64,000 nucleotides of DNA, taken from positions 744,001 through 808,000 of the forward strand of contig JABRWF010000002.1 of NCBI GenBank assembly GCA_018343915.1. Reading direction: 5' to 3'. This stretch comes from Agroathelia rolfsii (Eukaryota; Basidiomycota; Agaricomycetes; Amylocorticiales; Amylocorticiaceae). Positions 1-64,000 of this stretch are shown here, piece by piece (within the stretch, counting starts at the first letter, position 1; each line of letters starts with the position of its first letter). The position numbers and the translations under genes were made by a program. The notes beneath the pieces were generated by a model. The model made no database searches. It was not told the origin of the DNA and was given only the letters and a program-made list of their open reading frames with translations.

Positions 1-255
1 AAGCCTGAGATGGCACATACCTCAGCACGACGACGATAGGCGATTCGGTGTTGGTGAGCAGGCCAAGGCCTTTCCAGATCATCAGTCCGGAGGCCAATAC
101 AGAAGCAAAGTTTAACACTTGTAATAGTACCTGAGCATGTTTATTATAAACGGAATCGTGAAGAGAGTACTCCTCGAACACAGGAATTCAAGTTGTGGGG
201 TACGTACATGTCGAAAGCCCAGCCGACGGAAGGTCCCGATTGCCTCTGCAAACAT
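1..255 (-). CDS. SEC11: Signal peptidase catalytic subunit SEC11, left tandem copy (partial, runs off the window)
   Basis: Two exons are visible on the minus strand: 208-255 (ATG at 253-255, 16 codons) and 21-130 (110 nt), separated by a GT-AG intron (131-207) and followed by a donor at 19-20. Together they encode the N-terminal cytosolic segment and the single membrane anchor ending in SPIVVVLS, where the last Ser is the family's catalytic Ser, completed by the next exon to the left of the window. Exon sizes and phases are identical to the complete copy at 1536-2493, and most residues match. SEC11 is the serine protease subunit of the ER signal peptidase complex. The remaining exons are outside the window, so whether this copy is functional cannot be judged. 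Confidence 0.85.
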
Positions 256-394
256 TGATGCTCAAAAGTTACTTATGGGGTCGTTCGAGATTATAAGTTC
301 TGAGCCGTCAGAGGTTTGGAGAATAAAGAAGCTGGCCAAGCTGGGGGATCTTCAAGTTTGAGTTCGTTGTAACGTCAGACCTCGGATCAAAGAG

Positions 395-414
395 ACTTGC
401 TTCCGCCTACGTGG
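395..414 (-). promoter_or_regulatory. 20-bp block shared by the upstream regions of both SEC11 copies
   Basis: The 20-mer acttgcttccgcctacgtgg occurs here, 140 bp upstream of the left SEC11 ATG, and again at 2646-2665, 153 bp upstream of the right SEC11 ATG. The flanking promoter sequence is only loosely similar between copies. It may be a conserved regulatory site or the best-preserved piece of the duplicated segment. Confidence 0.45.
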
Positions 415-1535
415 TGATGTCAGTGGAACATATCATCATACTGTCATCTCGACGTTCTGGACTTTTGCGACTGCTGAGACCGCTATGTTCTCGGTTCATT
501 ATACTAGTACGCCTTAGCTTATGTGTGACTACTCTCATTCCGGTATTTCTATCTTTTGGAAGCAGTGTCTTGGTGCTCAAGATCAAATTACAGGATATTC
601 ATCAAGTCATTCCACTGGCTGTTCTTTAAGTTAGTGCTACCAGTAGATTCTATTAGCCTACTAAAAGTCTAATATGCACCTATTTCACATTATAACCATA
701 TTGCGACCGGTCTCTTTCTCACAGAGCCATTATCTTAATCGGCAATCCTGGCGACTTCCTCCATCCTGGCCTCACAGACAGGGAAAACGGAATTAACAAC
801 GCAAGTTGGTTGTAGGTAATAGATAATCAAGCAAGCTCTCAGATATCTTGGAAAAATTGTGTAATTGTTGGTTATCGTGTTCAAGCTCTCCGGCGATACA
901 AAACAGAGATCCGTTGTAATCCAGAACCAACAACCAGAGCATTCAGAAACTTGAGATTAGTCGTATACAAGCACCAGGAATACCATCAGACTAAAAAAAG
1001 ACTAATCAATCCACAGAACGGTAAGACATTGCCTAGAATATGTGCGAAAGTTCTGTCAGTATTACTACGTAATATTAATGCCATGAGTTAGCGTTTGATC
1101 TGAAGTAGAAAGATTGTTTGGTGATTGTCTGGATAGCCTAACGCAGTAACTGCTTCCCAACGGAGGTGACGAAGGGGAAGAGTTCCAACCTTCTTAAGCA
1201 CAGCGCAATTTAGCGGATAGTTCACCAAGACAGATTCTCCATGAGCGCATAAGCTTTGATATCAAGTAATGGAGCAAGAGACCATCATCCAGGACGCTCG
1301 GGAGATGCAGACTATTCATATAAAGCGATTCTGCACTGCCAAGCAAGCAGAAGATGTACATGAATCAGGTGAAAAAATTAACAAGCTATGGAAGCTTTAT
1401 ACAACTGGCAGCTGTATTCCATGTCTAAACACTCAACGCAATTAGGGCTTATAGAATCAAAGTAAGATTGGGTCAACGAAGTATCAATCTCCCGTAATTT
1501 GGACAAGAAAAAAAACTTCAATCTCTAGGGTATCA
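415..1535. other. Intergenic between SEC11 copies, no gene seen
   Basis: The only open frames are short and without recognisable motifs (for example 411-629 on the plus strand). I see no tRNA, repeat array or transposon end here. It holds the upstream region of the left SEC11 copy and the 3' flank of the right copy. Confidence 0.5.
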
Positions 1536-2493
1536 TCATTCACGTTGTATCAAAGCCAGCAGTCCCAGTATGCCCATGATAGCATATTTCAGCTGGGGGA
1601 AGTCGTTCTGTAATGATTCAAGGACTTTGTTAGTAGCTCTGATATTCGTAAATGAAAATATACTGACGAGGGCAATAGTTACATAACCGACGTATGGCAT
1701 AAAGCTGCTTCAAAATAATCGTTTTTTTTTGTAAGTTATAAGACGAAGAAGCCTGAAGAGCTTTATGGTGAGCAGAAGGGTACACACCCCCGAACTTTGC
1801 CAACGATATGACGGCGTTCTATCCATTCCAGTCCTTCATATAGTAGCAAATCGTCGACTGCGTTATTGTCTCCCTTCGTGAGCATAAGCTGGCCGGCAAC
1901 TTCATCATCACTCAAGCTGCAAAGAGGTGAGACGAAACCAAGATTCATTCTTGCGGTACTTGTCACAGCTCACAGAAGATACTCACTCGGACGTTGGCGG
2001 TGCAGTGAACTTCCTGACCCATTTGGACGAAGCAGATACATCACGCGTTTCCGTGACGCGGTGCACTATAGGAATCCCACCATGGGGAAGTTGGTACACC
2101 GTAATATCACCGACGTTGTATCGTTCCGATGAGGGGTTCGTCAGGAAGAGCAGGTCACCACGATAGAATGCAGGTTCCATAGAGCCACTGATTTTTGAAG
2201 GGAAGCATCTTTTAATAAGCCTAATACTATTTCTGAGGAATTAGGCACAAGATAGCACGCACCTCAGCACGACGACAATAGGCGACTCGGTGTTCGTGAG
2301 CAGGCCAAGGCCTTTCCAGATCATTAATCCGGAAGATAGTACAGATACGAAGTTTAGCACTTGTAGTAGTACCTGTAGTGACAAAATCAGGATGATTTTT
2401 CAAGGAATGACGCTGCAACCGCAGACTCGGAGTGAATATGCATACATGCCGGAAGCCCAGCCGACGGAAGGTTTTGAGCTCCTCTGCAAACAT
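1536..2493 (-). CDS. SEC11: Signal peptidase complex catalytic subunit SEC11 (complete, six exons)
   Basis: Exons on the minus strand are 2446-2493, 2263-2372, 1987-2187, 1788-1916, 1668-1704 and 1536-1607. The total is 597 nt, 198 residues plus stop, with all junctions GT-AG and in frame. The product is the ER-membrane serine protease that removes signal peptides. Motifs read directly: an N-terminal anchor (about residues 17-50), the catalytic Ser in [14 protein letters not shown], the HRV box with the family's catalytic His, the LTKGDNN box with conserved Asp residues, and a C-terminal [15 protein letters not shown] region followed by a hydrophobic tail. The segment between HRV and LTKGDNN is somewhat longer than in yeast; it depends on a GA|GTGAGT donor at 1986. 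A partial tandem copy lies to the left on the same strand. Confidence 0.92.
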
Positions 2494-2665
2494 TAATGCT
2501 CAGAAGCGGCTTCTCAAATGTTCCGAATTTTCAGGTTTGCCTAGAGGAGGAGCGAAGTAAGTCGGAGCTGGAGACTTTTACTGCTGGGTTCACGATTATT
2601 TCGAGTTGTTGCCGCAGCGTCAGACTTGGAAGCGATGAGACCGTTACTTGCTTCCGCCTACGTGG

Positions 2666-3558
2666 AAGGATAGACAAGGCATGTGAGCACTAGGCCATTT
2701 CAGCAAGTCGTTAAGCCACTTGTTGATGGCACTTTACAGTCACCACCATAACTGTCTGATCATTGCTCGCCTTGGCTGTGAAACATCAACCTCACGAATA
2801 TGAATCGAAGAGATTTGCATCCTGTTCATCCAGGCCTCAAATAGAATAAAACAAATAAAAATACGCGTTGATGCATGACATATTCGGTGAGATATATAAT
2901 ATTCAGGTTGGAAACGCACTATTTCCCCGTTGATCCAAACTCAAAGTCTCAAACCATTCTTCAAGTTCTCACGACAAGATCGGTAAAGACCAGATGTCGC
3001 TGGGCTATATGCGAGGGCTTGTTCCCAACCACACGGGGTCTTCAAAGCTATATATTGGGATATTGTCACATCAGCTGTGCTACCAGTGATTGTTCTTAGA
3101 TTAAGTTGACTATGCAACTACGCCAATGCACATGGTATGGTCCCGTCCCTTACATGATGAAGTGTTCTACCAGTGTGCTGTTAATATGTTGAAGAAACAA
3201 GGCTACATTGTGCCTAATATGTTTATTCTTCGTTATTAAGCTTGCCACGTGAACTGATTGGTTACACCCGACATGAACCAAGAAATTAGAGGGATACTGA
3301 CAAGGCCTGAGCTTGCCAGGTTTTTCTGAGGTCGACTGGTTAATATTTTGTTGAAATCCGCACGACGATCTGGCACGGGCAATAAGTGGATTCGAAATGA
3401 CCAACTCGATTTGACTGAAGGCTCTTCTTGAAGCTCGAAAACCCGACTCTCGGAAATATGGGATATCTTTAAAAGCGTGATATTTGTAGCATATATAGAA
3501 TATCATTGAGCTTCCCGTCAAGAGTTACTCACTGTATTCAACAGTTATATACACAGTA
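2666..3558. other. Intergenic, no gene supported
   Basis: It contains short frames only. The longest (3150-3521, minus, no ATG start) has no recognisable motif and no plausible splice partners, so I do not call it. The stretch separates SEC11 from the decayed dehydrogenase. Confidence 0.45.
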
Positions 3559-4498
3559 GTGTCTGCGACTGTTTATCTTGTTTCTGGTGCGAATCGGGGT
3601 ATCGGTAAGTCCGCCAGCAATGGTTTTCTGAAGATAACACTTGATTGTTCAATGTATGCACCTTTATTAAAATGAAAAAAATGGCTAGGATATGGATTCG
3701 TAAAAGAACTACTTAAGCTTGAAAACGTTATTGTGTTTGCTGGTGCTCGTGACTCAGTGCGAGCCACCGAGCTTAAGGAAATCGCGAGTGCATCTTCCGG
3801 AAAGCTTCATATTGTGAAGCTCATCTCGGCTGATGAAACTGGAAACCAGGCTGCGATTGAAGAGGTCAAGAGCATAGCCGGCCGACTGGATGTCGTTATT
3901 GCTAATGCAGGTAGGTATCCACTTCTGTATGAATAAAACCATGATCGCGCTTTAGTTAAACCTAGAAACGAAGCCATTGGAACATTCTTGGGACCGGTTA
4001 TACAAACTCCAGCGTTGGAGATGTTAGAGCACTATAATATGAGTTAGTTGCTCTTACATTTGGAACTGGTTTTAACGCCCAGCATATAGGTCAATGTTGT
4101 TGGACCCCTGGTTTTGTTCCAAGCTTCTTACCCATTGTTGAAAGCTAGTACTTCCACACCGAAGTTTATCTAGACTAGGGAGTATCATGTTAGAATATGT
4201 GATCCATGCACTGGGTCACATGATTTTCTCTTTATATTTACGGTAGTTTACATTCTCGATCTGCATCCGTTTGACTACGTACAACGATGTACAAGCAGAC
4301 AAGCGGAATATACTATTTTGTGTCGACCGCTGCTCATCGTCGTCGCTCATCGTATTTTCACATATAACTTTAGCATCAAATAGCCAAAGTGAAATGACTC
4401 CTTGCGGTGCATCTAAGGCTGCAGTGAACTATCTTGCCCGCAAGCTGCATCGTGTTACAACGCTCATAACTGTAATGATTGATTATACCGATATTTGA
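3559..4498 (+). pseudogene. Short-chain dehydrogenase/reductase (SDR) pseudogene
   Basis: The pieces follow the order of a classical fungal SDR: the Rossmann motif in VYLVSGANRGIG (3565-3604), FAGARDS after an intron, DVVIANA (about 3890-3911), LGPVIQTPALEMLEHYN, NVVGPLVLFQA, then a GASKAAVNYLARKLH helix. Damage is visible. The expected first codon is GTG (3559-3561), with no upstream in-frame ATG. The donor after EHYN reads AT instead of GT at 4039. TAG follows KFI at 4171-4173. The catalytic Tyr of YxxxK is Cys (TGC, 4403-4405). The frame ends at 4498, long before the usual C-terminus. The family would act as a cytosolic NAD(P)-dependent oxidoreductase, but this copy is unlikely to make an enzyme. 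Confidence 0.75.
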
Positions 4499-4935
4499 AT
4501 TTGAGTTTTTGAGCCGCTTTGGCAAGTATCGTCATTTCATGTGTGTCTTAGTGCCGTACTCCGTTCCCTTTTCCCTTTATCATCTTTTTAGTATATAGAG
4601 GTAGATTTTACTTGACTTATGCTATGCGTTTGTACCCTTGCATGTTGTCAGTCAAGCATTTTACCCGAGTTAGGCTACGTACTGCGTCAAATTTTAACAC
4701 AAGGCCCTCCTAAGGATAGTAGTTTATAAGGCTGCCAAGGTGGGTTTAGGTTCATCAGCAATGTACAGTAACATAGCCCACTGCATACATTCACTTTTTC
4801 TCAAGGACAATAGCTATATTGGATAATCAAATACATGTATACTCACGGTTCTCAAAATTTTCTGTAGTTACATCTTTGTATATTTCAGTCACTTCCTTGT
4901 TGTTTCCCTAGAAATGAAAATCACACAAAACTTTA
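4499..4935. other. AT-rich intergenic stretch, no gene seen
   Basis: No coding potential or repeat with a second copy in this window was recognised. Confidence 0.4.
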
Positions 4936-5163
4936 TATACAGTTGGTCAAAAAAGTGTCCAGATATTTGATATTTTTGTAAAGATTACTTAATATCTCAG
5001 CACACAGACATTTTACTTATGTAAGCTTAGTGTATAGTTTGTAGCCTAGTTTTCTAGCTTTAATCTAATACCCTAGTTGTAGGATTTCAACTAGTAGAAC
5101 AGAAGATATATATATATTAGGATACTATATCATCTGGATACTTTTTGTGTCTATAGTTTTATA
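4936..5163. mobile_element. Possible decayed Tc1/mariner-like MITE
   Basis: The left end (cagttggtcaaaaaagtgtc) and the reverse complement of 5131-5162 (containing acaaaaagtatccagat) look like imperfect terminal inverted repeats of the Tc1/mariner type, each next to a TA. The interior of about 170 bp is AT-rich and noncoding. The repeats are imperfect, and no second copy is in the window. Confidence 0.35.
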
Positions 5164-5397
5164 CCTATTATTTTGTTTATATGATATCATATAGCTCCAC
5201 TAATGTCATTATGACACTTGTATAACATACTTATGATATTACTATGATATTATAGCAACTTACATAGTATATATATGCTATGGCAGAATATGCCTTTCTC
5301 TATATTCACTATGAAGTCTATCTCCTCCTCCTAGCTTGATAATGTGCTCTCTCTCCTCTCTACCCACTACCCCTATAGGGCTATTGCCTCTAGAACT
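5164..5397. other. AT-rich stretch, no gene seen
   Basis: Low-complexity TA-rich and then CT-rich sequence between the MITE-like element and the oldest LTR of the nest. Confidence 0.35.
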
Positions 5398-5567
5398 TAT
5401 TGAACTATGGTAGTTCTTGGGTTGTATAGTGTGGCTATATGCTAGCTCACAAGTTACCTGTTATAAAGCAAACACTTAATTTTAAGAAAAGTGCAGGCTT
5501 GAATTTGTTCTTAAGATTAGGCAAAGTTTCCTAGGTGGGAAGCAATTAGTAACTATGCTATACTTAA
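5398..5567 (-). repeat. Copia-type LTR 'B', left fragment of the outermost host LTR
   Basis: This is the left 170 bp of an LTR whose right part resumes at 35887-36603 after the Gypsy-2 insertion; the two pieces total about 885 bp. A second copy of the same LTR, about 883 bp after removing its own insertion, lies at 41545-43033. The junction sequence CTTAA (5563-5567) is repeated at 35882-35886, giving the Gypsy-2 target-site duplication. The terminus begins TATTG instead of TG, suggesting decay. Confidence 0.7.
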
Positions 5568-5730
5568 TGTCAAGAGCACACCAGTCTCTTGTCACTAAAA
5601 CTCAACCAGAGCCTACGAAAACCTCTTTAAAGTGCAAGGTAGCCTGTAATGGCTGTTTTACTTCTCCCAAGGCCTGGGAAGTGCAGGTGTACACTCCTTG
5701 TGCCCTGTCTTAACTTTCACTCACTCTGGA

Positions 5731-6561
5731 TGTCATGAGATGGAAATTTTGCCGATTTTTTGGTATTTTTCTTGTAATATTTGGACTCATATTTCTTTTG
5801 TTCTATCATTTTCTTTATTTTTCTTTCTACTTTCCTTATCAAAATTACCCTTTAGGGCGTGGACTGTGGGCAGTGCTGTGGTCACCTGATTGGCCCTCAC
5901 GTGTTCCAAGCCGCACGTCACAGGAGTAATCTCGGGGCTATGCGCTTTCCTCTTCATCATCACGCACAGCCTAGGAACATAGCCTTCCTCCTAAGAATAA
6001 TTCCTAACGGTTACCGGTACCACTCCGCAAGGAGCTCCACACGGATGCCCGGTGGAGTTAGGCTAAACATTCTTCCCCTGCATTGCCACATTCATACTTC
6101 TATCTCCGGCTGCGCACAGACCAACAAAGCTGCGCACGGACCCTTAATTAGTAGTATAAATACAGCATGTAACTTGACCTGAAGAGCTCAGCTTCGACCT
6201 CTTCGCCTTCAGGCAAGTAAAGAGTTTGTATGTTCGATAAAGTAGATTACTAATTAAAACTTCGCCTTCAGGGTATTCGTACTTTAGGCCTAGCCTTTCC
6301 GTCCTAGCCTCTCCCCCTTTTCCTTAATAGGTGGTGGTGTAAATCCCCACAAAAGTATAGTGTGTTCATACGCGTGAAGCCCCCGTAAACTAAGTAAGAG
6401 AGTACCTATACGAACCCCAATAAGAAAGGGTATCCGTGTGTGGGAAAATTATTTAGTTTAGGTACTTTGAATTAGTGTTAAGAGTGTGCCCGAGATTGTA
6501 CAAAGACAAAGTAGGCACACCAAGCCCAAACGTCCTTACGCAGTCAAGAGTACCCTTGACA
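5731..6561 (+). repeat. Gypsy-1 5' LTR (831 bp)
   Basis: It begins TGTCA and ends TGACA. It contains a TATA box and a putative transcription start, and is nearly identical to 11930-12760. Confidence 0.95.
6155..6200 (+). promoter_or_regulatory. Gypsy-1 TATA box and transcription start/self-primer
   Basis: TATAAATA begins at 6155. Thirty-five bp downstream, at 6190-6200, lies agcttcgacct, exactly complementary to 6564-6574 just inside the LTR. In Tf1/sushi-type chromoviruses the first 11 nt of the transcript prime reverse transcription by pairing with the PBS. The spacing and the 11-nt length fit that model. The start site itself is inferred, not mapped. Confidence 0.75.
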
Positions 6562-6563
6562 TT

Positions 6564-6574
6564 AGGTCGAAGCT
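6564..6574 (+). other. Gypsy-1 primer-binding site, self-priming type
   Basis: The sequence aggtcgaagct, two bases after the LTR end, is the perfect reverse complement of 6190-6200. It shows no obvious match to a tRNA 3' end starting with TGG, which supports self-priming rather than tRNA priming. Confidence 0.75.
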
Positions 6575-7032
6575 ACCAGATCCCTCGGACTCCCGCGGTC
6601 TGAGAAGGTACGAGTGACAATCGTACGCGAAGAGCCCATTTCTATTTTTTTACAAAAAGAACATTCTTCTGAGCACGTAAGCAACGAACTACTTCAGGAA
6701 GCAATTGTGCGAGGACCTCCAAATCCCGTTTACAACCCTGTCTAGACTTTGATAGGGTATACGTTCTACCCGACTCAGAGGCTGTATCCGAAGCGCATCA
6801 AAAGATCTAAAACATCTTGCGTTCTAGGAGTTCCTTTCGAGGAATTAAAGTTTACCGTTGCTAAGCGTGAGTGGCACCTTTTCCACCCCCCCCTGCCATA
6901 AAATATTTTTGTTTGATTTTGAGTGATCACTATACGGGCAAGCTCTAGCCCTGGAAGAAGAAGAAAATCCCGTCACCCGTTTGGTAACCGAGAACCCTCG
7001 GTGACGAAGAAGAACGACCCAAGCTTTAGTAT
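6575..7032 (+). other. Gypsy-1 untranslated leader
   Basis: No open frame of note. Gypsy-3 has a similar leader at 26739-27211, with conserved blocks such as gaactcctagaacgc on the minus strand. It is probably the packaging/5' UTR region. Confidence 0.6.
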
Positions 7033-8382
7033 ATGAGCACGCGCAGCGGCGTTAGCTATAAACCCGCAGAAGAACAAAACACCGCCTTTTCCCTCCTAGA
7101 ACAACTACCGTTCTTCGAGGAAGACCCCTCATCATCCGAGTACGAATCAGAAAGCGAAGAAGCTTCTGACGAAGAAGACGACGAAGAAGAAGTAGAAGAC
7201 CTTCTCCCGTCCAGACCCGCATCCCTCGTCCCATCACCAATCCCCTCTCCCGCCCAATCCGAACCAGAAGAAGAAATGGCTTCACAAGAACTCGTTAACA
7301 TCCTTGCAGCCCTCCAGGCCAACCAGGCACGCATGGAGGAAACGCTCCGCCTTGTACAAGAAACACAGGCGCAAATGACCGGAGTCTTCGAACGAACCCC
7401 ACAAACAGCTGCCCCCGCATCCACAAGCACGCCGAAAGAAATCGGTCATGCCCCAGAAAAATTTACGGGCGATTGGACCAAGTATCAGTCCTTCATCTTT
7501 GGGTTTGACAACCATCTCCGCATGAATCCGCGGATTTACAACACAGAAGAGCTGAAGGGACGCTTCTTCGTTAGCCTCCTAGATGGGCCACCAAAAGCCT
7601 GGGCAAGGAAGTTCGAGGCTGCCATGAAAATTAAGGGCTTCGAATTTGAGAAAAATCTGTATGATAAGTTTAAAGCATTGTACGGAGCTCGTGACTTTGG
7701 GAGACTTGCCCTCTAAAAGCTACGAGATCTCAAACAAGGGACAACGTCCGTTGCAGACTTTACGGCGGCCTTCTCTGCTCTCGCCGCAGAAACCAAACTT
7801 TCCGAGGAAGACTTACGTGTCCGGTACTGGGACGCGTTATCACCCAAAATCAGGGGTGTTATTGCCGGATATCCAAAAGAAAGGAAAGAGACCCTTGAAA
7901 GCCTCATGGAAGCTGCCGTAGATGCAGAGGAAGGCCTGCGAGATGCGGGCATTTGGACCGACGGTTGGAAACCACGCCCCCGTTTCCAACAACAACAGCA
8001 GAACACGCAGGGAAGCATGAGCAACCCTATCGTAATTAACGCTGCTCAAGGAACAGGGGGCAGTACAAGACCTTCGGCAGACGGTGCCGGCCTATCCAGG
8101 CCTAAAAGGGACCTTAGCACGGTTCAGTGCTATAATTGCCAACAATGGGGGCATTTCGCCTCTACATGCATCAACCCTCGTGTATCTAGATACCGGGGAA
8201 ATCAGCCACGGGTCCAGGCGACCACTACACCCACCTCTTCTGCGCCTTCTCCAGAACAGCAGGGCATTCCCCATGCCTCACCCAATGAAGAAGCCTCGGC
8301 CCTGACAATGGCCGATCTCCAAGCCATAGTGGAGCAACAAGGGATGGCACTCGCAGCATTCAAAGACAAAGCGGGTTTTTAG
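7033..8382 (+). pseudogene. Gypsy-1 gag, one in-frame stop
   Basis: Reading from ATG 7033: an acidic Glu/Ser-rich N-terminus, a coiled-coil-like stretch (about residues 85-120), a retrotransposon gag domain (PEKFTGDWTKYQSFIFGF onward), a Gln-rich linker and a CCHC knuckle CYNCQQWGHFASTC (about 8129-8170). TAA at 7714-7716 replaces the Gln codon that Gypsy-3 keeps in LALQKL. The frame is otherwise open to TAG 8380-8382, which would give 449 residues against 451 in Gypsy-3. The product would be the capsid/nucleocapsid precursor forming virus-like particles. The stop should remove the C-terminal half of Gag and, with it, frameshifting into pol. Confidence 0.9.
8373..8379 (+). promoter_or_regulatory. 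-1 ribosomal frameshift heptamer G GGT TTT
   Basis: The gag frame reads GCG GGT TTT TAG. The heptamer GGGTTTT fits X XXY YYZ, directly abutting the gag stop. Shifting -1 gives GGG TTT TTA GAA and an open frame straight into pol. The same heptamer and stop occur in Gypsy-3 (25386-25392) and the diverged Gypsy-2 (33195-33201). Confidence 0.75.
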
Positions 8383-11300
8383 AAGGGTCGACGGAAAGGG
8401 CCATTTCGGCCGACCCATATCTTTGTAATCGTTTTTCTTCTCTCCTCTCCTGTAATTCCGTTTCTATTTCTGGTGCGCATGGACAGCACCTGCATATACC
8501 AATCATGTTCCATGGACATTTTTCCTCTTTAGTCACTGTTTCTATGATCGACTCAGGCGCTTCATCCTCTTTTATTCACTCCCGATTTATCAAAGAAAAT
8601 AAAATAAATACAAAAAAATTACCACGCAGTATCCCTCTGTACAATATAGACAATTCTGCGAATGCGCAAGGAGCAATAGAAGAAATTGCCTTTTTGGAAA
8701 CTTCAATTGCCGGAATAAAGAAGAAACTCCCCTTCCTGGTCACCGACATAGGACCGGAAAACGTGATCTTAGGCATTGATTGGTTAAGATTGGAAAACCC
8801 TATCATAGATTGGTCCGCCGGAAAAATACAACCCGGAAAAACCCTACGTATCTCATCAAGCCTCTTACCCGATTGGGCTTCAGAGTTTTCTTCCGTCTTT
8901 TCCAAAGAAGCGTCCCAACGAATGCCCCTACGAAAACCCTGGGACCACAAGATTGTGCTCAAAGACAATGCACAGTTACAAAGAAGTAAAGCCTATCCTC
9001 TTTCGGTTAAAGAAGAAGAGGCCCTTGTTGACTACCTCAAGGAAAACCTGGAGAAGGGTTACCTTCGGAAATCTGAAAGCCCTATCGCCGCCCCCATGTT
9101 TTTTGTACCGAAGAAGAACGGTTCTCTTCGGCCCGTCCAGGATTATCGGAAACTCAACGCCGAAACGGTGGAAAACGCCTACCCTTTGCCATTGATCTCT
9201 GAACTCCAAGATAAAATGACCAGGTTCAAAACATTCGCCAAAATAGACCTTCGATGGGGTTTCAACAATATCCGCATCCGAGAAGGCGACGAGCACAAAG
9301 CCGCTTTCATTACAAACAAAGGTCTTTTTGAACCGACAGTCATGACGTTCGGTTTATGCAACGCACCCGCCACAATGCAAACCATGATGGATGACCTTTT
9401 CTATGAGTTCAATCAGAAAGGGTGGCTAGTACACTACATAGACGACATCATTATTGGAGCACAATCCGAACCAGAACTACGGTCACATGTCAAAGAAGCT
9501 CTAGCAGTACTCAAGACTAACGACCTGTTTGCCAACCTGGAAAAATTTGAATACAATGTTCCAGAAGTAGATATTTTGGGCGCCCTCGTATCGTTTGGCT
9601 CTATTCGTATGACCCCAGAAAAAGTCAAAGCAGTATTGGACTGGCCAACCCCACAAAAGGTTTCCGACGTGCGAAGGTTCCGCGGACTTGCCAATTACTA
9701 CCGGAGGTTCATCAAAAACTTCGCCCAAATCTGCAAACCCCTAGACCGGCTCACTGGAAAAACAGATTGGAAGTGGGAAGCGGAAGAACAAGGGGCGTTC
9801 GATGCACTAAAAAAGGCCTTCACCTCGGCACCGGTTCTGGGAGCTTACAATCAACACGGAGAAACTCGCATTGAAACCGACGCTTCCAATTTTGCCACAG
9901 GAGCAGTCCTTCTCCAAAAGCAAAAAGATAGCTCCTGGCGACCGATTGCGTTCCTATCTCAAGCCATGAACGATGCCGAAAGAAATTACGACATCTGGGA
10001 CAAAGAAATGTTGGCGATCATCCGCGCACTTGACTCCTGGCGACACTACCTAATAGGGCTTCCCCACCCCTTTGATATTCGGACGGACCATAAAAATCTG
10101 GAATACTGGAAAACGGCCCGGAACCTTACCCGGCGCCAAGCAAGATGGTCCCTGTTCCTATCTGAGTTCCGATTCACTATTTCATATCTCCGAGGTTCCG
10201 AAAATGGCCGCGCAGACCCCCTTTCCCAACGTCCGGATTTTCAACGTAGTGACGAACAAGACAATTTGGACCAGATAGTTCTAGACCCGAAGCTATTCCG
10301 AATCAACGCCGCCAGAAGAGGACATGTGGAAGTCATAGGGGAAAAGGGAATCCTGGATCGTATCCGAAGCAAGGGAAGGGATGCAGAAATAGCCAAGGCG
10401 CTAGCAATAGTCAAGGAACTCGGCCCGGTTAAGCTCCAAAAGGGGCTTGAAGAATGGAATGAGGAAAACGGTCTGATACTGCACCAAGGGAAGGTTTACG
10501 TACCACGAGACGTCTCCTTACGCAATGACATCATCCGCTTAAACCACGACGTCCCTGCAGCCGGTCACCCAGGAAGACACAAGACTCTGGAACTAACATC
10601 AAGGAACTACTGGTGGCCCGGAATGACTAAAGCAATCAACGACTATGTCGACTCATGCCCAAGCTGTCTGGCAAACAAGAAATCCAGAGCGATGCCCACT
10701 GGACCATTAGCCCCGCTATCAACACCAGACCTCCCTTGGGAACACGTAACTTCAGACATGATAGTCAAGCTACCGGAATCACAAGGATATGATTCTATTC
10801 TGGTGGTAGTGGACAGATTAACAAAGATGTCGCACCTTATTCCCTGCGTAGAAGCGATCACGGCCTCTGAAATGGCGGACTTATACCTTACCCATGTTTT
10901 CCGACTCCACGGACTCCCTAAAACCTGGACCTCGGACAGAGGACCCCAGTTTGCAGGAAAAGTCATGAGGGAAATCCATAAGCGGCTAGACATCAAGACG
11001 TCCCTATCTACGGCATATCACCCCCAGTCAGATGGACAAACCGAGCGTATGAACCAAGAGATTGAAGTCTACCTCCGGAATTACGTGTCACACCGGCAAG
11101 ACAATTGGTCTGGACTACTACCCCTCGCAGAATTCGCTCTCAATAACCGACAACATTCCGCAACTAAGTCTTCCCCCTTCGAGATGAATTACGGCTTCTC
11201 TCCCAAAATGGATTTAACAACGGCAGGAACCCTACACACGGAAGGAGCCCAGAACTGGCTGGAAAAGGTTAAGGAATTACAAGAAGACGCTAAAGCGGCA

Positions 11301-11918
11301 CTGGACCATACGGCGGACCAAATGAAATTCTTTTTTGACAAACACGCGGTGGAAATTCCGAAATACGAGGTCGGAGATAAAGTTTGGCTAAACACCAAAA
11401 ACATCCGCCTGGCACAACCATCCAAGAAATTGTCAGCGGAATGGATTGGTCCCTATAAGGTCACGGAAAAGGTCGGGAACCGCGCCCTACGTCTAGCCAT
11501 TCCAAAAAGATGGACAATTCACGACGTATTCCACGTCTCGCTCATTAAGCCACACGTCCAGACGGAATCTAGACCTGCTCCACCACCCCCACCACCAGTA
11601 GAAGTCGAGGGAGAAGAAGAACACGAGGTCCTAAAAATTAAAGATAGCCGCTTAAGCCCGCGGACTAAGAAGCTTGAATATCTTGTGGAATGGAAAGGTT
11701 ACCCCGGAGAAGACTCGTGGGAATCAGAAAAAGATGTCGCCAATGCCCCACGACTATTGAAGGAGTTTCACCGGAAAAACCCCAAAGCGCCTAAACGCCT
11801 GACCGCTGCAGCCTTTGCGGAGTTACCCTTCCGGCCAATTGAGAACCTCATAAACGGACCAACAGAGAAAATAGGAGGAGCATGGGAACTTGGGATGTTC
11901 CGGAGGAAATCCCCCTAG
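8383..11918 (+). CDS. Gypsy-1 pol polyprotein: protease, RT, RNase H, integrase, chromodomain
   Basis: The frame is -1 relative to gag and open from the gag terminus; the first ATG in frame is 8505, leaving 1137 residues. Domains in order: aspartic protease (MIDSGASSSFIHS), reverse transcriptase with YIDDIIIG, RNase H (ETDASNFATGAVL), integrase with the HHCC finger around HPGRHKTLE..CPSC and the DDE core (SDMIVKL..., TSDRGPQFAG, TAYHPQSDGQTE), and a C-terminal chromodomain (LEYLVEWKGYPGEDSWE). No internal stop is seen. It would copy element RNA into DNA and integrate it; chromodomains in this clade usually bind histone marks and target heterochromatin. Expression depends on gag read-through, which the gag stop at 7714 should block. 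Confidence 0.93.
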
Positions 11919-11929
11919 GAAGGGGGTAA

Positions 11930-12760
11930 TGTCATGAGATGGAAATTTTGCCGATTTTTCGGTATTTTTCTTGTAATATTTGGACTCATATTTCTTTTGT
12001 TCTATCATTTTCTTTATTTTTCTTTCTACTTTCCTTATCAAAATTACCCTTTAGGGCGTGGACTGTGGGCAGTGCTGTGGTCACCTGATTGGCCCTCACG
12101 TGTTCCAAGCCGCACGTCACAGGAGTAATCTCGGGGCTATGCGCTTTCCTCTTCATCATCACGCACAGCCTAGGAACATAGCCTTCCTCCTAAGAATAAT
12201 TCCTAACGGTTACCGGTACCACTCCGCAAGGAGCTCCACACGGATGCCCGGTGGAGTTAGGCTAAACATTCTTCCCCTGCATTGCCACATTCATACTTCT
12301 ATCTCCGGCTGCGCACAGACCAACAAAGCTGCGCACGGACCCTTAATTAGTAGTATAAATACAGCATGTAACTTGACCTGAAGAGCTCAGCTTCGACCTC
12401 TTCGCCTTCAGGCAAGTAAAGAGTTTGTATGTTCGATAAAGTAGATTACTAATTAAAACTTCGCCTTCAGGGTATTCGTACTTTAGGCCTAGCCTTTCCG
12501 TCCTAGCCTCTCCCCCTTTTCCTTAATAGGTGGTGGTGTAAATCCCCACAAAAGTATAGTGTGTTCATACGCGTGAAGCCCCCGTAAACTAAGTAAGAGA
12601 GTACCTATACGAACCCCAATAAGAAAGGGTATCCGTGTGTGGGAAAATTATTTAGTTTAGGTACTTTGAATTAGTGTTAAGAGTGTGCCCGAGATTGTAC
12701 AAAGACAAAGTAGGCACACCAAGCCCAAACGTCCTTACGCAGTCAAGAGTACCCTTGACA
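11930..12760 (+). repeat. Gypsy-1 3' LTR (831 bp)
   Basis: Same length as the 5' LTR. It is preceded by the polypurine tract aggaagggggtaa and followed by TSD CTGGA. Confidence 0.95.
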
Positions 12761-13541
12761 CTGGAGTACGCTAGTCACCAAGCTTTACTCTAAGTCTGCA
12801 AGACTTTCAAGCAAGGTCTACTGTTGTAACACCAGGGGTCTTGTGTATGTCAATAGGGGTGCAGGGTATCTTAACTGCAACAAGCTTAGAGCAGAGTCTT
12901 TGCTTGCTTGGGTGCACTAAGCACTACGGTTGTTTTGTGTTATTGCAAGTACAAATGGTCACCCAGAGGGCTGGACCTGTCTTATGTATGCACACGGAGG
13001 TAGCACGGAGCACACCTCTACTGTAAGCAGCACTGAGCATGCTTACAACCTCCTAGCACAAAGCAGAGAGGATTTTTTGGGGGAGGGGAGGGAGATAAGG
13101 ACTCTGAAGACAAAGTTTTATTATATTAGTAACTACTTAATACAAAGCACTATTTGTGCTTACCTGAAGACAAAGAGAACAAATCTGGGGTCTTCAGGCA
13201 GGGGCACTACAGGGTTATATACTAATTCTACCTGGTCTGTGCACGGGGTACATGGTCTGTGCACAGTGGTGCTAAGTATGATGCAATATTGCACCATAGT
13301 GAGTCATTGCTTACATAATGTATTACATGACTAGTAGTCACATAATGGCCAGTCACATGATGACTGATCACATGACTTGCTTAGTCATCAAAGTACTTAT
13401 ATAATGTTTGCTTATGTAATACACAAATTATATACCAAAAAATAGAGAAAAATTAGAGAAAAATCGGAAAAATAATGAAAAATTCTAAATAAATTTATAA
13501 TACAACGAGCGACTCGTAACATTACCCCCTCCTTAGGGGCG

Positions 13542-15457
13542 ATCCACCTCAGGTTGCCATTCTGTCAGGTTATCCCAGTTTTGGAAGGGTAGAAGTCTAA
13601 ATATTGTCGCACTGATTTTCCTTGGTGCACTAGGATTGGTTTTGTAAAAGTTTCTGATTGCTTCATCTGCATGCATATCAGATTCTCTGACCCAAGTTTG
13701 TTCTCCTGGGTAACCTTTCTAAGTAACTAGGAATTCTAATTTTCCACGGCATAATCTAGAGTTGAGTACTTCTTCTATTTCATACTCTTCTTCTCCTTCT
13801 ACTTCAACTGGTGGTAAAGGCTTCTGGTGTCAATCAGAAGCATGGTGTAGTTTAAGCAGGTGAACATGGAATACATTATGGATTTTAAGGTTAGCTGGCA
13901 GGTCTAGTTGGTAATTCAGGTCGTTTAGCTTTTTCTCCACTTTATAGGGTCCAATCCATTTTTGACTTAATTTTTTGGATGGTCTATCAAGCTTCAGGTT
14001 TCGTGTATTAAGCTATACTTCCTGTCCTTCCTCTAGATCTGGGAACATCTTTTTTCCTTTATTATATAATTGTTCCATTTGTTCCCTTGCTAATCCCAAT
14101 GCTGCTTGTGCTTCCTTTTGTGCTTCTTTTGTATTTTCAATCCAGTTGAAGGCCCCTGGGGTAGGATCTTGGATATCTTTAGCTTCCCAATTTGGAATAT
14201 AACTATAAGTAAGTTCAAAGGCACTCGAGCGTGTGCTTTCATTCTTCCTATTGTTATACATGAATTTTGCATAAGGCAGCCAGTCTACCCAGTTGGTTTG
14301 TCGGTAGTCACAAAAGATTCGGAGGTATTGTTCTACTTCCTGGTTTACACGCTCAGTTTGTCCATCACTTTATGGGTGATACGCTGTAGACAATGCTGTT
14401 TTAATATGTAGGCTTGCGTGTATATCTTTCATTACTTAACTTGCAAACTGGGGTCCACGATCTAAGGTCCATGTTGATGGTGTACCATGTAATTTGAATA
14501 CGTTCTTAACATAGAGATCAGCTACATCTTTGGCAGAGATATTTTCATTGGTTGGTATAAAATGTGCCAGTTTTGTGAGCCTGTCTACTACTACCAGGAT
14601 TGAGTCAAATCCATGTGACTTGGGTAGTTTTACGATAAGATCCGAGGTTACATATTCCCAAGGTTTTCCAGGTACTGGGAGTGGGTGTAGGAGTCCAGGT
14701 AACGCTTGTCGACTTGGTTTATTGGCTTGGCATAATAAGCAAGAATCTACATATTGGTTTATTTCTTTAGTCATATTGATCCAATAGTAGTTCCTACTAA
14801 TAAGTTCCAAAGTCTTTGTGCGTCCGGGGTGGCCTGCTAATGCTGAGTTATGGTATTTGGCCATAATTTTTTCTTTGATTTCCTTATTTGGGGGTACAAA
14901 TACTTTTTCTCTATACAGTACTAGACTATCTTCCATTTCCCAATCCTGTAATCCTAGGGTAATTCGTCAAGGACCAATCTTGACAATTTGATAGAAGGAT
15001 TCCAGCAACTTGGTGCTCTCCTGTCTAATCTCTGCCAATATCTCCTTTTCCCCTTCTACCAAAATATAACCTCTTTTTGCAGCCATTATCCTGAAATAGG
15101 TAGGTTGAAGTACAGTTACATCTTGGTTATCCTGTGAATCCTTAGTGTAAAAGTCAGGTCGTCAAGATAAAGTGTCGGCTCATCCATTAGTAGATCCCTT
15201 TTTGTAACATAACACAAAATGATATTCTTGTAGGATTTGATACCATCGTGCTTGTCGTCTACTAAGGTGTTGACTTGTTGCCCAATACTCCAAATTCTTG
15301 TGATCTGACCAAATTTCCACCGGTTTAGGTAACCCTATGATATAATGACGCCATTCTTCCAATGCTCTAATGATTGCAAGCATCTCTTTATCCCAGATGT
15401 CATAATTTTGTTGTGTGTTATCCATGAATTTAGAGTGAAATGCAATGGGGTGCCATT
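13542..15457 (-). pseudogene. Gypsy-2 pol, C-terminal half: RNase H end, integrase, chromodomain (broken)
   Basis: Read on the minus strand from the Copia-A insertion: an RNase H remainder (NYDIWDKEMLAIIRALEEW), an integrase zinc finger (HPGRTKTLE...CLLCQANK) and DDE core (TSDLIVKL, LDRGPQFAS), and a chromodomain around 13715-13745 in which the second Trp of the LVxWKGYPG core is a stop. Several other stops interrupt the frame (for example after LDRGPQFAS at about 14436 and near 14012). The purine tract ending GGAGGGGGTAA (13522-13545) is the PPT. The N-terminal half lies at 31563-33201, separated by the 16-kb Copia-A insertion. Confidence 0.88.
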
Positions 15458-16487
15458 TGTTAAAAGTTAGTGGTAATGGTGTAATGTAGACTACTTGTAA
15501 TCTACTAGTTACTTATTTAAAAGACAACTAACTTACTTGTTTGAAAAGTTAATGGTCTGTTGGGTTATAGGTTTAAAGGCAATAAAACCTATTTGTGAAA
15601 GCAATTAGTAACTTTGTTACACCTAAGATAAGACTATAGCCGGTGTCCCTTTGAGACTACCTACTTATTTCCCTTTAGGAAAGGCTTGTTGTCTTGTCTT
15701 GTAGACTTTGTAAGTCTAGGGTGAAGTTAGTACTCTAGGAGCTAGTCTTGTAGACTATTTAACTCACTATTTTTGAGTGAAATAACTTGTCATTTCCAGC
15801 CGAATTTGCTGGTGCTTATATAATACAAAATATTCTAATTTCTACAAGATTAGTAAGCCAATCCTGTGCTTATCTAATCCGCTTAGTAAGAAGGTTGCTT
15901 ACAAATCAGCTTATAAATCAGCTTAGTAATATTCCTATTTGCTGAATAATACGCTTGGTAAGCAATCTGTGTGCTTAGTAAGTAATTTGTATAGTATTAG
16001 TAAGTAAAATGTCTATTGATCTCAATATCCTATTATTAGATCTGTATTAGTAATATTTTATAAATATTACTAATATTATGAACTTGCTTAGTAAATATTT
16101 TGGTGATTTATAAGCAAGGATCTAGGGCGTGAAAAATCAATTAGTAATATTCACAATGATTATTGAGAAATGAATATTTTAAATGGAATTGTTTAATATT
16201 TATGAAAAAGATATTCATAAATGATAAAGTCAAGTAACCTTAGATATGATGATCTTATCTCTGATAAGATTAGATATAATGAAATATTGAAAATATTAAA
16301 TAAAAGAATATATGCATATTATTTCAATGAATATATGCATGTAAAGAATTGTTAATATCTCAACAATGAACGGTTGTAAAATCATGAAATAAATAATCAT
16401 GTATGACATGATATTAGATGATTATTTGAAGTATTCATTGGAATTATTGGAAAGATATGAAGTTTGTAAATATTCAATCTTTCAACA
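15458..16487 (-). repeat. Copia-A 3' LTR (1030 bp)
   Basis: It begins TGTTAAAAG and ends CAACA. On the minus strand it is preceded by the purine tract at 16488-16500. It contains the same splice-donor motif GTAAGT as the 5' LTR. Confidence 0.93.
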
Positions 16488-16506
16488 CCCCCACTCAATG
16501 AATGCT

Positions 16507-19500
16507 TTATTGCTTTAACCATCTAAGATCGTTTGTTAGTCCAGCTAAATTTGAGAAATAGCTGTGCTTTGTTTCTGCCAAAGGCTTGGTTAAAACATCT
16601 GCTAGCTGTTGGTTAGTATTAATATACTCAGTCCTAGCAGTACCATCGGAGACTGTTTCTCTGATAAAGTGATGCCTAACTTCAATGTATTTAGTACCTC
16701 TACCACCATGTTTAGGGTTATTGGCTAGGCTAATAGCTCCTTGATTATCTGTGAAAATAGTTGTTGGGTTAGATATATCTTCACCTATGTCATTTAGTAG
16801 TTTCCGTAACCATTTAACTTGTTTTGCTGCTTCTGTGAGAGCCATATATTCAGCTTCTACACTGGATAATGCAGTAGTGTGTTGTCTTCTGGTTGACCAG
16901 GAAGTTGCACCTTTGCACATCATGGTAATGTATCCAGTTGTAGATTTCCGGTCATCTAAGTCCATTGCCCAATCTGCATCTGAATATGCGGTTAATTCTT
17001 TTGGGTGTTGTCCTTGGTAGACAATGGCTTTATCCGGGGTTTTGGATAGGTATTGGAATATATGATTTACTGCAGTGAAATGCTCTTTTCCCGGATTTTC
17101 ACTGTACTTCGCACATTTGTTTACAGCAAAAGTGATGTCTGGCCTAGTTATGATGGTTAAGAATGTGAGTGAACCAATCATACTTTTGTAGTGGGTTTTA
17201 TTGGCCTCTGTCACTTGGTTAGGATTAGATTTGAGTTGGATGCTTGCTGACATCGGTGTAGAATATCCTTTTGATTTTTCTTTTTGGAATTTCTTTAGGA
17301 TATCTTTACAGTAATCTTTTTGATCAATAGACAGTAATTTCTTTTTCCTGTTTCTATTGATGTTGACGCCTAGGAATGATTTAGCTTCTCCAAGATCTTT
17401 CATTTCATATTTCTCCATAAGTTTTTTCTTGAAGTCTTGAATTCGCTTTTTCACTTTTCCCATGATTAATAAATCATCAACATATAAAATAAGAATGATT
17501 TTATCATTTGGGTCTCCCACTTGTTGATGGTTTATGTAGATACCTGCATCTGAGTGTGTTCTTTTGAAATTCATTTTTTCAAGTGTTGAATGTATTTCAA
17601 AATTCCACTGTCTACCTGCTTGTTTTAATCCATAGAGGGATTTTTTAAGCTTGCAGACTTGATCTTCTTTTCCTTTGACTGAAAAACCTGTGGGTTGTTC
17701 CATGTAAATTTCATGGTCAAGTTTTCCATAAAGGTATGCAGTGGTAACATCCATTTGGTCAATTTCCCAATCACTATATGTGGCAATTGCAAGTAAAACT
17801 CTGAATGCCTTATATCTTGCGACTGGTGACCAAGTGTCATCAAATGTATCATTTGTTTGTAAATCTCCTCTAGCAACATATCTAGCTTTGTAACGTCCAT
17901 CTGATTTAATATTTAGAACCCATTTTCCTTTGAGGATTGTCTTGTTTTTGGGTCTATTAACCAGATCATAAACATCCCTAGATTTTAATGAATCCATTTC
18001 TTTTTTCATAGCTTCTTCCCATTTTTCATGGTCAGGTGAATTCATTGCTTGTTTATATGTTCTGGGAATATTTTCGACGTCTGCAGCTAATGTTAGCAGA
18101 TGATTTATAGTTGGTTGAACTGGTTCGATTTGGCTTGAAGTGACATAGTCTTTATATCTGGGATTAGGTCTCTTTTCTCTTCTAGGTCGACTTGTTTCTC
18201 CAGGATCTATGTTTGCTTCTGGTATTGGGGATTCACCTGGGCAATATTCTTCAGAAAATTCTCCAAGTGGTCCAAATCTGCCTGTTCTTCCAAGTGCTCC
18301 AGAAATACTATCTGGCTCTAGCTCTTCGTCACGTATTTCAGTATCTCTTAACTCTTCAAGATATGAAATATCTTCTTCTTCATCTGTTGTAGAGATAGGG
18401 TTTGTTATATTCCCTATGTCTATGTATTCATCTTGTTTTCGAGGATAAAGTATTTTTTCTGAGGTAGTTTCAGAACCTGATACATCTGCCTCATTGTTTT
18501 AAGGTAGCATATATTGAGCCTTTTTCTTTTCTTTCATAGGAAATATGTGTTCATCGAACTTAACATCGTATGAATCCCATATCTTTCCAGTAATTGGATC
18601 GTAAAGTCTCCAACCTTTGGAACCTTCTGGGTATCCTATGAAAATTATTTTTCTGGCTTTGTCTGAAAGTTTATTTTTTCTACCTTCCTTTGGAATAGTC
18701 ATCCATGCTTGACATCCAAATACCCGTATCCTTGATATATCTGGTTGTTTTCCATACCAAGATTCATATGGAGTTTTCCAGGATTGAACTCTAGTAGGTG
18801 TACGGTTATAGATGTATAATGCCGCTTCCATGGATATTTTCCAAAAACCTTCTTTCATTCCAGCAGTTTTCCTAATGGCTTCAGCTTTTTCATGGATGGT
18901 TCTTTGAACTCTTTCTGCTCTGCCATTTTGTTGGTGTGTATGCGGAATAGAAATTTCTCTAGAAATACCAAAGTCATTGAGAAATTTGTCAAAATCTTTT
19001 GACATATATTCTCCACCTCTATCTGATCTGATAGTTTTTAACTTATTTCCAGATTGCCTTTCTGACCATGTAACATATTTTTTAAATGCTTCAAGTGTTT
19101 CATCTTTTGATGATATGAAGTACATTGTGCAATATGAAGTGGCATTATCTAGGAATGTCACAACATATTTTATGTTACTCCGAATGGCATTTACTGGAAG
19201 TGAGTATAAGTCTGAGTGTACCAAATTATTTGGGTTTTTAGTACGCTCTGGAGATGGAAAATGTGATGCTCTAATAGATTTTCCTAGTGCACAACCTTCA
19301 CAGGTTTCAAAAGATGTTTTTCCTATATTTTTAGGTCCACCTATGGTGTTTCCTAAGATTTTATGGATAACATCACTACCTGAGTGTGCAAATCTTTGAT
19401 GAATTAATTCATAGGGTGTTTCTTCTGAGCTATGCAAAGATTTTGCATGTTGACTTTGTGTAATTGATCCTCTAAGCTCAAAATTATTGTTTAGGTTGAT

Positions 19501-20853
19501 GTATGCGCTTAGAATCTTTTTCTTGTTGATCATTAATTCCATAGTTTTTCCAGATTTTCCAATGATCCATATCCCATTTGTTTTTTGTGAAATTTGTTGA
19601 GGGGATAGCAATCTTTCTCTAGTATCTGGAATATACCTGACATTTGTAATGTCGAGTACATGTATTCTCCCACTGGAATCAATGTGTTTGATTTTGACAG
19701 TACCTATCCCTTTAATTGGGAGTCTGGTGCCATCTGAGATGATTATGTATTTTTGTTTTTCAGGAGAGAATGGTTTGTACTGGTGAAAATCCTTTAAATC
19801 AAATGTGGAGTGATGACTAGTACCTGAATCAACTAGGTAAAAGAATTCATCATCCTGTGTTTTTTCTGTTTGATACAGAGAGAGTGAAGTATTTATTCCT
19901 TCATCGGAAGAGCCTTCAACTTCTTCTGTTCTTTGATTTGTTTTGGATTTTCCACCATAGTTTTTCTTTCCTGCATTTTTTCAATTAAGAGGTTTCCAAT
20001 TGTCTATGTGTTTGTCAGTAGTATGTTTAACATACTTTTTGCACTTTTTGCAATAGTTTTTGTTATCTGACTCCTGACTATTTGTTTTGTCTTGACCTTT
20101 AAATTTCTTTTTGAATTTTCTTTGGCCTTTAGACATATTGGACCTGCTTTGAGATTTGTTATTAGTATGGAGAGATTCACGTATAGTTTGTTCCTGCTGC
20201 AATTCTCCCCGGATTAAGTCTATTGTGGCCTTCTCGTAACCTCCCACTGCTCTTAGGATACTACCCCAAATCATGCGGTATGAATCTGGAAGTATTTCTC
20301 CTATGCGTGAGATGAAATCCTTTTCACCAATAGATAATCCTGTAGCATTGGCTCTTGTCTGTATTTCTTGCATTTCTGAGATTTGTGTAGCCATTGATTT
20401 ATCAGTCCTGAGTCTGTAGGAGTAGAACTCAGTATGATATCTTTGACCTTCTGCAAGTCTTTGAGCTTTTGCCGCTGTGTAAATTTTATTCCACATTTTA
20501 GCAGCTGTTTCTTCAGCCATTAAAATATTTGCCCAAGTTTCATTTACACATCCTCCAAGTAAACCCTTTGCACGATCATCTGCTTGATCCCATGCATTAG
20601 CTAGAATGATTTTTTTGTCTTCTCCCCAAGAAATCCCTGCAGCTGAAGCTAATTCTTGTGATAGAATTTCTGCTGGCTTGAGATCTGGTTTTTGTAAGGG
20701 AGTAGGATCATCCTTGGGTAATCCTTTGGAGAACATTGTCCAAATGCGCAATGACTTGGCTAGGAAATAAAATTTAACTGAGAATTTGGCCCAATTTGAA
20801 CCGTTGAAAACAGGAAATCCTAAGGGTATATCTTTTATAAGTATTTCAGTCAT
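16507..20853 (-). pseudogene. Copia-A gag-pol polyprotein, two in-frame stops
   Basis: From ATG 20853 one reading frame of 1449 codons runs to TAA 16507-16509, broken only by TGA at 19981-19983 and TAA at 18499-18501. Order: a UBN2-like gag (residues 1-290) with the knuckle YCKKCKKYVKHTTDKH, which has His in place of the last Cys of a CCHC knuckle; protease LVDSGTSHH; integrase with an HQRFAHSG..CEGCALGK finger and DDE residues (VHSDLY, TIRSDRGGEYMS, QQNGRAER); then RT with LILYVDDLLIMG and RNase H ending TDNQGAIS...VRHHFIRE. The order protease-integrase-RT defines Ty1/Copia. The first stop sits at the gag/protease border, so it could be programmed, but simple CGA-to-TGA and CAA-to-TAA changes explain both. 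Confidence 0.92.
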
Positions 20854-20859
20854 TTTGAC

Positions 20860-23800
20860 TTATACAAATTCCCAGGATATAAAGCTGTCTTCGATAGGAT
20901 ATAGATATATGCTATAATTTTCTATAATCCTGTTAAGGGTTGTTTCAAGGTATTCCTTGTGATGATTTTCTAGGAATTCCTTAAAGTCTTTAAGGTTTAG
21001 ACCTGGATGTATGTGTCAAGGGTACTCCTTGACTTGGCTTGGACGTTTGGGCGCGGGGTGCCTACTTTGTCTTCGTACAAATCACGGGCACCAACTCGAC
21101 ACTAGAACCAAAGTACCTAAGCTAAATAGTTTTCCCACACACGGATACCCTTTCTTATTGGGGTTCGTGTAGGTACTCTATTACTTAGCTTACGAAATGC
21201 TCACGCGTATGTATACACACTTATGTGGGGATTTACACCACCACCTAGTAAAGGAGGAAGAGAAAGGGGGGGCTAGGACTATTAGGCTAGGCCTAGGTGT
21301 AGAAATACCCTGAAGGCGAAGATTATATTAGTAATCTAGTTAAATAAGTACAAACCATTACTTGCCTAAAGGCGAAGAGGTCGAAGCTAAGCCGTTCAGG
21401 ACAAGTTACATGCTACTTTTATACTACTACGAAAGGTCCGTGCGCAGCTTTGATGGTCTGTGCGCAGCCGGAGATAGAAGCGTAATTGTGGCAATGTAGG
21501 GGAAGAACTTTTACCCTAACTCCACCGGGCATCCGTGTGGAGCTCCTTGCGGAGTGGTACCGGTAACCGTTAGGAATCATTCTGTGATGGAAGGCTGTAC
21601 TTCCAAGACTGTGCGTGATGGTGAAAGAGAAGCACACAGCCCCGAGATTACTCCTGTGACGTGCGGCTTGGAGCACGTGAGGGCCAATCAGGTGACCACT
21701 GCACTGCCCACAGTCCACGCCCTAAAGGGTAATTTTATAAGGAAAAGTAAAGAAAATGACATAGTAAGAGGGATAGTAGTCCAAATAATACAAGAGATAT
21801 ACTGAAAAATCGGCGAAAATTGCCTTCTCATGACATTACCCCCTTCTTAGGGGGATTTCCTCCGGAATATCCCCAGTTCCCATGCTCCTCCAATTTTTTC
21901 TGTCGGGCCGTTCGTGAAGTTTTCCAAGGGTCGGAAGGGTAGTTCCGCAAAGGCTGCAGCGGTTAGGCGTTTAGGCGCTTTGGGGTTCTTTCGGTGAAAC
22001 TCCTTCAATAAACGGGGTGCGTTCGCGACATCTTTTTCCGGTTCCCACGAATCTTCTCCTGGGTAGCCCTTCCATTCAACAAGATATTCAAGTTTTTTGG
22101 TCCGCGGGCTTAGGCGGCTGTCTTTAATTTGTAAGACTTCATGCTCTTCCTCTCCTTCGATTTCGACCGGTGGTGGTGGCGGTGGCGCTGGTCTAGATTC
22201 TACTTGGATATGGGGTTTGATGAGGGAGACATGAAAAACATTGTGGATAGTCCACCTTTTTGGGATCGCTAATCGTAAAGCCCGACTTCCTACTTTCTCA
22301 ATAACCTTGTAGGGACCAATCCATTCTGCGGATAATTTCTTCGAGGGTTGTGCTAGTCGGATATTTTTGGTGTTCAGCCAAACTTTGTCTCCGACCTCGT
22401 ATTTTGGTGTTCTAGATGCATGTTTGTCGAAGAAATATTTCATCTGATCCGCGGTATGGTCTAAGGCTGCCTTGGCGTCTTCTTGGAGATCCTTGACCTT
22501 GCTTAACCAATTTTTAGCTCCTTCCGTATGTAAGATTCCTGCCGTGGTTAAGTCCATTTTGGGTGAAAATCCGTAGTTCATTTCAAACGGTGAGGACTTC
22601 GTGGCCGAATGTTGTCGGTTATTTAGCGCAAACTCGGCCAATGGTAATAAGCCGGACCAATTATCTTGCCGGTGAGAAACGTAGTTTCTTAGGTAAACCT
22701 CTATTTCTTGATTGACACGTTCTGTTTGTCCGTCAGACTGGGGGTGATAAGCCGTAGAGAGAGATGTTTTGATGTCCAATTGTTTGTGAATTTCTCTCAT
22801 GACTTTTCCGGCAAATTGGGGTCCGCGGTCAGATGTCCATGTTTTAGGGAGTCCGTGGAGTCGGAAAATATTTGCGAGGTATAGGTCTGCCATTTCTGAT
22901 GCCGTGATTGCTTCCACACAAGGGATGAAATGCGCCATTTTTGTCAGCCTGTCTACCACCACTAGAATGGAGTCGAAGCCCTGTGATTCGGGTAGCTTGA
23001 CTATCATATCGGAGGTCACATGCTCCCATGGGAGGTCTGGGGTAGGGAGTGGAGCAAGCGGGCCGGCGGGCATGCTTCTGGACTTTTTGTTTGCCAGACA
23101 GCTAGGGCATGAGTCAACGTAATTATTTATCCCTTTCGTCATTCCAGGCCACCAGTAGTTACGGGAAACTAATTCAAGCGTCTTGTGTCTACCCGGGTGA
23201 CCAGCTGCTGGTACATCATGGTTTAGGCGGATGATATCATTTCGTAACACCGTGTCTCGCGGTACATACACCTTTCCTAAGTGTAGTATCAGCCCGTTTT
23301 CCTCGTTCCATTCTTCTAGGCCTTTCTGGAGTTTGACCGGTCCAAGTTCCTTGACTAATCCAAGTGCGTTTGCAATTTCGGCATCTCTTCCTTTATTTCT
23401 GATGCGGTCTAGGATTGCCTTTTCCCCGGAGACTTCTATGTGACCCCTTCTTGCGGCATTGATGCAGAATAATTTAGGGTCCAGAACGATTTGATCGAGG
23501 TTGTCTTGTTCGTCAGATCGTTGGAAATCCGGTCGTCGGGAAAGGGGGTCGGCGCGCCCGTTTTCAGACCCTCGTAGGTAGGAGATGACAAATCGGAATT
23601 CTGATAGGAATAGGGACCATCTGGCTTGGCGACGCGTGAGGTTCCGGGCCGTTTTCCAATATTCCAGATTCTTGTGGTCTGTCCGGATGTCAAACGGGGA
23701 AGGCAGTCCAATTAGGTAATGGCGCCAGGAATCAAGTGCGCGGATGATCGCTAGCATTTCTTTGTCCCAGATGTCGTAATTCCTTTCGGCATCATTCATG

Positions 23801-26800
23801 GCTTGGGAGAGGAAGGCGATGGGTCTCCATGAGTTGTCCGTTTGCTTTTGGAGTAAGACTGCTCCTGTGGCAAAGTTTGAGGCGTCGGTCTCGATCCGTG
23901 TTTCTGCGTGTTGATTGTAAGCTCCCAGTACCGGTGCAGAAGTAAAAGCCTGTTTCAATTTGTCAAAAGCTTCTTGTTCGTCTGTGCCCCATTTCCATTC
24001 TGCTTTTCCAGTGAGCCGGTCTAGTGGTTTACAGATGCGCGCGAAGTCCCTAATGAACCGTCGGTAGTAGTTGGCTAGTCCGCGGAATTTTCGTACATCA
24101 GAGACCTTTTGAGGGGTAGGCCAATCTAAGATTGCCTTGACTTTTTCTGGGGTCATACGGATGGAACCAAAAGATACAAGTGCCCCCAGGATATCGACTT
24201 CTGGAACATCGTATTCAAACTTCTCTAAATTGGCGAACAGATCATTGGACTTAAGTACTGCTAGAGCTTCCTTGACGTGTGACCGTAGTTCGGGTTCAGA
24301 CTGTGCTCCAATAATGATGTCATCTATGTAGTGTACTAGCCATCCCTTCTGGTTGAACTCGTAAAAGAGGTCGTCCATCATGGTTTGCATAGTAGCCGGA
24401 GCGTTACATAAGCCGAAGGTCATGACCGTTGGTTCGAAAAGCCCTTTGTTGGTGATAAAGGCTGCTTTGTGTTTGTCGCCTTCCCGAATGCAGATATTGT
24501 TGAATCCCCACCGGAGGTCTATTTTGGCAAAAGTTTTGAACCGGGTCATTTTGTCTTGGAGCTCTGAGATTAAGGGGAGCGGGTACGCGTTTTCCACAGT
24601 TTCGGCATTGAGCTTTCGATAATCTTGGACAGGCCGAAGGGAACCATTCTTTTTTGGCACAAAGAACATAGGAGCGGCAATTGGACTTTCCGACTTCCTA
24701 AGGTACCCTTTTTCCAAATTTTCTCTAAGATAATCTACAAGGGCTTCCTCCTCTTTTACTGAGAGGGGATACGCTTTGCTTCTTCGTAGTTGAGCGTTGT
24801 CTTTGAGAACAATTTTATGATCCCAGGGTTTTCGAAGAGGCATGCGCTGTGAGGCTTCCTTAGAGAAGACCAATGAGAATTCGTTCGCCCATTCTGGCAA
24901 GAGAGAGGAGGAAATTCGTAGATTCTTTCCGGGTTCGATTCTCCCTGCTGACCAGTCTATGATAGGGTTCTCAAGTCTTAACCAATCGATGCCTAAGATC
25001 ACGCTTTCTGGTCCAATATCGGTGACTAAGAATGGGAGTTTCTTTCTTACTCCTGCTATAGATGTTTCTAGGAACGTAATTTCTTCTATCGCTCCTTGTG
25101 CATTTGCAGAATTGTCAATATTGAATAGGGGGATGGGGCGTGGTAACTTTTTTGTCTTTATGTTATTTTCTTTTATGAAATGTGAATGTACAAAAGATGA
25201 TGAAGCACCAGAGTCAATCATGGCTACTGTGACAAGAGAGGAAAATAGTCCATGGAACATGAGGGGTATATGTAGGTGCTGTCCATGCGCACCAGAGATA
25301 GATACAGAGTTACAGGAGAGGAGAGAGGAGAAACGATTACACAAATAAGGGTCGGCCGAAATGGCCCTTTCCGTCGACCCTTCTAAAAACCCGCTTTATC
25401 CTTGAACGCGGCGAGTGCCATTCCTTGCTGTTCTACGATGGCTTGTAGATCGGCTATCGTGAGTGCCGAGGTTTCTTCGTTGGGGGTTTCATGGGGAATA
25501 CCCTGCTGATCTTGCGAGGGCGTGGCAGAGGTAGTAGAAGCCTGGATTCGGGGTTGACTTCCCCGGTATCTTGAGACTTTCGGATTGGTACATGTTGAGG
25601 CAAAATGCCCCCATTGCTGACAGTTGTAGCACTGTACTGTGCTAAGATCTCGTCGTGACCTGCTAAAGCCGGTACCGTCTGCCGTTGGTCTTGTCGTGCC
25701 CCCTGTTCCTTGCGCAGCGTTTATTACAATTGGGTTGCTTGCGCTTCCCTGGGTGTTTTGTTGCTGCTGTTGGAAGCGGGGGCGCGGCTTCCAACCGTCC
25801 GTCCAGATCCCAGCGTCGCGTAGGCCTTCTTCGGCGTCAACTGCCGCTTCCATCAGATTTTCCAAGGATTCCTTGCGTTCCTTTGAATATCCCGCAATGA
25901 CTCCGCGGATCTTTGGAGATAAGGCATCCCAATACCTGACTTTCAAATCCTCGCCTGAAAGTTTCGTTTCGGCGGCGAGGGCGGAGAAAGCAGCTGTAAA
26001 GTCAGCCACCGAGTTCGTTCCTTGTTTGAGGTCTTTTAGTTTTTGGAGGGCGAGCCTTCCAAAATCGCGAGATCCGTACAACGCTTTAAATTTGTCATAC
26101 AGATTTTTTTCGAACTCGAACCCCTTTATCCTGATGGTTGAGTCAAATTTCCTTGCCCAGGCTTTGGGCGACCCTTCTAGCAGACTGATGAAGAAGCGGG
26201 CCTTGAGTTCTTCCGTGTTATAAATCCGCGGGTTCATGCGGAGATGATTATCGAACCCAAAGATGAAGGACTGATACTTAGTCCAATCACCGGAGAACTT
26301 TTCGGGGGCCTGGCCAATTTCTTTGGGGGTACTTGTCGGTGCGGCTGCGACGGTTTGTGGGGTCCGTTCGAAGACGCCAGTCATTTGCGCCTGTGTTTCC
26401 TGGACCAGGCGGAGTGTTTCCTCCATGCGGGATTGGTTTGCCTGGAGGGCGGCAAGGATGTTGATCAGCTCCTGCGAAGCCATTTCGGGTTCTGAGGGAA
26501 GTGCAGGTGACTCAGGAAGGGGAGGAGAAGGGACAGGTGATGGTACGAGGGATGCGGGCCTAGAAGGAAGGAGATCCTCGACTTCCTCTTCTTCTTCTTC
26601 TGACTCTTCTTCTTTTTCGTCTGATTCGTATTTGGATGAAGAGGGATCTTCTTCAAAGAACGGAAGTTGTTCTAAGAAGGCGAATGTGTGTACTTGGTCC
26701 TCTGCGGGCTTGTAACTTGCGCCGCTGCGTGTACTCATACACTAGAGCAAGGTGCGTTTTTCTTCGTCACCAGCGGGTGCTGGTTACCAAATGCGGTGGA

Positions 26801-28640
26801 CGGGATTTTGTTCTTCGGCAGGGGCTAGAGCTTGCCCGTAAAGTAGTCACACAATAAAATCACGCAAAAAATAGTTATGGCAGGGGGGGGTGGTAAAAGG
26901 TGCCACTCGTGCTTAGCAACAATAAACTTTGATTCCCCGAAAGGAACTCCTAGAACGCTAGACTTTTTAGGCCTATTACTGCGCTTTGGATACAGCCGGT
27001 TTTCAGGAGGAACGTACTCCTTAGTCCCGTCTAGACTGGGTTGCAAATAGGCTTTGGAGGGCGCTACGCAATTGCTTCCAGAAGTAGTTTGTTGCTTTCA
27101 CGCTCAGAAAAAGGGTCTTTCTCTTTTTTTTTTAAAAATAGAAGTGGGGGGCTCTTCGTGTACGATCGTCACTTGTACCTTCTCAGACCGTGGAAGTCCG
27201 AGGGAACTGGTAGCTTCGACCTAATGTCAAGGGTACTCCTTGACTTGGCTTGGACGTTTGGGCGCGGGGTGCCTACTTTGTCTTCGTACAAATCACGGGC
27301 ACCAACTCGACACTAGAACCAAAGTACCTAAGCTAAATAGTTTTCCCACACACGGATACCCTTTCTTATTGGGGTTCGTGTAGGTACTCTATTACTTAGC
27401 TTACGAAATGCTCACGCGTACGTATACACACTTATGTGGGGATTTACACCACCACCTAGTAAAGGAGGAAGAGAAAGGGGGGGCTAGGACTATTAGGCTA
27501 GGCCTAGGTGTAGAAATACCCTGAAGGCGAAGATTATATTAGTAATCTAGTTAAATAAGTACAAACCATTACTTGCCTAAAGGCGAAGAGGTCGAAGCTA
27601 AGCCGTTCAGGACAAGTTACATGCTACTTTTATACTACTACGAAAGGTCCGTGCGCAGCTTTGATGGTCTGTGCGCAGCCGGAGATAGAAGCGTAATTGT
27701 GGCAATGTAGGGGAAGAACTTTTACCCTAACTCCACCGGGCATCCGTGTGGAGCTCCTTGCGGAGTGGTACCGGTAACCGTTAGGAATCATTCTGTGATG
27801 GAAGGCTGTACTTCCAAGACTGTGCGTGATGGTGAAAGAGAAGCACACAGCCCCGAGATTACTCCTGTGACATGCGGCTTGGAGCACGTGAGGGCCAATC
27901 AGGTGACCACTGCACTGCCCACAGTCCACGCCCTAAAGGGTAATTTTATAAGGAAAAGTAAAGAAAATGACATAGTAAGAGGGATAGTAGTCCAAATAAT
28001 ACAAGAGATATACTGAAAAATCGGCGAAAATTGCCTTCTCATGACAGTATGCTATCCCAATGTCCTGAATTATAGAGGTAGATTATATCGTCTAATCTCT
28101 CTATATCTGTAAGACTAACTTTGTCTTCAATTTCCTCCGGTGTGAAGTATGGTATACTCCAATTATGAGGCGTTGGAGTGATTTTTATAAGATACCTTGT
28201 ATGGTTTTGAGAGTTTTCTCTTACTTCTTCGTCTGGAAATGTGAAGGGTTCGACTTTGTCAAATCTTCCGAATACTCTTGCGAGAATTATTCTTTCTGCA
28301 CAGAGAGTGAAGAATTTGTTCTGGAAATCCTGACTGACTTTTTCCCAATTATATTTGGTACTGTCAAATAGGAATTTCTTTATTTCCAGGTATAATTCTG
28401 GGTTTCTGGATGATGTAGGGAAATCTTTGTGGTATGTTTCCCAACAAGATTTAAGGGTGATATGCCCTTCTCTTCGAAGTTTCTTTTTGTTTTTCTTTTC
28501 TAAGAGTTTAAGAGCAGTTTTGCTTAATTTCTTAGAAGGTTTTTCTTCTTCAAACTCAAAAGGTTTCTGAGTCTGTGTATCTTCTTCACCTGTGTCAAAT
28601 AAGTGAGTTTCTATTTCCTGATCTGAATCCAGAATAAAGG
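20860..28640 (-). CDS. Copia-A leader ORF2: long frame without ATG, interrupted by Gypsy-3
   Basis: On the minus strand 28640-28047 is open for 198 codons. Removing Gypsy-3 and one TSD, it continues through 21013-20863 to TAA (20860-20862), giving about 250 codons, and the stop lies just upstream of the gag-pol ATG. There is no ATG, GTG or TTG start in the first 198 codons, and a TGA lies just upstream near 28655, so translation must enter by splicing. A candidate acceptor is TTCTGGATTCAG at about 28622-28633. The sequence has an acidic start, a Lys-rich segment (LLEKKNKKKLRRE) and a Trp/Phe-rich body. I do not recognise the family. Confidence 0.55.
21014..21835 (-). repeat. Gypsy-3 3' LTR (822 bp)
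   Basis: It begins TGTCAAGGG and ends ATGACA. It abuts the purine tract that precedes it on the minus strand. Confidence 0.94.
21847..25382 (-). CDS. Gypsy-3 pol polyprotein, intact
   Basis: The -1 frame from the gag terminus is open for about 1180 codons to the stop at 21847-21849. Domains: aspartic protease (MIDSGASSSFVHS), RT with the catalytic YIDDIIIG, RNase H (ETDASNFATGAVLLQ), integrase with HHCC finger (GHPGRHKTLE ... CPSCLANK) and DDE core (SDMIVKLPES, TSDRGPQFAG, YHPQSDGQTE), GPY-type module (WIGPYKVIEKVG), and chromodomain (LEYLVEWKGYPGEDSWE). No stop or frameshift is visible. Gag is also intact. There is no ATG near the pol start, so the protein must come from Gag-Pol frameshifting. 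The chromodomain suggests targeting to marked chromatin. Confidence 0.94.
25383..26738 (-). CDS. Gypsy-3 gag, intact (451 residues)
   Basis: ATG at 26738 and TAG at 25383-25385. An acidic, Pro/Ser-rich N-terminus (residues 1-95) is followed by a helix-rich segment, the gag core beginning PEKFSGDWTKYQSF, a Gln run, and a CCHC zinc knuckle CYNCQQWGHFASTC near residue 375. The protein would form the particle shell and bind element RNA. It is close to Gypsy-1 gag over its whole length but lacks the stop found there. The stop codon overlaps the frameshift site that gives Gag-Pol. Confidence 0.95.
   Translation of the reverse strand: MSTRSGASYKPAEDQVHTFAFLEQLPFFEEDPSSSKYESDEKEEESEEEEEEVEDLLPSRPASLVPSPVPSPPLPESPALPSEPEMASQELINILAALQANQSRMEETLRLVQETQAQMTGVFERTPQTVAAAPTSTPKEIGQAPEKFSGDWTKYQSFIFGFDNHLRMNPRIYNTEELKARFFISLLEGSPKAWARKFDSTIRIKGFEFEKNLYDKFKALYGSRDFGRLALQKLKDLKQGTNSVADFTAAFSALAAETKLSGEDLKVRYWDALSPKIRGVIAGYSKERKESLENLMEAAVDAEEGLRDAGIWTDGWKPRPRFQQQQQNTQGSASNPIVINAAQGTGGTTRPTADGTGFSRSRRDLSTVQCYNCQQWGHFASTCTNPKVSRYRGSQPRIQASTTSATPSQDQQGIPHETPNEETSALTIADLQAIVEQQGMALAAFKDKAGF
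25386..25392 (-). promoter_or_regulatory. Gypsy-3 -1 frameshift heptamer GGGTTTT
   Basis: It is in gag frame G GGT TTT immediately followed by TAG, and the -1 frame is open into pol. It is identical in Gypsy-1 and Gypsy-2. Confidence 0.78.
27212..27222 (-). other. Gypsy-3 self-priming PBS
   Basis: Read on the minus strand, aggtcgaagct follows the 5' LTR end after two bases. It is the perfect complement of the LTR 11-mer at 27589-27599, which lies downstream of a TATAAAAG box near 27626-27635. Confidence 0.75.
27225..28046 (-). repeat. Gypsy-3 5' LTR (822 bp)
   Basis: Nearly identical to 21014-21835. It carries a TATA box and the self-primer 11-mer at 27589-27599. Confidence 0.94.
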
Positions 28641-28787
28641 TTTTTATGCCAAAGTTTCAGGTAAAGCTCAATACAGACCAAAATTAAAATGATGAGCTTA
28701 TAAAAACTTATGTTGGGCAGACTTTAAGAGAATTCAGAGAAATAGAATACAATGAATATTTGTGGTAACTAAATGCTATAGTTACTT

Positions 28788-28982
28788 TCACAAAAATACA
28801 GATAGAAGAAATTTTAAAAAATAGAAGAAGATTTTTGAAAGAAAATAGAGCTGTATAAAAGATACAAGGGCTCCAAACAACAAAAAGAGATAGAAAAATT
28901 TATTTAGAATGAGGATGATTCTGATGTATATAAAAAAATGTTCAAAAGGGAGTGTATCTGTGCTCCCTGTTTCTCCTGCCAC
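28788..28982 (-). other. Possible small hydrophobic ORF overlapping the end of leader ORF1
   Basis: A 64-codon ATG frame overlaps the last 41 nt of leader ORF1 in another frame. After about 14 polar residues it is almost entirely Phe/Leu/Ile, which would make one or two membrane helices. The region is T-rich on the coding strand, so hydrophobic codons arise by chance. I list it only because its position between two long leader frames is suggestive. Confidence 0.2.
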
Positions 28983-30607
28983 CTCTGTGTGATATACCAG
29001 TCTGATTCTCTAAGATCCTCCTGGTCTGTGCTTCAAACCTATCTTTAAATTCCCTCAACTCTCCAGAGTGTCTCCTGCTGAAATTTCTCTGGTGTAGATC
29101 AATGTCAACAAGTCTCCTACTCTGGGTATTCACCAATCTTTTAAGGTTTTCAAGTTCCTCCTGGGTCTTGATCTCCTTTGCTTTCTGGATCTTGTTGGTC
29201 CAACCAATGGTGTACTGGAGGCCCCGGACTTCTCTGGTAAGGTCCTCTAAGGAAGACTTGTACCACGAAAGCTGTGAGGATTGGTGTTGGATAGTTTGCT
29301 CTAGGACGTCAACTGTCTTGAGAGCAAACTTGAGGAGTTCTAGTGGTGATGATAAGACTGGTTGTTAGTGAGGTTGTGATGTATTTAATTTAATAAATCA
29401 AATACCTTCACCGGGTTCAGGAATTTCTTGTGGTGTTGGAATCTTTGCCCAGTCGTTGAGCTCGTGATTTCCTATTGACCAGGGTGTATATGAACGATTT
29501 GAAGGTGGAGCAGTTGATTTTTGCTGACCTTCTGTACCCCAACCGATGATCTTGTCAATGGGTTCCTCAGGGAGTTTATTAAGCTCCTAAAAGTGTGTTA
29601 GTGATGGTGAAATGATAAAGTTTTGTTTACTTTACCTGAAGATCACCAATTGATTTATCTAGGGGGCTTCTTTCCACTAGATCGGCACTACTGACCAAGG
29701 GAGATAATGTGAAGGGGGAGGAGGTGTCAGAAATATTGATATCGGAAGGTTCTGACTCTTCTTCTCCTGGGTACACAAATTCTTCTTCTAGGTTATACCT
29801 AGCAGCTTCTTGAAATATATCCTGCACGGTCCAGCAAGGTCCTGTGGAGGGGATGTTGAAATGTTTACACCAGATGTCTTGCTGATGTGTTATTTCAGCT
29901 GTGATATAGGAGGTAATCTTATCGTGATCAAGGTTGTACTGGTCCTTGTTGACCTCAATATCTGTGATTATGGATATGTAAGTAGCTGGAGATTCCTTCC
30001 TGATATCCTTGAAGCTATTTGTGAAGTCCTGGTAAGTTTCCCAGTTGATTTCTGGGTTGATCGTAAATTTGCTGAGGGCCTGGTTGATATTATTGAGGCC
30101 TAGAGAATTTTATTAGTATTTTTTATCCTTTATTTTCGGATTTTTATACTATAATTCTCTTACTGTCTTCCTTTTCCTCGATGTCGTTGTCTGAGTCTAA
30201 AAAGGCCTGAAGGAGATCGATATCTTCTTCTTGCTTGATGGGTTCAGAGGGTGACCAGAGGATTTCTGTGCCTATAAAGAATTTATTAGTAATTCTTTTG
30301 ATTTATTTAATTAGTAGGCTTTACTCTTGAGATCCTTTTGCCACTGCTTGTCAATCTCTGATTGATCAATGGAGGTGGTGGGGTTACTGTTGGCAAAGTT
30401 GATTGCCTGGGCAACAGTGGTGAATGTGTTGGAGATCTCGGTGTTGAAGGAAGACACTAGAATAACAAATTTGTGTTAGTTACTCCTGTTTTTATACTGA
30501 CTGCCTTTTTAGGCAGGGCTCATAACCTGTTAAAAGTTAGTGGTAATGGTGTAATGTAGACTACTTGTAATCTACTAGTTACTTATTTAAAAGACAACTA
30601 ACTTACT
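28942..30607 (-). CDS. Copia-A leader ORF1: six-exon coiled-coil protein with a spliced start codon
   Basis: Exons are: a leader ending at 30607 in the 5' LTR, then 30325-30456, 30164-30271, 29636-30099, 29406-29586 and 28942-29357. All five introns are GT-AG and every junction keeps frame, giving 433 codons plus stop. The ATG forms only on splicing: the LTR exon ends in ...ACAA before a GTAAGT donor and the next exon starts TGTCTTCC, giving ACAATGTCT. The intron therefore removes the primer-binding site, so this would be a subgenomic mRNA. The protein is acidic in the middle (FVYPGEEESEPSD), then has a long charged helix predicted as coiled coil (about residues 300-400) and an Arg-rich tail RGGRRNREHR. 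No known domain was recognised. The architecture (oligomerising helix plus basic tail) suggests nucleic-acid or particle association, which is inference. Confidence 0.6.
30512..30527 (-). other. Copia-A primer-binding site, half-tRNA initiator-Met type
   Basis: On the plus strand the 16 bases ggcagggctcataacc abut the 5' LTR end. This matches the anticodon stem-loop of initiator tRNA-Met (CAT anticodon in gggctcataaccc), not a tRNA 3' end. Ty5 and Drosophila copia prime with such internal tRNA fragments. The tRNA comparison is from memory. Confidence 0.75.
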
Positions 30608-31557
30608 TGTTTGAAAAGTTAATGGTCTGTTGGGTTATAGGTTTAAAGGCAATAAAACCTATTTGTGAAAGCAATTAGTAACTTTGTTACACCTAAGATA
30701 AGACTATAGCCAGTGTCCCTTTGAGACTACCTACTTATTTCCCTTTAGGAAAGGCTTGTTGTCTTGTCTTGTAGACTTTGTAAGTCTAGGGTGAAGTTAG
30801 TACTCTAGGAGCTAGTCTTGTAGACTATTTAACTCACTATTTTTGAGTGAAATAACTTGTCATTTCCAGCCGAATTTGCTGGTGCTTATATAATACAAAA
30901 TATTCTAATTTCTACAAGATTAGTAAGCCAATCCTGTGCTTATCTAATCCGCTTAGTAAGAAGGTTGCTTACAAATCAGCTTATAAATCAGCTTAGTAAT
31001 ATTCCTATTTGCTGAATAATACGCTTGGTAAGCAATCTGTGTGCTTAGTAAGTAATTTGTATAGTATTAGTAAGTAAAATGTCTATTGATCTCAATATCC
31101 TATTATTAGATCTGTATTAGTAATATTTTATAAATATTACTAATATTATGAACTTGCTTAGTAAATATTTTGGTGATTTATAAGCAAGGATCTAGGGCGT
31201 GAAAAATCAATTAGTAATATTCACAATGATTATTGAGAAATGAATATTTTAAATGGAATTGTTTAATATTTATGAAAAAGATATTCATAAATGATAAAGT
31301 CAAGTAACCTTAGATATGATGATCTTATCTCTGATAAGATTAGATATAATGAAATATTGAAAATATTAAATAAAAGAATATATGCATATTATTTCAATGA
31401 ATATATGCATGTAAAGAATTGTTAATATCTCAACAATGAACGGTTGTAAAATCATGAAATAAATAATCATGTATGACATGATATTAGATGATTATTTGAA
31501 GTATTCATTGGAATTATTGGAAAGATATGAAGTTTGTAAATATTCAATCTTTCAATA
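30528..31557 (-). repeat. Copia-A 5' LTR (1030 bp)
   Basis: Same length as the 3' LTR. The outer terminus reads ...CAATA instead of CAACA. TATATAAG (plus strand 30885-30892) lies about 280 bp upstream of the GTAAGT splice donor at 30601-30606. Confidence 0.93.
30885..30892 (-). promoter_or_regulatory. Copia-A LTR TATA box
   Basis: TATATAAG on the minus strand in both LTR copies, placing the transcript start near 30855 and leaving the splice donor inside the transcribed part of the LTR. Confidence 0.5.
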
Positions 31558-31562
31558 CCATT

Positions 31563-33201
31563 CGCCATCATCTTGTAACTGGGAGAATACTCCTCCCGTG
31601 GCGTACCTAGAGGCATCCGTCTCAATTCGACTTTCTCTTTAGTGATTGTAAATGGCTAACACAGGTGCTATGGTGAAAGCCTTTTTGAGTTTGTCGAATG
31701 AATCTTGTTCCTCCTTTTCCCATTTCCAAGTTCCCTTGCCTGTTAGTTTATCTAGAGGCTTAGTTATATTGCTAAAGCCTTTGATAAATCGCCGGTAGTA
31801 ATTTGCTAGACCTCTAAATTTCTGCACGTCCTTGACCGTTGTAGGGGTTGGCCAATCAAGGATGGCTTGTACTTTATCATTGGTTATTTGTACGTGGTTG
31901 TAGCTAATAACTACTCCTAGGAATTCTACCTCTGGTACTTCAAATAAGCACTTGTCTAAGTTAGCAAAGAGGTCATTTTCTGCTAATCTTTTAAGTACTT
32001 CATGTACTAGGCGTCGATGTTCTTCCAGGTCGGCAGTGGCAATGATGATGTCATCAATGTATACATACACTAATCCTTGTGCGATTAGGTCTGCAAATAT
32101 TTCATCCATCATAGCTTGGAAAGTGGCTGGGGCATTACATAAACCAAATGTCATTACAAGGGGTTCAAATAGTCCACGAGGAGTTATGAATGCTGCTCAC
32201 TCTTGATGTCCATTCTTTATCAATACATTGTTATACCCCCATTGTAAGTCTAATTTGGTAAATATTTTTGCCCTAGAAAGACCATCAACAATAGAGGAAA
32301 TGAGTGGGAGTGGATAAGAATTTTTTATAGTGATATTATTTAGTTTACGATAATCCACTATAGGTCTAAGTTTTCCATTTTTCTTCAGAATAAAGAAAAA
32401 TGGAGAAGCATAGGGGCTTTGGGATTTTCTTATATAACCCTTGGCCAAATTCTCATCTAGGTATGCATCCAACTCTTTTAACTCTGGTATTGATAATGGG
32501 TACACCTTGGCTCTTCTCATTTCTGCTCCTTCCACTAGTTTAATTTTATGATCGTATGTTTTACTAGTGGGAAAACGTTGGGAGTCTATTTCTGAGAAGA
32601 CCTTGGCATGTTTTTGGTATAGGGGTGGCAAGCCCAGGGTTGCAGCCAATTGTGGAGGTGAGTCCTCATCTTTTATGATTTTATTAATTTTTTTGTATTC
32701 CTCATCTTTCAACAAATCGTCCATTAAAGTGACATGTCCCTTTTTCCAGTTGATAATAGAGTTTTCTAATCGTAACCAATCAATACCTAAGATTATATCT
32801 TCTGTACCAATATCTACTACTAGAAATACTAAACGTTGTCGTTCCATTCCAATCTGGGTTAAAAGTATTGCGTATTCTGAAATGAATCCCATTGTGTTTG
32901 GTGAATTATCTATATTGTACAGAGGAACTTGTTTTTGTAGTTTTAAAGTTTTTATTTTATTTTTGTCTATAAATTTCTTATTGATAAAAGTGGAAGAAGC
33001 GCCAGAATCAATCATAGCTGATACAGAAATTGTTGTAGAGTGTCCATGGAACATAAGTGGAATCTTTAGGTGTTGTCCATTTACACCTTGTACAGAAGAA
33101 GATGAAATTGAAAAAGAAGAGGAAATAGAAAAAGAAGAAATTTTGTTTTGTACATACTGGTCAGAAGCATTGGCCTCATACTCTGACCGTTCTAAAAACC
33201 C
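31563..33201 (-). pseudogene. Gypsy-2 pol, N-terminal half: protease, RT, start of RNase H (broken)
   Basis: Minus strand, -1 frame relative to gag: protease (MIDSGASSTFINKKF), RT palm (LQWGYNN, TFGLCNAPATFQ) with YIDDIIIAT, then the RNase H start (ESRIETDASRYATGGVF). At least two stops interrupt it: one near 32196, after the VLIKNG part of RT, and TAA just after YNH at about 31639. The frame meets the Copia-A insertion at 31558. It shows the same architecture as Gypsy-1/3 but is clearly diverged, a separate chromovirus family. Confidence 0.88.
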
Positions 33202-34517
33202 ATCTTGTCCTTCATTGCTGCAATTATTTGTCCCTGTTCTTGGAGCATGGTCCATATGTCAGCTTGGGTTAAAGTTGACCCATCTTATCCTGAGGTTGCT
33301 GGGGCTGGTGTAGGTGGTGGTGGTGATGATGTGGCTACCACTTTCTGGAAGGGGTTATTCAAATTCCCCTGATTGTTTTTTGGACTTCTGCAGTCCCTAG
33401 CAATATACCCCTTCTTTTAGCAGTTGTAGCAGACTATATCTTTTTATCTGAAGGGGTTGTTGGTAGATGTGGTCTGATTAGTTTGCATTGCTGCCACTTT
33501 CAACGGGGAGGCCTGCTGAGCAGAACCTGCGCTCAAGAACGGGTTTTTTGAATCCTTGGGTTTCCCTCCCAAGATAGTAGCGGAGATGTCTATGGCATCT
33601 GGATCATTTTGCTGGAGGTCCAGCTGGGGGTTATTGTTGTACCAATACCTCCTGTTAGAGAACATCTCTTCCTGCATCAAGTTAGTTTCAGCATCATGTG
33701 CTACTTGCATTAACTTGTTTAGGGTTGAGGTATCCCTATCCCAGCCTGTAATGATACGTCGTAGTTTGGCGTTCATTCTTTCCAGGTACTTTTCTCTTAG
33801 GTCATCATCTGATAACCCAGATCTTTTTCCTAAGAGAAGGAACGCCATCCCAAAGTTTCTTGTGGACGTTGTTCCTTGTCTAAGGTGCCTTAGCTGATCC
33901 CTAGCAGCTACCTTTTTATCAAATGCCCCAAATAATTGGCTAAAGCTTTCCCACACTTGACTAAATAAGACGGGTCCCTCTGTTCTATTGTTTTGGCTGG
34001 CTTTTTCTAGTTTGCCATACCAAAGACTAGACTACAAGGTTGCTCCTTCTGTCATTAGGCCAAGTAGGTACTTAACCTTTTCCTCGTCCGTGACGTACAC
34101 CCTGGGGTTAAGTTCCAGATAGGCCATGAATTTTTGCTTAAATGGGTGGAAATTAATCCACTGGCCATCAAATGTAGGTGGTGCATGACCAATTTCCTTT
34201 GGTTTCCCTCTTTCTCCTTGTTACATCATCCATTGCATCATGGTATTTTGAGTTGCCACCAACTATTGCAAAAGCTGAGCATTTGTGGGTAGTGCTGCTG
34301 GTTGTTCAGCCATGGGTGAACGCGCTTGTGGGGTAAATGGAGTAGGAAGGGTGGATGCTTCAGCAAAAGGGAAGGATGGGAGGAAGGTGGGATTTTCTTT
34401 GTCTGAGGAGTTATCTTCTTCTTCAGTGGATTTGTATTCTCCTAAAGAAGTTTCTTCCTCTGAGGATGGTACAGGGGTAGGTTTGTATGGGGGTGTTTGG
34501 TGTGAAATAGTAGGCAA
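33192..34517 (-). pseudogene. Gypsy-2 gag, several in-frame stops
   Basis: ATG at 34517 begins an acidic Ser/Pro-rich N-terminus. The gag core (PPTFDGQWINFHPFKQKF) and a knuckle reading CYNC-stop-KKGYIARDC follow in one frame to TAG 33192-33194. In-frame stops lie near 34263-34220, 34035, 33444 and 33290. At least the stops after QWMM and after CYNC are one C-to-T step from the Gln codon expected there. The terminal G GGT TTT TAG is conserved, and its -1 frame opens into pol. Confidence 0.85.
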
Positions 34518-34904
34518 GCTCGATAGTGATTACTGGAGACTCCCAAGGTGATTTGTACAAAGATAAAAGGTCTTTTGCCCTTTGAGCTAGGCCTAATTCT
34601 ACTAAGGTATTTACTTGTTTTGGGCTACTTGTAGCAACCGGAGTCTTTTTTGTCTATCCACTTGGGTGATGTTCCCTTTAATAGCTCGAAAAAACCAATG
34701 CAACCATGGATACTAATACCACTTGCAAGCTGGCCAAGAATACTCCCAAAACAAGAAATGTACAAAGGTGAAGACTACTACTTTGTAGGTTAAAATGACC
34801 GTGGTAGTCTACTAAATTTTTACAGTAATATTCTTTATGCTCAAAATAATGTAGCTCACTACACCACCCCTAGTGCACAAAGCAACTAGTTCAGAAAAAT
34901 GGAG

Positions 34905-34915
34905 AGATTTGTTCT
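34905..34915 (-). other. Gypsy-2 self-priming PBS
   Basis: Minus strand agaacaaatct, two bases beyond the 5' LTR. It is the exact complement of AGATTTGTTCT in the Gypsy-2 3' LTR (plus-strand 13176-13186), which lies 35 bp downstream of a TATATAA box. In the 5' LTR copy the 11-mer has since mutated. This is a different 11-mer from Gypsy-1/3 with the same design. Confidence 0.72.
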
Positions 34916-34917
34916 AA

Positions 34918-35881
34918 TGTCAAGAGCACACCAGTCTCTTGTCACTAAAACTCAACCAGAGCCTATGAAAACCTCTTTAAAGTGCAAGGTAGCCTGTAAT
35001 AGCTGTTTTACTTCTCCCAAGGCCTGGGAAGCGCAGGTGTACACTCCTTGTACCCTGTCTTAACTTTCACTCACTCTGGAGTACGCTAGTCACCAAACTT
35101 TACTCTAAGTCTGCAAGACTTTCAAGCAAGGTCTACTGTTGTAACACCAGGGGTCTTGTGTATGTCAATAGGGGTACAGGGTATCTTAACTGCAACAAGC
35201 TTAGAGCAGAGTCTTTGCTTGCTTGGGTGCACTAAGCACTATGGTTGTTTTGTGTTATTGCAAGTACAAATGGTCACCCAGAGGGCTGGACCTGTCTTAT
35301 GTACGCACACGGAGGTAGCACGGAGCACACCTCTACTGTAAGCAGTACTGAGCATGCTTACAACCTCCTAGCACAAAGCAGAGAGGATTTTTTGGGGGAG
35401 GGGAGGGAGATAGGGACTCTGAAGACGAAGTTTTATTATGTTAGTGACTACTTAATACAAAGCACTATTTGTGCTTACCTGAAGACAAAGAGAATGAATC
35501 TGGGGTCTTCAGGCAGGGGCACTATAGGGTTATATACTAATTCTACCTGGTCTGTGCACGGGGTACATGGTCTGTGCACAGTGGTGCTAAGTATGATGCA
35601 ATATTACACCATAGTGAGTTATTGCTTACATAATGTGTCACATGACTAGTGGTCACATGATGGCCAGTCACATGATGACTGATCACATGACTAGTGGTCA
35701 CATGATGGCCAGTCACATGATGACTGATCACATGACTTGCTTAGTCATCAAAGTACTTATGTAATGTCCACTTATGTAATACATGAATTATATACCAAAA
35801 AATAGAGAAAAATCAGAGAAAAATCAGAAAAATAATGAAAAATTCTAAATAAATTTATAATACAATGAGCGACTCATAACA
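34918..35881 (-). repeat. Gypsy-2 5' LTR (964 bp), uninterrupted
   Basis: It starts TGTCAAG and ends CATAACA. It carries a 45-bp tandem duplication of tcacatgat-containing sequence near 35640-35730 that the 3' LTR lacks. Confidence 0.9.
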
Positions 35882-36603
35882 CTTAAGATAAGATTGTAGC
35901 TGGTGTCCCTTTGAGACTACCTACTTGTTTTCCCTTGGGAAAGGCTTGTTTTCTTATCTTGTAGACCTAGTAAGTCTGGGGTGAAGTTAGTACCCTAGGA
36001 GCTAGTCTAGTAGACTATTTAACTCACTATTTTTGAGTGAAATAACTTATATTTTACAGCTGATTTAGCTAGGGTTTATATACTACAAAATATTCTAATT
36101 TCTGAAGGATTTGTAAGTAATGTCTTTGCTTAAGTAATCTGCTTAGTAAGCAAAGAGCGTAAGGTTTATGTTGACAAATCCGCTCTATAAGCTAAGTATA
36201 GTATTTGTAAGCAAATTGAATATTTGAATAAATAGGAAAGTGATATTAGTAATATATCTCAAATATTACTAATATCTTTGAAGGTGATTACTAATTTATT
36301 TGTGTGATTTGTAAGCTAATTTATAATTACAATCATGTATTAGTAAGTAAAGTGAATTGTTTGAATAAAAGATATTTAAAATGAATATTTAAATGATTTT
36401 AAGAAATGAATATTGAAATATGAATATATTTTGGAAATATTCAGAATAAAGTGAATGAATAATTGTTTTATTTCTCCATAACTAATAGTTGTAAATTCTT
36501 GAAATAAATAACAGTGATAGATAAGATATAAACTGATTTATTGAAGTATTTATTGGAATATTTAGAAAGATTTGATGTATTGAAATATATATATCTTTCA
36601 ACA
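35882..36603 (-). repeat. Copia-type LTR 'B', right fragment of the outermost host LTR
   Basis: It continues the LTR started at 5398-5567 and begins with the TSD CTTAA. It ends CTTTCAACA. It is related to the Copia-A LTR (gtgtccctttgagactacctac) but clearly diverged. Confidence 0.75.
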
Positions 36604-36866
36604 GATTTTTGCTTTCCTTTTCTCTTACATTTCACATACTTTGCAATGTCAACTAAATAAATACAATTTATTACAAAAAAGCTGTCTAGGATAGTGTGTT
36701 CTACAGGATGTACTACGTCATCATCTATTGGATGTGTTGTTAGTGTGGAGAATTTTTCAGCAAGGGAATATACTTGTATTGATTCCTACTTAGTTTTGTC
36801 ATCAGAGCCGTAAAAAATTCTTTCTTCAAACAGTATACTCCTATGACATTTGAGCAGGCATCCTTT
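36604..36866 (-). pseudogene. Short coding remnant of unknown family
   Basis: On the minus strand one frame reads almost openly across about 85 codons with a single stop (ILFEERIFYGSDDKTK, stop, then ESIQVYSLAEKFSTL and on to CKRKGKQKS). It abuts LTR-B through a purine-rich run, so it may be the internal 3' end of the Copia-B element or a scrap of another transposon. No family recognised. Confidence 0.3.
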
Positions 36867-36988
36867 GTCAAGAGCACACCTGCCTCTTGCCACTAAAACT
36901 CAACCAGTGCCTACGTAAACCTCTCTAAGATGTGAGGTAGCCTGTAATGGCTGTTTTACAACTCCCAAGGCCTAGGATGTGTAGGTGT
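36867..36988. repeat. Gypsy-2-family LTR fragment
   Basis: It begins TGTCAAGAGCACACCTGCCT, matching the first ~120 bp of the Gypsy-2 LTR, and is cut off by a Copia-A-type LTR at 36989. Confidence 0.7.
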
Positions 36989-38625
36989 TGTTAAAAGTTA
37001 GTGGTAATGGTGTAATATAGACTACTTGTAATCTACTAGTTACCTATTTAAAAGACAACTAACTTACTTGTTTGAAAAGTTAATGGTCTATGGTGTTATA
37101 GGTCTAAAGGCAATAAAACCTATTTGTGAAAGCAATTAGTAACTCTGTTACACCTAAGTTAAGACTATAGCCGGTGTCCCTTTGAGACTACCTACTTGTT
37201 TTCCCTTTAGGAAAGGCTTGTTGTCTTATAGTAGACTTAGTAAGTCTATTAGTGAAGTTAGTACTCTAGGAGCTAGTCTTTGTTAAGTCTCGGACGGACG
37301 GAGATAGCAGAAAAGGGAAGGGGCGGAGCGGAACGGAAGCGGAGACGGAGTGAACAGGAGTAGAGATGGGAGAGTGGATAGGAAAGGAGAGGGGTGACCG
37401 GACTTGGCCAAGACGTATGTGTCAGGCCCTTGCCTAGTTGCGGTCCGGGACAGGAGTCAGACAGGAGAAGGGGAACTAAGTTGATTTCCGAACTGAGGTA
37501 GCTAGGTACATGCTAGGTCGGTATAAATACTATAGTAACAGGAGGATACCAAGAGGAATAGAAATGAAGTGAGACGGAGAGTGGGAAACGGAATACAGGG
37601 CGCGAATGAGCCGAAACTATCTATGTGAACAAGGGTACCAGAACGTGTGGGGAAAATGATGAGAAAACAGGATACGTGAGAAGAGGAAAAGACTCCGGGA
37701 CCCCGGTCGGGCGCCGAGCAAGGGGTCGCTGGTTCCGACGCCCGAATCGCGGAGGGCGGAGAGCGGAAGTTGGGAGCCGGAGAGGTGTCTTTGGTTGTTG
37801 GATGGTAGTGGGCGAGGGTGAGTGGGGACATGTCGGAAATGTCAGAGTGGGAGCCACTTGTGCGCGGAGGGGGTCGTGACAGTCTTGTAGACTATTTAAC
37901 TCACTATTTTTGAGTGAAATAACTTGTCATTTCCAGCCGAATTTACTGGTACTTATATAATACAAAATATTCTAATTTCTACAAGATTAGTAAGCCAATC
38001 CTGTGCTTATCTAATCCACTTAGTAAGAAGGATTGCTTACAAATCAGCTTATAAATCAGCTTAGTAATATTCCTATTTACTGAATAATATGCTTGGTAAG
38101 CAATCTGTGTGCTTAGTAAGTAATTTGTATAGTATTAGTAAGTGAAAATGTCTATTGATCTTAATATCCTATTATTAGATCTGTATTAGTAATATTTTAT
38201 AAATATTACTAATATTATGAATTTGCTTAGTAAATATTTTGGTGATTTATAAGCAAGGATCTAGGGCGTGAAAAATCAATTAGTAATATTCACAATGATT
38301 ATTGAGAAATGAATATTTAAATGGAATTGTTTAATATTTATGAAAAAGATATTCATAAATGATAAAGTCAAGTGACTTCAGATATGATGATCTTATCTCT
38401 GATAAGATTAGATATAATGAAATATTGAAAATATTAAATAAAAGAATATATGCATATTATTTCAATGAATATATGCATGTAAAGAATTGTTAATATCTCA
38501 ACAATGAATAGTTGTAAAATCATGAAATAAATAATCATGTATGACATGATGTTAGATGATTATTTGAAGTATTCATTGGAATTATTGGAAAGATATAAAG
38601 CCTGTAAATATTCAATCTTTCAACA
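36989..38625 (-). repeat. Solo Copia-A-family LTR split by a solo LTR
   Basis: TGTTAAAAG to CAACA. It is about 1031 bp after removing the 601-bp insertion and its 5-bp duplication, close to the 1030-bp Copia-A LTRs. Flanks (ggtgt and tcata) do not match, so the original TSD is lost or the two ends derive from different events. Confidence 0.8.
37281..37881 (+). repeat. Solo LTR 'C', copy 1 (601 bp)
   Basis: TGTTAAG...GTGACA flanked by TSD GTCTT (37276-37280 and 37882-37886). GC- and CpG-rich compared with its surroundings, with TATAAATA near 37521. Open frames inside (for example minus 37502-37831) are without motifs and are treated as shadows. Confidence 0.8.
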
Positions 38626-39303
38626 TCATAGTTTCTAATTACTCTCTGCTATACTATTAGGGTCTGGATTGACCCTAGTTATCTTATCTCTCCATAGTGC
38701 ACTCTGTCCATAGACTTGTGACATTTATTATTATTATTATCAAGCTACAAATCATGCTATAGAAACTATTATACATAATATATCCACAGTATATTATCTA
38801 TAAGTCATAGTATATCATAGTAAACTATAGTTTATCATTTGGTCAAAGCTCAATTCCAAGCCCAAGGCTTAGAAACAGGTATTTTATTATTTCCGCTCCT
38901 TTTCACTGTTATGCTGGTTGTGACATATCACATGTTACATCACACAAAAGAGTGTAACTTTGCATTCCCCATCTTCAGGCACTATCACAGTTACACAGGA
39001 ACTGCAATACATCATGATAATCATTAAAACAATCAAGGAAGAACCTAGGAATAATATTGGATCATTTGGTAAGGATTAGTAACTAGAAAAGCATACCAAA
39101 GTAGGAGAACAATAGTATACAATTATGTATTTAAGTTACTAAGGTCTAAGAGATATTCCCTATCTCATAGACCTTTTTTGTCAATACTATCATTGTTATT
39201 CATTGTCCCAGGCTCTCTTTACACCTCTAAGCCCCTATTATACCACTCTTATTGTCCCAAGTTATAACCATAGTTATTATAGTTGTCAAAGTCATAGTAC
39301 ACT
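38626..39303. other. AT-rich intergenic/repeat debris, no gene seen
   Basis: It includes an ATT microsatellite near 38725 and short inverted repeats (ctatagtatatcatag region). No coding evidence. Confidence 0.4.
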
Positions 39304-39468
39304 TCTTTATAGTTAACCTTAGGGTTGGAAACCCTAAGAGTGTTACTACTAGCCTTAGATTAGGCTTTACAACCCATTGTTTACTGCTAAGTATTTTTAA
39401 TAGTCTTTTCTATAGTAATCCTTCATAGTATTCATAGTGCTCATAGTTATAGTTTATAGATCTGTGAC
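39304..39468. repeat. Repeat 'D', copy 1
   Basis: About 165 bp from cttagggttggaaaccctaa to ...agatctgtgaca. A diverged copy lies at 43768-43929 ending gcctgtgaca. Both are followed directly by Gypsy-2-family LTR fragments, suggesting a repeat terminus. Confidence 0.5.
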
Positions 39469-39790
39469 AGCTTATAGAGCCTATCCCTGTCTCTCTCTCT
39501 CTCCCTTCCCCCTACCAAATCCTCTCTACTTAGTACTAGGAGGTTGTGAGCGTGCTCTGTACCGCTTACAGAAGAGACAAGCTTAGTGCAAGTCTCTATA
39601 TGCATGCATAAGATAGGTCTAGCCCTTGTGGTGACTATTTGTGTCTGCAATCATACAAATCAAATATAGTGCTTAGTGCACCTAAGTAAACAAAGGCTTG
39701 CCCTGTGTTTATCAAGGCTAAGAGACCCTGCACACCTATTTGTATACACAAGAAACTTTATGTCTCAATAGTAGACCTTGTGTTATGGGA
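39469..39790 (+). repeat. Gypsy-2-family LTR fragment, reverse of the main copies
   Basis: It contains the reverse complement of the LTR middle (tctccctt...accaaatcct...gtgactatttgtgt). Confidence 0.6.
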
Positions 39791-40782
39791 TACTTATGAC
39801 TCAACCAACATAACCCTAAGATGCCTAGCCTAGAAGGGCTAGAAGCAAATAAGGGGGGGGTATAACTGATATCTTTAAGCTCCCCCAGCAGGGAGGTGCA
39901 ACTTATATTTAAAGACCTAGAGGCAAGGTCTCCCACTATTTCATAGAGGCTTCCATGCAACATACAATCACTGGTATTCTTAAAGTCCTTTGCCAGGTAG
40001 GATATGCTGTCTTCAGCTTTGACATAATTCTTTATACTCCCTCATCCTAGGAGTCCATGTTCACACATCCTGATGACACATGCATAGCTTTACTCAGTTT
40101 TATACTTCCTTAGAGCATGGAGTCACAGTATATCCCTTTAACCTTGGGGTCCAGGTATAATAATAAAGATAATGATAGGGGGGGGGGGGGGTAAAACACA
40201 CAAGAAAGAAAGTGGAGGAAGGAACTTCAGGTATGAGTGAGAGTAACACAGAGGGCAAAAGGTGGTCAAGCTAGATTGCAAAGGTCTCAAGGGCAGGCCT
40301 CTATATACTTTTTACAAGTACTCTAAGAATAGTTCTTAACTCCACATCAAGGGAAATAGAAGCAAGGAAAGAAAAAGGATCAGAGGAGTTAGAACAAAAG
40401 TACAGTGTAGGAAGAAATCAAAGATGAAAGAAGCATTAAAGATAGGAGAAGTAAATCAATGATGTACATCAGAAGATTCAGAAGTATACCCAAATGAAGT
40501 ATAGTACCATATAAACAATGCAACAAGAAATCAAAAATAAAGAAATAAAGCCTATACACTTAAATCAAAAGATAAAAAGTCAAGAAAAATAGTAGAAAAT
40601 AGAGAAAAATTAGGGGAATAAAATAATCATGGGATCAACCCATGACACTTTGCTTAAAGACTTCACAAGTCTAGAGTAAAGCCTAGTAATCAGTAAGCTC
40701 AGAGTTGAGTGAGAACAAAGACAGCACATAAAGCATGTCTATCCTTGCATTCCAGGCCTTGGGAGTTGTAAAATAGCCATTA
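39791..40782. other. Repeat debris with a G13 tract
   Basis: No gene seen. A run of about 13-14 G lies at 40178-40191. The end (40653-40782) is another reverse-oriented Gypsy-2-family LTR piece. Confidence 0.4.
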
Positions 40783-41544
40783 TGTTACAAGTTGATCTAT
40801 ATACTATAAATTTATTTAGAATTTCTCATTATTTTTCCAAATTTTTCCTGATTTTTCTTGATTTTTTTGGTATATAATATGTATATTACATAAGCAGATA
40901 TTACATAATCACTCTAATGACTAAGCAAGTCATGTAACCAGTCATCATGTGACTGGCTATCATGTAACCACTAGTTATATGATATATTATATAAGTAAGG
41001 CCTAGAACATAGGTCTAGACTATGATATCATCATAGACTTACTATGGTACAATATTACATTATACTTAGCATTACCATGTACAGACCATGTACCAGGTGC
41101 ACAGACTAGGTAGAATTAGTATATAACCCTATAGTGTCTTTACCTGAAGACCCCAGATTTGTTCTCTTTGTCTTTAGGTAAGCATAAGTAGTGCTTTGTA
41201 TTAAAGTACAAGCTAACATAATAAAATCTTTGTCTTTAGAGTCCCTATCTCTCTCCCTCTCTCTTCCCCTACCAAATCCTCTTGGCTCAGTGCTAGAAGG
41301 TTGTAAGCATGCTCCATGCTGCTTATAGTAGAGACGAGCTCAGTGCAAGTCTCCGTGTACATATATAAGATAGGTCTAGCCCTTGTAGTGACTATTTGTG
41401 TTTGCAATAACACAAAACCAACATAGTGCTCAGTGCACCTAAAGTAAACAAAGGTTTACCCTGCATTTATCAAGGCTAAGAGACCCTGTACACCTATTTG
41501 TATATACAAGAAACTTTGTGTCTTAACGATAGACCTTGCTATTA

Positions 41545-43033
41545 AACTATGGTAGTTCTTGGGTTGTATAGTGTAGCTATATGCTAGCTTACAAGTTACC
41601 TATTATAAAGCAAATACTTACTTATAGAGAAAAGTGCAGGCTTGGGGTGTTTTCTAAGAATAGGCAAAATTTCCTAGGTGGGAAGCAGTTAGTAACTGTT
41701 CTATACAGAAGATAAGATATAGCCGGTGTTCCTTTGAGACTACCTACTTTATTTCCTTGAGGAAATAGCTTCTGATCTTGTCTTGTAGACTTTGTAAGTC
41801 TAGGGTGAAGTTAGTATTGATGGAGCTAGTCTTGTAGACTATTTAACTCACTATTTTTGAATGAAATAACTTGTATTTTACAGCTGATTTAGCTAGGGTT
41901 TATATACTACAAAATATTCTAATTTCTGAAGGATTTGTAAGCAATGTCTTTACTTAAGTAATCTGCTTGGTAAGCAAAGAGCATATGGTTTATGCTGACA
42001 AATCTACTCTGTAATCTAAGTATAGTATTTGTAAGCAAATTGAATATTTAAATAAATAGGAAAGTGATATTAGTAATATATCTCAAATATTACTAATGTC
42101 TTTAAAGGTGATTACTAATTTATTTGTGTGATTTGTAAGCTGATTTATAATTACAATTGTGTATTAGTAAGTAAAGTGAATTGTTTGAACAAAAGATATT
42201 TAAAATGAATATTTAAATGATTTTAAGAAATAAATATTGAAATATGAATATATTTTGGAAATATTCAGAATAAAGTGAATGAATAATTGTTTTATATCTC
42301 CACAACTAATAGTTGTAAATTCTTGAAATAAATAACAGTGATATATGAGATATAAACTGATTTATTAAAGTATTCATTGGAATATTTAGAAAGATTGGAT
42401 GTATTGAAATATGCATATCTTTTGTTAAGTCTCGGACGGACAGAGATAGCAGAAAAGGGAAGGGGCGGAGCGGAATGGAAGTGGAGATGGAGTGAACAGG
42501 AGTAGAGATAGGAGAGTGGATAGAAAAGGATAGGGGTGACCGGACTTGGCCAAGATGTATGTGTCAGGCCCTTGCCTAGTTGCGGTCCGGGACAGGAGTC
42601 AGACAGGAGAAGGGGAACTAAGTTGATTTCCGAACTGAGGTAGCTAGGTACATGCTAGGTCGGTATAAATACTATAGTAGCAGGAGGATACTAAGAGGAA
42701 TAGAAATGAAGTGAGACGGAGAGTGGGAAATGGAATACGGGGCGTGAATAGGCCGAAACTATCTATGTGAATAAGGGTACCAGAATGTATGGGGAAAATG
42801 ATAGGAAAACAGGATACATAAGAAGAGGAAAAGACTCCGGGACTCCAGTCGGGCGCTGAGCAAGGGGTCGCTGGTTCCGACGCCCAAATCATGGAGGGCG
42901 GAGAGTGGAAGTTGGGAGCCAGAGAGGTGTCTTTGGTTGTTGGATGGTAGTAGGCAAGGGTGAGTAGGGACATGTCGGAAATGTCGGAGTGGGAGCCACT
43001 TGTGCGCGGAGGGGGTCATGACATCTTTCAACA
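41545..43033 (-). repeat. Solo Copia LTR-B, copy 2, split by solo LTR C
   Basis: TATTAAACTATGG to CTTTCAACA, about 883 bp after removal of the LTR-C insertion. Its flanking CTTGC duplication shows it inserted as an element and was later reduced to a solo LTR. Confidence 0.75.
42423..43023 (+). repeat. Solo LTR 'C', copy 2 (601 bp), CpG-depleted
   Basis: Same length and ends as 37281-37881, with TSD TCTTT (42418-42422 and 43024-43028). Compared with copy 1, many CpG sites are TpG or CpA. Confidence 0.8.
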
Positions 43034-43246
43034 CTTGCTTGAAGACTTTGTAAGTCTAGAGTAAAGCTTGGTGATTAGTGAGCTCGGGGTTGAGTAAAAA
43101 CAAAGACAGCACACAAGGCATGTCTATCCTTACATCCCAGGCCTTGGGAGTTGTAAAATAGCCATTACAGACTACTCTGTACCTTACAGGGGTTAATGTA
43201 GGCTCTGGTTGAGTTTTAGTGATAAGAGTCAGGTGTGCTCTTGACA

Positions 43247-44083
43247 TTAACTACAAGTGGCACTAAGCAAACTTATAACCCTCTGGCACAAAGCCTAAGG
43301 GATTTAAAGGAAGGGAGAGGGAGATAGGGACTCTGAAGACAAAGTTTTTTATTATGTTAATAACTACTTAAATACAAAGTACTACTTATGCTTACCTAAA
43401 GACAAAGAGAACAAATCTAGAGTCTTTAGGTAGAGACACTATAGGTTTATATACTATTTCTACCTGGTCTGTACACCTAGTATATGGTCTATATATAGAG
43501 GTGCTAAGTATAATGCAATATTGCACTATAGTAAGTCTATAATAGTATTATGATCTGGACTCATGCTCTAGACCTGCTTACATAATAAGTCACATGACTA
43601 GTGGTTACATAATGGCAAGTTATATGATGACTGATCACATAACTTGCTTAGTTATCAAAGTACTTCTGCTTATGTAATGTATATATTATATACCAAAAAG
43701 TAGAGAAAAATCAGAAAAATAGTGACAAATCTTAAATAAATTTATAATACAATGAGCAACTTGTAACATAAGTAACCTCAGGGTTGGAAACCCTATAGGT
43801 GTTACCTCTAGCCTTAGATTAGGCTAGATACTTCACTGTTAACTCCTTAAACTTTACTAATAGTCTTTCCTACATTAATTCTTAATAGTATCCATAGTAT
43901 CCATAGTTATAGTTTATAGGCCTGTGACAATGGCCAGTCATGTGATTTACATGATTAGTTAGCACAACTTATATAATCAGTCACATGATCAAAAAATGAA
44001 AAATGTCTGTAATGATGATAAGAGTTTAGGAAAAATATTGAAAAATCCAAAATAAATTACTACAGTGTGCTATACTCGTAACA
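43247..44083 (-). repeat. Gypsy-2-family LTR fragments and repeat 'D' copy 2
   Basis: 43255-43767 matches the middle and end of the Gypsy-2 LTR in the main orientation (ends gtaaca). 43768-43929 is repeat D. 43930-44083 is another LTR end (…tactcgtaaca). No coding sequence. Confidence 0.6.
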
Positions 44084-44526
44084 CGACAACACATTCATCC
44101 TTCCATTTTTCATCTGGATGCCTTGTAACCTAGATACAATGCCTGAGATCATCAAGGCAGATGTAGCATTTGTCCGAACTAATAATATTTGCCCAATCTC
44201 TCGTTATCTGAAGCTTGCTTCTATACTCAGGAACCCCAATTTTTAATGAAAGTAATTGATGAGTATCAATGAGTACCCAGTAAGCGATAGCGATAGGATT
44301 GCTCCCTAAATCATTTGGAGCGCATATATTAACTTTTGAACGCAAATTTAGACTAGTGAACTTGGTACCCTTGCATATCGATGGGAGTGACTGAATGATT
44401 CAAACGGACATATCGTATAGTTTCATTTAATTAGAATACAATAATCTATTTCGAGACCATTTCGGAGCACCTTTACAACTTCTTCTCTTGTGCCAGAAAT
44501 ACATCCTTACTCTTGGAGCGTCGGTA
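44084..44526. other. 3' flank of the dehydrogenase gene, no gene seen
   Basis: One short minus-strand frame (44130-44345) has no recognisable motif and is not called. Confidence 0.4.
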
Positions 44527-46334
44527 TCACAACCTGGCATGTTCACCCCGGGGATACACTCCATATGGATTCCATCTCAACGCGGACCGGTCAACTTCCT
44601 TAAGGTTTGGGTATCCAGCCACTGTCATGAGAATATCAAGGTCCTGTATATAAATTGCATTTGAATCGGCGAATTTATGCGTTGTCATCAAGCATGAAAG
44701 TATACCCACCGCCAGAAGGCTTTTCATGACATGTCTACAACCTGCCTCACCCTCATGCGCCATGCCCCAAATATACAGACGACCAACATTGACGGCATGT
44801 GCACCCAGTGCGATTGCCTTAAACACATCTGCACCTGTGCGAATTCCTGAGTCAAAGATAATTTTCATTTCTGTTTTGTCATATCAGTGCTCTAGTTTCT
44901 GCCCCGTGACGATGAGGGTTAAGAAAGATACGTACTGTCACCAACAGCATCGACAATCTCAGGCAATACTTCCAAGCTACCGACAGCCCCGTCTACCTGT
45001 CTACCAGCGTGATTGGTGACTACGATGCCGTCGCATCCAAGAGAATGGGCTTTCAGAGCGTCCGAGACATTTTGAATGCCTTTGATCAGGAAAGGGCGGC
45101 CACCTGTGATGCGTTTCCACTGTCCAATTCATCATCAGCTTGCCGTTTGACATTGTAAAAAAAGCTAAAACTAGTGTACCTCCCCCATAACCCATGGAAT
45201 CTTCTCCCAGGTATGTGCTTTACCATGCCATACACTAGAATCGATCCATTTCCCGGAGTCATGCTTCAAGTCCTTGCCGTACTTGCGCATGAAGACAGGG
45301 TCACTCTCGCCAAGCTCATTGCCAACTGCAGTCGGATAATAGAAACTATGTTGTGAATTCAGGCCACAAAACCAACACCGTGATGTGCAGATAATAAACG
45401 TACGCATAATTGGCAATGTTGATATCAGTCGGTCGCCAGCCAAGTTGCCAAGTGTCTACGGTGAGCATACAGACGTCAAAGCCTGCTTTCCAAGCCCGTT
45501 CCAGCAAACTAATGGTCTGTGTTTGCGATGTGTCCAGTTATATGCATATTCATAATCACTTCGGGAGAGCATATGAAGGACTTACGACTTCGTCATCATG
45601 TCCCATGTATAGTTGGAAGAACCTCGGTCCGTTGGGGCGTTTTTCGCTGCCGGTGGGCCCATCATAACTGTGTATAGAATTACTTTCGTTCTTCTCCGCT
45701 GCTCCGCGCTCGTTCGCAGCAGCAACGTCTTCTATGGATTGAGAAGCTGCTGTGGAGAGACAATACTGCAAATATGGTTAAGGAATAGCTGGAGGAATTA
45801 ATATTTTGACACACAGGAAGCCCAAGTTCGCCTGCAATCTTTGCAGGGACTAGCTCGCCTTGGGGGCTATAAAGCTTGCTGATGCCTATAGGTGCAAAAA
45901 GGATGGGCGCTGGGAGGCGATGACCAAATAACTCCGCTTTATTAAGTGTCAGAGATGCCAATGGATAGGGAGTATCAAGAGATTTTCGCATACTTGTCAT
46001 GTCCCTAGTATTAGTGTCAACAAGCATGCGAGGAATAATCCTCCATCTGTAAAATGCCTCTCTGTTGGCGCGGTCTGTCCAGCCGAGGCCTGCGTTCGAG
46101 TTGGCATAGAAATAACCGCGGTCATTCAGTTTCTTTTTGGTAGATTCTACCAGTTCGTCTGGATGAACTGAGAAACTGGGAACTTTGGGGGACGGAGTTG
46201 AGCAAGCAGTCCTTGGAGAATTCAAAACGAATACATTTCTTACGTTGTCCTTTTTCACCACCAGCTCTAAAGACCTCGCGTTGATACAGGGAGTAGTGGG
46301 GGCTAGCGCCCTTTGGTTTGTTCGTGGGATCCAT
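44527..46334 (-). CDS. FMN-dependent 2-hydroxyacid dehydrogenase (lactate dehydrogenase/oxidase family)
   Basis: ATG at 46334, eight or more GT-AG introns, TGA at 44527-44529. Exons traced by eye include 46244-46334, 45994-46182, 45815-45936 and 45586-45765, then segments down to NPYGVYPRGEHARL. Family signatures: ILFAPIGISKLYSP, YCLSTAASQSIEDVA, TVDTWQLGWRPTD, the FMN/substrate loop FLIKGIQ, the active-site NHAGRQVDGA (catalytic His and Arg), and the phosphate-binding FDSGIRTGADVFKAIALGAHAVNVGRLY. It would oxidise L-lactate or a similar 2-hydroxyacid using FMN. There is no cytochrome b5 domain, so it is not a full flavocytochrome b2. The His-Ala-Gly (usually His-Gly-Gly) variation is worth noting. 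It is transcribed divergently from PPX1, 387 bp away. Confidence 0.88.
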
Positions 46335-46721
46335 AATAGCAGATACCAATGGGAAGGATGAGCGAGCTTGACTCAGTTACTTAAACATAGTTTCAACATT
46401 TCATACGTCAGGTGGATTGAATAGGTCCAATGATCATCCCCCCTTTGATAAACGCTTATTAGGCACCAGGATGAAGCAATCGACGACGGCGCTGCGGCAC
46501 CGGCATACGAGAGGAGCCATTCGAAGGTAAGTGACATGAAGTCATTGGCATCGCAAGCACTCAACGACGTCATTGTCGTCCACCGTGACAATAACGGTGA
46601 CATAGGCAATGGTCACACGATTGACGACGCGCGATCGCGACATGCAATGTTGCGGCCACTGGTATTTGCCACCTCGGCTTGCTTAAAGGGTTTTCTCTTA
46701 TCATCACCTAGATTCTCATCC

Positions 46722-48164
46722 ATGGCGACTCTTGCAGACTTTCTGAAGCAATCGAAAGATAGGTTTTTGAAGGATTTATCCAAAAACGATGCACACGGAT
46801 GGACAGTGTCTATGGGCAACGAGGCCGGCGGTATGTGTTGATCACGTCTTTAAATCAATTTAAGAAACATTATTAGATATCCTGCTTTCCTAGATCTAGA
46901 CTCATTTGCGAGCTCAATCGCCTATGCATGGCACGCAAGCCAGTCTAATCCTAACTCTATACCACTCATCCGTACTCTTCGGGGGGATTTTCACCTTCGC
47001 GCAGAAAATGAACATGCCTTCGAGGCCAGCGGCGTAGATCCGAGTAATCTTTTAGCTTTAGACGACATACCATCCACATCCGTTTATCTCCCTGGGGCCC
47101 ATTTTGCACTTCTGGACCACAATCGTCTCTCAGAGCAATTCATAAACGGTAGGACCGAAGACATTTCGACCAATGTATCAGCAATCATAGATCACCACGA
47201 AGATGAGGGCCAACATAAAGATGCGTCGCCTAGGGTAATCCAGCCTGCGGGTAGCTGCTCATCTCTTGTTGCCACGACGTTGTTCGGAAAGGATACGTCT
47301 CTGCCCCCCGAAATTGCTACCTTGCTGCTATCTGCTATATTGATAGACACAGACGGTCTTAAACCAGGCGGAAAGGCTCTCCAAGTTGACTACGATGCCG
47401 TCTCTTTACTTCTGCCCGGATCCACACTGGCATCGTCAGACTCGTTCTCCTCCCCTGAAATAACGACAGATATACAGTCTCACCCCGCTCTCAGATCTCT
47501 TCATTTTACCCTTACCTACAAAAAGGGGCAGGTTGATCACCTTGAGACCAAGGATCTCCTCAGACGCGACTATAAGCAATACCTATATAATTTCCCCCTC
47601 CGATCTGCCCCTGAAGATGCTGCAGCCATCCCGGTGGGCTTGTCCACTGTACCTCTCGGCCTCTACGCTTGGATAACAAGAAAGAGGTTTTGGAAGGATA
47701 CGCTCGAGTTCATGAACGAGAGAAACTTGGTTGTGCTTGGTATCCTCACCACTTTCAGTGATCCAGAGAAGATCGGGAAACATAGTGGCAAACCTAAGCA
47801 TCGTCGAGAGATCGTTTGGGTGGTGAATACGCCGTCTGCAGGTGCGGAAGAAGACCTCAAGGAGAAACAGCAGAAGAAACTTTTCGACGCAGTTGCGGAA
47901 CGTCTCTGGGACGCCTGCGGAGCTGAGACGAATGGGAAAGAGAGCACTGATTTGGAGTCTTCTGAGGGACTTTCATTCTTGGAGCTCAAACGCGTCTCGC
48001 CTGGGGACTATGGTGCGTCGGAGCTAAAGGGTCATAAAGAATGGCAAGCCCGCATTTATAAGCAGAAGAACACCGGAGCGACGAGGAAAGTGGTGGCGCC
48101 TCTGCTCAAGCGGGAGCTAGAGCGTCAGGAGACGGGTAAAAAGAAATCGAGTGCTGCTCTCTGA
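46722..48164 (+). CDS. PPX1: Exopolyphosphatase PPX1 (DHH family)
   Basis: Two exons, 46722-46830 and 46894-48164 (GT-AG intron of 63 nt), 459 residues. I chose ATG 46722 (MATLADFLKQSKDRFL) because upstream residues in the same frame lack family similarity. Motifs: GNEAGDLDSFASSIAYAW (first metal-binding Asp), a central Asp-His region, IIDHHEDEG (the DHH motif), SCSSLVATTLF, ILIDTDGLKPGGKA, and a DHHA2-type C-terminal domain with SQL-like loop FLELKRVSPGDYG and a basic tail (KKKSSAAL). PPX1 removes terminal phosphates from polyphosphate in the cytosol, using divalent metal ions. Length fits the fungal family (about 400-460). Confidence 0.9.
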
Positions 48165-48168
48165 TTAT

Positions 48169-48500
48169 TCATTCTTGTAATGAATGCTTCAATTCGCGCA
48201 TAGTCCTTTTTATTTGGTTACAAATGGCATGTGAATCCCTGATAGGATCAACAAATAATATCTGGTATTGTAGTGGTCTTGCTCTTTCTACTTCATCGTT
48301 TACCAACGCATACTTTGGAGGATTCTCCATCTGATCAGTGTTCTCGTCCTTCGACCTGAGCCCAGTCAAGCATTAACATTGTCATTTAGTCAAATCAGCC
48401 ACCCCCAGTGCCGCGAATAACTCACGGGGCTGGCGCTAACCATGGAGGACAAAAACAACAGAACTGCTAGGGATTGGGTAATAGCACTAAATGCCTTCAT
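48169..48500 (-). CDS. Small putative secreted protein
   Basis: Exon 48426-48500 encodes an ideal signal peptide: MKAF, then a hydrophobic run AVLLFLSSMVSA, and a predicted cleavage before SP. It ends at a GTGAGT donor. A second exon (about 48169-48343) reads DENTDQMENPPKYALVNDE and on to KHSLQE-stop; the in-frame acceptor is the AG of tcgaag, which is not the strongest AG nearby. About 83 residues. The mature part is charged with one Cys. No family recognised. It is convergent with PPX1, with stops only a few bases apart. Confidence 0.45.
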
Positions 48501-49565
48501 GGTGATCGGTGATTATGGATAGGGATTGCTGGGTGATTGTGGTGGTATTTGATTTCCTGTGTTGCTCTGGAAACATGCACAGCAGTCTCTTCTATACGAA
48601 TGAACTGAGAAAATATCAATATCTTATTCGAAATGCATTATATGAATAACTGCGGATATAACCTCTGTACGCAGCATGAATCATGGTTTGGATCCAAAAA
48701 AAAAACTCCGGAGGGACTTGTTGTTATCAACCCGTACCTGAAAATATCCCAGAGTGAAGATAAGCTACTAGTATCCACATCATTAGAAGAGCCTCTGTAT
48801 AGATAAAAATGATAGCCCATCCCTGATGGACATATTGAAATAGTTACGACCACTTTTCGTGGTTGCATTCACGAAAGAGACCGGTACCTGACTTGACTTG
48901 ACTTTCTTAGGATATGGATGCTCAAACAACATACATACTCCATCAGGAAATAAGATACAAGCTCAGTTGGTAAGTATCGCACATTTTGCACATGGTTTTC
49001 GTGCCCCTGCATCAGCTGTCCTCTTGCGGGTGATAACAACCTTTCTCAGAGAATTTACCTGACATCATCGGGTTTATCATTATAGCGGCCCTTCTTGAAG
49101 GCCCCGTAGTGAGATCTATGGGACAAAAATTAATACTTACCCTTGGAACTGTTAAGTTGCATGTCATTTAAGGGGGTTCAAACAATTATATCTACTTTAG
49201 CAGCAATGTTGTTGCTCATGCTACTGTGGATGAGAGAAAAAAGTATTACGATGATTAAATATCATTAATACTATTGGATGTTGGAAGCGCATTACACCCT
49301 AGGCAACAGGAAATATTAAAGACTAGTGTAGTTTGGCCAGCATCGTTCTGGAGAGAAGAGGTGCTGATACTAGTAATATTGAACTGGGCTTAACTTTCAA
49401 GCGGAATTAGGTCTACAGGCACTAAGTCGGCCTCGTTATTATTTGATTCCTACTATTTCTCCTTCACAACTGCCTCGCCCCATTATGAATTACGATCGAT
49501 AGTTCAATTTGCTGCATTAATAGTACCCCAAAACTTAGGATTCGAGCTGCCATGTGAGATGATTT
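48501..49565. other. Intergenic, no gene seen
   Basis: AT-rich, short frames only. It includes the upstream region of the small secreted gene. Confidence 0.4.
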
Positions 49566-50309
49566 GTACTAGTGATCGAAAAAAGTTATCGAAAAAAGTT
49601 TAGGCACAGCACAAAAACCATACAAATTCGCCGATCTTACCCACTTCCACACCGTTTCTTCTGAAGTAAAAAAATTATGTAGTACCATTCAAGTGCTCTC
49701 CAGAGCCCTATATAATTAGTTTTAGATAAATCCTGTTGGTTAGCGACTGTGAGCAATATATGTGGATAGAGTGTATATACGTCAGAAAACAAACTTTATA
49801 GTTCTAGATTTTTTTTGAGTCAAAATATTTTTCCTGGAAATTATATGCTGGGGATATACTGAGAAAAAAATTCCATGGCATAAAAAACATCTGGTGAGGC
49901 TGTAGAAATTCCGGAAGTTGACGATTTTTACCACTTTTCCAGCCTATATAATTGCACTAAGAACGGTCAACTTCCGGAATTTCTACAGCCTCACCAGATG
50001 TTTTTTATGCCATGGAATTTTTTTCTCAGTATATCCCCAGCATATAATTTCCAGGAAAAATATTTTGACTCAAAAAAAATCTAGAACTATAAAGTTTGTT
50101 TTCTGACGTATATACACTCTATCCACATATATTGCTCACAGTCGCTAACCAACAGGATTTATCTAAAACTAATTATATAGGGCTCTGGAGAGCACTTGAA
50201 TGGTACTACATAAATTTTTTACTTCAGAAGAAACGGTGTGGAAGTGGGTAAGATCGGCGAATTTGTATGGTTTTTGTGCTGTGCCTAAACTTTTTTCGAT
50301 CACTAGTAC
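49566..50309. repeat. 744-bp near-perfect inverted repeat (long palindrome, 43-nt loop)
   Basis: The left arm 49566-49922 is the reverse complement of the right arm 49966-50309, starting gtactagtgatcg and ending gttgac. The loop is 49923-49965. Only two differences were seen: a 13-bp duplication in the left arm (ttatcgaaaaaag near 49585) and one base near 49676/50214. No direct target duplication is evident. A transcript would fold into a hairpin of about 340 bp. It could be a foldback/MITE element or a recent inverted duplication. Confidence 0.9.
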
Positions 50310-50633
50310 ATGTATGCATCCCGAATTGCACAACTACATCACCATCACCCGCGGTTCTCTCAAACAGAAATGATTGCATAAAATCAGTACTTTCAAGTTT
50401 ACCAATACTCTCACCTGAGAAAGTAATGAGTTTTGAGATCCAGTGTGTCAACAGATAGGGAAGACTCTGAAGCCTATGCAGCTATCCACGCCACACTTAA
50501 AGATTCAAGGCAGATTTCACAAGCAGCTAGCTCCATAGTGTTGATCAATTAATGGCAATCACAGGCGTGGTACAGTAAACAGTAATTAACAACGAGCTAA
50601 GGTGTACAACCCCCCCCCCCCTCCCGGACAAAC

Positions 50634-51108
50634 TCAAATCAGGAATACAGTCCTAGAAGCTTCATCACAATAATCCCTATAAGAACTCGAAGTGGTTGGA
50701 GTGCACGAAATTTCCCAAAGGACATAGTCGTAGGTATAGCACTCTGGCACCCTCGTCGATCGGTTAATGCCCCCACCCTGAGCAGTACTGTAATCGCTGA
50801 TAGTAGTCAAAGGACCTTCTGGATTAAACAAAGCGAACACGAGTGAGAGCGTTAGGCTGGCGCCTATTTAGTTCATCCTAAAGCTTATACCAAGATTATC
50901 GTCCTTTTACGCGACTAACATTACTCGTCTGGAAGAGAAAAACCAGGATCGCCAACAAGTACAAAAAGGTATTTCGGACTGGCAACGATTGGACTACACC
51001 TACCACACCTTTCAGCGGAAAATGAAAATGAAAATCCGTGCAGCTGAGCACTCACCAGCAGAAAAACGAATGAACAGAGGACAGCGTAGCATTGGTCATG
51101 GTCATAAG
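50634..51108 (-). CDS. Possible small cysteine-containing protein (tentative)
   Basis: A minus-strand exon ending at the stop 50634-50636 reads EGPLTTISDYSTAQGGG ... PECYTYDYVLWEIS ... YRDYCDEAS and has a good acceptor (tttgtttaatccag, about 50820-50835). A possible first exon MTMTNATLSS... with a GTGAGT donor lies near 51055-51105. The joining phase is unproven and no family is recognised. It may be an effector-like short protein or noise. Confidence 0.25.
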
Positions 51109-51528
51109 ATACAAGTCTACTAGGTAGTAACGGGATGACGATTTGAAAGCATCAAGACAGTCTCATTATCGATAAGGGGCCTTCTCGTCACTAGCCCACT
51201 TCCGCGGATTATGAATGAACCGTACCAAAGTCGGAGTATAGTGAAACGGAAATTTTGCATTCGATAATCTCGGGCTAATAAACATCAGAAGGAAGAGGCA
51301 GTACAAGTGAAAGCACTGAGAAAAAATGAAGAGGCCGGGTTGGGAACAACACGCTCGTGAATGAAGTAAGGTCCAAGGAAAATAAGCAAAGAATGAAACA
51401 AAAGACTTGTCAGGAAGATAGCTTGACGAAGAAGAATGCAAGCTTCTCTTGAACTCGTATTACTGCAGGTACAGTCGTTGTTTAGAACTTGTAAACCGAA
51501 GTTTTCTTGAAGCGCTACATACCGACAT

Positions 51529-53337
51529 TTACACGCTGATAACGCCCTGCGCACTCGACTGTTCTTCTGCTGGAGATGGCTGTTTCTCCTCCATTGGGGC
51601 GGGAGGCGGCGGCGGCGGTGGAAGAGGAGGATACGGTTGAACTTCGGGATGAAAAGTGTACTTTGCGTCAACAACCCTTGCTTCCCAAGCCCCCTGAGGT
51701 GGTCTGAGAGGTGGGTAAGGCTCTCCATCTCTGGGTAGCGCGCCAAAGATCTCAATTGTGCCCGGTGGCGGTGGCAGAGGGAACATGCCCGTAGTTCCCG
51801 CAGGTAAAGAAAACGGCTCGGGGCTGTGAGATTGGTTTTCGGACGTCTGTTGTGAGTCCTCGCCATTGGTATTTCGCCTGCCTTTCGAGGTGCCACTCCG
51901 TTTTTTAGGATTTGACGATCTCGGAAGTTTATTGGGGCCTCTTCTCCGAACAGGGTCTGATGAGAATTCACATGGCCGTCCTTTGTTCAAGCAGGTGGCA
52001 CACTCTGGACGAACTCCATCACACTTGGCTTTGCTCTCTGGAGATCACAAGACGAAATTGAGCGATAAAGCAAGAAATTATATATGCGGCGACATACTTC
52101 TGCATGGTTCACAAGCTTGGTTGACCTTATTCTTTCTGATTGCAGTGCCGTCAGGGCCAACTTCCATCCTTGGACCTCTCTTCGTCTTCGGTTCGGACTT
52201 GGATGAGGAAGAGCGCTTAGCAGGGACGGCCGCGGGTGGCTCAGGCTCGCGGACTGGATCACGAAGGGCCAGAGTTACGCCATGAGGGTGAGGAACAGCA
52301 GCGCCTGGTGGGGGCGGCGCCTGAAGTCCGTCTTCAGCAGGGTGATCGTAGTATACCAACGACCTATCATCACGGTCTCGCAAACGGGGGTCGAGTGGCA
52401 GTGGCACAACGTCCGTTGGACCGGGGTTAGGCGCGGCGGTTGGCGCTTGCGGATACGGTTCACTTGGAGGTCCATTGTCGTCGGAGGTGGACGTTGGTTG
52501 ACCGCGAGCATATGATTCACGACTATACAGTCCACGGAAGCCACTGCTGCCCTGTTCAAATTCTTCGGCAGACGAATAAGAGCGATTGTTTCGTGCTCGA
52601 TCACCGGCATGTGAGACATTGCGCATGATAGATGCTGTGTTGGGTAGTTGATTCACTTGGTTACGATAGTCCTTGTTTTCAGAGGGAGGAAACTCGTAGG
52701 GATCTGTAGTCGAGGATGAAGTAATAAGACCGTGTGGTGTAAACAATGGAAAGGGGGGGGGGGTCAGTGCTTGCCTTGACCAGGTGGCCTTGATGCATTT
52801 GGACCATCGTTGGGGAAAAGTTCTGCAGGAGACGTTCCTGTCACGTCAATGAGTTATTGTCTATGATTATAGGATGAAGAAACGAACTTGGAGAAGACGA
52901 TGATGTACCATCAGCAACTGGACCTTCAAATTCTGGAAGTGAATTGTTTAGAACTTGTGGCCACGCTTCGAATGAATAGACATGAACATACGGTTTGGAG
53001 TCGCCGGTGCTCCTTGATCTGATGGTCAGGCAGACATGACCGATGAGTCTAGAGAGTCCTGCACGACTATGAATTCATGCATGTGTATGTTACACACCTT
53101 TCTTTTCGGTCTTTTGTCCAGATGCTCCTGACGGTTCTAAGCAAAGTCAGATGGGATAGTGTGAAAAATTTCGGATGTATACATACTCCATGTGGTGTTG
53201 TTTAGTGCCCATGCAATCTCCTGCGCTGCATTTACGGGGCTCGCCTCAGATATTCCTTTGGCATCAGAATCAGGCTCCTTATTCTCTGGCGGTGGTTGGG
53301 GCATAGGAGGGTTTGCAGGTGTGGTAGTGTATCGCAT
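51529..53337 (-). CDS. Zn2Cys6 binuclear-cluster transcription factor
   Basis: The cluster is split by an intron: NQACEPCRK | SKAKCDGVRPECATCLNKGRPCEF (exon junction about 52045-52092). It gives C-x2-C-x6-C-x6-C-x2-C-x6-C, the canonical Gal4-type spacing. A low-complexity N-terminal part of some 200 residues (Pro/Ser-rich, with basic KRSSSSKSEPKTKRGPRM before the cluster) and a Pro-rich C-terminus (PPLPPPPPPPAP) flank it. ATG 53337 begins MRYTTTPANPPMPQPPP. One intron appears to be GC-AG (CAAG|GCAAGC near 52768). No fungal_trans middle-homology region is present. It is likely a nuclear DNA-binding regulator with unknown targets. Confidence 0.8.
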
Positions 53338-53395
53338 ATTTGAGGGAAAGTCCAAGGACTAAACTTGATTTTTGGGGCCTCGTATACGTTAGGCG

Positions 53396-54137
53396 ATGTC
53401 TGGTAAGTCTTTAGATGGTCAATAATAAGCAGCTTCGACTCGAAGCTGCTGCAGTATCGTCGACGGATCCAAATTACGACGTTGGCTTTCTTGCTTCCGA
53501 CAACACACGCCCCAACTGCGCCACTTGTGCCGTCGGTGTAAAGTGGCGTGGGAATTCGGGGCTTGAAAACTTATGGGGCCTATGCAGCACATCGACGCCT
53601 GTGTCTGTGCGCATCCTCAAGACACTATGGGAAAAGGTCTGATCGTCGTAGAGCTCGTTACCGCCGCAAGCAAGCCATGCTAATACTTGGGATTTGATAG
53701 TTCACGGCTCTCTCGCCCGTGCTGGCAAAGTCAAATCGCAGACCCCCAAGGTCGAGCCCCAGGAGAAAAAGAAGACTCCCAAGGGCCGTGCTAAGAAGAG
53801 GATCCTTTACAACCGTCGGTGCGTATTCAAATATCCCGATTTTTGCTTTATTTTCTATCTGTATTGATATTGTTCACAGCTTCGTCAATGTGACGACTCT
53901 ACCTGGCGGCAAGAGGAAGATGTAAGTACCAGCATTTTTTCGCAGATGGCATAGCCTTCCTTTCGCTGCAATTGATGATACACCGAAATCATGCATAGTT
54001 CACACTGAACTACACCTTGATGATACCCAAACATCTAGTCTTTCGCTCCTATCTGATATATTCTCTTAATCAATCCCTGTTCTTGACGCTTTTTACTGAT
54101 TACTCATCTTTTTAGGAACCCCAATCCCGAGAAGTAA
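53396..54137 (+). CDS. RPS30: 40S ribosomal protein eS30
   Basis: Four exons: 53396-53402, 53701-53818, 53880-53921 and 54116-54137, 189 nt, 62 residues. The sequence begins [20 protein letters not shown] and ends KRKMNPNPEK; it is basic and nearly identical to yeast Rps30 in the core ([23 protein letters not shown]). It is a small-subunit protein with no N-terminal ubiquitin-like FUBI domain, so this is the unfused fungal form. The first exon has only seven nt, and intron 1 (298 nt) and intron 3 (194 nt) are long for this locus. Intron 3 contains a box C/D snoRNA. The ATG is only 58 bp from the ATG of the divergent Zn2Cys6 gene. Confidence 0.93.
53969..54060 (+). ncRNA. Box C/D snoRNA in intron 3 of RPS30 (predicted)
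   Basis: Box C TGATGA (53973-53978), D' CTGA (54005-54008), C' TGATGA (54018-54023) and D CTGA (54053-54056) lie in correct order and spacing. The guide before D (ctagtctttcgctcctat) is complementary, with one G-U pair, to the 25S rRNA segment ATAGGGGCGAAAGACTA, the region methylated by the snR39b/U39 class in yeast. The guide before D' (catagttcac) pairs with GTGAACTATG of 25S, near the U18 target. The rRNA sequences are from memory. A terminal stem is weak (aat/att). Confidence 0.75.
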
Positions 54138-54555
54138 AAAAAATCGCATTGTACTGCGCTGTTTTCGGATCACACTCGCCTTTATGGCACGCCAGCATCC
54201 AGTTACGGCTGTTTATCCCTCTTTCATTGGTGTTTTTATACATGTATTTCGTATTTCCCTGCACTGCGCCTACTATGATCGGTAATATGCTACAACATAT
54301 GCCAAACAAGACAGATTCTCATGGATATGATTAAAGATGGCAAGAAGTATACGTAATGCATAGATTACCCAATGAATTTTTGGTATCTTGAAAGAGTGTG
54401 AGTAAGCAGGGAATCTGCATGACATGGATGACAAAGGACGCAGCTTGAGCCGGAGCCGCGATGTTGATGACTCTGTTGTACTCATCCTATTATGATTTAA
54501 AGCATAGGGGATACCTAGGATCATAACTTTCAACTGAAATATCTTTCTTATCGTC
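54138..54555. other. Intergenic between RPS30 and the F-box gene
   Basis: It holds the RPS30 3' UTR and the F-box promoter. No further gene seen. Confidence 0.5.
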
Positions 54556-56104
54556 ATGGACCAGTTCAAATTGCCTTCAGAGTTATGGCTGGAAATTTTT
54601 CGCTCTTACCTTGAAGAAAACCTCAAGGATATCAGCTTGACCTGCATGGCCTTTCGTGAACTGGCCCAACCATTGCTGTGCCAAACTCTCGTACTGAAGC
54701 CTTTCTACAGGTCTAAAGTAGGTCCGGGCTCGTCACGGCAATATCCCAATCAAGAGCAGTACAAAAAACTTGTTGAGCGATTGCACTTTTTCGCACAAGA
54801 TCGTATTGCTCCCGCTGTAGAAGAGTTCTACATCATCACCGGACAACCCCAGGACAATTCCACGAAAGATAATGGATATAGTCAGATTATCTTAGATCTT
54901 TTCTTCGAGCTTGTGCCCCGGTTCACAAACCAAAAGCTTTCCTTGAACTTCCATTCCATTTCATTTTCTGCTTCCCATCTTCAACAACTCTCTCGAATGC
55001 CACGCATTCCAACCATGACCGTGCAAGGATGTGATGCTGCTGTGCTAGCTGATCAGCTCTTCCTTCCTGTGGAGAATCTATATGTACTGAATCAGCACAA
55101 TCCCCAGGTTAGATCAAGCCAGACCGTGACAGACGACGCTGAGTTGTCCAGCATGATGCCACGATGCACACCCGCCACCCTGCGATCTCTATACAGCTGT
55201 CTCATCAATCCAGATACATTGCAAAATATAAACCTAGGCGATGAGAGCAAGACCCGCAATGTCGTCTTGACCATCATGAACGACATTCTCGATGGGAGGC
55301 AACTAAACCGGGTTCGAGAACTCTCCTTTCTCAACTACGCTGTTCCCGCGACAAAGGCCGCACACAGTTTTCTTTCCCTCCTCCCCAACGTGAGAAAACT
55401 CGTGCTCTGTCGCGGCATTTCGAGAGATTTGCGACACATCGCGCCCACAAGCCTGCACCAATTATCCATCGTGGTTTCTTCCGCAGATACTGTCGCGTTA
55501 CTCGCTCCAGATCGGTCAATTAAACATCTTATGATCGATTACTTTCTCGAGGCGCCCAAGGGGCTCGAGGTGCTGTCTTGCTTGACATCAGGAGGGTACC
55601 ACTTGGATTCGCTTTTTGTAAAGTTTGATGCTATGCTAGAGGGTTTCTTTACGCAGTTATTCAATCAATGCTCGGGGCTGAAGATCCTAACCGTTGTCGT
55701 ATCAGCCAGCCAACGTGGCCATGTACCCAACAGATTAAACACCCTCATGGTGAAATCACCTCCTTTTTTCCCTTTTATTTATCTCTCGCTGATTTCTTGA
55801 TTATATTCGATAGGAAATGTTATCTGACTTCTCTCGATCAACACTACCTGCTAGCCTTCAATTCGTGCAAATTGCTGGAAACTTAATGCCGATGGAAAAG
55901 GATACGGATTCAATGGCCAAAATACTTGGAGACTGCAGTTCTCGTTATCCACACCTTGAGAAAATACGGATTGGTGAAAACGGGATGCCAAGACCTATCT
56001 TGTCTCACGGTATGGAATATAGTGTTCTGTCGGGTGTTAAGCAGACGGTAGATTATTCTCTGGACGAGCATTGGGAGCGTATGCAGAGACTGTACAAAAT
56101 TTAA
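54556..56104 (+). CDS. F-box protein
   Basis: Exons 54556-55749 and 55814-56104 (GT-AG intron, phase 0), 494 residues. The N-terminal F-box reads KLPSELWLEIFRSYLEENLKDISLTCMAFRELAQPL. The rest (residues 60-494) is rich in spaced Leu, as in the LRR-like tails of basidiomycete F-box proteins (for example FLSLLPNVRKLVLCRG). F-box proteins are substrate receptors of SCF ubiquitin ligases, binding Skp1 through the F-box. The substrate cannot be inferred. Such genes are often amplified and diverse in mushrooms. Confidence 0.85.
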
Positions 56105-56264
56105 GAAATGACCGCTGGATTTTTCTTCATCCACACTCGACTTTGGGGTACGATCCAGAGCAGGGGAACGGTTGCATTTTTAGATAGCCTTTGTATGCTA
56201 TAGATATTAAAGATTACTATACTAATGGAGGGAATAAATAACACTATGCCATGAACTGCGTGAA

Positions 56265-58401
56265 TCATACTTCCACTTCCAACACTTTAGGTTTCGAACC
56301 AATACGATTCACCCCTTCCTCTTGTTCCTGCGCATACCTTGCATCCTCGACATATTTTTGCATTAGACCTACAACCTTCTTCAAGTTCTGACTGTATTTG
56401 GCCGATGTCGCCACCACATCTAACGGACGGATCGTTCCATCGTCTAGAGGAGTCTGCATATGCTCACGCACATATTGCTGCAAATACGCCAGCTTCGCGC
56501 GGGCCTCCTCAACTAGTTTTGCTTGCTCTTCCTGCGACACTGCATCACCACTCTCTTCCCCGCCTTCTTCGTTGGAAGAGGCCAACAGATCCGCCTTGTT
56601 GGCAATGACGAGCCGCGCGCGCTTGCTCATACCTGGCTGGTACGCCTCGAGCTCCTCGCGCAGAACACGTAGTTCATCCCACGGTGCGGGGCCCGACAAA
56701 TCGACGACGTACACAAGGGCAAGCGAGCGCTCCATTGAGCGTAGGAAAGAGTGACCCAGACCTACATTCTCAGACGATTGCGCAATCAAGCCAGGATTGT
56801 CGGCGATCGTGAACCGGAAGGTTTCGATTGAGTCGAAGTGGTAACCCATGCCTATGAGTGCATCTTCGTCCTTTTCGATCTCTTCCTCGAGATACTCCTG
56901 TGCTCCTGCGTTGTCGGCATCAGATGCGATGGCTCTTCTTGTCTTGCGCATGCGTGGTGGGGTATATGCGCCCGCTTTGGCGGCTGAGAGCGCACGTTCT
57001 TTCTCCACAGCTGTCTCGTCAATGACGAGGCCTTCCTGCAGCCCGCCCTCAAACGTGCCATCAGCTGCGACGCGAACGACACCCACGACGGGGTTGAGTG
57101 TCGTAAAAGCATAGCTTGCCACCTCGCTCTTGACCCGGCCACCCGTCAACGCCCGGAGGAGTGTGCTCTTGCCCGCATTCGGCATGCCCACGAGTCCAAC
57201 GTCCGCAAGGAGCTTCAATTCAAGGGCAAACGTGAGCCGCTCGCCCTCGGCGCCACGCGTCGCAAACTTGGGCGACCTATTCGCGAGGGTTAGGAAACTG
57301 GGGTTGCCTTGCCCACCCACACCACCCGTCGCGAGTAAATGGCCCAAATTATCGTTACGTCCCTGAGCCAGCGGTGCGTTAACATCCACGGCGCGCTCTT
57401 CGATCTTGTCGAGGTCGAGCATGATCGGTTCTGCCGCGCGACGCTGGCGCCGCTCCCATCTCAGCTCCTTCTCGAGCCTGTATGCTTGCATCTCGGCCTG
57501 CTTGAACGCGTCACGCTGCAGATTGTTCTCTGCTGCACCGGGATAATGTATCCAACGCCGTTCACGCTTCTTCTCGCGCCGCGTCTCAAGGTCCGAACCT
57601 TCCAGACTCTCTTCCTCTGCCTCCCATTCATCTTTTGCACGCCGCGAGTCGCCGGCCGTGAGCTGGCGCACAATAGTCCCCACGGGAACATGGATGACCA
57701 CAGGCGATGCGTTCTTGCCGTGCTGCCATGTGCCTTTCCCATGCTCGCCTGAGTCACCAACGACACGTCGGGGCACGGAGGCGAGACTGGTCATATGCGG
57801 TACGGGCTTGATGTAGATGTCGGCGCCGCGCCCACCGTTGCCGCCTGAAGGCGGGCCGTAGGGTACGAATTTTTCACGGTGGAAGGCGACGCAGCCATCA
57901 CCGCCTTTGCCTGGTGAACATCAAATACACGCATGTTAGATTGTATGATTGCCTTGTAAACATGAAGTTGAGCAGGAGATCCTATACCTCCTCTGACGGT
58001 CAAAATAAGGTTATCTAGGAAATTCTGGCCCTAAATTCGAAAGAAAGAAGCTAAATCATACATTCAAAACCAGTGCTATTGCTAAAAGAGAAAGAATGCC
58101 CAAATGAACAAAGAAATATAACTTTGAGAAGGCTTACCTTTTGTCGGCGCTTCCACTCCGTCTTGCGTCTACGTTTGAACTCTTCCCAAGTTTCCTCGCG
58201 TTGGTGTTCCTCGTTAAGTGGCAACTCAATGGTTTCTGGTGCAGCATTACCATCACTGCTTGCATTTGATACAAACGCGGTAAAAGCAAAATGTCTTCGG
58301 CAAGGATAGACCACGCTGCGACCAAATAGGTGACTGTGGGTATGCGAGTTGGCTGCACCTGCAGAGCTAGCAGGCAACCTCAAGCGCAAGATGGCAACCA
58401 T
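56265..58401 (-). CDS. MTG2: Mitochondrial Obg-family GTPase (MTG2-like)
   Basis: Exons 58138-58401, 57988-58024 and 56265-57910, 648 residues. An Arg/Ala-rich N-terminus (MVAILRLRLPASSAG) looks like a mitochondrial presequence. An Obg fold follows: NFLDNLILTVRGGKGGDGCVAF, FVPYGPPSGGNGGRGADIYI, and Gly-rich VGGQGNPSF. The G domain has G1 GMPNAGKST, switch FTTLNP, G3 DNPGLI (Asn replaces the usual Thr of DTPG), G4 NKAD, and a late TSA box. A long charged insert (DEWEAEEESLEGSDLETRRE) interrupts the Obg domain. The role in the family is mitochondrial large-subunit ribosome assembly. The 37-nt exon 2 is a microexon. Confidence 0.9.
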
Positions 58402-59282
58402 TGCGTATATGGTTTTGTCGATAAAGCAAGCAAAATAAAGGCCAATGCACAATCCCAGCTTAGTGATACCAGTTAGAATAGCTGGATGTTAGCCTGAGGA
58501 CTGACTGCCAGTGAACTGTGACCAGCTTCAAGTTTTGAGCTTGAAAGAGCGCGTACTTGACCTCGGAAGACAAGCAATGTACGCTCTCGGAAGCAATTGT
58601 GATCTTCCTTCCAACAATTTGGAGGACTTCATTCGCGGCAAGCGCACTGCAGGTTGACTGTACGACTATGTTGTCCTAGTATTTTCTTACATAAAAAACT
58701 AAAAGTCTGGTTCAGTGCTCAGCGATGAGTTATGCTGTCAATTAAAATGCTTCTCTCTAGGCCTAATTAACGTCATCTAACTTGCTCCTGGTTTTGCTGC
58801 AAGCCCAATCCTCCGAATAGCAAATTTCCAGCTTTACGAAGCATCATAACTAACGCTCAATCACCTGTGCTAGTCCCGGCGGATCTGCTCATCTGTACTC
58901 ACTGCAGTTGATCACTCCATCGACTTGAAGCAATGACGTTGACACTGACATCACTAGTGCTTTGATCACCCCAACGCTATACCATATACTAATTTAAGGA
59001 GAACATATCCTTATGACTACACAATTAGCTTGATTGGGGAATAATTTCTGGCATACAGCAACTTGGGCAACCTGTTGTTTAATTGCCCCAAAAAACACAA
59101 TATTGGATTGAACTACCGCTACTGCTCGGGGACTTTTTTGCTGGACTCTGTAGCTATAAATGTCTACTCGATCAAGGGGCTATTCCTCAGTCGTACTCGA
59201 GGAGTTTCCCCTTAGAACTCTATTGCGATAACAGACTCTTACTAACGTTCTGCTACACCATCGTTTTGCACAATAAATAATC
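58402..59282. other. Intergenic, no gene seen
   Basis: Holds the MTG2 upstream region and the promoter of the secreted-protein gene. Only short frames without motifs. Confidence 0.4.
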
Positions 59283-59885
59283 ATGCATTTTTTCACCATT
59301 CTTTATACTCTCACTATGTTTGCTCTTGCCACGCTTTCTACATCTGCTGCTCCTTTTTCTATTGACGCTGATGCTGATTCTGGCACTGTATCTATTCCCT
59401 ATCATCGCATGGTTAGTGGACCAGATAACGCATCGAACCACCTTATCCGTGATGGTGTCGTGATTAATGTATGTCCCCATATTACTTTCAGTCTTTTCTT
59501 TTTTGTCAGTAGCTCAATATGGATGATCCTTCTCCGATCTAAATTAGTCCGAATACACCGTTAAGACCAATGAGCAAATGCTCAATATTCATTTTCAGGG
59601 TCTTGACTCCACATCCAACACGGAACTCAACATACGACAACTGTACGTTCATTTCTTACCTGTGGTATTTGTCATGCGTATCAAACGCGTAAGGCCCAAG
59701 ACTAACTAAACCGATTCTTTTTTTCAAGACCTGACAGTAGTACTACTGGGGACAGCGAAATTGGCGACCGCGACTCCCTACCTGTTCCAAATATGCCGGG
59801 ACCTATGCATGGTCTTCTACCTTTTGGTGAACCGTCGAAACCCATGAAGCCCTTGCATCCCTGTCCTATGCACCATATTATGTAA
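59283..59885 (+). CDS. Small secreted protein, three exons
   Basis: Exons 59283-59468, 59599-59642 and 59729-59885, 128 residues. All junctions are GT-AG and in frame. The N-terminus MHFFTILYTLTMFALATL is a signal peptide, with likely cleavage after STSA. The mature chain is acidic and Ser/Asp-rich at first (DADADSG), then Pro/Met/His-rich (PNMPGPMHGLLPFGE and CPMHHIM at the end), with only one Cys. No family was recognised. It is plausible as a wall or extracellular protein, perhaps metal-binding given the Met/His content, which is inference only. Confidence 0.7.
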
Positions 59886-60492
59886 CTGGTAAATTTATGA
59901 GCTGGCGTATCAGCTTGTGTCAATCGGGTTCGGAGGGCAGAGCAGACATAGGCTCCAAGCAGCATTTTATTATTATTATCCTACATACCTTCACTTCGCT
60001 CATTTCTTCTCTAATTAAAGCGTACTCATACCTATCTTTTATTACGTACTTGGATGGTTTCTCTTTCTTTTAAGCTACTTAGCTAGCATTGTCTTATTCC
60101 TTTCAGTTGTCATTTGTTGGTATCATTCAACTACTGCAGTCCGATAAGCATATAGAGACGCATGCCAAATCGTGTACAGAGTATACACTCTTCGAAAGTG
60201 GTAGCTTTGTCGGTTTATATTGCAACTAGGTTTGTATTGTTGAGTTTTTTTTTTTTGGGGGGGGGATGAGATACTCTACATCCAGGTATGATATCATAAC
60301 AGCTTGATCCGTATACAAAAAAAAAGTCTAGTGGCTAAAACTACAGTGATATACACGCAGGAAAACAAAAAAGAAACTAGCTTGAACCGTTTATCAATAG
60401 AGCGAAAGGAGAGTCCATATTGAATAGAGAGATATGAAAAGCATTTGAAAGGGTGATACATAGATTCAGCCCCTTATTCTCCGTTGATCTTG
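59886..60492. other. Intergenic with T/G homopolymer run
   Basis: No gene seen. A T12G9 run lies near 60246. It holds 3' flanks of two convergent genes. Confidence 0.4.
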
Positions 60493-61650
60493 TTAAATAC
60501 CCAAGAACGAGCTCGGCGTCATGATATCGATCAGCTCATTCACCGCCAATGGACCCCTCGAAGAGGATCGTTCGACACCATCAGCGCTTCCTTTTCGTCT
60601 CTGCGCATCACGTGGGCGGTGTAAAGGTGAGGTCTTGATCTGCAGCAGCAGCGCAGCCGCCGACTCATCCCCGGGGGACATCAGTGGAGACGAACGATCG
60701 GCCTTACCAGCAGCGCTCACGCCAGAAGCGGGTAGCGTCGACGTGTATAGTAGATTAGGAGGGGGCAATATCAGGCTGGGAGGATTTATCGAGTTGCTGC
60801 GGGTACGAAATGAACCCGAGGGAGGCGGTGAAGGTAGATAAGGTGTAAACGGGGAAGTGAGCGTGCTACTGTTATTGCTGTTACTTGCCCCTGAAGGGAT
60901 GCAAACTGTACTAAGGCCAATGTGAGGAAGCCACGTTGAAATGGAAGGCAGTGTTAGTGGCGTGATGGTGGATGAGACCGGGGACGATGCAGATGCAGAT
61001 GATAATGGTACATCCTCGGACGGTTGCTGTTTTACTCGTGGTGTCATAGGAGCATCATTGCCCACGTCTTGGACCAGTGAACCTTCCAGAGTAGTCGAGG
61101 AAGACGTGGATGACGACGGAGATGGTTTTGTTACAATATTAGAGCATCTTGAGCATCCGGTAGCACTCTCAAGCACCTTCACCTTCTCCGTCAAGAGCCG
61201 CAGATGATCGACGGTCCTGAGTAGGATTTCGAGTTTGAATTCTTTATTTTTGCACTCCTCCTTTCCGTCTTCGCCGCTCTCACAGCGCTCTTTGTCAGGC
61301 ACGAGTATACTGAGTGTGGCGAGTGCGTCATTAATCTTGGTCCTACGTGCCTTTTCGATAATGGAATGGTTAGCCTTGCGCTGTGCATCACGAGCGGCAC
61401 GCGAGATTTTGGTGTGCTTGCGACCACCCCTTGCGGATGTCGTGGTGGTAGAAGCAGTGCGGACACGTTTGGGCTCCACATAAGCATCATCATCGTCCTC
61501 TTCGTCCCCGTCATCCGCTGGGCCAGAGTCTGAGCCAGCCTGGTCACCTATGACGGCCACCGGACTGCGTGCGCGCTTAGTCCTGCGAGGGGGGGTTGGG
61601 GTTGGAAGAGACAGGGTATTGTTTGCCAGGGTGCCAACATTAGGCGACAT
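60493..61650 (-). CDS. bHLH transcription factor
   Basis: Single exon, 385 residues, ATG 61648-61650. A nuclear-type acidic/basic N-terminus (KRARSP, DDGDEEDDDD, GGRKHTKISR) leads to a basic helix-loop-helix at about residues 90-155: NHSIIEKARRTKINDAL has the His-Glu-Arg contacts that bind CANNTG. Loop CESGEDGKEECKNKEF and helix 2 KLEILLRTVDHLRLLTEKVKVLE follow; the second helix extends like a short zipper. The C-terminal two thirds are Ser/Pro/Thr-rich, of activation-domain type. Related by motif to fungal esc1/INO4-like factors. The exact orthologue is not assigned. Confidence 0.88.
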   Translation of the reverse strand: MSPNVGTLANNTLSLPTPTPPRRTKRARSPVAVIGDQAGSDSGPADDGDEEDDDDAYVEPKRVRTASTTTTSARGGRKHTKISRAARDAQRKANHSIIEKARRTKINDALATLSILVPDKERCESGEDGKEECKNKEFKLEILLRTVDHLRLLTEKVKVLESATGCSRCSNIVTKPSPSSSTSSSTTLEGSLVQDVGNDAPMTPRVKQQPSEDVPLSSASASSPVSSTITPLTLPSISTWLPHIGLSTVCIPSGASNSNNSSTLTSPFTPYLPSPPPSGSFRTRSNSINPPSLILPPPNLLYTSTLPASGVSAAGKADRSSPLMSPGDESAAALLLQIKTSPLHRPRDAQRRKGSADGVERSSSRGPLAVNELIDIMTPSSFLGI

Positions 61651-61873
61651 CGCGATAATGAGGTATATGTAAATGAGAACTGGAAAGAGGGACGGAGATC
61701 AGTTCAGGCGTGTGCGCTGGATGTGAGAAGAAGGGGGCAGCGCGAAGGAGGCACACGATCTCATTTGGGCCGAGATGATTATAAAGAGTGTGATAGACCA
61801 GTAGCAAGCCATTTCTGCCTATGGATTAGATATTACCTTGCTCGTGTGCTATCCAGAGACTGAGAAGGTAGCG

Positions 61874-61945
61874 CACGTGTTACGCAGATATAGCCACAGG
61901 TCTCCCGATGGCGTTTCTGATTGGCTAGCAAAATCCACGCACGTG
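61874..61945 (-). promoter_or_regulatory. Two CACGTG E-boxes upstream of the bHLH gene
   Basis: CACGTG at 61874-61879 and 61940-61945, the palindrome bound by many bHLH proteins with the His-Glu-Arg signature, 220-300 bp upstream of the ATG. Two CCAAT motifs (attgg at about 61919 and 61960) are adjacent. Autoregulation is an inference. Confidence 0.45.
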
Positions 61946-63596
61946 CGCTATGCCCTTTTCATTGGCTTGGTCGTGTGCTTCGCAATTCGGTAGTAATAGC
62001 CAAGTTGCCTATCGAGCGCCGAGGAACTGAGAAGGTACTACGTTGGAACCCTGCCAGTGACCGGGACTACTGGAAAGCGCACATTTCGCTAGTAGCGCCA
62101 TCTCAGGCTGATGCGTAGTGACCTTGTGATCGTTCAGCGCATGGTCTATTGTAAAATAAAAATATGAACACAGGTGTACCTTCCCGGAAGTCTATCATGA
62201 CAGACTCATGCCATAGAAGAAGGAAAGAAAGATAGGAAAAGGGAGCGGACACGAATTGCCGCCTTTGATTATATTCCCCCGATAACCAACACTGCCTACT
62301 AGCACATTGTGCCAGGGACCAAACAGAACGTTCTCCACTAGTTCCGGCAAACGTTGATCTGGATCCTGCATGATAGTTCAGCAAAAAGAACGCTGCATGA
62401 CGAAGATTATTTTACACACCGAACTAGGGATCAGGGTCTCAGAGGGAAAGTACACCTCTGTAAAACTCCTGACTTCGTTTGGTTCAGCACTGAACTATCT
62501 CGGGACAGACGGCACACCAATGAGTCGAATGAAGGCGATAAAACGGAGCCATCCGGCCCAGCCAGGATATACCGTGCAAATATTCTGTCCTTGTCTCATC
62601 ACTTCTACGCTGTCTTCAGACATGTCATAGCGGCGACAGGCATGAGCCTCTGGCTACCATAATGCTCATCGAGGAGATCAAATAGAAGGGAGCATGCTTC
62701 ATTGTCACTCCTACATGTGGAAACTTGCCGGTGGGGTGGATATGCAGGTAGGTGTATGCAAAGAACGTGTCTCAGAAATTAACACAGAAGCGGAAGTGTG
62801 GAGACTTGAGAGCACTTCGAAGTAAGAGAAGGACTTCTCCCATGGAGATATGTTGTTGGAGACCAGGCAAGGGAAGTACAAACTCGGAGCCGTGAGGAAT
62901 CAGGATTGACGAAATTTTGACATTCGCGTCCTCTGGCATACGATTGTGCAAAGGTCAGATATTTAAAGAGCATTTAATTTCACTTATTAAAGTGCCTAAA
63001 TGATTATTGTAGACAATGTCGGGAGCGAATCTCGTTGAGAATAGTAGTCCAAATTATTACGAAAACGATTACCACTCACTATCGTCCGGATCTTGTTTGA
63101 AGTCCTGGGTATACACCGTCTTGCCTACTCAGGCTGTTCACTTTACCTGTCGCCCAGTTTTGGATCCCGCAACATCACAAATGTAGTGCATTCGAGAGTT
63201 TGATGAAACACGAGTTGGAATAAGGTACCGAATATTTGTTCCATGCTGACTCGTCAACTCAGAGTACAGTCAAAAAGTGACTTGGACATGGGTCTTTTTG
63301 GCTTGTTCGATTATCAATAATGTACAGCCTGAGAGTAATGTTTACGCTGCCCAATCAAGAAATACTGCCAGACGAATAGAATTCACTTCGAGCTTCGGTT
63401 CAAGATGACATCGTCCTATCGTGCTCCATTTACGTTACGTAACTGCTGACTAATCAATATGGCTGTTTACTGGGTGGCAAAGTGGCATACTCTTCTCTCA
63501 GATGTTGATATCTACTAGTAGTCGCACCCCTGGATATTTTCCTGGTGGACTAGCATATTCGTGTAGCTATCGTTTTCAAATCTTTCAACATCTTCC
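61946..63596. other. Intergenic, no gene supported
   Basis: Short frames only on both strands (for example 62354-62662 plus, 62779-62973 minus), without motifs or convincing splice structure. Confidence 0.4.
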
Positions 63597-64000
63597 CTAT
63601 CCCTCATGTATTTCCCTAACAGCTCCGTCCACGCGATCCAGGCTGATACGTAATGACACGAGTGCCATGACAATCCCTTGATCCAATACATGCACTGTTA
63701 GGAAATAGTGAGAATGTTTCGCAATGCCACTTCAATTACTCCACCAAAGGCAGTGAAAGGAACAGAGGGATAAGAAATGCGGACTGAGATGACAATCCGA
63801 GTCAGCTTACCATCTTCGCCATCTTCATCTGGCAGCCATAGAGCTAGTGCATTGCGCAATGGATGAAGCAGAATCCTTTCTATAAACTCTAGAGAGCGTT
63901 GACCTCGGACTCCACTCTAAAATAATATGTCAACATGTATGATGATTAACTCGGAGTTACACATACCATATTACTCATATCCCGGCGCAGAAGCACATAA
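63597..64000 (-). CDS. 3' end of an unknown multi-exon gene (partial)
   Basis: Minus strand, entering from the right edge: VLLRRDMSNM before a GTATGT donor near 63963, an exon SGVRGQRSLEFIERILL continuing to LWLPDEDGED (63811-63919), then after a 116-nt intron VHVLDQGIVMALVSLR to REIHEG-stop (63597-63694). Junction phases agree. A longer alternative frame in the last exon, starting CMYWIKGL and ending at 63515, would need another phase. Family not recognised. Confidence 0.4.

Follow-up and report, generated by a model that had tools for sequence, protein, structure and literature searches.

Introduction

Why should a retrotransposon carry, between its primer-binding site (PBS) and gag, a gene whose start codon exists only after splicing? 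This question is raised by an LTR element in the window, that is, the whole 64,000-nucleotide stretch of the Agroathelia rolfsii genome analysed here. A preliminary description of this DNA had proposed that a spliced accessory gene, here called ORF1, gains its AUG through removal of the intron that holds the PBS. In this work, the splice signals, the coding capacity and the AUG content of the region upstream of gag were compared between the window copy and the related copies found in the genome (37.7 Mb, 8 contigs), which fall into the subfamilies A, B and C.

Results

A young Copia element in nested insertions

The element is a Ty1/Copia LTR retrotransposon, as it possesses the Copia domain order, a copia-type gag (Retrotran_gag_2 match of 45.3 bits, cut-off 27), two LTRs, a 5-bp target duplication and a PBS at the LTR end (Table 1). 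In pol, the rve domain lies within 18502-19980 and RVT_2 within 16510-18498. The target duplication AATGG flanks both outer LTR ends, and the 5′ and 3′ LTRs are unlike at just 2 of 1030 positions, and therefore the insertion is young. It resides inside a Gypsy element on the minus strand, and a second Gypsy element entered after the Copia insertion and interrupts the Copia leader. The window copy has pol in frame with gag after a TGA, a codon that is a sense codon in 8 of the 9 other copies reaching it.

Several further features of the element and its surroundings were observed. The C-terminus of gag (window about 20052-20005) carries CKKCKKYVKHTTDKH (CX2CX4HX4H) instead of the usual CCHC knuckle; its cysteines are kept in other copies, and H to Y changes occur in L081 and L082. 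Five family members (C2:13213, C3:4585, C4:23168, C5:4297888 and C7:150) lie less than 25 kb from a contig end, perhaps in a subtelomeric position. Beside the element, related repeats in direct and inverted orientation are clustered at window 34900-43950; they are LTR-like and include TCACATGAC in tandem near 35638.

Table 1. Features of the Copia element in the window, with the strand and the basis of each assignment
Feature	Position	Strand	Basis or remark
5′ LTR of the Copia element	30528..31557	-	LTR comparison
TATA-like TATATAAGCACC in the LTR	30881..30892	-	sequence
End of exon 1 in the LTR, giving the A of the split ATG	30607	-	donor GTAAGT 30606-30601
Intron 1 (150 nt), holding the LTR end and the PBS	30457..30606	-	splice signals, copies
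PBS GGTTATGAGCCCTGC	30513..30527	-	directly after the LTR, within intron 1; matches the tRNA-Met anticodon arm
AUG-free stretch, three sense frames	28047..30522	-	ATG count
ORF1 exon 2, opening with TG of the ATG	30325..30456	-	copy alignment
Intron 2	30272..30324	-	exactly missing from L010 and L014
ORF1 exon 3	30164..30271	-	copy alignment
Intron 3	30100..30163	-	exactly missing from L012
ORF1 exon 4	29636..30099	-	copy alignment
Intron 4	29587..29635	-	position common to subfamilies A, B and C
ORF1 exon 5	29406..29586	-	copy alignment
Intron 5, corrected	29340..29405	-	exactly missing from L009 and L014
ORF1 exon 6, with conserved C-terminal motif RFEAQTRRILENQTGISHRGGRR and stop	28942..29339	-	copy alignment
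Hairpin between ORF1 and ORF2	28759..28796	-	also formed in subfamily B
ORF2 first part, putative CUG start (28632) to Gypsy insertion	28047..28632	-	no methionine
Second Gypsy element, inside ORF2 of the window copy	21014..28046	-	target duplication CATAC
ORF2 last part, past the Gypsy insertion	20860..21008	-	stop 20862-20860 adjoins gag ATG
gag (Retrotran_gag_2)	19984..20853	-	first AUG of the element after the PBS
pol, with integrase ahead of reverse transcriptase RVT_2	16507..19980	-	Copia order
3′ LTR of the Copia element	15458..16487	-	LTR comparison

A donor in the LTR and a PBS within intron 1

Joining the donor ACAA/GTAAGT (30607/30606) to the acceptor TTATTCTAG/TGTC (30457/30456) yields an ATG, so that the LTR donor, the acceptor and the splice-made start codon of the preliminary description are all present, and the PBS indeed lies inside intron 1. 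Other copies with the same leader, a search that had been suggested as a check, were sought by a pattern of the PBS followed by TAGTGTC at the right distance; this found at least 27 leaders genome-wide, and the reversed pattern used as a control gave 0 matches in the genome. In 24 of the 27 leaders found, ACAAGTAAGT is present in the LTR, 62-88 nt upstream, completing the trio of donor, PBS and ATG-creating acceptor. The exact donor is missing from 3, which counts against the model, and that of L014 is damaged by a 4-nt deletion. In U5, the family LTRs with these signals diverge from the window LTR by as much as about 36%. Among the aligned subfamily-A rows that reach it, 14 of 14 keep intron 1; a copy without it is not expected, because splicing would have removed the PBS from the RNA along with the intron. 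At two other genome places with the PBS letters, L088 and L089, no GTAAGT occurs in the preceding 69 and 100 bases, and an ATG stands 16-17 nt after the match start. Judging from their signals, the intron 1 sites are probably used for splicing in RNA, and with a donor in the LTR and the PBS in the intron the window element would follow the logic of a retroviral subgenomic RNA with an LTR donor, as had been proposed.

The first 14 letters of the PBS have 64 exact genome matches, 27 being leaders of this Copia family; one of the remaining matches, L090, falls on a tRNA-Met gene predicted by ARAGORN and covers its cat anticodon. The primer of Drosophila copia is half of a tRNA-Met, a trait that is not common to all Copia elements, and the match seen here would fit such half-tRNA priming. 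In the window copy the PBS contains an ATG at 30523 that opens a four-codon upstream ORF (uORF), which would be unavoidable with a primer whose anticodon is CAU. Upstream, transcription probably starts about 30 nt downstream of the TATA-like box. The last ATG of the LTR (30863) lies 29 nt downstream of this box, and it may be inside the mRNA, which is counted against the model.

Structure and precise intron losses of ORF1

ORF1 was delimited in a subfamily-A alignment of 15 rows, namely the window and 14 copies. The segment missing from L009 and L014 comprises the 66 nt GTATTTG..CACTAG (29405-29340), not 29411-29358; intron 5 therefore spans 29405-29340 and the ORF1 protein has 427 residues. 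Consequently, of the five GT-AG introns described earlier, four stand as written and the boundaries of the fifth were wrong, while the frame given as 433 codons would have yielded 431 residues with the junctions then claimed. Seven rows are full-length and possess all introns; their exon lengths are equal save one 3-nt insertion, and introns 1-4 differ among them by 1-4 nt.

Besides the losses in subfamily A (Table 1), intron 2 of subfamily B is exactly missing from L075 and intron 5 of this subfamily from L070, which brings the precise losses to seven in six copies, affecting introns 2, 3 and 5 in five different intron-and-subfamily cases; some of the seven may have been inherited together. 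Exact loss from GT to AG is the mark of a spliced RNA that was reverse transcribed, and introns 2, 3 and 5 are therefore most likely spliced in the host. As all 14 rows reaching the PBS keep intron 1, these losses most likely came from RNAs that still had it. No loss of intron 4 was found in any copy examined, and this intron is present in 13 of the 13 subfamily-A rows covering it.

Purifying selection on the ORF1 protein

ORF1 is open throughout in 4 of the 7 full rows (window, L002, L006 and L007); stops occur in L003 (one), L004 (one) and L005 (two) of subfamily A and in L070 (two) and L075 (one) of subfamily B. Such stops would suit a six-exon frame that is a gene-finding artefact in a non-coding or decaying leader, but this explanation is exceedingly improbable, given that the introns are conserved and their losses precise, that the exon frame is kept, and that dN/dS is mostly near 0.1. 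Among 11 of the 15 rows, with 4 truncated copies left out, ORF1 dN/dS is 0.06-0.32 in 55 of 55 pairs; the near-neutral ratio named beforehand as a ground for abandoning the gene was not observed, and the copies demonstrate purifying selection on the ORF1 sequence. Further against an artefact, subfamilies A and B (L071) share 55% identical residues over 410 codons at dN 0.39 and a dS of 2.6, which is saturated. Subfamily C is represented by two copies, both on contig 7, and is further removed. One of these, L076, keeps an MSSF start and introns 4 and 5; both keep the C-terminal motif ILENQTGxSHRGG, and each has a stop inside ORF1. The protein starts with MSF in B and MSSF in C, the ATG arising from the same joint. 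The splice signals and the ORF1 protein are thus conserved across three subfamilies, which supports, at the level of sequence, the earlier proposal of a spliced accessory gene with an AUG made by removing the PBS intron.

The N-terminal part of the protein is acidic (53 acidic versus 20 basic residues in 290) and its C-terminus is basic (13 basic versus 6 acidic in the last 50 residues); a role in RNA binding or assembly would be a guess from this composition. Exon 4 is predicted, with low confidence, to encode a helical domain. The preliminary description took the product for a coiled-coil protein; on this point there is one weak match, of residues 303-368 to ADIP of Pfam (E 0.014), below the cut-off, and no recognised relatives of the ORF1 and ORF2 proteins were found in the collections searched.

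Two further observations concern how the copies relate to one another. The family is mosaic, as by template switching: the exon 4 region (30099-29636) exists in two sequence types, whose middle thirds are about 25% apart, and in L002, L006, L010-L012 and L014 these types and several U5 types are shuffled among otherwise close copies. Subfamilies A and B are about 50-55% alike in the ORF1 protein, yet their DNA from 28593 to 28052 is 88-94% alike, and the similarity switches at window 28593, at an aligned ACAG in ORF2.

A leader cleared of AUG

In the window, the leader from 30510 to 28044 (2467 nt) contains 0 ATG in any frame versus 26.7 expected, and beyond the Gypsy insertion the element has its next ATG at the start of gag (20853). 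No other ATG-free run on the window's minus strand is as long: this one measures 2481 nt and the next 831. To attribute this to base composition or codon bias alone, one could point out that the leader also lacks GCG and has few CGC, CGG and CGT; however, 2000 dinucleotide-preserving shuffles of the leader gave 13-40 ATG, its antisense strand has 40 (48.9 expected), and NAT codons are common except before G, which leaves this explanation next to no probability.

Codon choice at the sites that matter was then compared. A codon NAT in front of a codon starting with G would create an ATG. In ORF1 of A, ORF1 of B and ORF2 of A pooled, the codons before G are 0 NAT and 12 NAC, versus 57 NAT and 7 NAC in gag and pol (one-sided Fisher p 1.6e-9 for the pooled leader ORFs against gag/pol). 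The counts are 0 NAT and 2 NAC in ORF2 of B, and 2 NAT and 2 NAC in ORF2 of C, where no synonymous avoidance exists, counting against the model. The sole methionine of ORF1 is the split one, in the window as in L071. Overall, codon choice in the leader ORFs points to selection against AUG.

The survey of ATG in other copies covered 29 locus stretches, of which the 13 that are complete from PBS to gag were counted and 16 were left out: 8 shorter pieces starting downstream of the PBS (0-3 ATG each); L008, L010, L011, L013, L024 and L027, which run into other DNA or past gag; L042, which continues past a gag start that was not recognised; and the subfamily-C copy L076. Six of the 13 have the PBS ATG only (L002, L006, L070, L071, L072 and L074), and the other seven carry 1-5 more versus 23-34 expected: 1 in L003, 5 in L004, 4 in L005, 2 in L007, 3 in L009, 3 in L014 and 1 in L075. 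Among these seven, ORF1 is interrupted by stops in L003, L004, L005 and L075, and the donor is damaged in L014. L007, with an open ORF1, nonetheless has two extra ATGs, counting against the model, and L070 has ORF1 stops and no extra ATG. L076, whose ORF1 has a stop, holds five ATGs besides those of the PBS and gag (about 36 expected), and this also counts against it.

A different cause for the lack of AUG would apply if Gag were made from a spliced RNA of its own, joining the LTR donor to an acceptor just before gag, or by internal entry. The LTR donor is conserved, and spliced Gag RNAs have a precedent in Drosophila copia and barley BARE (PMC3735527). However, such an RNA gives no reason for clearing 2.5 kb of AUG in every frame, introns and intergenic stretch included, and we hold this explanation to be rather improbable.

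A second reading frame without methionine

Between ORF1 and gag lies ORF2, of about 250 codons; the distance from its end to the gag ATG is 6 nt in A and 1 nt in C. No Met occurs in 14 of the 15 rows (L026 has one), and the length is kept in 14 of 15, L007 being 30 nt shorter; L024, L023, L029 and L036 have one or two internal stops, and L007 is interrupted too. ORF2 dN/dS is 0.21-0.53 among the listed pairs, whose members are equally long and show over 25 differences, and A and C share 33% of residues. Together, the AUG-cleared leader and this Met-less second ORF before gag provide a reason for the split start codon of ORF1.

The candidate start of ORF2 is aligned as ATT-CTG-G in A, ATA-TTG-G in B and AAG-GTG-G in C. 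A good initiation context has A at -3 and G at +4. CTG is found in 7 of 7 distinct A contexts and GTG in both of C; in B there is TTG in 4 of 7 distinct contexts and TTA in 3 of 7, the latter counting against such a start. Judging from these contexts, the chances are about even that ORF2 starts at a non-AUG codon at 28632 (CUG, UUG or GUG). About 130 nt upstream of this putative start, the hairpin formed in A by TTTGTG-aaa-GTAACTA..TAGTTAC-CACAAA has the paired change GTAGC..GCTAC in B (L071); this structure may serve for the landing of ribosomes or for packaging.

Alternatively, ORF2 could be a last exon of the ORF1 gene: splicing from exon 5 to an acceptor near 28590 would then bypass exon 6, so that a single N-terminal part could be followed by either of two C-terminal parts. 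ORF2 has no Met of its own, the aligned ACAG is in phase 1 in subfamilies A, B and C, and exon 5 ends and exon 6 begins in phase 1, making the two exchangeable; yet such phase agreement arises by chance in about one case in three. Moreover, the exon 5-ORF2 joint was found in no copy, although those of introns 2, 3 and 5 were: a genome search for it returned 8 matches, all with 2 mismatches and none at family places, against 5 for the reversed pattern. This arrangement would also leave the absence of AUG from all frames of ORF2 and the preceding stretch unexplained, and we regard it as possible but unlikely.

Discussion

Based on these findings, we propose, with good confidence, that ORF1 and ORF2 are accessory genes in a leader selected to be free of AUG, and that splicing decides which protein is made from each RNA. 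The gene structure, the purifying selection, the AUG depletion and the losses of introns 2, 3 and 5, all evident in the genomic copies, constitute the foundation of this proposal. First, the LTR promoter would yield a full-length RNA, and the unspliced form, which keeps the PBS, would be packaged and copied as the template of reverse transcription. On this RNA, scanning ribosomes would find only the uORF of the PBS and weak non-AUG starts ahead of gag, the non-AUG start of ORF2 would pass most ribosomes on, and the gag AUG about 2.6 kb downstream would be reached by scanning, giving Gag-Pol. Upon removal of intron 1, the RNA would lose the PBS, gain the AUG of ORF1 and never be copied; this AUG would be the first in the spliced RNA, or the second should transcription begin upstream of 30863. 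Partly spliced RNAs retaining intron 1 could still be copied, and the intron-loss copies would be their trace. The accessory protein would thus come solely from RNA that has lost the means to replicate, and the replicating RNA would never be blocked by a long upstream AUG frame.

Elements of this strategy are known from other systems. In rice tungro bacilliform virus (RTBV), ORFs I and II lack internal AUG, ORF III is translated by leaky scanning over 900 nt, ORF I starts at AUU, and P4 comes from spliced RNA only (PMC5902531). The window element resembles RTBV and the badnaviruses (Caulimoviridae) in two AUG-free ORFs before the main polyprotein and a further protein that would come from a spliced RNA. 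The scanning distance proposed here, 2.6 kb versus those 900 nt, counts against our model. Unlike RTBV, the window element is a Copia-type LTR element with the integrase before the reverse transcriptase and a leader of about 2.6 kb, wherein the spliced gene stands upstream of gag, its AUG is in two halves and the PBS lies in the removed intron. To our knowledge, Caulimoviridae have no integrase and no LTRs, unlike the window element, which has both.

Foamy viruses have their major splice donor within the LTR and ahead of the poly(A) signal (PMC3694450), comparable to the donor inside the 5′ LTR here. Their spliced RNA would therefore be without U5 and PBS. A similar LTR donor is present in deltaretroviruses. 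The downstream genes of foamy viruses carry their own AUG, unlike ORF1, and we know of no AUG-free leader in these viruses.

Within the Copia elements themselves, barley BARE and Drosophila copia produce a spliced subgenomic Gag RNA, and BARE has separate RNA pools for translation and replication (PMC3735527). The likeness is that splicing in a Copia element yields a separate RNA; unlike in the window element, the intron of those elements is part of gag-pol and their spliced RNA encodes Gag, no gene in the leader being described. Ogre, a plant Ty3/Gypsy element, has a 550-codon ORF of unknown function between LTR and gag, and as of 2005 no LTR retroelement was reported to have an intron ahead of gag (PMC1142308). 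The long ORF between LTR and gag is shared with the window element. The pol order of Ogre is of the Gypsy type, unlike the Copia-type order here.

A report of a Copia element combining these features was not found in the literature searched. What is new is the combination and its location in a Copia leader, the underlying principles being already known. It is probable, in our estimation, that the start codon serves as a splicing-dependent switch, as one splice would destroy the PBS and create the only AUG of the accessory gene, and that this is an independent invention in Copia joining the strategies of pararetroviruses and retroviruses.

The two roles of the RNA would be told apart by a feature visible in the DNA itself: PBS without accessory AUG, or accessory AUG without PBS. 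The depletion of AUG could serve as a homology-free signal in searches for other such leaders in Copia and Gypsy elements, and the precise intron losses may reveal, independently of any RNA sequencing, which spliced forms have served as templates of reverse transcription.
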